In this document: piece by piece, positions 1 to 33,890 of the stretch | How positions within the stretch are numbered: the stretch's first letter is position 1 | Layout: every line of letters starts with the position of its first letter | NCBI GenBank assembly: GCA_022767515.1 | Contig: JALENK010000074.1 | Location: forward strand, 1-33,890 | Length of the DNA: 33,890 bases | Source of the DNA: Clostridium sp. | GTDB taxonomy: Bacteria > Bacillota > Clostridia > Clostridiales > Clostridiaceae | Direction of reading: 5' to 3' | The notes under the pieces: generated by a model | Database searches by the model: none | Seen by the model: only the letters and a program-made list of their open reading frames with translations | What the model was told of the DNA's origin: nothing | Made by a program: the position numbers and the translations under genes

Positions 1-112
1 GATGATGGCGTAGAGGAAACACTCCTTTCCATTCCGAACAGGACAGTTAAGCTCTACAGCGCTGATGGTACTTCACGGGAGACTGTGCGGGAGAGTAAGA
101 CGTTGCCAGGTT
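1..112 (+). rRNA. rrf: 5S ribosomal RNA, 5' end cut by window edge
   Basis: The sequence matches the 5S core (CCATTCCGAACAGG, the GGGAGA loop E region, and GAGAGTAAGACG) and is nearly the same as the second 5S copy near 23865. By comparison with that copy about six or seven bases of the 5' strand of helix I lie outside the window; the 3' strand (GCCAGG, about 105-110) is present. It is followed directly by two tRNAs, so this is probably the distal end of an rRNA operon, although 16S and 23S cannot be seen. Confidence 0.93.
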
Positions 113-118
113 AGATAT

Positions 119-195
119 GGATCTTTAGCTCAGTTGGTTAGAGCAACCGGCTCATAACCGGTAGGTCCGGGGTTCGAGTCCCTGAAGGTCCACCA
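119..195 (+). tRNA. tRNA-Met (CAT), probably elongator
   Basis: Complete cloverleaf: acceptor GGATCTT pairs with AAGGTCC (one T-G pair), anticodon stem ACCGG/CCGGT with loop CTCATAA, anticodon CAT at 153-155, T loop GGTTCGAGTCC, and an encoded CCA. The normal first base pair argues against initiator tRNA, which has an unpaired first position in bacteria. A tRNA-Ile2 whose anticodon C is converted to lysidine has the same CAT and cannot be excluded by eye. It starts a few bases after the 5S and is surely co-transcribed with it. Confidence 0.92.
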
Positions 196-199
196 TTAC

Positions 200-275
200 G
201 GGGGTATAGCTCAGCTGGGAGAGCACCTGCCTTGCACGCAGGGGGTCAAGGGTTCGAATCCCTTTATCTCCACCA
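200..275 (+). tRNA. tRNA-Ala (TGC)
   Basis: Cloverleaf with acceptor GGGGGTA against TATCTCC, anticodon stem CCTGC/GCAGG, loop CTTGCAC, anticodon TGC at 233-235, T loop GGTTCGAATCC and an encoded CCA. It lies four bases after tRNA-Met, in the same transcript, and is the last RNA gene before the terminator. The surface-protein cluster begins about 300 bases downstream. Confidence 0.95.
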
Positions 276-282
276 AACAAAT

Positions 283-328
283 AAGAAGCATAATTTTGAT
301 ACAATGTATCAAAATTATGCTTCTTTTC
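283..328 (+). terminator. Rho-independent terminator of the 5S/tRNA operon
   Basis: A long inverted repeat of about 20 bp (AAGAAGCATAATTTTGAT and its complement) closes on a tiny loop around 302-306 and is followed by TTTTCT. It isolates the following protein gene from rRNA transcription. Confidence 0.92.
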
Positions 329-519
329 TATTTGTACATAGATGATAAAAAAATTGAAGAAAATGATTTATAGAACAACATATAAGGCTCAATTGTGTAT
401 AAAAGTGATAAATAACTGCAATCAGAATTAGCTTGCTCTCATTAGTAGTTCAAAATGCAAGGTTAAAAATGGTAAAAATAAAGATAAATGTACGTATAAA
501 CATTTTTTTCATATTAGAA

Positions 520-549
520 TTTACAGCTAGTACATTTATGGGATATAAT
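520..549 (+). promoter_or_regulatory. Probable sigma-A promoter of the surface-protein cluster
   Basis: TTTACA (520-525), an 18-base spacer and a perfect TATAAT (544-549) lie upstream of the SD and ATG at 589. The implied leader is about 33 bases. The rest of 329-519 shows no convincing gene. The promoter supports placing the first start at 589 and not at 433. Confidence 0.65.
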
Positions 550-588
550 ATTTATATAAAGTACAAAACTAACAGAGGAAGTGTTCGT

Positions 589-1137
589 ATGGAAAATAAA
601 AATAAAAATGAAAAGCAAGGTGTAACTATATCAAAAAAAGCTTTTGTAATAATTGTAACCATTTTCTTACTGTTTGTTGCAGGTGGGGTAGTATTGGGTA
701 TGAATTGGAATAATTGGTTTGGTAATAAACCTGTGGACGCTCCAGCAATTTCACAGAATAACCCTGATATTGATCCGAATGCAGGCGACTGGAACGGTCA
801 GCAGTTAGAGGATAAGGGCGGTGCTTCTAAGGGAATTAAAATCCCTGGCTATCCATCAATAACAATCTCTAAGGATACAAGGGATGTAACGGTGGCGTTT
901 CTTAATCCCGAAGGCAATCCTTGTTACTTTAAATTTGAACTTTTCTTAAAGGATAGCGAAGAAAGAATATACACTTCTAAACTTGTTCCTCCTGGAAAGG
1001 CAATAACAAATATAACTCTTTCAAAGGCGCTTTCCGAGGGAGAGTATGACGCAACAATAAAAATTTCAACATATTCACTTACCGACCAAAGCCCAATGAA
1101 TGGTGCAAATGTCGAAACAGTTTTGATAGCAAAGTAG
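589..1137 (+). CDS. Membrane-anchored extracellular beta-domain protein, first gene of surface cluster
   Basis: A 182-residue protein of unrecognised function. The first ~17 residues are charged (MENKNKNEKQ...), followed by one hydrophobic segment at about residues 18-38 with no clear signal peptidase site, so it is probably a type II membrane protein with its C-terminal domain outside. The outer part holds a Pro/Asn/Asp-rich linker, then an apparently all-beta domain (IPGYPSITISKDT, LNPEGNPCYFKFEL, LSEGEYDATIKIST) of Ig-like character. The start at 589 is chosen because AGAGG lies 10 bases upstream and a promoter sits at 520-549; the longer frame from 433 lacks an SD. Only 13 bases separate it from the next gene, so it is co-transcribed with the repeat-domain proteins. 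I infer it could be their membrane partner, but nothing in the sequence proves that. Confidence 0.8.
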   Translation: MENKNKNEKQGVTISKKAFVIIVTIFLLFVAGGVVLGMNWNNWFGNKPVDAPAISQNNPDIDPNAGDWNGQQLEDKGGASKGIKIPGYPSITISKDTRDVTVAFLNPEGNPCYFKFELFLKDSEERIYTSKLVPPGKAITNITLSKALSEGEYDATIKISTYSLTDQSPMNGANVETVLIAK

Positions 1138-1150
1138 AGGTGTAGGAAAT

Positions 1151-3784
1151 ATGAAAAAAAGAGTTTTATCGGTTATATTAATTCTATCTCTTGTCCTAGT
1201 GTATGTGCCACATATAGTGTTTGCAGTAGGCAGCGAGGTCGCTTTAGACATATCAGACGGAAGTATTGTCATTACTGATGATGGAGCTGAACAAAACGGT
1301 GTTAATCAAACAGCTGATATTTATCGAATTACAGGAACAACGACTTCAAATACGCTTACTGTAAATACATCAGGAACAACAAATTTAATATTTGATGATC
1401 TGACCATTACAAGAACCAATGAATCAAACATGGTTGAAATAAACAGTGGATATGCCAAGGTAACACTTGTCGGAGTAAATCAAATTGGTTGTAGAAATCC
1501 GAACAGGTATGCTTCCATTTATGTTGCAGTGGATGCGACAATAGAGTTTACATCAGATAGCATAGGCAGTCTTAATGTTTACAATTCTACAAATAGCATC
1601 AACGGAAACAATTCTTCTGCAGCAATTGGAGCATCACATAAAAACTTTGCCTTACAAGGCGGAACAATTATTATCAAAGGCGGTACTATCACAGCAGATG
1701 CAGGCTATGGTTCTGCAGGTATTGGTGGTGGAAACGGAACCAATATACAGGCAATTAAGATTAGCGGAGGAACTATTACCGCGTCTTCAACAAGTCAAGG
1801 GGCCGGAATCGGATCTGGAAAACAAGGTACAATTGATTTGTTAGAAATAACTGGTGGAGTTGTCTCTGCTACTGCCCAAAATTCCGGAAAAGCAATCGGC
1901 ACCGGACAATATGGCACTTTAAAGACCAAGAATATCAGTGGAGGTATTATTTCTGAAAATAAAGGTACAACATATACTGTATATGGAGATACCGTGCTGA
2001 CAAACAGCTTTGAGTTACCAAGCAGTTCTCAGCTTACTGTATCTATCGACTGCTCCCTTACTGTAGCAGACGGAGTAACACTTACCAACAGCGGAAACAT
2101 AATAAATAATGGAACTATTACCAATAAAGGAACGATTGAAAACAATGGAACGATTATAAATAACAGTCTTGCCTTAAACATTGGCACTTTCAGCGGAACA
2201 GGTACGATGGACGGAGATACATTAAAGATACCTGCGAAGTATTTAGATGAAAACGGAGAAGAACAAACCGCTTATTGCGATGTAGCAATTACAGCCGAAA
2301 ACATCAACGAATATACTACTCTGAACTCTGGTTGGTATGTGGTTAAAGGAAGCGTATTAGCAGGCAGCCGTATAACCGTTAGTGGCGATGTGAAGCTGAT
2401 TTTGGCAGACCAGAGTATCCTTGATGTCAAAGGTGGTATCGGCGTACCTCAGGGCAGCCATTTCCAGATTTTTGGGCAGGAAGGGCAAACTGGAAGCCTG
2501 AAAGCTACAGATAATTTAGAACTTAGGAACTGTGGCATCGGAGGTACAGGACGAGGTTCCTATGCAGGCGATATAACAATTCATGGAGGTCAGATTACTG
2601 CTAGAGCAGGATTGTACAGTGCCGCCATAGGTGGCGCGGCGGACGGCTATGGCGGCAATATCATCATCAATGACGGTACAGTTACTGCCACAGGCAATGA
2701 GTCGTCAGCCATCGGCGGCGGCTATAATGGCATTTGTGGGAATATTACCATCAACGGTGGCACTGTGACAGCAAATAGCAGTGCATGGGATGCTGCTCTT
2801 GGCGCAGGTCGTCAGGGGTATGCACCCTCTGACAGAATCAACGGTAAAATCACTATTACTGGTGGCATTGTATCGGCTGACAGTATTGGTAGCGGTTATG
2901 CTGGTAAGTCCATAACGGTATCAATTGAGGGCGGAGTTACCATCGGAAAGATTACAGATAGCGCGACGCTCCTAAAGGAACAGGGCATGCTAAATAATGA
3001 AATTTTCGGCGATTTCACACTACCCATTGACTGGACGGTAGAATCCGGTGATAGCCTGTACATTCTTGAAAATACGTTTTTGACCATTCCCAGCGAAGTG
3101 ACCATGACTAATAATGGCAAAATATACGTGGACGGCACTATTAACGGCATATTGAATGGTCCCGGTGAAGTCTACTACCCTATCACTATAGAAGATGGAA
3201 CAGTCAGTGGCGATACTTCCATTTATAATAGTAAAAACTATGGTAAGGTAGGAGCCAAGATTGCTTTAAGCTATAATGCTCCGCCATTAGGTCAAAGCTT
3301 TGGCGAATGGATTACTTCGCCAACTGTAACCATAAGCGACAGCGATACGTTCATAATGCCGAATGAGGCATTAACGATTACTGCACAGTATATTAATACT
3401 CCAACCTACACGGTAACAATTCCTGCTACAGTTGATTTTGACAAGGATATTGAAATTTCAGCCACAGGTGTTAATGTTATTAGTGGCTCACAGTTAGAGA
3501 TTAAGCTGACTAACACCTCAGACGCTACAAACGGCTTTATACTTGAAAACAGCTATGGCGAAAAGATAGAATATGAAATAATAAACAGTGCAACAAACGG
3601 CATAGTTGCATTAAACGATAAGATTTTAACCGTTGCCGGTGGAGTTGCGAACAACAGTGCAATCCAAACCTTTAAGCTAAATCAGGTAACCCAAAAGGTT
3701 AAACATTCCGGCATCTATGAAGGCACAATAACCTTCACCATTTCCGTTGAGGAGGTGGCTACGACACAAACAAATGAAGAATAG
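1151..3784 (+). CDS. Secreted beta-helix protein with C-terminal PTYTVTIP domain
   Basis: An 877-residue secreted protein. Residues 1-25 are a signal peptide (MKKRVLSVILILSLV..., cleavage near VFA). Two stretches of glycine-rich repeats (GGTIIIKGGTITA, SAGIGGG, ISGGTITA; roughly residues 150-280 and 460-580) predict right-handed parallel beta-helices like those of surface and carbohydrate-binding proteins. Between them are short NNGTITNKGTIENNGT repeats and a module beginning near residue 390 (LNSGWYVVKGSV). Residues from about 752 form the beta-domain shared by the cluster ([12 protein letters not shown] ... YEGTITFTISVEE). No anchor motif or catalytic site is visible, so a structural or binding role is likely. 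The SD overlaps the upstream stop. Base composition shifts inside the gene: 2340-3180 is near 50% GC, the first part lower, suggesting a mosaic. The last six residues (TQTNEE) come from a decayed junction described separately. Confidence 0.88.
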   Translation: MKKRVLSVILILSLVLVYVPHIVFAVGSEVALDISDGSIVITDDGAEQNGVNQTADIYRITGTTTSNTLTVNTSGTTNLIFDDLTITRTNESNMVEINSGYAKVTLVGVNQIGCRNPNRYASIYVAVDATIEFTSDSIGSLNVYNSTNSINGNNSSAAIGASHKNFALQGGTIIIKGGTITADAGYGSAGIGGGNGTNIQAIKISGGTITASSTSQGAGIGSGKQGTIDLLEITGGVVSATAQNSGKAIGTGQYGTLKTKNISGGIISENKGTTYTVYGDTVLTNSFELPSSSQLTVSIDCSLTVADGVTLTNSGNIINNGTITNKGTIENNGTIINNSLALNIGTFSGTGTMDGDTLKIPAKYLDENGEEQTAYCDVAITAENINEYTTLNSGWYVVKGSVLAGSRITVSGDVKLILADQSILDVKGGIGVPQGSHFQIFGQEGQTGSLKATDNLELRNCGIGGTGRGSYAGDITIHGGQITARAGLYSAAIGGAADGYGGNIIINDGTVTATGNESSAIGGGYNGICGNITINGGTVTANSSAWDAALGAGRQGYAPSDRINGKITITGGIVSADSIGSGYAGKSITVSIEGGVTIGKITDSATLLKEQGMLNNEIFGDFTLPIDWTVESGDSLYILENTFLTIPSEVTMTNNGKIYVDGTINGILNGPGEVYYPITIEDGTVSGDTSIYNSKNYGKVGAKIALSYNAPPLGQSFGEWITSPTVTISDSDTFIMPNEALTITAQYINTPTYTVTIPATVDFDKDIEISATGVNVISGSQLEIKLTNTSDATNGFILENSYGEKIEYEIINSATNGIVALNDKILTVAGGVANNSAIQTFKLNQVTQKVKHSGIYEGTITFTISVEEVATTQTNEE

Positions 3785-3795
3785 GAAAATTATTT
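3722..3795 (+). repeat. Degenerate copy of the junction with the ubiquitin-fusion gene start
   Basis: This stretch aligns without gaps to 5294-5367, the end of the second beta-helix gene plus the first codons of the ubiquitin-fusion gene, at an offset of 1572. From 3749 to 3795 I count only three differences. Two of them turn the ATG at 5338 into ACA at 3766, which also removes the overlapping TGA stop, so the upstream gene reads on into TQTNEE before a TAG. It looks like a relic of a ubiquitin-fusion gene start, or the scar of a tandem duplication. Confidence 0.8.
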
Positions 3796-3865
3796 AAAAT
3801 TTATCTTACCTAAATCGCACAGTGTGTTCATATATAAAAAATTTATACAAGGAGGAATTAAATAT

Positions 3866-5341
3866 ATGAAAAAAGGTATTGCAATTGTTATGTCAATATT
3901 AGTAGTGTTATCTTGTTTTACAGTTGTTTCGTTTGCAAATAGTCAAACAACACTTGATGTCAGTTATGGTGACATAGTAATAGGTGCTGATTCTGTAAGC
4001 GGATATGATGAAAGCGGAAATGAAGTTACTACTGTAAACCCTAACGGTTATGTTATTACAGGAACAACAACAGAACATACGGTTACTGTTGAGGCAGGAA
4101 ACAATGTTAATATAACTATTAATAATTTATATATTTGGTTTGATACATCAAAAGACTGGGGTACATATGCTGAATGTGCTTTTGCGATAAAATCTGAAAA
4201 AGACAAGCCAACAGTAGTTAATTTAACTGTTCAGGGTTATAATACTCTTCAAAGTGCACATGGTTCTGCTGGAGTGCAAAATTCACAATATAGTACCTTG
4301 ACAATTAATGGTACAGGAATTTTGAAAGCAACAGGAGGAAGTGGTGCTTGTGGAATCGGAGGTGGATGGACAAATAACATATATGTAAGTGATCAATACT
4401 ATGATACTATTGAAAATCGTAGTCACGGTGGTACTATCATTATCAATAGTGGTACAATAATTTCTACAGGTACGAATTCAGGGGCAGGTATTGGTGACGG
4501 TGATTATGGCGGACAATCTGATTACACTTCTATTGCAACAATTAAGATTTATGGTGGAATTGTCAAGGCTATAACTAATTGCGAAGGAGATTTGGTGGGT
4601 GATATTGGCAGAGGCGATGACCATACTGTATATCAATCAAATGTTTTTTATGCAAAAAATACTGTAATATATGCCAACAGAATTACCGATACAGACGGAA
4701 AAAATAATTCTAATGCAATATTCTTTAATTACTATGGAACAAGCGGTACAGTAATAGGTAACCCTACTTTAAGTAGTGATCTTATCGTGCCAGAGGGGGC
4801 TACACTTACTATTCCTGAAGGAACAACGCTTAATTTGGCTGACGGAGCCAAACTTACAGTTAGAGGTTCTGTTATAAACAATGGTTCAATCATAAGTAAT
4901 GGTACGATAATAGGAAAAGAAAATATTACAGGAAGCGGAACACTGACAGAAGATCAAATGATAGCAGTTAGTTATTCTGTTGCACCAACCTATACAGTAA
5001 CAATTCCTGCTAGCGTTGAGCTCGGCGCTACGGCGGAAATCAAGGCAGAAAATGTTATTTTGGATAACGGAAAAATGCTTTGCATAAAGCTTACAGGCAC
5101 AAGTGAAACAAACAATTCCTTTAAGCTGAAAACAGCTGAGAACGCAGAGTTATCTTATACAGTAAATGATGGTACAAATAATATAAGCGTTGGAGATACT
5201 GTTTTGTCTGTAAATCCCGATGATACTAACACTGGCATAGTAATACTTAACTTTGCTAAGCAAGGAAATGAAGCCTACGCCGGAGCATATAAAGGCACAA
5301 TAACTTTTACCGTTTCCGTTGAGGAGGTGGCTACGACATGA
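3866..5341 (+). CDS. Secreted beta-helix protein with C-terminal PTYTVTIP domain, paralogue of the preceding gene
   Basis: A 491-residue paralogue of the upstream protein. It has a signal peptide ([18 protein letters not shown]..., cleavage near SFA at ~24), an N-terminal part that aligns with its neighbour ([12 protein letters not shown] and [11 protein letters not shown] against DISDGSIVIT and RITGTTTSNTL), a shorter beta-helix with [11 protein letters not shown] and GAGIGDG repeats, and the shared C-terminal beta-domain from about residue 374. The start at 3866 has AAGGAGG eight bases upstream; a longer reading frame from 3824 lacks an SD. The final VEEVATT codons contain GAGGAGGTGG, which is the SD of the next gene, and the stop TGA overlaps that gene's ATG (ATGA), so the two are probably translationally coupled. 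No anchoring motif is seen. A structural or binding surface protein is inferred. Confidence 0.9.
4985..5335 (+). repeat. Shared-domain DNA repeat, copy A
   Basis: The DNA coding for the C-terminal beta-domain here is close to that at 5677-6024 (offset 692), including the identical run TATACAGTAACAATTCCTGC and the run around AAGGCAGAAAATGTT. The other cluster genes keep the protein pattern but less DNA identity, so this pair duplicated most recently. Confidence 0.8.
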
Positions 5342-6024
5342 ACAAATTAAGAATAGGAAAATTATTTGCATTTATGATCGTATTGGTTATAACTTTTTCA
5401 TCGACATTCAATGCATACGCACTGCAGATATTTGTAAAAACGCTAACAAATAAGCATATCACTATTGAGGTTGAGCCAACAGACACTATCGGAGTTGTTA
5501 AACAGAAGGTATACGAAAAAACGGGTACTCTTCCTGAAGTGCAAAGACTGATTTTTGCAGGAAAACAACTTGAGGATGACGAAACATTGCAAGCTTACTC
5601 AATCCAAAAGGAGTCTATTTTGCATTTGGTTCTCAAAGATGATGTCAAAACATTAACAGTTGAATTTGTTTCAGCACCAACCTATACAGTAACAATTCCT
5701 GCCACCGTTGAATTAGGCGGCACGATAGAAATCAAGGCAGAAAATGTTGTTGTTGAAAAAGGTAAGCAGGTTGAGGTTAAGCTAACAGGCACAAGCGAGG
5801 ACGATAACACCTTTAAACTGAAAACAGCAGAGAATGCAGAGTTAGCCTATACAATAAACGACGGCACAAATAATATAAGCATTGGAGATACTGTTTTGGT
5901 GGTAAATCCAAAGGATACAAAAACAGGAAGCGCAATTCTTGCTTTTGCTCAATCTGGTGACGTAGAGTTTGCAGGAAACTATTCAGGCACAGTAACCTTT
6001 ACTGTTTCGGTTGAATCGGTTTAA
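5338..6024 (+). CDS. Secreted ubiquitin-domain protein fused to PTYTVTIP domain
   Basis: A 228-residue protein. Residues 1-28 are a signal peptide ending in AYA. Residues 29-100 align without gaps to eukaryotic ubiquitin residues 1-72, 49 identical by my count: [42 protein letters not shown]. All seven ubiquitin lysines (6, 11, 27, 29, 33, 48, 63) and the Leu8, Ile44, His68, Val70 surface are kept, and predicted signal cleavage puts Leu29 where ubiquitin has Met1. The LRLRGG tail is replaced by [10 protein letters not shown], so it cannot be conjugated as ubiquitin is. Residues 113-228 are the beta-domain shared by the cluster. The start overlaps the previous stop (ATGA). The function is unknown: the ubiquitin fold may be a structural head, a ligand for host or protist ubiquitin-binding proteins, or a mimic. 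The known bacterial precedent is the secreted ubiquitin of Bacteroides fragilis. Confidence 0.93.
5677..6024 (+). repeat. Shared-domain DNA repeat, copy B
   Basis: Partner of the copy at 4985-5335, encoding the C-terminal domain of the ubiquitin fusion. It shows that the ubiquitin gene took its second half from the beta-helix gene, or the reverse, by local duplication. Confidence 0.8.
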
Positions 6025-6067
6025 TAATAAATAAAGGAGAGAACTATTATGAAAAAATCATTATCAT
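5986..6067 (+). repeat. Duplicated gene-junction repeat (partner at 6484-6565)
   Basis: The end of the ubiquitin fusion, the intergenic region and the start of the next gene align gap-free (offset 498) with the next junction; I see about eight or nine differences in 82 bases. GAATCGGTTTAA at the first site corresponds to GAATAGGTTTAA at the second, so a point change decides whether the stop is at the first or third codon. This marks a tandem duplication of domain gene plus leader. Confidence 0.8.
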
Positions 6068-6516
6068 TCATACTTGCACTTGTTATGGTGCTTTCGGTAT
6101 CAACAACAGCATTTGCAGGAATAATCAAAGAAGACAGCACCCAACAGTCAGACAGCACTGAAATTAAATATAATGTTGACCCTACATATACAGTAACCAT
6201 TCCTTCAAATGTTACGCTAGGAGAAAAAGCAACAGTTAAGGTTGAAAACACAATTCTTAAGCTGGGTGACGAGGTTAAGGTTAAGCTCACTGGTACAAGT
6301 GGAACAGACAATGCATTTTTGGTCAAAACTCCCCAGGATGCGGAGCTTGCTTATACAGTTAAAAACGGCAACACAGTAATCAATGTGGGCGACACAGTTA
6401 TAAGCTGTGCAAGTCTGGTTAATGATGAGGTAGAGCTTTTGTTCACTGCTCCCACATCAGTACAGTATGCAGGAGAATACACAGGCACAGTAACCTTTAC
6501 CGTTTCAGTTGAATAG
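6049..6516 (+). CDS. Small secreted single-domain PTYTVTIP protein
   Basis: A 155-residue protein made of a signal peptide (MKKSLSFILALVMVLSVS..., cleavage near AFA at ~23), a short polar stretch (KEDSTQQSDS), an alternating hydrophobic strand (TEIKYNVD) and the shared beta-domain ([14 protein letters not shown] ... [16 protein letters not shown]), which reaches the very C-terminus. AAAGGAGAG precedes the ATG. It lacks a cell-wall sorting signal, transmembrane anchor or catalytic motif. Because the domain is also the C-terminal module of larger neighbours, I infer that it mediates assembly or cell-surface attachment and that this protein is a minimal subunit. The junction with the next gene is a tandem duplicate of its own upstream junction. 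Confidence 0.88.
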   Translation: MKKSLSFILALVMVLSVSTTAFAGIIKEDSTQQSDSTEIKYNVDPTYTVTIPSNVTLGEKATVKVENTILKLGDEVKVKLTGTSGTDNAFLVKTPQDAELAYTVKNGNTVINVGDTVISCASLVNDEVELLFTAPTSVQYAGEYTGTVTFTVSVE

Positions 6517-6546
6517 GTTTAATAATAAATTAAGGAGGTAACTATT

Positions 6547-7269
6547 ATGAAAAAATTATTATCATTTGCCCTTGTTATGATGCTTTCAGTATCGGTAACA
6601 GCATTTGCAGCAGAAACAAGCATTAACCAAGACTCTGATGACCGGACTGGCGGCACAAGTATCATCTATACAGTTGCACCGACCTATACTGTAACTATTC
6701 CTGAGACGGTTACGCTTAGCAAGATTGAAAAACAAGATGGCACTGTTACCTACGAAAGTGAGATGGGCGTGACTGCCGATGCGGGTCTAAGACTTTTAGA
6801 GGGACAGGCACTGAGACTTTCACTATACAGTAATTTTAAGATGAAGACTTCTCAAGATGCCGAATATGAGCTTCCTTACACCTTAACTGTGGGTGCGGGT
6901 GCGTACGCACAAGAGCTTTCTGATGGAGATACGATTGGTTATTTTCACACAAACACCACAGAGCAAATAATCTTTATGCACATTGCAACCGAAGATCCTT
7001 TCTATGCTGGTGAATATAAAGGAACTGTAACTTTTGGGATTGAGGTTGTACCGACCTTTACGGTTCGTTTAGGAAGTGGTGAATATACGATAGAAAATGG
7101 TATGACTTGGGAGGATTTTGCAGAGCTTTATGCCGGGGTAATAGAGTTTGACGAGACTGACGGTTCGGTTAGCATGGCGAGAGAAAATGGAAGTCTGTTT
7201 TTAGATAATTCTTTTGTCAAAAAAGATGATGTAATAGTAAAGAGAGGTAATTATTTTCTCCTTGCTTAA
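6547..7269 (+). CDS. Secreted [14 protein letters not shown] protein with extra C-terminal GMTW module
   Basis: A 240-residue protein: a signal peptide (cleavage near AFA at ~22), a linker with the motif INQDSDD that recurs in the next two genes, then the shared beta-domain ([13 protein letters not shown] ... YAGEYKGTVTFGIEV, to about residue 168). Unlike its paralogues it continues for some 70 residues (TFTVRLGSGEYTIENGMTWEDF ... VIVKRGNYFLLA). I recall similar short modules with a GMTW motif at the ends of other Firmicute surface and phage-type proteins, but cannot confirm the family here. TAAGGAGGT lies seven bases before the ATG. The domain holds an insertion (KQDGTVTYESEM) also found in the next gene, which groups these two. 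Function unknown; a decorated variant of the small subunit is inferred. Confidence 0.87.
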   Translation: MKKLLSFALVMMLSVSVTAFAAETSINQDSDDRTGGTSIIYTVAPTYTVTIPETVTLSKIEKQDGTVTYESEMGVTADAGLRLLEGQALRLSLYSNFKMKTSQDAEYELPYTLTVGAGAYAQELSDGDTIGYFHTNTTEQIIFMHIATEDPFYAGEYKGTVTFGIEVVPTFTVRLGSGEYTIENGMTWEDFAELYAGVIEFDETDGSVSMARENGSLFLDNSFVKKDDVIVKRGNYFLLA

Positions 7270-7310
7270 ATAAAATTTAATTTAAAAAAATAGAAGGGAG
7301 CATTCGTATT

Positions 7311-7817
7311 ATGAAAAAATTATTAGTATCTTTATTAACAATCACACTTTTAGTTTCGGTATCGGTAACAACATTTGCCACAGATATTAATCAAGATAGC
7401 GATCCTAAAAGATTGAATACTTCTTTGGGATTTGTTATTGATCCGACTTATACAGTCACAATCCCTGCAAATGTTAAGCTCGAGAAGCAAACGGCACCGG
7501 ATGGCACAATTACTTATGAAAAGGATTTAACTATCACTGCGAATGATGTTAGACTACATCAGAATACTGCAATCAGTGTTTCTATGGAAGGCGACTTCAA
7601 AATGGATGTTACCAATGCAAGCACTGTAAATTTGTATCAGTTGCCTTATCAGGCTTTTGTCGGCGACAACGAGATAACAGAAACCAATAATTTAGTCGCC
7701 GTGTTTGATACGAATACAAGCGAACAGTCTGCTGTTATTCATTTTACAGCAAATAATCCGGAATATGCAGGTGATTACAGTGATACTGTAACATTCATCA
7801 TAGCTAATTTATATTAA
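7311..7817 (+). CDS. Small secreted single-domain PTYTVTIP protein
   Basis: A 168-residue protein with a signal peptide (MKKLLVSLLTITLLVSVS..., cleavage near TFA at ~23), the linker TDINQDSDPKRLNTSL, and the shared beta-domain [15 protein letters not shown] ... YAGDYSDTVTFIIANLY at the C-terminus. The insertion KQTAPDGTITYEKDL matches the one in the previous protein. AGAAGGGAG precedes the ATG. No anchor or catalytic residues can be seen. It is one of four small paralogues in a row and is probably an interchangeable or co-assembling structural subunit; that role is inferred from arrangement only. Confidence 0.88.
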   Translation: MKKLLVSLLTITLLVSVSVTTFATDINQDSDPKRLNTSLGFVIDPTYTVTIPANVKLEKQTAPDGTITYEKDLTITANDVRLHQNTAISVSMEGDFKMDVTNASTVNLYQLPYQAFVGDNEITETNNLVAVFDTNTSEQSAVIHFTANNPEYAGDYSDTVTFIIANLY

Positions 7818-7848
7818 TCCAAAATATTGTTAAAGGAGAATACCCACT

Positions 7849-8322
7849 ATGAAAAAAATATTATTAACATTATTATCAATTACACTTTTAGCTTCAGTAT
7901 CGGTAACCGTCTTTGCTACAGAAATCAATCAGGGTAGCGAACCTAAAACAGTCGATACAGAGATTACTACCTCTATTGTCCCAACTTACACAGTCACAAT
8001 TCCTGCTAATGTTAATGTGCCATTTAATGCACAATCTACCGATTTCGGTAGCATTGAGGTAACTGCTGCACAGATTAACCCTGACAAATGTATTAAGGTG
8101 GCTCTTATATCAGACGGCGAGCTGAAAAACACGGTCGACGAAACAAAGGTTATACCTTATACAGTAAAATCAGGCGATACAGCATTTACCTTTGCAACAT
8201 ACCTTGCTGCAGATGACAAAACAGACCTTACAATCAACATTACCGAGGACGATTGGAACAAAGCCTATGCAGGAGATTATACTGATACAGTTACATTTGA
8301 GGTGTCATATATTAATAAATAA
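7849..8322 (+). CDS. Small secreted single-domain PTYTVTIP protein
   Basis: A 157-residue protein with signal peptide (cleavage near VFA at ~23), linker TEINQGSEPKTVDTEI, and shared domain [16 protein letters not shown] ... YAGDYTDTVTFEVSYINK. The linker matches the INQDSDPK element of the two upstream proteins and is followed by alternating hydrophobic residues directly before [15 protein letters not shown] precedes the ATG, and the next gene begins 13 bases after the stop. The core between the two conserved ends is strongly diverged from its neighbours, as expected for an old duplicate or for antigenic variation. Function unknown. Confidence 0.87.
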   Translation: MKKILLTLLSITLLASVSVTVFATEINQGSEPKTVDTEITTSIVPTYTVTIPANVNVPFNAQSTDFGSIEVTAAQINPDKCIKVALISDGELKNTVDETKVIPYTVKSGDTAFTFATYLAADDKTDLTINITEDDWNKAYAGDYTDTVTFEVSYINK

Positions 8323-8334
8323 GGAGGAGAAATA

Positions 8335-9213
8335 ATGAAGAAAATAGCATCATTGCTGTTATGCTTATGTCTTGTTTTTTCCTTATCAACTGTTGCATTT
8401 GCACAAACTGTATCTGAAAGCGAAAATAGCGGGAAGTCTGTAATATCCACATCCGTACCATATTCTCATACTGTAACAGTATCCGCGAGCGGTGCAGAGG
8501 TCTTATTTGACGGATCACTGCAGAACAGCTTTGTGGTTGATCGTTTATCAAAGCCTACAGTTATCATTAGGGCAAACAGTGGTAAAGCCATAAAACAAGT
8601 GCTTTTAAACGACGAGGATATTACCTCTAAAATCAAGGGCGGATATTATACCTTTGAGTCAGTTTATGATGATAAGACACTAACTGTTATTACTGAGGAC
8701 GAAGCTGCCGTACCACAAAATAAAACATATACTATTAAAGGGACTGTTAAAACAAATGGAGAGCCAGTTCAAGGTATTACGCTTGAATTGAGAAGCACTC
8801 TTAAAACAGATGTTACGGATAAGAACGGCAAGTTTTCCTTTGATGATGTTGAATGTGGAAAACACTCGTTAACGGCAATACAAAACGGAAAGATTGTAGG
8901 CTATGTTGAGTTTGAGCTGACCGATGGAACTCAGGCGGATGTTTCCCTTTTGGAAATCGGACTTTACAATGTTATAGCTAACAAAAATGAAATCGGTGTC
9001 AATTTAAACTTAAATCTAAATAATGATGGAAGGATGCAGATAGACGGAATTTCCGGTATTAAGGGAAATAATGATACAGACTCTAAATTTATGCAGACAG
9101 GCGATAACAGTAATATTTCATTTTGGATTCTGATTTTGTTTATATCATTTGCCATAGTTGTATTAATTAATATTTATAGTAAGATAAAAAAGCAGAAAAT
9201 ATATTCTAAGTAA
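8335..9213 (+). CDS. Surface protein with carboxypeptidase-regulatory-like domain and degenerate sortase tail
   Basis: A 292-residue protein closing the cluster. It has a signal peptide (cleavage near AFA at ~23), a region that looks like a diverged version of the cluster domain (SVPYSHTVTVSASG), and a carboxypeptidase-regulatory-like beta-sandwich at about residues 130-205 (TIKGTVKTNGEPVQGI, TDVTDKNGKFSFDDVECGKH). Near the end it has FMQTGDNSN, about 18 hydrophobic residues and a basic tail (KIKKQKIYSK). That is the layout of a sortase signal such as LPQTGDNS with the LP pair changed, so it may be wall-anchored by a variant sortase or simply stay in the membrane. No sortase gene lies in the window. 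As the only obviously anchored member it is a candidate base for the others. AAGGAGGAG precedes the ATG, and a terminator follows the stop immediately. Confidence 0.87.
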   Translation: MKKIASLLLCLCLVFSLSTVAFAQTVSESENSGKSVISTSVPYSHTVTVSASGAEVLFDGSLQNSFVVDRLSKPTVIIRANSGKAIKQVLLNDEDITSKIKGGYYTFESVYDDKTLTVITEDEAAVPQNKTYTIKGTVKTNGEPVQGITLELRSTLKTDVTDKNGKFSFDDVECGKHSLTAIQNGKIVGYVEFELTDGTQADVSLLEIGLYNVIANKNEIGVNLNLNLNNDGRMQIDGISGIKGNNDTDSKFMQTGDNSNISFWILILFISFAIVVLINIYSKIKKQKIYSK

Positions 9214-9214
9214 A

Positions 9215-9256
9215 AGGACAGCCTGTTTCGTAATACGACGAACAGGCTGTCTTTTA
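9215..9256 (+). terminator. Rho-independent terminator ending the surface cluster
   Basis: GACAGCCTGTT pairs with AACAGGCTGTC, with a further TCG/CGA inside, preceded by AAAA and followed by TTTTAT. It begins right behind the stop codon of the sortase-tail gene. Confidence 0.93.
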
Positions 9257-9404
9257 TAAGTTAAATTCTTGATTTAAATAAATCTACTATCATATCTTAT
9301 GTTGGACAAATCATTTCTCAACTAAAATTCATAACTTTTTTCATAAAATTATAAAAATTAGCATATAAAATTATACAAAAATAATTAATGGGGTGCTAAT
9401 ATAT

Positions 9405-9848
9405 ATGATAAGAACTTTGGTATGTCAGAGAGAGGGATGTTCGGGAAATCAGTTTTATATTGAATCAACAGAAAATAAAATTAAGGCTATTTGTAGAGAG
9501 TGTAAAAATGTAAGTGAATTTGATATGGATAATTATGGTCTTAAGGTTATATCAAGCTGTTCAGCTTGCAAAAATGATTTATTTAAACTGTTTCATGAAA
9601 CAGAAACAGGTAAAATTTATGCAAAATGTTCAAAATGTGGTGCTCCTCCAATGAAATTATATATTGATTTTGATGGAATACAGATATCATATGAAGAAAA
9701 ATTATTAAATGAGGTCAAAAACATAATGTGTGAGATTGAGCAGAAAATATGTAATTTGGAAATAAAAATGGAAATGATTGAAAGAGGTCAAGAGGTTTTA
9801 GAGGAATCATTGGCATATATTAATCAATATATGCTACAACAACGTTAA
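9405..9848 (+). CDS. Zinc-ribbon protein of unknown function
   Basis: A 147-residue cytoplasmic protein with two cysteine clusters: C7-x4-C12 with C30-x2-C33, and C52-x2-C55 with C75-x2-C78, forming two predicted zinc ribbons. From about residue 98 a charged heptad-like segment (EEKLLNEVKNIMCEIEQKI...) suggests a coiled coil. I do not recognise a named family. The ATG at 9405 is preferred because GGGGTG lies about nine bases upstream; a GTG at 9393 in the same frame would add four residues but overlaps that SD. The next gene follows almost without a gap. The 148 bases between the preceding terminator and this gene are very AT-rich, with no clear promoter. Confidence 0.75.
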   Translation: MIRTLVCQREGCSGNQFYIESTENKIKAICRECKNVSEFDMDNYGLKVISSCSACKNDLFKLFHETETGKIYAKCSKCGAPPMKLYIDFDGIQISYEEKLLNEVKNIMCEIEQKICNLEIKMEMIERGQEVLEESLAYINQYMLQQR

Positions 9849-9871
9849 TGAAATATGGATTGGAGAAAAAA

Positions 9872-10303
9872 ATGAATAACAAAAAAGTGATTAGAGTTGT
9901 ATTTTTGATAATATGGATGGCATTTATTTTTTTTATGTCAAGTATGCCAGGGGATATATCATCAGAACAGAGTGATTTTGTATTAGATATACTTAGAATG
10001 CTAGGAGTAGACGTAAGTGGTGAAAGAGGAATGGAACTTTCATATATAATTAGAAAAATTGCACATGTTAGTGAGTATTTTATACTATGTATATTATTAT
10101 ATAGAGTATGGGAAATGTATTTTAGTAAAGGAAAAGCTTTGATATTTAGTTTTATAAGTGCTTTTCTTTACGCAGGGACTGACGAATTTCATCAATATTT
10201 TGTACCTAATAGAGTAGGAGTTTTTAAAGATGTTATAATTGACTCTTTTGGAGCATTAATAGCCATAGTAATAATAAGTATTATAAAAAATAAAAAGGTA
10301 TAA
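9872..10303 (+). CDS. VanZ-like family membrane protein
   Basis: A 143-residue membrane protein with about four hydrophobic segments. Family signatures are visible: IWMAFIFFMSSMPGD after the first segment, RKIAHVSEYFILCILLYR, and GTDEFHQYFVPNRVGVFKDVIIDSFGALIAI. VanZ itself gives low-level teicoplanin resistance; members outside van clusters are common in Firmicutes and mostly of unknown role. I place the start at 9872, where TGGAG sits six bases upstream; the ATG at 9848, overlapping the previous stop, has no SD. The position before surface-polymer genes is suggestive but unproven, since a possible promoter separates them. Confidence 0.85.
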   Translation: MNNKKVIRVVFLIIWMAFIFFMSSMPGDISSEQSDFVLDILRMLGVDVSGERGMELSYIIRKIAHVSEYFILCILLYRVWEMYFSKGKALIFSFISAFLYAGTDEFHQYFVPNRVGVFKDVIIDSFGALIAIVIISIIKNKKV

Positions 10304-10324
10304 TAATAAAATTTAAGAAAAAAA

Positions 10325-10354
10325 TTATTAATAAGTGGTAAAAAATGATATAAT
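10325..10354 (+). promoter_or_regulatory. Possible promoter of the surface-polymer locus
   Basis: A perfect TATAAT (10349-10354) lies 40 bases before the ATG at 10394. The -35 region (TTATTA at 10325, 18-base spacing) is weak, so the call rests on the -10 and the position. Confidence 0.4.
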
Positions 10355-10393
10355 TAAGTTTAATGCCGTGTTAATTTATTAGGAGGAAAAAGA

Positions 10394-11923
10394 ATGAAAC
10401 TTAAGAATAAAATTTTAGGCAATTTAACTTTTTATAAAGGCTTTTCAATAATGTTTATACTACTTGCCATTATTATTGTGGCTGGAGTAATATTTATTTA
10501 TCCACAAGTAGGAGTCGCTGACCAAGGTGATTTTGATAGGGTTATGGCACCAGCCGGTTTAACATTATTAGATATAGACAAAAGTAATCCTAACTTTATA
10601 AGATTTTATGATTATATAGTTACGGATTATCATATTGACAGAAATATAGTAACATTTTTTCTTACATTGATAAATTCTAGTATAGGATACCTAATTTTTA
10701 TTATATGTACTATATGTCAAATTTTTGGTTCAGATGTTTTTAGAACACAGTATTTAGCTTTTATTTATGCAGGTATGTATATTTTTGCTTTATGGAAAAT
10801 AATAAGTGGTTTGAATATCAAGAGTAAATTCAAAAATATATTTTTAGCAATAATAATATTATTTGTCTTTTTAGATGGTAATTATCTTCGATGGTTTAAT
10901 AGTCTTTATGGTGAACCAATGATGATATCAACCCTATTATTATTTATTGCAGCATACTTATCATATATTAATAATAAATATGTAAAGAAAATAGATAATC
11001 ATATAGGAAGAAGTATATTATATATTTTAATAGCAGCGTTTTTATACTTAGGGTCTAAGATGCAGGTTATGACTACAATGCCTTTTGTAGTAATATTAAT
11101 TATTAAGGCTTTATGGGATAATAGAAAGATACTAAAGAAAAAGGTATTAATTGGACTAAGTATATTATTTTGTATAGTGATTTCTTATCCACTTGTAATT
11201 GGAATGCAGGGAGGAGAGTTAAGTAAGGATACGCAATATAATTCTGTATTTTATGGTATATTAAACGGATCTGAGACTCCAGAGCAAGATTTAATAGATA
11301 TGGGATTAAATCCTGATATGGCAGTAGAAGCTGGAAAACATGCCTATGAAAGTAAGGAGGACTATGTAAAATATATACCAAGAACTGAGATAACTGAACA
11401 GGAGTTTTATAGTAAGATGAGCAATATGAAACTAGCTATGTTCTATTTAACTCATCCATTAAGGTTAATAGATGGCTTAGAATATACGGCATCAAAGGCA
11501 TATATTACTAGTACGTCATTAGGAGCACATTCAAGAGAATATAGTGAAGAACCTGTAAAAGAATTTCATAGATTTACATTATGGTCTGATTTTAGAGAAA
11601 ATAATTTTATTGGACATTTTTGGTTTATTGCATTAATTTTTGCTATTGTATTATGTGGTTCAATATACAAATTTATAAAATCTAAAGGTAATCTTGAAAT
11701 TAGAAATAAAATAATGTTACTTTGGGGAGTAATGTTTATGGGCGCAATTCAATTTCCAATGCCTTTTGTAGGAAATGGAAGAGCGGATACAGCTAAGCAG
11801 TTATTCTTATTCAATTTTATATTTGATATATTAATTGTAGTTATTGTGGTTGCATTAATAAGTAAGATATATGATTTGTTTACAAATAGAAAGGTGGAAA
11901 GAAGTGAGAATACAGAAGTTTAG
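10394..11923 (+). CDS. Polytopic membrane protein, probable GT-C type glycosyltransferase
   Basis: A 509-residue protein with about ten hydrophobic segments. After the first segment an outward loop carries acidic residues (GVADQGDFDRVM), as in GT-C enzymes, which take sugar from polyprenyl-phosphate on the outer face and place the catalytic Asp in the first outer loop. A large hydrophilic loop (about residues 275-390) follows the middle segments. The downstream genes encode a GtrB-type transferase and a GtrA-type flippase, so this fits the third component (as YfhO in Bacillus) that moves the sugar onto a wall polymer. That role is inferred from topology and neighbours; no family-specific signature was recognised. 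AGGAGG precedes the ATG. Its 3' end overlaps the next gene by 20 bases. Confidence 0.72.
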   Translation: MKLKNKILGNLTFYKGFSIMFILLAIIIVAGVIFIYPQVGVADQGDFDRVMAPAGLTLLDIDKSNPNFIRFYDYIVTDYHIDRNIVTFFLTLINSSIGYLIFIICTICQIFGSDVFRTQYLAFIYAGMYIFALWKIISGLNIKSKFKNIFLAIIILFVFLDGNYLRWFNSLYGEPMMISTLLLFIAAYLSYINNKYVKKIDNHIGRSILYILIAAFLYLGSKMQVMTTMPFVVILIIKALWDNRKILKKKVLIGLSILFCIVISYPLVIGMQGGELSKDTQYNSVFYGILNGSETPEQDLIDMGLNPDMAVEAGKHAYESKEDYVKYIPRTEITEQEFYSKMSNMKLAMFYLTHPLRLIDGLEYTASKAYITSTSLGAHSREYSEEPVKEFHRFTLWSDFRENNFIGHFWFIALIFAIVLCGSIYKFIKSKGNLEIRNKIMLLWGVMFMGAIQFPMPFVGNGRADTAKQLFLFNFIFDILIVVIVVALISKIYDLFTNRKVERSENTEV

Positions 11924-13760
11924 GTTAGAATTAAATAGCTGTAAGGATTTTTTGTTGAACCATATAATAAGAAAAACTTCTAATAGACTGAGAATAATTG
12001 TTTTATTAATGGTTCTTATAAAAACTTTTATATTTATGTCTATGATAGAATCGCAAACTTGTAATCAGATTTCGATTAACAATATGGAATTTAAGTTTGC
12101 AATAACATATTTATCATTTATTTTAATAATATATTCCTTCGGCTTTTTGCTGAATAAGAATAAGCAATTGGTGTTTAATTTATTATTTGACATTTTATAT
12201 ACAGGAATATTAGTCTTTGATTTGTGGTACTTTAGAACAAATAAGGATTTTTATGGATTAAAAAATGTATTTTATCCAGATACGTTTAATTTAAGTGGGC
12301 AAAGTTTGATAAATTTTCAATTGATTGATATTGTATTTTTTATAGATATAATCTTCATATTATTATGGATTATAATTAAGAAGATTAAAATTACAGAGAA
12401 TAGAAGCATTGCTAAATTCTCAGTAACTATAAGATATTCGATAATTGCTATACTTATATCTTTTGTATGTTTAGATATGTTTTCTATGGCAGGTTGGTCT
12501 AAGTATATTACTGCATCAGGTTGGACTACACTTATGTCAGCAAGAGCTGCTGGTCCATTAGGATATCATTTTGTTGAGGGTTGTAAAACTATAAAAAAGT
12601 TTTTATCTAACGTGAGTGAAGAGGAAGAAAAACAAATAACAGAATGGCTTGAATATAATAAAGAAGATTTGCCGGATAACGAATTTATGGCTTCAGCAAA
12701 GGGAAAGAATGTGATATTTCTTCAGATTGAATCATTTGAAAATTTTGTAGTAAATAGAAAGGCTAATGGTAAGGAGATTACACCTTTTCTGAATAAATTA
12801 ACAAAAGAAGGATTATATTTTAACAATATATATCAGCAAAATAATGCAGGAAATAGCATAGATTGTGATTTCTTAGTAAATACTTCTGTTTATCCATTAG
12901 GAATGAATAAAATTACAGCTTTATATTATGGTACAAATACTTATAAAAATGCTTTACCAAGGGTATTGAAGAGAAATGGATATAATACAATATCTACACA
13001 TGCTGAGGAATTTAATGAGTTCAATTGGACGGAAATTCATAAAAATAGCTTTGGAGCAGATAAATTGTGGAGTATACGAGATTATAAAGAGGACGAATGT
13101 GTAGGATATGGTTTATCAGATAGAAGTTTTTATACTCAAGTTGCAGATAAATTAAAAAATGAGCAGGAGCCATTCTTTTTACAAATGCCAACTTTATCAA
13201 GTCATGGACCATTTGATATCGATAAAAAATATAGAGAGTTAGATTTACCAGAGGAAATAGATAAAAGTTATTTGGGTGGATATTTTGAAAGTCTACATTA
13301 TGCTGATAAACAGATAGAAATGTTTTTTAATAAGTTAAAAGAGTATGGAATATTGGAAAATTCACTTATAGTAATATATGGAGACCATGCAGGAGTACAT
13401 AAATATTATAATAGTGATATACAGGAATTAGATTTTGAAGGTAATTGGTGGAAGCCATATGATAATAAAATTCCTTTATTTATTTATGGAGCAGATGTTG
13501 AAGGGAAAACAATTGAAAATGTTGGTGGGCAAATTGATATTTTACCAACAGTATGTTATTTATTAGGAATAGAAAAAGAACAATATATAAATACAAGTAT
13601 GGGAAGAATTTTAGTCAATACTGAAAGAAATGCAACTGTAATAAAAGGTAATGAGATTATGGGGAAGGTTAAAGATAAAGAGGAAGAAAAGCATTTATTG
13701 CAAGCCTATAAAATTGGCGAGTTAATTATAAAGAATGATTATTTTAAAAATAATAATTAA
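11904..13760 (+). CDS. LtaS-type phosphoglycerol transferase (teichoic-acid polymerase family)
   Basis: A 618-residue protein: about five N-terminal transmembrane segments, then from about residue 260 an extracellular alkaline-phosphatase/sulfatase-fold domain. Motifs: NVIFLQIESFENF (metal ligand Glu), AGNSIDCDFLVNTSVYP (nucleophile loop), STHAEEFNEFNW, LSSHGPFD, and VIYGDHAGVH (metal ligands Asp-His). LtaS enzymes transfer glycerol-phosphate from phosphatidylglycerol to a growing polymer at the outer membrane face. The nucleophile, Thr in characterised LtaS, is Ser318 here. The GTG at 11904 is taken as start because AAGGTGG is six bases upstream and it overlaps the previous gene by 20 bases, exactly as two genes further on; the frame is open further upstream (to 11871) without an SD. 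First of three such paralogues in the locus. Confidence 0.9.
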   Translation: MRIQKFRLELNSCKDFLLNHIIRKTSNRLRIIVLLMVLIKTFIFMSMIESQTCNQISINNMEFKFAITYLSFILIIYSFGFLLNKNKQLVFNLLFDILYTGILVFDLWYFRTNKDFYGLKNVFYPDTFNLSGQSLINFQLIDIVFFIDIIFILLWIIIKKIKITENRSIAKFSVTIRYSIIAILISFVCLDMFSMAGWSKYITASGWTTLMSARAAGPLGYHFVEGCKTIKKFLSNVSEEEEKQITEWLEYNKEDLPDNEFMASAKGKNVIFLQIESFENFVVNRKANGKEITPFLNKLTKEGLYFNNIYQQNNAGNSIDCDFLVNTSVYPLGMNKITALYYGTNTYKNALPRVLKRNGYNTISTHAEEFNEFNWTEIHKNSFGADKLWSIRDYKEDECVGYGLSDRSFYTQVADKLKNEQEPFFLQMPTLSSHGPFDIDKKYRELDLPEEIDKSYLGGYFESLHYADKQIEMFFNKLKEYGILENSLIVIYGDHAGVHKYYNSDIQELDFEGNWWKPYDNKIPLFIYGADVEGKTIENVGGQIDILPTVCYLLGIEKEQYINTSMGRILVNTERNATVIKGNEIMGKVKDKEEEKHLLQAYKIGELIIKNDYFKNNN

Positions 13761-13777
13761 ATAAGTGGAGGAAAAAT

Positions 13778-14758
13778 ATGAGTGATACACTATATTTAGT
13801 AGTACCTTGTTATAATGAAGAAGAGGCATTACCAGAAACAAGTAAAAGGTTATTAGAAAAGTTAACTAAGATGCAGGAAAAAGATTTGGTAAGTAAGGAT
13901 AGCAGAATATTATTTGTTAATGATGGTTCTAAGGATAAAACATGGAGTATAATTGAAAAACTTCATGAAAGTAATAAATTATTTTGTGGTTTAAATTTAT
14001 CAAGAAACAAAGGACATCAGAATGCATTACTAGCAGGGCTTATGACAGCAAAGGAGCTTGCAGATATGACTATTTCTTTAGATGCGGATTTACAAGATGA
14101 TATTGAAGTAATTGATAAATTTGTTGAAGAATATTATGCAGGAAGCGATGTAGTTTATGGAGTTAGGTCATCAAGAAAGACAGATACATTCTTTAAGAGA
14201 ACTACAGCATTAGGATTTTATAAGTTTATGACGAAATTGGGGGTTGATGTTGTTTACAATCATGCTGATTACAGACTTATGAGTAAGAGAGCATTAGAAG
14301 GATTAAGTCAGTTTAAAGAAGTAAATTTATTTTTAAGAGGCATAGTTCCATTGATAGGATATAGACATACTGTTGTAGAGTATGAAAGACATGAAAGAAT
14401 AGCAGGAGAGTCTAAATATCCATTGAAGAAAATGCTATCATTTGCTTGGGATGGAATAACTTCATTTAGTATAAAACCTATTAGAATAATAACAGGTTTA
14501 GGATTTTTAATATTTATATTGAGTTTAGTTGCATTAATTTATGCACTTATTGTTAATTTGATGGGTAAAACTGTTAGTGGATGGACTTCAATGACTGCAT
14601 CTATTTGGATGATAGGAGGGATACAATTACTTTCTATTGGAGTAATTGGTGAATATATTGGTAAAATTTATAATGAAACAAAACAAAGACCTAGATACAT
14701 TATTTCAGATAAGTTAATTGATAAAGAAGAGGAAAGTAATGAAAAAAATAATAACTAA
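13778..14758 (+). CDS. GtrB-type polyprenyl-phosphate glycosyltransferase (GT2)
   Basis: A 326-residue protein. The N-terminal ~230 residues are a GT-A fold of family 2: LVVPCYNEEEALP, FVNDGSKDKT, LSRNKGHQNALLAGL, and the metal-binding DADLQDD. Two C-terminal transmembrane segments (IRIITGLGFLIFILSL... and a second near residue 280) complete the DPM1/GtrB/CsbB layout. Such enzymes transfer a sugar from a nucleotide sugar to undecaprenyl-phosphate on the inner face; a GtrA protein then flips the product. The next gene begins with a GtrA domain and overlaps this one by 20 bases, which strongly supports the pairing. GGAGG lies seven bases before the ATG. The sugar cannot be told from sequence. 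Confidence 0.93.
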   Translation: MSDTLYLVVPCYNEEEALPETSKRLLEKLTKMQEKDLVSKDSRILFVNDGSKDKTWSIIEKLHESNKLFCGLNLSRNKGHQNALLAGLMTAKELADMTISLDADLQDDIEVIDKFVEEYYAGSDVVYGVRSSRKTDTFFKRTTALGFYKFMTKLGVDVVYNHADYRLMSKRALEGLSQFKEVNLFLRGIVPLIGYRHTVVEYERHERIAGESKYPLKKMLSFAWDGITSFSIKPIRIITGLGFLIFILSLVALIYALIVNLMGKTVSGWTSMTASIWMIGGIQLLSIGVIGEYIGKIYNETKQRPRYIISDKLIDKEEESNEKNNN

Positions 14759-16991
14759 GATTAAAGAAATGTTTTTTAATATTGAGTTTATAAAATTTGT
14801 TGCTATTGGTTGTATAAATACATTAAATGGTATTTTATTTTCTTATGTATTTTCAATTTTTTTAAATGAAAATTTAGCATTTGTTGTAGGTTATATACTG
14901 GGGCTTTTTATTTCATACTTGTTAAATAGCTTTTTTACATTTAAGGAAAAGTTACATATTAAAAAGTTTGTGAAATTTGCAATTTCATATATTCCCAATT
15001 TTATAATACAAAATGTTGTGGTAATTCTTGTATTTAATGTTTTAGGATATCATAAGTTAATAGCATATGCATTGGCAGCAATTATTGGTGTTCCAATTAC
15101 ATTTCTTTTTATGAAGTTGTTTGCATTTAATAATAAAGAAACTGGAATTAATGGAGTTTTTATCAAATTAAGTTCTAAGGTAAAGAAATGTTTAAATGAT
15201 GTTTTACACAATAAAATGACTAAATTTAGAGTTATTGTATTGATAGATATGCTATTAAAATCAATTTGTGTTATGGCAATAATTCAAGAGGATTCTGCAA
15301 ATAGCCTTAAATTTAGTAAGATTTCGTTTAGATATGCAATTATTTATTTAGCATTTATATTGATATTTTATTCATTTAGTTATCTTTTATCTAAAAATAA
15401 GCAGATTATATATCTTTGGTGTATGAATGTATTGTATTCTATATTGCTTATTTTTGATTTATCTTACTATAGAGTGAGCAGAGATTTTTTAGGATTAAAG
15501 CATATCTTATATCCTGATTCGTTTAATACTATGAACGATAGCATAATTAACTTTGAAAAAATTGATTTGATTTTTATAATTGATTTAGTTGTTATACTAA
15601 TTTGGTTTATTTTAAGAAAGGTTCGAAACGAAGAGAGAATAAGTACTAAAAAGTTTGCTATCACATTAATCCCATCAATTTCAATTATATTGGTAGGAGG
15701 ATTACTACTTGATATATTAAATATATACGGATATAATGAAACAATTTTTGATAAGAGATGGGATGTAGAGATGTCAGCTACAGCACCTGGGCCATTAGGT
15801 TATCATACCTTAGAGGTAGCAAGAACCTTATATAAGAAAACTAATAGAATTAATGAATTAGATAAAGAAGAGATAGATGCATGGTTTAAATATAATAGAG
15901 AGGATTTAGAAAAGAATGAGTATTTTGGTTGTATAAAAGGAAAAAATATTGTTCTTCTTCAAGTTGAATCTTTAGAGAATTTTGTAATAAATAAAAAAGT
16001 TGAAGGAAAGTATATTATGCCTTTCTTAACTAAACTTTCACAAGAAGGAATTTATTGTAGTAATTTTTATGAACAAAATAGTGGTGGACATAGTATAGAT
16101 TGTGATTTTTTAGTTAATACTTCAATTTACCCATTAGAGGATTTTATTACAGCAGTTAATTATGGTGAAAATGTATATTCTAATTCTCTTCCTAGAATTT
16201 TGAAGAGAAATGGTTATAATACAATTACAACTCATGCTGAAGAGTTAAACTCATTTAATTGGACAGAATTGCATAAATGTGGTTTTGACCCAGATGATAT
16301 TTGGTCATTAAATGATTTTAACTATGATGAAAGAGTGGGATATGGGCTATCTGATAAAAGTTATTTAAGCCAAGTTGCAAATAAATTAGAGAATGTAAAG
16401 GAACCTTTTTTAATTCAGATACCTACATTATCAAGTCATGGGCCTTTTGATATTCAATCCGTATATAGAGAATTAGATTTGCCCTCTGATATAGATAAAA
16501 GTAAGCTTGGAGGATATTTTCAGAGCTTACGTTATACAGATAATCAAATAAAGAGATTTTATAATATGCTTTCTGAAAGTGGAATGATGAAGGATACAGT
16601 ATTTGTAATCTATGGCGACCATACGGGGGTGCATAATTATTATAATGATGAAATTAAGGATTTAGATTATGATGGAAATTGGTGGAAAGAATATGATCAT
16701 AAGATACCATTAATTATATATGGTGAAGGAATAAATCCTACAGAAGTTACAGTATCGGGAGGACAAGTGGATATATTGCCTACTCTATGTTATTTATTAG
16801 GAATTGATGATGAAGAATATAAAAATACTTCTATGGGAAGAGTTTTATTAAATACTAATAGAGATGCTACATTGCGTAGATGGAGGATTATAGAAGGGAA
16901 TATAAAAAATAACGAAGAAAGAGACTTTATTTTAAAATCATATTATATAGGAAATAGAATAATTATGAATGATTATATGAATAAAAAATAA
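14739..16991 (+). CDS. GtrA flippase domain fused to LtaS-type polymerase
   Basis: A 750-residue fusion. Residues 1 to about 135 are a four-segment GtrA/GtcA-like domain (FIKFVAIGCINTLNGILFS, GYILGLFISYLLNSFFTFK, KFVKFAISYIPNF), the family thought to flip polyprenyl-phosphate sugars. After a short linker come five more transmembrane segments and an extracellular LtaS-like domain: NIVLLQVESLENF, GGHSIDCDFLVNTSIYP with Ser452 at the nucleophile position, TTHAEELNSFNW, LSSHGPFD, VIYGDHTGVH. The fusion ties sugar export directly to polymer synthesis. The ATG at 14739 has AGAGGAAAG upstream and overlaps the GT2 gene; the frame upstream to 14718 has no SD. I see no sign of a frameshift at the domain border. 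Confidence 0.92.
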   Translation: MKKIITKIKEMFFNIEFIKFVAIGCINTLNGILFSYVFSIFLNENLAFVVGYILGLFISYLLNSFFTFKEKLHIKKFVKFAISYIPNFIIQNVVVILVFNVLGYHKLIAYALAAIIGVPITFLFMKLFAFNNKETGINGVFIKLSSKVKKCLNDVLHNKMTKFRVIVLIDMLLKSICVMAIIQEDSANSLKFSKISFRYAIIYLAFILIFYSFSYLLSKNKQIIYLWCMNVLYSILLIFDLSYYRVSRDFLGLKHILYPDSFNTMNDSIINFEKIDLIFIIDLVVILIWFILRKVRNEERISTKKFAITLIPSISIILVGGLLLDILNIYGYNETIFDKRWDVEMSATAPGPLGYHTLEVARTLYKKTNRINELDKEEIDAWFKYNREDLEKNEYFGCIKGKNIVLLQVESLENFVINKKVEGKYIMPFLTKLSQEGIYCSNFYEQNSGGHSIDCDFLVNTSIYPLEDFITAVNYGENVYSNSLPRILKRNGYNTITTHAEELNSFNWTELHKCGFDPDDIWSLNDFNYDERVGYGLSDKSYLSQVANKLENVKEPFLIQIPTLSSHGPFDIQSVYRELDLPSDIDKSKLGGYFQSLRYTDNQIKRFYNMLSESGMMKDTVFVIYGDHTGVHNYYNDEIKDLDYDGNWWKEYDHKIPLIIYGEGINPTEVTVSGGQVDILPTLCYLLGIDDEEYKNTSMGRVLLNTNRDATLRRWRIIEGNIKNNEERDFILKSYYIGNRIIMNDYMNKK

Positions 16992-17021
16992 TATGTATAT
17001 ACACTTTAAGGAGAGAATCTG

Positions 17022-19049
17022 ATGAGGAAAATAAAACAACTAATCTCAAGTAAAGAATTTTTACATTATATGATAATTATGGGATTAAATCTAGTGATAA
17101 GCGGAATATTATTTTTGATATTTTGGCAAGTTATGAGAATGTCTCTAGCGATTACTTTTGCTATTATTATTGGAACTAGTATAGGATTTTTTATAAATAA
17201 TAAATTTCCAGCTAAAATAGATATGCTATGCTTATGGGTACAAAAATATGTTCAGAAAATTATAAATAATAATAGTATTTTTAGAATCATAATTGTTTTA
17301 GATGGTTTGATGAAAACAGTATTATTTATGGCAGTTTTAAGAAGTGAAGCGGATGGGGCCTGGTCTTATAGTAATATTATGATGAATTATGCACCAACAT
17401 ACTTTGCTTTTATACTCTTGTTTTATTCATTTACATATTTATTATCAAAGAAAGGTCAAAATATATATCTTTTAATAATGAATTTTATTTATTCATTATT
17501 ATTAATTGCAGATATATCATATTATAGAACAAGTAGAGATTTACTTAGTTTAAAGCAATTATTGTACCCAAGTTCTTTTAATTTATATAATGAGTCGATA
17601 ATTAACTTTAAAATACTTGATTTGATTTTTATAGTTGATAGTATAATTATTTTGGTTATTTACATAATAAAAAAAATAGAGAGTCGAGAAAAAAGAAGTT
17701 TTAAGAAATTTTTTATTTCAATTATTGCATCTATGCTAATTATATCTGGTTCAGTAATATATTATGATATTTATCATTTAAGTTCTAATTGGTATGATAC
17801 TATTGCTACTATTCAGCACAATACAGTTGTAAACAATAATGCAGGGGGTCCTATTGCATATACCCTTTCTGAATCATTAAGGGCATTAATGAGGAAAAGT
17901 TATAAATTAAGTGAACAGGATAAAAAAGAAGTTGAAGATTGGTTTGAGCAGAACAGAGAAGATTTACCTAACAATGAATATTTTTCAGCATTAAAAGGAA
18001 AAAATATTCTATTGATACAGGTTGAATCTTTAGAGAATTTTGTATTAAATAGAACTGTAGAGGGAAATGAAATAACACCATTTTTAAATAAATTGGTTAA
18101 GAATAGTATTTATTGTAGTAATTTTTATGAAGAAAATGGTGAGGCGTTAAGTATAGACTGTGATTTTATATTAAATTCATCAATTTATCCTAGTAGACGT
18201 TATAAAACAGGAGTGTATTATGGTGAAAATACTTACTCAAATTCATTACCTAGGATATTAAAAAGAAATGGATATCATACAATTTCAACACATGCAGAAG
18301 ATAAGGATAATTATAACTGGAGTGAATTTCATAGATGTGGATTTAATCCAGATGAAATGTGGTCTATAGAGGATTATGATTATGATGAAAAAATTGGTTA
18401 TGGATTATCAGATGAGAGCTTTTATAGACAGGTATATGATAAAATTCAAAATATAAAGCAACCATTTTTTCTACAAATGGCTACATTAGCAAGTCATGGA
18501 CCATTTGATATTGGAGATGAAAATAAAACAATACATTTTTCATATAAATTGGAATCTAGTCATCTAGGAAAATATTTTCAAGCTGTAAGATATGCAGATG
18601 AACAATTAGAAAAATTCTATAATAAGTTAGTTGAAAGTGGAATGATGGAAAATACTGCATTAGTAATATTAGGCGACCATTCAGGAGTGCATAGATACTA
18701 TAATGATGAGCTTCAAAAACTAGATTATGAAGGTGATTGGTGGAGAAATTTTGACCATAAGATTCCATTAATTATATATGCTGAAGGAATAAAGCCTAAA
18801 GAAGTTACAGTATCAGGTGGACAAGTAGATGTATTGCCAACCTTAAGCTATCTTTTAGGAATTGATAAAAATGAATATAATAAGACATCAATGGGAAGAG
18901 TTTTATTAAATACTAATAGGGATGCAACTATTATGCATACGCAAGAAATAGTAGGGAATGTAAGAAATGAAGAAGAACGAGAATTTATATTAAAAAGTTA
19001 TGATATTGGTGAGAAAATAATTAAAAGTGATTATATGAATAGAGAATAG
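17022..19049 (+). CDS. LtaS-type polymerase with shortened GtrA-like N-terminus
   Basis: A 675-residue paralogue of the preceding fusion. The N-terminus has only two hydrophobic segments resembling the first half of GtrA (FLHYMIIMGLNLVISGILFLI, ITFAIIIGTSIGFFINNKF), then moves straight to the LtaS membrane domain, so the flippase half looks eroded. The catalytic domain is intact: NILLIQVESLENF, EALSIDCDFILNSSIYP with Ser377 at the nucleophile position, STHAEDKDNYNW, LASHGPFD, VILGDHSGVH. It shares long C-terminal runs with its neighbour (VTVSGGQVD, SMGRVLLNTNRDAT), so it is a recent tandem duplicate. AAGGAGAG precedes the ATG. The terminator stem overlaps the stop codon. Confidence 0.9.
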   Translation: MRKIKQLISSKEFLHYMIIMGLNLVISGILFLIFWQVMRMSLAITFAIIIGTSIGFFINNKFPAKIDMLCLWVQKYVQKIINNNSIFRIIIVLDGLMKTVLFMAVLRSEADGAWSYSNIMMNYAPTYFAFILLFYSFTYLLSKKGQNIYLLIMNFIYSLLLIADISYYRTSRDLLSLKQLLYPSSFNLYNESIINFKILDLIFIVDSIIILVIYIIKKIESREKRSFKKFFISIIASMLIISGSVIYYDIYHLSSNWYDTIATIQHNTVVNNNAGGPIAYTLSESLRALMRKSYKLSEQDKKEVEDWFEQNREDLPNNEYFSALKGKNILLIQVESLENFVLNRTVEGNEITPFLNKLVKNSIYCSNFYEENGEALSIDCDFILNSSIYPSRRYKTGVYYGENTYSNSLPRILKRNGYHTISTHAEDKDNYNWSEFHRCGFNPDEMWSIEDYDYDEKIGYGLSDESFYRQVYDKIQNIKQPFFLQMATLASHGPFDIGDENKTIHFSYKLESSHLGKYFQAVRYADEQLEKFYNKLVESGMMENTALVILGDHSGVHRYYNDELQKLDYEGDWWRNFDHKIPLIIYAEGIKPKEVTVSGGQVDVLPTLSYLLGIDKNEYNKTSMGRVLLNTNRDATIMHTQEIVGNVRNEEEREFILKSYDIGEKIIKSDYMNRE

Positions 19050-19078
19050 AACCTATTTTACTTAGGTTCTATTATTTT
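19046..19078 (+). terminator. Rho-independent terminator of the surface-polymer operon
   Basis: ATAGAACCTA pairs with TAGGTTCTAT across a seven-base loop and is followed by TATTTT. The stem includes the stop codon of the third polymerase. Confidence 0.88.
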
Positions 19079-19182
19079 GTATAAAATATTCTGAATATTT
19101 TAAATAATCTAAAAGGAAAATCAATTTAAATATAGAATATATTTATTTGTGGGTAATCATAAGTTATATAAATGGTATGGAA

Positions 19183-19228
19183 GAGAGGTGAAGTCAAAGG
19201 TTAATTTAATTAGTGCTTTGACGAATTT
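19183..19228 (+). promoter_or_regulatory. Distant Shine-Dalgarno with intervening hairpin before the EF-G paralogue
   Basis: A good SD (AGGTGA, 19186-19191) lies 37 bases from the ATG at 19229, and nothing SD-like is closer. Between them GTCAAAG (19193-19199) pairs perfectly with CTTTGAC (19216-19222), with an inner TAAT/ATTA. With the hairpin folded, only seven unpaired bases separate SD and ATG, the normal distance. No upstream in-frame start exists, since TAG lies at 19211. Confidence 0.6.
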
Positions 19229-21295
19229 ATGAAAGATTATTGTAGTTTAAATTTAAGAAATGTTGGAATATTAGGACATAGTTCATCAGGAAAAACATTA
19301 TTATCAGAATCCCTATTATATATATCAAAATCAATAGATAGAATGGGAAAAATAGAAGATGGTACAACTGTGTCTGATTTTGATATAGAAGAAAAGAAGA
19401 GAGGAATCTCTCTTTCAGCATCAATTTTACCAATAGAATGGCAAAATATAAAAATTAATTTAGTTGATATTCCAGGATATTTTGATTTCTTAGGAGAACA
19501 GATTCAAGCTATGAGAGCTGTTGATGTAGCCACAATAGTCGTTTGTGGTGTAGCTGGAGTAGAGGTTGGAACAGAAAAGGCATGGGATTATTGTAATAAG
19601 ATAAAATTACCAAGAAACTTTTTTATTAATAAGCTAGATAGGGAAAATGCAAGTTTTGATAAAACGATTACACAGTTAAAAGATAAGTTTGGTATAAGTG
19701 TAGTTCCAATTCAATATCCAATAGGAGAAGGAGAAGAATTTAGAGGAGTAATTAATGTAATTACTAAGAGAGCACGTATATATAATCCTACAACTAAAAA
19801 AATGGAGCCGGCAGAGATTCCAGCAGAGCTTGTTGATAAGGTTAATGAATGTAAAGATATGATAATTGAGGCGGTAGCACAGACAAGTGAAGAATTATTA
19901 GATAAATTCTTTAATGGTGTGGAATTAACAGATTTAGAACTATATGAAGGTTTAATAAATGGATGTACAACAGGAGATATCGCACCTGTAATGTGTGGTT
20001 CTGCAATAAAGGCAATAGGAATAAATACATTATTGGAGGATATAATGGAGTGTTTCCCATCACCAAAGTATGCAATTCCTCAAAAAGCAATAGAAGTTGA
20101 TACAGACAAAGAGGTTTTTGTTAAACTAGAAGAAAATAAGCCATTCTCCGCATTAGTATTTAAAACAATAGCAGATCCGTTTGTAGGAAAGATATCATTA
20201 TTTAGAGTTATTACAGGTAAATTGACTGATGGAGTTAGTGTTATTAATACTAATAAAAATAAGTCTGAAAAAATGACACATTTATTTTTCATGAGAGGTA
20301 AAAATCAAATTCAAACTAAAGAAGTTGTTGCTGGAGATATAGCAGGAGTAGCTAAGTTACAATATACTTCAACAGGAGATAGCTTATGTGATGAATCATT
20401 TAAGGTTATTTATGACAAAATGAATTTACCAGAAGCTGTTATGTCAATGTCAGTTTTACCTAAGACAAAGGGCGATGAAGATAAGATTTCAAGTGCATTA
20501 AGTAAATTATCTGAAGAGGATATTGTATTTAAAATTAAGAGAGATGTGGAAAATGCGGAAACTATTATTTCAGGTCTTGGAGAAACACATTTAGAGGTAA
20601 TTGCATCAAAGCTTCAGAACAAATTTGGAGTGCAAGTTAAATTAGAGGAACCAAAGATTCCTTATAGAGAAACAATAAAAGGAAAATCAGATGTTCAAGG
20701 TAAACATAAAAAGCAATCAGGTGGTCATGGACAATATGGAGATGTAAAAATAATTTTTGAACATAGAAATGATGGAGCTGAGGAATTAGAGTTTGTTGAT
20801 AAGGTTGTCGGTGGAGCTGTACCTAGAAACTTTATTCCAGCGGTAGAAAAAGGGTTACATGAGTGTATGAAGCAAGGAGTTCTTGCAGGATATCCAGTAA
20901 TTTCTTTAAAGGCAACTCTATATGATGGTTCTTATCATACAGTAGATTCTTCAGAAATGGCATTTAAGGCAGCAACGGCTATTGCATACAAAAAAGGTTT
21001 AGAGGAAGCAAAACCTATACTTTTAGAGCCAATTATGAGTGTTGAGATAAGTGTTCCAGATGATTATGTTGGGGATGTTATTGGAGATATCAATAAGAGA
21101 AGAGGAAAAGTGATGAAAATGGACTCTGAGGATGGCACTAATAAATTAGTAGTAGAAATACCAATGGCAGAAATGACAAAATATGCAACTGATTTAAGGT
21201 CTATAACTCAGGCAAGGGGTAGCTTTACTATGAAGTTTGAAAGATATGATGAAGTTCCTGAAGCTAATGCAAAAAAAATAATTGAAAATAGATAA
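19229..21295 (+). CDS. Elongation factor G-like GTPase (EF-G paralogue)
   Basis: A 688-residue translational GTPase with EF-G domain order: the G domain (G1 GHSSSGKT at 16-23, G3 DIPGYFDF, G4 NKLD), then domains II to V, including the domain IV/V region with SGGHGQYGDVKI, GGAVPRNFIPAVEKG and RRGKVMKMDSEDG. Canonical EF-G has AHxDAGKT, RGITI and DTPGH; here they read GHSSSGKT, RGISL and DIPGY, typical of the second EF-G-type protein in many Clostridia and Thermotoga. The His of DTPGH, which helps GTP hydrolysis on the ribosome, is Tyr in this protein. It is unlikely to be the only EF-G of the cell, and str-operon partners (rpsL, rpsG, tuf) are absent. Its role may be accessory or stress-related. 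The start relies on an unusual hairpin-spaced SD. Confidence 0.92.
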   Translation: MKDYCSLNLRNVGILGHSSSGKTLLSESLLYISKSIDRMGKIEDGTTVSDFDIEEKKRGISLSASILPIEWQNIKINLVDIPGYFDFLGEQIQAMRAVDVATIVVCGVAGVEVGTEKAWDYCNKIKLPRNFFINKLDRENASFDKTITQLKDKFGISVVPIQYPIGEGEEFRGVINVITKRARIYNPTTKKMEPAEIPAELVDKVNECKDMIIEAVAQTSEELLDKFFNGVELTDLELYEGLINGCTTGDIAPVMCGSAIKAIGINTLLEDIMECFPSPKYAIPQKAIEVDTDKEVFVKLEENKPFSALVFKTIADPFVGKISLFRVITGKLTDGVSVINTNKNKSEKMTHLFFMRGKNQIQTKEVVAGDIAGVAKLQYTSTGDSLCDESFKVIYDKMNLPEAVMSMSVLPKTKGDEDKISSALSKLSEEDIVFKIKRDVENAETIISGLGETHLEVIASKLQNKFGVQVKLEEPKIPYRETIKGKSDVQGKHKKQSGGHGQYGDVKIIFEHRNDGAEELEFVDKVVGGAVPRNFIPAVEKGLHECMKQGVLAGYPVISLKATLYDGSYHTVDSSEMAFKAATAIAYKKGLEEAKPILLEPIMSVEISVPDDYVGDVIGDINKRRGKVMKMDSEDGTNKLVVEIPMAEMTKYATDLRSITQARGSFTMKFERYDEVPEANAKKIIENR

Positions 21296-21302
21296 ATTTT
21301 AT

Positions 21303-21341
21303 CAGAGTATAATATATTTAATGTATTATACTCTGTTTTTT
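21303..21341 (+). terminator. Rho-independent terminator after the EF-G paralogue
   Basis: CAGAGTATAATA pairs with TATTATACTCTG, a perfect 12 bp stem, followed by TTTTTT. Confidence 0.93.
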
Positions 21342-21381
21342 GTGGAATAATAAAAGTAGCTTTTATGTAGATGGTGATATT

Positions 21382-21606
21382 ATGGCTAAATATTTATTAG
21401 AGGTAAATAAAAATATTGGATTTTGGGAATGTGATTTGATAAAAAAATATTTAAAGGTTACTAAACAAAAGGATAGGATTTATATTATAACAGAGGGTCA
21501 AAATTTCAAAGAAATAAAACTAATATTAGCAGATATGAATTTTATAATAATTAATCAAAAAATGATAAGTTTAGAAAAATACGAAATAATTGCAAACAAA
21601 ATTTAA
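21382..21606 (+). CDS. Small protein of unknown function
   Basis: A 74-residue protein I do not recognise. It is mixed alpha/beta in character (MAKYLLEVNKN, then IKKYLKVTKQKDRIYIITEG), rich in Ile and Lys, without cysteine motifs (one Cys) and without a membrane segment. GGTGAT lies just before the ATG at 21382; the frame continues upstream to 21340 but that part would run into the preceding terminator, so the shorter form is preferred. It stands alone between a terminator and the glucokinase gene. Confidence 0.6.
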   Translation: MAKYLLEVNKNIGFWECDLIKKYLKVTKQKDRIYIITEGQNFKEIKLILADMNFIIINQKMISLEKYEIIANKI

Positions 21607-21688
21607 TAAATTATAAAATATGTCTTTATTTATTTGTAAAATCAATTTAAAATAGAAACGAGAATATTTATTGTTTATGGAGGTAGTC

Positions 21689-22645
21689 ATGAAAAATTAT
21701 GTTATTGGCGTTGATTTAGGTGGAACTAAAATCAGTACAGCATTATCTACTTTTGAAGGGAATATTATTAGTCAAACAGTAGTACCTACTAATGCTAGTG
21801 AGGGAGAATTACCAGTTTTAAATAGAATAATTAGTTCAATTAATGAAGTTATTAATGGAGCTAATATTACTATAAATGAAGTTGAAGCTATTGGAATAGG
21901 TTCACCTGGACCATTGGATGCTAAAAAAGGGTTAATAATAACAACACCTAACTTACCATTTAAGAACTATAACTTAGTTCAACCTATCAAAGAAAGATTT
22001 AATGTTCCTGTATATCTTGATAATGATGCAAATGTTGCAGCAATTGGAGAGTTTATGTTTGGAGCTGGAAAAGGTAAAGAAAATATAGTATTTTTCACTG
22101 TAAGTACTGGAGTAGGTGGAGGAGCTGTATTAAACGGACAAGCATATAGAGGTAATACATCAAATGCTTTAGAAATTGGACATATGACAGTAGCTCCAGA
22201 TGGACCAAGATGTGGTTGTGGAAATGTTGGATGTCTAGAAGCAGTAGCTTCTGGTACAGCAATTGGTAAGAGAGGACAAGAAGCTGTACAAACTAATGTT
22301 GAAACATCTCTTAAGAAGTATGACAAGATTACATCTTATGAAGTTTTTGTAGAAGCTAAAAATGGGGATGCAGTTGCTAAAGAAATAGTAGATAAGGCAA
22401 TGAATTATCTAGGAATAGGTGTAGCTAATGCAATATCAATATTTGATCCTGAAATGGTTATAATTGGTGGAGGAGTTTCTAAGGTTGGAGATATCTTATT
22501 TGATACTGTAAAATCAGTTGTTAAAACAAGATGCTTTAAGGCTATGTCAGAATCATGTGAAATTGTTCCAGCAGGCTTAGGTACAGATGCAGGTGTAATG
22601 GGAGCAGTAGCACTAGCAATATTAGAAACTAAAAACGCACAATAA
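21689..22645 (+). CDS. glcK: ROK-family glucokinase
   Basis: A 318-residue cytoplasmic sugar kinase that phosphorylates glucose at C6 with ATP. Signatures: N-terminal phosphate loop VIGVDLGGTKIS, IGIGSPGPLD, catalytic-region LDNDANVAAIGE, second phosphate loop TVSTGVGGGAV, and the ROK zinc site GHMTVAPDG followed by CGCGNVGCLEAVASG. The length is normal for the family. GGAGG lies five bases before the ATG at 21689, which makes the residue after the start MKNYVIGVDLG; the upstream TTG in frame (21671) is not needed. N-acetylmannosamine kinases share this fold, but the glucokinase reading fits a stand-alone housekeeping gene. A strong terminator follows. Confidence 0.9.
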   Translation: MKNYVIGVDLGGTKISTALSTFEGNIISQTVVPTNASEGELPVLNRIISSINEVINGANITINEVEAIGIGSPGPLDAKKGLIITTPNLPFKNYNLVQPIKERFNVPVYLDNDANVAAIGEFMFGAGKGKENIVFFTVSTGVGGGAVLNGQAYRGNTSNALEIGHMTVAPDGPRCGCGNVGCLEAVASGTAIGKRGQEAVQTNVETSLKKYDKITSYEVFVEAKNGDAVAKEIVDKAMNYLGIGVANAISIFDPEMVIIGGGVSKVGDILFDTVKSVVKTRCFKAMSESCEIVPAGLGTDAGVMGAVALAILETKNAQ

Positions 22646-22656
22646 TCATATTAGCT

Positions 22657-22688
22657 TTCCCAATAGATAAAATCTATTGGGAATTTTA
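22657..22688 (+). terminator. Rho-independent terminator after glcK
   Basis: TTCCCAATAGAT pairs perfectly with ATCTATTGGGAA across a three-base loop, followed by TTTTATTT. Confidence 0.93.
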
Positions 22689-22712
22689 TTTATAAGGAAG
22701 GGAACTGATGTT

Positions 22713-23189
22713 ATGGAGAATAATATTGTAGAGGAAGTATGTAAATTATTAATAAAAGAGAAGTTAAAGGTAGCAGTTGCAGAATCTTGTACTGGAGGAA
22801 TGATATCAAGTAATCTCGTTTCATATCCAGGAATCTCAGAAGTTTTTTTAGAGGGGGCTGTAACTTATTCTAATGAGGCTAAAATGAGAACCTTACAAGT
22901 AAAACAAGATACACTTAAGCAATTTGGAGCGGTAAGTGAACAAACAGCTAAAGAGATGGCAGAGGGAGTAGCTAAAAGAGCTGGTGCTGATGTAGCGGTT
23001 TCTACAACAGGAATAGCAGGTCCAGGTGGAGGAACAAAAGATAAGCCAGTTGGACTTGTTTATATAGGGGTTTATTGTAATGGTGAAGTAAAGGCATATA
23101 GAAATATTTTTGATGGAGATAGAATGCAAGTTAGAGAAAAAGCAACAATGAAAGCATTAGAGTTATTAAAAGAAAATATTACTAAATAA
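22713..23189 (+). CDS. pncC: Nicotinamide-nucleotide amidohydrolase PncC (CinA C-terminal domain)
   Basis: A 158-residue stand-alone CinA C-terminal domain. It deamidates nicotinamide mononucleotide to nicotinate mononucleotide in NAD salvage. Family motifs: VAVAESCTGGMISS (with the catalytic Ser), YPGISEVFLEGAVTYSNEAK, VSEQTAKEMAEGVAKR, and STTGIAGPGGGTKDKPVGLVYIG. The N-terminal MoaB-like domain of full-length CinA is absent, which is normal for the short form. The start at 22713 has AAGGAAGGG about ten bases upstream; the frame continues upstream into the glcK terminator and is not used. Confidence 0.93.
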   Translation: MENNIVEEVCKLLIKEKLKVAVAESCTGGMISSNLVSYPGISEVFLEGAVTYSNEAKMRTLQVKQDTLKQFGAVSEQTAKEMAEGVAKRAGADVAVSTTGIAGPGGGTKDKPVGLVYIGVYCNGEVKAYRNIFDGDRMQVREKATMKALELLKENITK

Positions 23190-23197
23190 AAATAGAA

Positions 23198-23227
23198 GAC
23201 AGTCTTTAGCAATGCTGCAAGACTGTC
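23198..23227 (+). terminator. Possible weak terminator or hairpin after pncC
   Basis: GACAGTCTT pairs with AAGACTGTC over a 12-base loop, but the downstream sequence (AACTATATAAAT) lacks a T tract. It may be an attenuator-like or processing hairpin. The remaining bases to 23324 are AT-rich and hold no gene that I can support. Confidence 0.35.
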
Positions 23228-23324
23228 AACTATATAAATAAAATGGGGGAGAGGCGATTATAAAAGCATATCGCTTCATTTAATAGTATTGCCATATATA
23301 ATAAAAATATACATAAAAATAAAT

Positions 23325-23750
23325 TTATTTTTTTATAATATTATTTTCAACTTTACTAAAAAGATTAAGAAATGAATTTTCCTGAATCCATCCATGGGAA
23401 TTTATATTATTTTTTGAAGGAATAGATATGTAATACCAACATAAATTATCTATTAATGCCATATCTAAAATTAATACTTCTGTATCACATGAAAGAGTTG
23501 TAATGTTGCAGGAAGAATTATGAGGAGCTAGTTTTAGTGATGAATTTTTGGGTAAAATACCTATTTGATATTTTGGTTTGAAAAATTGTATAAAGATATT
23601 ATTTTTTGTATGAATATATAATTTGGTTTTTAGGATATTGTTTTGATTAATTAAGATTATCATTTTATTTTTTAGTAAGATTATTTGTTTATTAAAATAA
23701 AGAAATGTTAATGCTAATAATAGTAATAGTATAATAATTAACGGTTTCAT
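23325..23750 (-). CDS. Membrane-anchored SH3-like domain protein
   Basis: A 141-residue protein on the reverse strand. A single N-terminal hydrophobic segment (KPLIIILLLLLALTFLYF) anchors it; the C-terminal part (about residues 62-130: IGILPKNSSLKLAPHNSSC ... WYYISIPSK ... SHGWIQENSF) has the pattern of a bacterial SH3 domain, a small beta barrel often used for cell-wall binding. GAGG lies six bases upstream of the ATG. It faces the divergent stand-alone 5S promoter. Composition is very AT-rich, which gives many Asn, Ile and Lys codons. The family assignment is by pattern only; the reading frame looks genuine because of the SD and the domain. Confidence 0.7.
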   Translation of the reverse strand: MKPLIIILLLLLALTFLYFNKQIILLKNKMIILINQNNILKTKLYIHTKNNIFIQFFKPKYQIGILPKNSSLKLAPHNSSCNITTLSCDTEVLILDMALIDNLCWYYISIPSKNNINSHGWIQENSFLNLFSKVENNIIKK

Positions 23751-23827
23751 AAGTGCCTCAAAATAATTTATATAATATCAGTATATTGATAAAAATAAAA
23801 AAAATACAAAAAAATCAAAAAAAGTAT

Positions 23828-23856
23828 TTGACATATATGAAAATTATAGATATAAT
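23828..23856 (+). promoter_or_regulatory. Near-perfect sigma-A promoter of stand-alone 5S/tRNA-Phe operon
   Basis: TTGACA (23828-23833), exactly 17 bases, TATAAT (23851-23856), all consensus. Transcription would start about two bases before the 5S. Confidence 0.95.
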
Positions 23857-23864
23857 TTTACTTG

Positions 23865-23981
23865 TCTAGTGGTTATGGCACAGAGGAAACACTCCTTTCC
23901 ATTCCGAACAGGAAAGTTAAGCTCTGTAGCGCTGATGGTACTGCACGGGAGACTGTGTGGGAGAGTAAGACGTCGCTAGGC
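23865..23981 (+). rRNA. rrf: 5S ribosomal RNA, complete copy
   Basis: About 117 nt. The 5' CTAGTG (23866-23871) pairs with the 3' CGCTAG (23974-23979) to form helix I, and the conserved CCATTCCGAACAGG core is present. It differs from the copy at the left edge at scattered positions, some compensating (CTCTGTAGC here, CTCTACAGC there, each matching its own helix partner). No 23S or 16S precedes it; a consensus promoter lies directly upstream, so this is an independent 5S unit. Confidence 0.94.
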
Positions 23982-23986
23982 TTTAT

Positions 23987-24062
<76 letters not shown>

Positions 24063-24064
24063 GT

Positions 24065-24100
24065 AAAAGCATAAATCCAAGATTTATGCTTTTTATTTTT
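24065..24100 (+). terminator. Rho-independent terminator of 5S/tRNA-Phe operon
   Basis: AAAAGCATAAATC pairs with GATTTATGCTTTT across a three-base loop and is followed by TTATTTTT. Confidence 0.93.
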
Positions 24101-24246
24101 GTATTTTTAGAATTGAAACCTTTTTGTAACTATTAGTTAATTTTTGTGTAAATCTTTTTGAGGATAAATAAGTTATAATTAATATTGTAGAAAAAATAAA
24201 TTTACTGTACGTTAAAATCCTCATATAAATATTAAAATATAATGTA

Positions 24247-24278
24247 AAGTGCTATGTTCTCCCATAGCACTTTTTTGC
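24247..24278 (+). terminator. Orphan intrinsic terminator
   Basis: AAGTGCTATG pairs with CATAGCACTT over a six-base loop, followed by TTTTG. The preceding unit already ends at 24100, so it either backs that up or ends an unseen short RNA arising between 24101 and 24246. That stretch has no ORF with an SD and no convincing promoter. Confidence 0.75.
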
Positions 24279-24294
24279 TTTTGCAAAAAATATG

Positions 24295-24323
24295 TTGTTA
24301 TAAATGAAATACATTGTTAAAAT
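24295..24323 (+). promoter_or_regulatory. Probable promoter of parvulin-queH operon
   Basis: TTGTTA (24295-24300), 17 bases, TAAAAT (24318-24323), giving a leader of about 28 bases before the ATG at 24358. Confidence 0.6.
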
Positions 24324-24357
24324 AGAAATATATTTTTATTTGATAGGAGAGAAATAA

Positions 24358-25104
24358 ATGGAAGATAAGATATTAGCAATAGTTGCAGGAAATGAAATTA
24401 AGGAATCTGATTTAGAAAGAATAATAAACAGATATCCAGCTGAGCAGCAAGGATATATAAAATCAGAAAAGGGAAGAGCACAATTGTTAGACCAAACTAT
24501 TTCTTTTGAATTAATGAGTAAGTTTGGTAAAGAATTAGGATTAGATAAGACAGAAGAGTTTCAAAAGACAGTAGAGGCTTTAGCTAAAGAGTTACTTACA
24601 CAGGTAACAATAAACAAGGTGTTATCAGAAGTAACTGTTACTGATGATGAAATAAAGAAATACTATGATGAAAATAAATCACAATTTGTTGAACAGCCAA
24701 AGGTATCAGCTAAGCATATTTTAGTTGAAACTGAAGAAGAAGCTAATAGTATCAAAGAAGAAATAAAATCTGAAAGCATTACTTTTGAAGAGGCTGCCAA
24801 AAAATATTCATCATGTCCATCTAAAGAAAATGGTGGAGATTTGGGAGCATTTGGAAGAGGAATGATGGTGCCAGAATTTGAAGAGGCGGCATTTGCTTCT
24901 GAAATTGGTGTTGTTACAGAACCAGTTAAAACTCAATTTGGATATCACTTAATATTAGTGGAAGATAAGAGTGAAGCTAAAGAGAAGACTTTTGAAGAAA
25001 CAAAGGATAGTATTTCTAAATATTTATTAGAATCTGCTCAACAAAAGAAGTATGTTAGTTTAAGCAATGAATTAGCTGAAAAGTATGGGGTAGAAAGAAA
25101 ATAA
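24358..25104 (+). CDS. Cytoplasmic parvulin-type peptidylprolyl isomerase
   Basis: A 248-residue protein with the SurA/PrsA layout. The N-terminal part is helical and chaperone-like; the parvulin domain occupies about residues 112-208: KVSAKHILVETEEEA, FEEAAKKYSSCPS, GGDLGAFGRGMMVPEFEEAAF, TQFGYHLILVED. The two conserved His residues of the active site are present. Unlike PrsA it has neither signal peptide nor lipobox (it begins MEDKILAIVAG), so it should act in the cytosol, catalysing cis/trans prolyl isomerisation. ATAGGAGAG precedes the ATG. The queH start follows its stop directly. Confidence 0.92.
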   Translation: MEDKILAIVAGNEIKESDLERIINRYPAEQQGYIKSEKGRAQLLDQTISFELMSKFGKELGLDKTEEFQKTVEALAKELLTQVTINKVLSEVTVTDDEIKKYYDENKSQFVEQPKVSAKHILVETEEEANSIKEEIKSESITFEEAAKKYSSCPSKENGGDLGAFGRGMMVPEFEEAAFASEIGVVTEPVKTQFGYHLILVEDKSEAKEKTFEETKDSISKYLLESAQQKKYVSLSNELAEKYGVERK

Positions 25105-25740
25105 ATGCAAAAAATTAATTATCAAAAGATTTTAGATGAATTGATTGAAAAATTGCAAAAGGAAAATAAAATACCTAAACTTTTATTGCATAGCTGCTGC
25201 GCTCCTTGTAGTAGCTATGTTTTAGAATATTTATCTAAATATTTTAGGATAACAGTTTTATATTATAATCCTAATATATCTATTGAGGAAGAATATTTAC
25301 ATAGAATAGAAGAACAGAAAAGATTGATATCGGAGATGAAAACAATTAATGAAGTAGATTTTGTTCAAGGTGAATATAATCCGAATGAATTTTTTGCAAT
25401 GGCAAAGGGACTAGAAGATGTTAAGGAAGGCGGAGAAAGGTGTTTTAAATGTTATGAACTACGATTGAGGGAAACAGTTAAAATTGCTTTAGATAATGGA
25501 TATGATTACTTTACGACTACTTTATCGATAAGTCCTCATAAAAATGCTCAGAAAATCAATGAAATAGGAGAGAAACTATCAGAAGAATATGGAGTAAAAT
25601 ACCTATATTCTGACTTTAAGAAAAGAGAAGGGTACAAACGGTCAATAGAATTGTCTAAAGAATATAATCTGTATAGACAAAACTATTGTGGATGTATTTA
25701 TTCAAAATTAGAAAGTGAATCCTATAATAATTCAAAATAA
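25105..25740 (+). CDS. queH: Epoxyqueuosine reductase QueH
   Basis: A 211-residue enzyme (formerly DUF208) for the last step of queuosine synthesis in tRNA, reducing epoxyqueuosine to queuosine; it is the non-homologous replacement of QueG. Conserved features: LLLHSCCAPCSSY (Cys31, Cys32, Cys35), YYNPNI, GGERCFKCYELRL, TTLSISPHKN, and FKKREGYKRSIELSKEYNLYRQNYCGC, giving the cysteines for an iron-sulfur centre. It starts immediately behind the parvulin stop (TAAATG) and is probably translationally coupled. Its 3' end overlaps the convergent HAD gene by 19 bases. Confidence 0.95.
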   Translation: MQKINYQKILDELIEKLQKENKIPKLLLHSCCAPCSSYVLEYLSKYFRITVLYYNPNISIEEEYLHRIEEQKRLISEMKTINEVDFVQGEYNPNEFFAMAKGLEDVKEGGERCFKCYELRLRETVKIALDNGYDYFTTTLSISPHKNAQKINEIGEKLSEEYGVKYLYSDFKKREGYKRSIELSKEYNLYRQNYCGCIYSKLESESYNNSK

Positions 25741-26366
25741 TCATATATGTATCTATCAGCCATCTCTTTTAATAGGGGGTGGTTTTCTTTTTCGTATTCG
25801 TCCAATATAGCAACAACCTTCATATTAGCTTTTTTAGCACCACTAACTGCTGCTGGAATATCTTCAAATACAATACATTCTGAAGGAGATACACCTAGTT
25901 TTTTTGCAGAAAGCAAGTAAATGTCGGGGTTATCTTTCCCTACTTTTACTTCATCTGAAACTGTTATTGTATCAAAAAAATCATATATTTCATTATTTTT
26001 TAGGACAGCAGTTAATAAATCAATAGAATTACTAGTAGCAAGACCTATTTTTATATTAGAAGCCTTTAAATGTGATAGAAATTCAAAAGCACCTTTTTTT
26101 AAATGTATATTATTAGCGTATTGGTAATAAGCCATATTGCTCCAAGTAGAGATTATACTATCAATTGAATCCTTTATGTTAAATCTTTTCTTGAAGTATA
26201 CAGCCGTTTGACTAAGGCTTAAATGGGTTATATCATCTTTTAAGTTAGGGGGAACGGGGTGGCCTATAGATTCTAGATAATCTTTATCAATTTGCTCCCA
26301 AACCCACATTGAATCAATTAAAGTGCCATCTAAGTCAAAAATAGCGGCTTTCATATCAGTAAACAT
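25722..26366 (-). CDS. HAD-superfamily phosphatase, beta-phosphoglucomutase-like subgroup
   Basis: A 214-residue hydrolase on the reverse strand. HAD motifs: I AIFDLDGTLIDS (Asp nucleophile and acid/base), II LATSNS, III Lys in KVGKDNPD, IV VFEDIPAAVSGAKKA. A helical C1 cap lies between motifs I and II. The substrate could be a sugar phosphate (beta-phosphoglucomutase or a phosphatase such as YhcW/GS1), which cannot be decided here. The start at 26366 is chosen because GGAGAG lies about nine bases upstream; the frame continues upstream without an SD. Its last codons overlap the end of queH in a tail-to-tail arrangement with no terminator between them. Confidence 0.88.
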   Translation of the reverse strand: MFTDMKAAIFDLDGTLIDSMWVWEQIDKDYLESIGHPVPPNLKDDITHLSLSQTAVYFKKRFNIKDSIDSIISTWSNMAYYQYANNIHLKKGAFEFLSHLKASNIKIGLATSNSIDLLTAVLKNNEIYDFFDTITVSDEVKVGKDNPDIYLLSAKKLGVSPSECIVFEDIPAAVSGAKKANMKVVAILDEYEKENHPLLKEMADRYIYDYFELL

Positions 26367-26465
26367 ATTTATAATCTCTCCTTTGGTATATTTATTTAGT
26401 ATATAGTGAATAATTATAGAATAAACATAAAATATATACAAGTATTATTTATCAGGAGTGATATG

Positions 26466-26561
26466 ATGTTGTTAGTTTTTTTATTATTCTATATAATTAT
26501 GGTCATAATAATAATTGCTTTTTGTAAAGCTGCAGGTAAAGAGGATAAGGATAAAAAGTAG
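26466..26561 (+). CDS. Small membrane peptide (31 aa)
   Basis: A short reading frame with AGGAG seven bases before the ATG. It encodes about twenty hydrophobic residues (MLLVFLLFYIIMVIIIIAF), then Cys, Lys and a charged tail (GKEDKDKK): the layout of a one-pass small membrane protein with its tail in the cytosol. A second ATG three bases upstream (26463) is also possible. It is divergent from the HAD gene and about 100 bases from its start. No homologue is recognised. The SD, membrane segment and charged tail argue for a real gene. Confidence 0.6.
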   Translation: MLLVFLLFYIIMVIIIIAFCKAAGKEDKDKK

Positions 26562-26696
26562 TATGGTAAGGGGAGATATTATGTGGAAATGTTTCCATAT
26601 GGGAGAATATTGGAGAAAAAACAGAGAATAGGGAGTTATTTTGGATATAATATACTTAAATGAGGGGTAATCGCTAGGATAAATTGTTAATAATAT

Positions 26697-26725
26697 TTGA
26701 ATTTATGTTAATAAAATGTTATAAT
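26697..26725 (+). promoter_or_regulatory. Probable sigma-A promoter of the NlpC/P60 gene
   Basis: TTGAAT (26697-26702), 17 bases, TATAAT (26720-26725). The leader is about 113 bases and includes an AACAGA/TCTGTT inverted repeat near 26765-26787 and the SD hairpin. Between the small membrane gene (26561) and this promoter I see no further supported gene. Confidence 0.75.
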
Positions 26726-26815
26726 CTATCTATATTATTTTTGAAAGTAATATAAATTTGGTATAACAGAGTGAATAAGAGTCTGTTTTACAAATTAAAA
26801 AAGGTAGGAAAATGA

Positions 26816-26845
26816 AGGGAGGGATGGTCAAAAGAGACCATTTAA
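26816..26845 (+). promoter_or_regulatory. Distant Shine-Dalgarno with intervening hairpin before the NlpC/P60 gene
   Basis: A strong SD (GGGAGGG, 26817-26823) is followed at once by ATGGTC (26824-26829), AAAAGA, GACCAT (26836-26841), then TTAA and the ATG at 26846. Linear SD-to-ATG distance is 23 bases; with the 18-base hairpin folded it is five. A weak AAGAG in the loop could instead act as SD in the unfolded form. Confidence 0.6.
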
Positions 26846-28120
26846 ATGAAAAAAAGAATTTTATCGGTTATTGTTGCAGGAGTTATACTATTAACATCTA
26901 TAGCCCCAATGATAAAGGCAAAAGCTGAACCAACAGAGGTTGAAAAAAATAGGAGCCAATATGAGCAACTTAAACAAGAAGTTAGACAGATAAATGAAAA
27001 AATAGAAATAACAGAAAATGAAATAGGTAACTTGGTAGCTGAAATAGCAGCTAACGAAGCTGAAATAGAGGAAATTGGTAATGAAATTGATTCAACTAAT
27101 GTTGAAATAGATGAAGCAAAAAAAGATATAAAAGCTCAAGAAGAAGTATTAGGAGATAGATTAAGAGAAGTATATAAGTCTGGAAGTGAAGTAAATTTCC
27201 TTACTATATTATTCTCATCAAAGAGCTTTAGCGATTTAATAACTAACATTACATCAGCAAAGACAGTAATTGAATTAGATAATAAAGTAGTTGATGAATT
27301 AAATGAAACTAAAGACAATTTAGATAAGAAAGTTGCCTCTTTAGAAGAAAAATCAAATGAAGTTAAAGAAAAAAATAGTGAAGTTAAGAACAAGAAGACT
27401 GAATTAGAGGCAAAGAAAGAATCACAAAAGGTTGAATTACAAAATGCCAAGGAGAAGCAAGAAAAATTTGATAAGTTATATCTTTCTGAATCAGAAAGAG
27501 AAGTTGTACAAGGGTTAGTAAGTATAGCTAAGAATTCTGCAAGTTCATTATCTCAATTACAAGATGCAATATCTCAGTTAAGATTAATTAGAGATAACCA
27601 ACTTAAGAGTCCAACTGTTAAAAAAGAAGTAAATGATGCAATTGAAAAAGCAAAGGTTTATGTTGCTAATAAAAAAGCAGAAGCAGATAGACAATTACAA
27701 GCAAGTAATAACAGAGGTAATTCTAATGGTAATTCTAATGGTAATTCTAACTCAGGCGGAGGAAAAGCTCCAGTAGTTAGTGGAAATGTACAAGGTGTAT
27801 TAAATGAAGCGTACAAGCATTTAGGAAAACCATATGTTTACGGTGCAACTGGACCAAACGCTTTTGACTGTTCTGGTTTTACATCTTATGTATATGCTAA
27901 GTTAGGATATTCAATTGGAAGAACAACATATAACCAAATTAATGCAGGAAGAGAAGTATCTTATTCTCAATTACAACCTGGTGATTTGGTATTCCCTCAT
28001 AGTGGACATGTTGGTATATATGTAGGTAATGGAATGATGATTCATGCTCCTCATACAGGAGATGTTATTAAAGTAGCATCTGTATATAAATTCTGGAGAG
28101 CAAGAAGAATAATAGGATAA
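26846..28120 (+). CDS. Secreted NlpC/P60 peptidoglycan endopeptidase with coiled coil (CwlO/PcsB-like)
   Basis: A 424-residue cell-wall hydrolase. A signal peptide (cleavage near AKA at ~27) is followed by a long coiled coil (about residues 30-220, EIAANEAEIEEIGNEID...), a linker with three RGNSNGNSNGNS-type repeats (about 290-305), and a C-terminal NlpC/P60 domain (about 315-424) with Cys342 in FDCSGF, His388 in GHVGIYVG and His400 in MIHAPHTGD. The architecture matches CwlO of Bacillus and PcsB of Streptococcus, which cut peptide stems during growth and division and are activated by FtsEX through the coiled coil; FtsEX is not in the window. Only the signal peptide frame at 26846 gives a sensible start, and its SD is separated by a hairpin. 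Confidence 0.94.
   Translation: MKKRILSVIVAGVILLTSIAPMIKAKAEPTEVEKNRSQYEQLKQEVRQINEKIEITENEIGNLVAEIAANEAEIEEIGNEIDSTNVEIDEAKKDIKAQEEVLGDRLREVYKSGSEVNFLTILFSSKSFSDLITNITSAKTVIELDNKVVDELNETKDNLDKKVASLEEKSNEVKEKNSEVKNKKTELEAKKESQKVELQNAKEKQEKFDKLYLSESEREVVQGLVSIAKNSASSLSQLQDAISQLRLIRDNQLKSPTVKKEVNDAIEKAKVYVANKKAEADRQLQASNNRGNSNGNSNGNSNSGGGKAPVVSGNVQGVLNEAYKHLGKPYVYGATGPNAFDCSGFTSYVYAKLGYSIGRTTYNQINAGREVSYSQLQPGDLVFPHSGHVGIYVGNGMMIHAPHTGDVIKVASVYKFWRARRIIG
27716..27751 (+). repeat. Three tandem copies of a 12-bp unit in the linker
   Basis: GGTAATTCTAAT occurs three times in a row (the last ends AAC), encoding GNSN repeats in the linker of the NlpC/P60 protein. The in-frame unit could vary in number between strains. 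Confidence 0.9.
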
Positions 28121-28135
28121 TAAACGATAATATGG

Positions 28136-28169
28136 GGTGTGTTTTTATTAAAACACACCTTTATTTTTT
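28136..28169 (+). terminator. Rho-independent terminator after the NlpC/P60 gene
   Basis: GGTGTGTTTT pairs with AAAACACACC across TATT, followed by TTTATTTTTT. The end of its T tract overlaps the next promoter's -35. Confidence 0.93.
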
Positions 28170-28196
28170 GCAACAATTCTATATTTTTGATACAAT
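28168..28196 (+). promoter_or_regulatory. Probable promoter of trmN6-like/rsmI operon
   Basis: TTGCAA (28168-28173), 17 bases, TACAAT (28191-28196). It leaves about 27 bases before the TTG start. Confidence 0.6.
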
Positions 28197-28229
28197 TAAC
28201 TAATAATTGTTTGGAAAGGAAAAGATATT

Positions 28230-28991
28230 TTGGAGAAGAATATTAAAATTTTAGATGATGAGGCAATAGAGGATTTACAACTTAATGGATTGAGATTAAT
28301 TCAGAAAAATAAAAATTTTAGATTTGGAATAGATGCAGTATTACTTTCAGATTTTGCGGATGTAAAAAGTAAGCATACAGTAATTGATTTGTGCACAGGT
28401 ACGGGCATAGTGCCTATGCTTCTTTTTGGAAAGTATAATCCTAAAAAGATAATAGGTGTAGAAATCCAAGATGAAATGGTAGATATGGCAAATAGGAGTG
28501 TTAAATTGAATAACCTAGGTGATAGAGTAAGTATAATCAATAGGGATTTGAAAGATGTTGATTACTTGAAAACAATTGAAAAAGTAGATGTTGTGACCGT
28601 AAATCCACCATATAAATTAAATAATTCAGGAATAATCAATCCATCAGATAAGCTTGCTATTGCTAGGCATGAAATAATGTGTAATCTAGAAGATGTAATT
28701 ATTGCATCGAGAATTTTACTTAAAGACAATGGTAGGATTTTTATGGTACATAGACCAGAGAGATTAGCAGATATAATTACAATTATGAGAAAATATAAAA
28801 TAGAACCTAAGAGAATAAAAATGGTTCAACCGAATGTTAATAAGGCACCTAATATAGTTCTTGTTGAAGGGCAAAGAGATGGAGGAAAATTTTTAAAATG
28901 GGAAAAGCCTATATACGTTTATGATGAATTAGGAAATTTTAGTGATGAAATAGGTAAGATTTATGGAAGAGGAGAAAATGATGGAAAATAA
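28230..28991 (+). CDS. TrmN6-like tRNA1(Val) A37 N6-methyltransferase
   Basis: A 253-residue S-adenosylmethionine-dependent methyltransferase. Rossmann motifs: VIDLCTGTGIVPMLL (SAM loop), IGVEIQDEMVDMANRSVKLN, and the catalytic NPPY in VTVNPPYKLNNSG typical of N6-adenine enzymes. The N-terminal LIQKNKNFRFGIDAVLLSDF is characteristic of the YfiC/TrmN6 (Bacillus YabB) group, which modifies A37 of tRNA-Val. It starts with TTG behind AAAGGAAAAG. The order with rsmI and abrB is that of Bacillus, lacking only the small yazA gene. It overlaps the rsmI start by 11 bases. Confidence 0.88.
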   Translation: MEKNIKILDDEAIEDLQLNGLRLIQKNKNFRFGIDAVLLSDFADVKSKHTVIDLCTGTGIVPMLLFGKYNPKKIIGVEIQDEMVDMANRSVKLNNLGDRVSIINRDLKDVDYLKTIEKVDVVTVNPPYKLNNSGIINPSDKLAIARHEIMCNLEDVIIASRILLKDNGRIFMVHRPERLADIITIMRKYKIEPKRIKMVQPNVNKAPNIVLVEGQRDGGKFLKWEKPIYVYDELGNFSDEIGKIYGRGENDGK

Positions 28992-29838
28992 ATTATATTT
29001 AGTTCCAACACCGATTGGAAATTTAAAAGATATTACATTGAGAGCTTTAGAAGTATTGAAAGGTGTTGATATAATTGCGGCTGAGGATACTAGACAAACA
29101 TTAAAGCTATTAAACCATTATGAAATAAAGAAAACCTTGATAAGCTACCATAAACATAATGAACAATCAAAAGGAGAAGAAATAATAGATTTATTGAAAC
29201 AAGGGAAAAGTGTCGCAATAGTTACTGATGCTGGTACACCTGGAATTTCGGACCCAGGTGCAGTTGTTGTCAGAAAATGCATAGATGAAGATATACCATT
29301 TGAAGTTTTAACAGGGGCAACTGCTATAACTACAGCACTTGTTTATTCTGGAATTGATACTAGTAGTTTTGTTTTTAAGGGTTTTATACCAAGAGAAACC
29401 AAACAAAGAAAGGTATTTTTAGAGGAAATTAAGAGTTATACAGATACAATTATTATATATGAGTCACCTTATAGAGTAAAAAATACATTAATTACATTAA
29501 AAGAATGTTTAGGAAATCGACAAGTTGCATTATGTAGAGAGTTAACAAAATTGTATGAGGAAATAAAAAGAGGGACAATTGATGAATTATTGGAGGATAT
29601 TCAGGATAAAATAATAAAAGGAGAGTTTGTAATTGTCATTGAGGGTAAAACTTATGAAGAGATAGCTGAAGAAAATAAAGAAAAATGGGATAATATGACT
29701 ATAAGCGAGCATATTATAAAATATATGAGTCAAGGAATGTCGAAAAAAGAAGCAATGAAGTTAGTATCAAAAGATAGAGGGATGCCAAAGAGTGAAGTTT
29801 ATAAATATTCTTTAGAAATAAAAAGTGACGACTTTTAA
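28981..29838 (+). CDS. rsmI: 16S rRNA (cytidine1402-2'-O)-methyltransferase RsmI
   Basis: A 285-residue tetrapyrrole-methylase-fold enzyme that methylates the ribose of C1402 in the ribosomal P site. Signatures: LYLVPTPIGNLKDITLRALE at the N-terminus, AAEDTRQTLKLLNHY, YHKHNEQ, VTDAGTPGISDPG, EVLTGATAITTAL, and IYESPYRVKNTL. The start at 28981 has GGAG six bases upstream; ATG 28978 and a longer frame to 28963 are possible but less well spaced. It overlaps the upstream methyltransferase gene, so both rRNA/tRNA modification enzymes are made from one transcript. Confidence 0.96.
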   Translation: MENKLYLVPTPIGNLKDITLRALEVLKGVDIIAAEDTRQTLKLLNHYEIKKTLISYHKHNEQSKGEEIIDLLKQGKSVAIVTDAGTPGISDPGAVVVRKCIDEDIPFEVLTGATAITTALVYSGIDTSSFVFKGFIPRETKQRKVFLEEIKSYTDTIIIYESPYRVKNTLITLKECLGNRQVALCRELTKLYEEIKRGTIDELLEDIQDKIIKGEFVIVIEGKTYEEIAEENKEKWDNMTISEHIIKYMSQGMSKKEAMKLVSKDRGMPKSEVYKYSLEIKSDDF

Positions 29839-29855
29839 AAAAAGTCGTCTAATGA
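29827..29855. terminator. Bidirectional terminator between rsmI and abrB
   Basis: GACGACTTT pairs with AAAGTCGTC around the rsmI stop codon. Forward it is followed by TAATGATTTT; on the reverse strand by ACTTTTTATTT, so it serves the convergent abrB gene better. Confidence 0.75.
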
Positions 29856-29860
29856 TTTTG

Positions 29861-30106
29861 CTATTTTGCATTTTTCATTTCTTCTAAACAGTTATGGCAA
29901 ATGTTCTTACCTTTGTAATTTACTACATTTCTAGCATCTCCACAGAATATGCAAGCTGGTTCATATTTTTTTAAGATGATTTGTTCTCCGTCCACATAAA
30001 TTTCCAAAGCATCTTTTTCAGCTATATTTAATGTTCTTCTTAATTCTATAGGAATAACAATTCTTCCTAATTCGTCTACTCTTCTAACTACACCTGTCGA
30101 TTTCAT
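29861..30106 (-). CDS. abrB: AbrB-family transition-state regulator
   Basis: An 81-residue DNA-binding protein on the reverse strand. The N-terminal swapped-hairpin AbrB domain (MKSTGVVRRVDELGRIVIPIELRRTL, then ALEIYVDGEQIILKKY) is classic. The C-terminal part has two CxxC pairs (CIFCGDARN and CHNC), a small zinc-ribbon-like end found in Clostridium AbrB proteins. Bacillus AbrB represses stationary-phase genes. The start at 30106 is set by GGAGGG six bases upstream and by the family's usual N-terminus; the frame's upstream extension is leader. The position beside rsmI is conserved with Bacillus. Confidence 0.93.
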   Translation of the reverse strand: MKSTGVVRRVDELGRIVIPIELRRTLNIAEKDALEIYVDGEQIILKKYEPACIFCGDARNVVNYKGKNICHNCLEEMKNAK

Positions 30107-30209
30107 AAAAATCCCTCCGATTATCAAAATAATTACATTTATGTACAAAATACACAAAAAAAAATAATAAACTTAACTTGTTTCTATTTATTATTTGTAC
30201 GATAATATA

Positions 30210-30238
30210 AATATACTACCATAAATTAGAAATGTCAA
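30210..30238 (-). promoter_or_regulatory. Probable sigma-A promoter of abrB
   Basis: On the reverse strand TTGACA (30238-30233), 17 bases, TATATT (30215-30210). This leaves a leader of about 97 bases, longer than usual in this window and a possible site of autoregulation by AbrB. Confidence 0.75.
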
Positions 30239-30362
30239 TATTTATTAAATGAAAAATTCCTTTATTTTTACAATTAAATAACTTTTATTGGGCATTATGT
30301 CTAATGGTAAGAGAATTGAGTATAAGATACAGAAAATTAACATTTATATTGTTGGTACTAAC

Positions 30363-30391
30363 TTGTAATATGTTTTTATTTACTTTATAAT
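30363..30391 (+). promoter_or_regulatory. Probable sigma-A promoter of the DUF1836 gene
   Basis: TTGTAA (30363-30368), 17 bases, TATAAT (30386-30391), leaving a leader near 29 bases before the ATG at 30427. The space between this and the abrB promoter (30239-30362) holds no supported gene. Confidence 0.75.
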
Positions 30392-30426
30392 AATATATAT
30401 TTAATTAATTTATGAGGTGGGATTGT

Positions 30427-31017
30427 ATGAAAAATGAATTTGATTTTCAATATATAAAAAATCTTACTAATGAAATGGCTAAAAATAATCTTATAGCATA
30501 TAAGGATTTACCAAGGTATAATTTATTTTTGTCTCAAGTAATAGATTTTCTAAATGATAAATTTGAAGAAGATAATTATACTAATAATATAGTACAAAAT
30601 TATATTAAAAGTAATGTTATATCTAAACCTGAAGAAGGTAAGAAAAAAGGTTACAGCCAAATTCATTTAATTCAATTAATATTATTAAGTTATATGAGAC
30701 CTATATTAACTTCTGAAGAGATAAAAAAAGTATTTAAATTAGCGTTTAATGAGATTAATGATAGAACAGATGATATAATATCGTGGGAAACAGCATATAA
30801 GATATTTACTGAGACACAAAAGGAAAGTTATGAATCATTTTTGGAAGTATCATTAGGTAATGAGGAAAAATTGAATTCAATGATAGATGAATTTAATTTG
30901 AATGATTCAGATAAAGAGAAGATTAGGATATTTATTATAGTAATATCTTTAATTGCACAGGCTAGTGTAATCAAGAAGCTAGTACAAAGAATTGTAAATG
31001 AGTTTAATGTTGAATAA
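30427..31017 (+). CDS. DUF1836 domain protein
   Basis: A 196-residue cytoplasmic protein of the DUF1836 family, common in Firmicutes. The N-terminal part resembles a MerR-like helix-turn-helix: YKDLPRYNLFLSQVIDFLND, then NYIKSNVISKPEEGKKKGYSQIHLIQLILLSYMRPILT, where the family's conserved pattern of helices and the KKKGYS turn can be seen. The C-terminal half is helical and ends with a hydrophobic stretch (FIIVISLIAQASVIKKLVQR). The function is not established; a regulatory role is suggested by the fold. The ATG at 30427 is preferred to 30412 because GAGGTGGG lies between them. Confidence 0.85.
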   Translation: MKNEFDFQYIKNLTNEMAKNNLIAYKDLPRYNLFLSQVIDFLNDKFEEDNYTNNIVQNYIKSNVISKPEEGKKKGYSQIHLIQLILLSYMRPILTSEEIKKVFKLAFNEINDRTDDIISWETAYKIFTETQKESYESFLEVSLGNEEKLNSMIDEFNLNDSDKEKIRIFIIVISLIAQASVIKKLVQRIVNEFNVE

Positions 31018-31082
31018 AGTATAGCATAAAAGTCAAGACTCTAAAGTAATATATATATAAAGTATGGAGAAGCAGGAGTTAT

Positions 31083-31925
31083 ATGAGTAAAGAAGAAAAG
31101 AAGCAAAAGAAAAAAATATCTAAATTAAATTTCTTGGTATCATTAATAGTAAAAGTAAATAAAGATGATGTTACATTATTAGCAGCACAAGTCGCTTATT
31201 ATTTAGTTTTGTCTTTTTTTCCATTTTTATTTTCATTGTCAGCAATTATAGGGCTTATGAATTTGGATTATGATTTAATTATGAATTGGTTAAATAACGT
31301 TTTACCTTCTAATGTAGTTGAGTTTATTAGGGCTATTATAATTGAAATAAATGATAGTCAAAATTCAAGTATTCTTATTATGTCTCTTGCAACTGGTTTG
31401 TGGATATCTTCTAGAGCTGCAGATTCGATTATTATTGGAGTAAATAAAGCATATGGCTTAACAGATAAAAGAAACTATATTAAGAGAAAATTTATTGCTT
31501 GTTTAAGTACATTAGGTCTAGTTTTGAGTATAGTCCTTTCACTTATAGTATTGGTTTTTGGTAAAACAATAGAAACTTTTTTAATATCCAAAATACCATT
31601 TCCAGAGTTATTTATATTAATATGGTCATTTTTAAGGTATGGAATAATAATATTTATTTTAATTTTCATATTTGCATCAATATATAAATTTGTATCTTCA
31701 GAAAAATTAAAATGGAAAGAGGTATTTCCAGGAGCAGTTATTAGCGTAATAGGATGGATTTTAGCATCATGGATATTTGCATTATATATTGAAAATTTCA
31801 ATAACTATTCTAAATTTTATGGAAGTATAGCTGCTATATTTATTTTAATGGTATGGCTATATTTGACTGCCTTAATTTTATTATTTGGAGCAGAGGTTAA
31901 TTCTGTATTAAAAAGAAATGAATAA
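31083..31925 (+). CDS. YihY/BrkB family inner membrane protein
   Basis: A 280-residue protein with six predicted transmembrane segments. Family motifs: LLAAQVAYYLVLSFFPFLFSL at residues ~32-52, MSLATGLWISSRAADSIIIGVNKAYG, and WKEVFPGAVISVIGWILASWIFALYIENF followed by YGSIAAIFILMVWLYLTALILLFGAEVN. This is the complete YihY/BrkB fold, once misnamed RNase BN; its activity is unknown. GCAGGAG lies seven bases before the ATG. A charged N-terminus (SKEEKKQKKK) is in the cytosol. It may be co-transcribed with the DUF1836 gene, 65 bases upstream, as no terminator separates them. Confidence 0.92.
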   Translation: MSKEEKKQKKKISKLNFLVSLIVKVNKDDVTLLAAQVAYYLVLSFFPFLFSLSAIIGLMNLDYDLIMNWLNNVLPSNVVEFIRAIIIEINDSQNSSILIMSLATGLWISSRAADSIIIGVNKAYGLTDKRNYIKRKFIACLSTLGLVLSIVLSLIVLVFGKTIETFLISKIPFPELFILIWSFLRYGIIIFILIFIFASIYKFVSSEKLKWKEVFPGAVISVIGWILASWIFALYIENFNNYSKFYGSIAAIFILMVWLYLTALILLFGAEVNSVLKRNE

Positions 31926-31975
31926 AAGAGATGTGAAAAAATGATTTTTCATTTTTTCACATCTCTTTTAGAATT
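31924..31975. terminator. Bidirectional Rho-independent terminator
   Basis: A perfect stem of about 21 bp (31924-31944 with 31949-31969) with A-rich start and T-rich end works on both strands, ending the BrkB gene and the convergent surface-protein gene. Confidence 0.95.
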
Positions 31976-33890
31976 ATTCTTTGTAGTCATTTGTAGCAAT
32001 ATATAAATATTGGCTTGAACCTGAACCATAATTTATAATCTTATATCCATTTAAATTAGAATGAAAACAATTTTTATAATTTTTATTGTTATATGAAGTG
32101 ATTCTACGTGATGAGCCTGGCCAATTACTATAAATACCAATACTAGAATCACTTGTAAGTGGTCTGTTTTGATCTATATGAATAATATTTTTTGACCAGA
32201 AACCTACTTCAAGTAAACAGTCACCAATTTTCACCTTACCTCCAACTGTCACATCAGCAGCAGCTGTTCCCCATATTTGTGCATAAATATCTTTTCCTTT
32301 ATCATATGGAGCAGTATTGTTTACAATTTCAGAATTATAAAAATATCCTGCATCTCTTGTAACCAAAATTTTTAAATTATATAAACTTACTCCACCACCA
32401 CGACCTTGTGCCTTATTATTTGCAATTTTGCAATTTTCAACAGTAAGTGATGCCCATCCACAAACCTTTATACCACCTCCATCTTCAGTAGTATTTCCTC
32501 CTGTAATTAAACCATTATTTGTACCAGATGAGTCTATTATTTTTAATGGTGTACGTTCAACAATAATTACAGAACCACCTTTTATAGATTTTGTAAGATT
32601 TCTATCTATTTTATGTCCATTTAGATCAAGTGTTATCTGATCCATATACAAGTGTATGTTTGCTTTACCACAGTCTGTCCATATTGCACCATTTTTAAAG
32701 CCTACACCATTACCAAAACTTGTTGTACCATCAGCATATTTAGTTGCAATCCAATCATCATTAAGTTTAATTTTTACTTTTTTACCATCCTTACACCATT
32801 TAATTGCTGTGCTCCATGCATCTGATATATCATCAAAATATACTGTTTCTCCTTCATTAGTATCTGAAAGCGCTGCCAAACAATCTGATGTACTTGTTGC
32901 TTTATCTAAAAAATAACATAACTTATCATTATTGTAGTAAGTACGGCCGCCTCCCAAGTAGCCACCAGTATAAGAATAATACTTATAATCTTCTATTTTA
33001 TTAGTTGATTTATCAAGATCATATAATGGTATCTTGTAAATAGCATAGTTTCTTGCTTCTACCTTTGTATTACCTGCAATTAAGTATCTTGCTTCACTAG
33101 GAATATTAAAACCTTTTGATTCTAAAAAAGTACGTAATGTATATTTTTCAGTATCAGTATATTCATTTGCTATCATATCATTTATATTTTTAAAATAATT
33201 ATCAAAATTTTTATATGCAAGATAAGGTCCCTTATCAATATAATCAAGTATATCAGGTTGGTATAAATTGCCTATTGAATAGAACTGGCTATTTTTAACT
33301 TTTACTCTTCCAACTCCACCAATAGTAATGTAATTATCCTTATCATAATAATATCTATTTTCAGCCTGTTCTTCATTTTTAACAATTTTATTATATGCTT
33401 CAAGTGTTTCCTGACAATTATTAGTAGCCATTTTTAATTTTTCTTCGATACTACTTGATTTTAATACTTCTTTTTGTGAAACAGCTAAATCATAACTTTT
33501 ACCTAATGCTCCCATATTCAATGTCACAGCTGTTAAGTAAACTTGAAGAATTGCTTCTTGGTAAGAACGACTTTTTTTGAATGCATCTGATGTAAATTTT
33601 AATTCTTTATTTTGTGCTTCAAAATAATTTGTAAAAGGATCCTTATCTCTACCAATTTCTTTTCCAGTAATGTTATTTTCAATCTTTGCAATAAGTTCTA
33701 CAAATGCCTTATCAGTTACACATGAATTAAGATTTTCCTTATTCTTTTCAAATTCTTTTAATTCTTTTAATTCTTGTTCAGTTTTTTCAGCTTTGCTATT
33801 TATTTCATTAATGTAATCTTGATTTTTTACAATAAACTTTTGAATTTCAATAGCTTCATTACATTTAACATTTAAGCTATTTACAGCATC
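31974..33890 (-). CDS. Large coiled-coil plus beta-helix surface-type protein, N-terminus outside the window
   Basis: The frame is open from 31974 to the right edge, so the gene is 5'-truncated here; at least 638 residues are encoded. The visible start of the frame near 33527 is only an internal Met, since 121 more codons precede it without a stop. The N-terminal visible part is charged and helical (NSKAEKTEQELKELKEFEKNK), a coiled coil, with another helical part after it. The C-terminal half carries a beta-helix or pectate-lyase-like fold: LNGHKIDRNLTK, IIDSSGTNNGLITGGNTTEDGGGIKV, LTVENCKIANNKAQGRGGGV. No catalytic site, sorting motif or transmembrane segment lies in the visible part. It is unrelated in sequence to the 589-9213 cluster apart from using a beta-helix. 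A cell-surface protein is inferred. Confidence 0.8.
   Translation of the reverse strand, partial: DAVNSLNVKCNEAIEIQKFIVKNQDYINEINSKAEKTEQELKELKEFEKNKENLNSCVTDKAFVELIAKIENNITGKEIGRDKDPFTNYFEAQNKELKFTSDAFKKSRSYQEAILQVYLTAVTLNMGALGKSYDLAVSQKEVLKSSSIEEKLKMATNNCQETLEAYNKIVKNEEQAENRYYYDKDNYITIGGVGRVKVKNSQFYSIGNLYQPDILDYIDKGPYLAYKNFDNYFKNINDMIANEYTDTEKYTLRTFLESKGFNIPSEARYLIAGNTKVEARNYAIYKIPLYDLDKSTNKIEDYKYYSYTGGYLGGGRTYYNNDKLCYFLDKATSTSDCLAALSDTNEGETVYFDDISDAWSTAIKWCKDGKKVKIKLNDDWIATKYADGTTSFGNGVGFKNGAIWTDCGKANIHLYMDQITLDLNGHKIDRNLTKSIKGGSVIIVERTPLKIIDSSGTNNGLITGGNTTEDGGGIKVCGWASLTVENCKIANNKAQGRGGGVSLYNLKILVTRDAGYFYNSEIVNNTAPYDKGKDIYAQIWGTAAADVTVGGKVKIGDCLLEVGFWSKNIIHIDQNRPLTSDSSIGIYSNWPGSSRRITSYNNKNYKNCFHSNLNGYKIINYGSGSSQYLYIATNDYKE

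Follow-up and report, generated by a model that had tools for sequence, protein, structure and literature searches.

Ubiquitin is taught as an intracellular tag of eukaryotes. The closest described bacterial counterpart of the protein studied here, BfUbb of Bacteroides fragilis, starts exactly after its signal peptide, lacks a terminal glycine, is exported and inhibits other B. fragilis strains, and in passages of the two reports it is called unique or most bacteria are said to lack such a protein (PMC5705921, PMC3352274). The initial annotation of our locus already pointed to this free secreted ubiquitin. Also comparable are a protein of Ruminococcus albus 7 encoded on plasmid pRUMAL01 (WP_013483628), for which the database name "ubiquitin family protein" already exists, the tip adhesins FimH, CfaE, and CsuE, and the BspA-type LRR loci of Enterococcus and Listeria (L155 and L156).

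The window, i.e., the whole 33,890-nucleotide stretch of a Clostridium sp. contig that was analyzed (a clostridial source is also what its gene content and low GC suggest), contains on its plus strand at 5338..6024 an ORF of 228 aa with an ATG start, a GGAGG 10 bases 5' of the ATG, and a 4-base overlap with the stop of the preceding gene. The encoded protein consists of a signal peptide of 28 residues ending in NAYA (5338..5421), a ubiquitin domain (residues 29-100, equivalent to ubiquitin 1-72; 5422..5637), a short linker (5638..5682), and a beta domain (5683..6021), all on the plus strand. The signal peptide was read from the sequence and shows a charged start, a hydrophobic core, and A-Y-A before Leu1, the residue found at the position of ubiquitin Met1. 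The predicted signal peptidase site, after AYA, abuts ubiquitin residue 1, so the junction proposed in the initial annotation was supported and a putative export signal is present. From these features, the protein would be exported by the Sec route and cleaved by signal peptidase, giving a mature form that starts at ubiquitin residue 1. Bases 5288-5367 are 91% identical (80 bases) to bases 3716-3795, that is, to the tail and downstream bases of the paralogue at 1151-3784; the beginning of the ubiquitin gene is thus a copy of that tail and seems to stem from a local duplication.

A scripted count gave 49 identities in 72 positions (68%) between residues 29-100 and human ubiquitin 1-72, without gaps, in agreement with the earlier hand count. 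Alignment to human ubiquitin confirmed the retention of all seven lysines (K6, K11, K27, K29, K33, K48, and K63) and of an intact Ile44 patch (L8, I44, H68, and V70), as well as the replacement of the C-terminal di-glycine by a linker: RLRGG is missing, and K72 is followed by 10 other residues of the linker. Of the features of a conjugatable ubiquitin, the domain thus has the seven lysines and the L8/I44/H68/V70 patch and lacks the RLRGG end; with no GG it should be neither conjugated nor cut off by deubiquitinases. The E2 profile PF00179 found no match in the window's genome, and the control genomes likewise gave no match. The Pfam profile PF00240 matched the protein with 85.7 bits (E 1.8e-24; curated cut-off, 25.4 bits), and a PDB sequence search returned polyubiquitin domains at ~77-82 bits, aligning query residues 28/29-100 with ubiquitin 1-72. 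Judged by these comparisons, chance is excluded as the source of the match. A ThiS/MoaD-like beta-grasp identity was set aside on the 68% identity to human ubiquitin and the Pfam score, and at this 68% a grouping with ThiS/MoaD is implausible.

The AlphaFold2 model of the protein had a mean pLDDT of 92.7 and a pTM of 0.61, the latter probably reflecting a loose placement of the two domains. Superposed on solved ubiquitins with Foldseek, the model showed an rmsd of 0.3-0.8 Å in the listed rows of 71-72 columns and higher values in rows extending past residue 72, so the ubiquitin fold presupposed by the initial annotation is present; it was to be expected and is not independent evidence, since the ubiquitins of other loci were in the AlphaFold2 alignment. 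Together, the PF00240 score above the cut-off and the fold of the model place the domain in the ubiquitin family. The window protein resembles BfUbb in that its signal peptide (predicted) ends at ubiquitin residue 1 and the terminal glycine is lost. However, BfUbb stands alone, with 76 residues and a Cys at its C-terminus, whereas the window protein is a fusion to a pilin-like domain, with no Cys in its translation and 128 residues after the ubiquitin domain, and it lies in a cluster of surface genes. Later work has reportedly dealt with a periplasmic target of BfUbb.

The C-terminal domain of the fusion, delimited by profile search, alignment, and structure comparison, turned out to be common to six neighboring genes, those starting at 1151, 3824, 6049, 6547, and 7311 (found by search) and that at 7849 (found by alignment), which confirms that ubiquitin is fused to a repeated domain of the cluster. 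The domain gave no match above the curated cut-off in Pfam or NCBIfam. The best structural matches of its model were weak but consistent, namely, chaperone-usher pilins and the pilin domains of tip adhesins; rows 1-17 of the Foldseek output and all 50 listed VIA rows were chaperone-usher subunits, with room for families outside the VIA listing. The linker stands in place of LRLRGG and contains an alternating hydrophobic strand ahead of YTVTIP. In the structural alignment it sits at the position of the FimG N-terminal extension, and we infer a donor-strand role for this strand. As in FimH, CfaE, and CsuE, an N-terminal functional domain is followed by a C-terminal domain, which here may be pilin-like, and single-domain proteins adjoin; the window protein differs in having ubiquitin instead of a lectin, and neither the usher (PF00577) nor the PapD-like chaperone (PF00345) had a match in the window's genome (88.75% complete), with an E. 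coli control positive. Domains similar to the C-terminal one also end beta-helix proteins and, in Enterococcus and Listeria, LRR proteins (profile E 9e-14). Since a related domain ends LRR cargo there, it seems to serve generally as the tail of surface cargo, of which ubiquitin is one kind. The earlier label of a "surface-assembly" domain thus gained some support from the pilin-like fold matches, which are weak, and from the similar domains that end beta-helix and LRR proteins.

All the genes of the cluster lie on the plus strand. The first encodes a membrane protein (589..1137) with an N-terminal TM and an IPGY..NPEGNPCYFKFEL motif; this protein recurs in these loci. Its listed ORF starts at TTG 433, and ATG 589 is the likelier start. 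It is followed by a secreted beta-helix-like protein (1151..3784; Pfam scan and domain search) and a second secreted protein (3824..5341; domain search and DNA repeat), each with the same C-terminal domain at its end and with the DNA repeat D7 common to the two genes. Beyond the fusion come proteins consisting of a signal peptide and a single pilin-like domain at 6049..6516 and 7311..7817, and one with a C-terminal extension in addition at 6547..7269, all recognized by domain search and alignment, and a further single-domain protein at 7849..8322, recognized by alignment and the DNA repeat D2 and absent from the domain-search list. The last protein (8335..9213; Pfam scan) has a signal peptide, a carboxypeptidase-regulatory-like domain, a C-terminal TM, and a basic tail; it is a possible wall or membrane base, and the MQTGD ahead of its TM may be a sorting-like signal.

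The same gene order, with a membrane protein, domain proteins, the ubiquitin fusion, further domain proteins, and a C-terminal TM protein, was found on R. albus plasmid pRUMAL01 and in MAG L031. WP_013483628 has the same two domains as the window protein (42.6% identity over 96% of the query) and the same cluster layout, and it differs in a ubiquitin nearer to the human one (65/72 versus 49/72 in the window), a longer linker, and a PI-PLC-X protein in its cluster. The latter (L003, 5913-7121) is a eukaryote-flavored element. In another syntenic MAG locus (L070), a histidine kinase and a response regulator precede the membrane protein, next to which comes the fusion, close to where the contig ends; by eye, a possible conjugation gene was noted there at 29-1471, within the stretch 29-4937 ahead of the cluster, and this cluster is maybe regulated and mobile. 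The fusion in locus L040 is similar in its tail, and no other cluster genes were seen beside it. Relatives of the membrane protein occurred in 15 of 391 class genomes, counting that of the window, and also in Enterococcus and Listeria (40% over 123 residues), where the LRR proteins are encoded close by. A PDB sequence search with the membrane protein gave nothing significant. The BspA-type LRR loci accordingly share with the window a related membrane protein and a related C-terminal domain, and differ in their LRR cargo, no ubiquitin being seen in the stretches read.

On its left, the cluster is bordered by the tRNA-Met and tRNA-Ala genes that end an rRNA operon (119..275, plus strand; tRNA search). 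A long inverted repeat with 20-bp arms lies at 283-325, directly after tRNA-Ala. The right end is marked by an inverted repeat ending in a T-run, terminator-like, after the last gene (9212..9255, plus strand; found by eye and not listed by the scanner). The homologue of ORF 9393 is the usual neighbor of that tRNA-Ala in the genus: among the 62 other genus genomes with the ORF, 41 or more have the rRNA/tRNA end 111-742 bp (median, 456) upstream of it, compared with 9117 bp in the window. tRNA-Ala was found by ARAGORN in 15 of 19 fetched loci. GC3 was 0.21-0.35 for genes 433-9213 and 0.12-0.22 for the rest of the window, with a GC step at ~9.2 kb; nine readable stretches of other contigs had a GC of 0.25-0.32, and a tenth read as masked. 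None of the nine cluster genes is integrase-like. By its sequence context, the cluster is an insertion of ~8.8 kb between tRNA-Ala and the usual neighbor of the latter, and it was acquired horizontally. To its right, the window encodes three membrane proteins that resemble one another and are sulfatase-like in one half, at 11871-13760, 14718-16991, and 17022-19049 (11871-13757 matching Pfam Sulfatase, the other two judged by eye), adjoined by a glycosyltransferase-like ORF at 13778-14758; the three are perhaps a lipoteichoic-acid-synthase-like set. A 517-aa ORF near the right contig end (31974-33527) had no Pfam match at E 0.001.

The GC step, together with the origin of the window as one of 113 contigs from a genome that is only 88.75% complete, could point to an assembly chimera or to a recent functionless transfer from a eukaryote. 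We consider this explanation very improbable: both flanks are normal neighbors in the genus (41 or more of the 62 genomes above), on which ground the chimera was rejected, the cluster layout is repeated on the sequenced R. albus plasmid, and synonymous sites are saturated among the members while the protein is conserved. The last point comes from 4005 pairs of 90 ubiquitin domains (L008 left out), with a median pS of 0.90 and pN of 0.119, which indicates long divergence under purifying selection.

The initial annotation had described a fusion to a Firmicute surface module. The fusion is real, but a genome scan, with its 74 of 74 junctions, showed it to be not isolated, being one member of a class spread over many phyla. 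We defined this class by a signal peptide site at ubiquitin residue 1 and a ubiquitin domain that is followed by >60 residues, and the window protein has both. Scanning the genome collection with degenerate patterns gave 409 pattern stretches, 351 of them encoding ubiquitin relatives, and the best 80 of the 351 were examined; with the loci of other searches these made up 90 ubiquitin ORFs (92 before), the duplicate L008, which overlaps L004, having been dropped. Signal peptides were called with a simple hydrophobicity rule that allows at most 15 residues between the core and the domain and so favors closeness, and by this rule 74 of the 90 ORFs had a close signal peptide upstream. An AxA-like cleavage site stood exactly before ubiquitin residue 1 in all 74, with Ala at -1 in 66. 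When the tested site was shifted 1-12 residues upstream as a control, 9-38 of the 74 passed, the 38 (two residues up) being due to the -3 residue, and at sites inside ubiquitin 0-1 did. More than 60 residues follow ubiquitin in 65 of the 74, and GG is kept in 8, of which 6 have a long tail behind it.

The 74 ORFs span 13 named phyla and include two Methanothrix-type archaea. Since 13 of them come, by title, from named isolate strains (e.g., Conexibacter, Dyella, Loktanella, Pseudohaliea, Rhodopirellula, Saccharibacillus, and Rhodoferax), binning error is no explanation for the class as a whole. Proteins of Conexibacter, KSB1, and the two archaea (L011, L024, L039, and L067; the archaeal cases are MAGs) start as signal peptide-ubiquitin. 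Among the 16 ORFs without a close signal peptide, four (L021, L028, L060, and L076) show a hydrophobic stretch at a distance of 19-20 residues from ubiquitin, so a short spacer may come first in their mature form; the other 12 fell below the hydrophobicity threshold, and some may be eukaryotic contaminants. Two different adjacent signal peptide-ubiquitin proteins were seen in one genome (L004/L008; G063), and at least two long ones on separate contigs of MAG Tb.RUG.35 (L017 and L036). A PF00240 profile survey, independent of the peptide patterns of the scan, gave hits in 5 of 391 class genomes, 2 of 59 relatives, and 2 of 398 phylum genomes, the window's genome being counted each time, and all eight proteins found (window, L002, two in G063, L005, L006, L007, whose tail is cut by the contig end, and L157) begin as signal peptide-ubiquitin. 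The trait is thus rare per species yet wide. Viral contigs held 9 ubiquitin loci, kept out of the 90-ORF count; L089, L090, L092, and L094 are free or tandem ubiquitin, and L091, L093, and the near-identical L095-L097 have a signal peptide-like start before ubiquitin. A phage origin of the window protein was set aside, no phage record having matched.

A Pfam scan of 70 proteins, of which the first 600 residues at most were used and some lack a close signal peptide, matched PF00240 in 70 of 70 and a total of 45 families, counting the ubiquitin models; the scan left out the first copies in L013, L043, L061, and L082 (4 of 74 plus-strand stretches), minus-strand ORFs, and stretches of <130 residues. 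The modules behind ubiquitin were autotransporter (14), Glug (5), Flg_new_2 (5), Flg_new (4), fn3 (4), SLH (3), SdrD_B (2), T9SS tail (2), IPTL-CTERM (2), and others. A constant ubiquitin front with changing modules behind it reads as display.

The ubiquitin domain could instead be an antibacterial toxin domain of the BfUbb kind, carried on a surface protein and inhibiting close relatives on contact. BfUbb likewise begins right after its signal peptide, has no terminal glycine, and inhibits other B. fragilis strains (PMC5705921, PMC3352274), and free-standing signal peptide-ubiquitin genes do occur in Dyella (L075 and L086). As an exported, glycine-less ubiquitin can thus act on bacteria, this explanation stays alive, yet we find it distinctly unlikely for the window protein: BfUbb is free and soluble, whereas 65 of the 74 class members are long fusions with differing modules, and only surface-type genes were seen to be shared beside the fusion in syntenic loci. 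In PMC5705921, a passage hints that a BfUbb producer requires no immunity gene.

A further alternative is that ubiquitin is merely a fast-folding, protease-resistant N-terminal cap that shields the surface protein and aids its export, in which case the binding faces of ubiquitin would be irrelevant. The ubiquitin fold is very stable, and it fronts unrelated modules in many phyla, as a cap might. On the other hand, the identity to human ubiquitin in 19 divergent members was 0.90 for lysines and 0.82 for the Ile44 patch versus 0.65 for other exposed sites, averages biased by the presence of K6, L8, I44, and K48 in the scan patterns, and a cap does not obviously need the exact ubiquitin N-terminus. 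The 19 members are the non-redundant ones among 24 that match human ubiquitin at no more than 62 of 72 positions, and the exposed and surface classes of residues are those we assumed for the averages. It is suggestive that the lysines and the Ile44 patch are kept above other exposed sites, and we regard the cap as unlikely. In a tree of the ubiquitin domains (72 columns; NEDD8 outgroup; 1 of 89 inner branches starred), from which, as from these conservation averages, L008 and the divergent second ubiquitin L038 (34/72) were left out, the window domain grouped with L009, L010, L014, L040, and others (support 93, not starred), and nearly all members of this group have H12, Q57, and S60. A topology grouping it with the syntenic L003/L031/L070 ubiquitins was not rejected (P = 0.178); 72 columns are too few to tell a ubiquitin traveling with the cluster from one swapped in.

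The reading we prefer, with a probability of about 0.48, is that the window protein is an exported, non-conjugatable ubiquitin displayed on a fibre or layer as a ligand for an outside partner that recognizes ubiquitin, and that its cluster was horizontally acquired. The surface display and ligand function are what we infer from the following picture. The pilin-like C-terminal beta sandwich, present also as single-domain neighbors, would build ubiquitin into the fibre or layer, and the subunits would possibly be joined by donor-strand exchange, as the weak fold similarity and the strand preceding the domain suggest. Ubiquitin would take the place of the lectin domain of a two-domain tip adhesin, or of the beta-helix/LRR domains in the sister proteins. 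With its Ile44 face and all lysines kept, its likeliest role would be that of a ligand for a ubiquitin-recognizing partner outside the cell, which might belong to a protist grazer, to an animal host, or to other bacteria.

A broader reading, which we hold to be tentative and somewhat unlikely, is that bacteria and archaea of many phyla carry at the tips of surface proteins a ubiquitin with a native front, in most cases not conjugatable, as a shared handle for an outside reader, here capping a donor-strand pilin-like fibre without usher or PapD. The Foldseek TM-scores and one unrelated best match count slightly against both this reading and the display explanation and slightly for the cap. A search of the open-licence PMC literature (titles and abstract starts; preprints and subscription papers outside its scope) found no description of the signal peptide-ubiquitin-X class, which is apparently large and undescribed. 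The window protein is a variant form of secreted bacterial ubiquitin; of more consequence than this one protein is the class it belongs to. The pilin-like domain hints at an uncharacterized type of fibre. The class, if true, would mean that non-eukaryotic cells use ubiquitin as an extracellular signal or bait and that there are many unrecognized microbial ubiquitin antigens, relevant to anti-ubiquitin autoantibodies, and it makes testable the question of what reads ubiquitin outside the cell.
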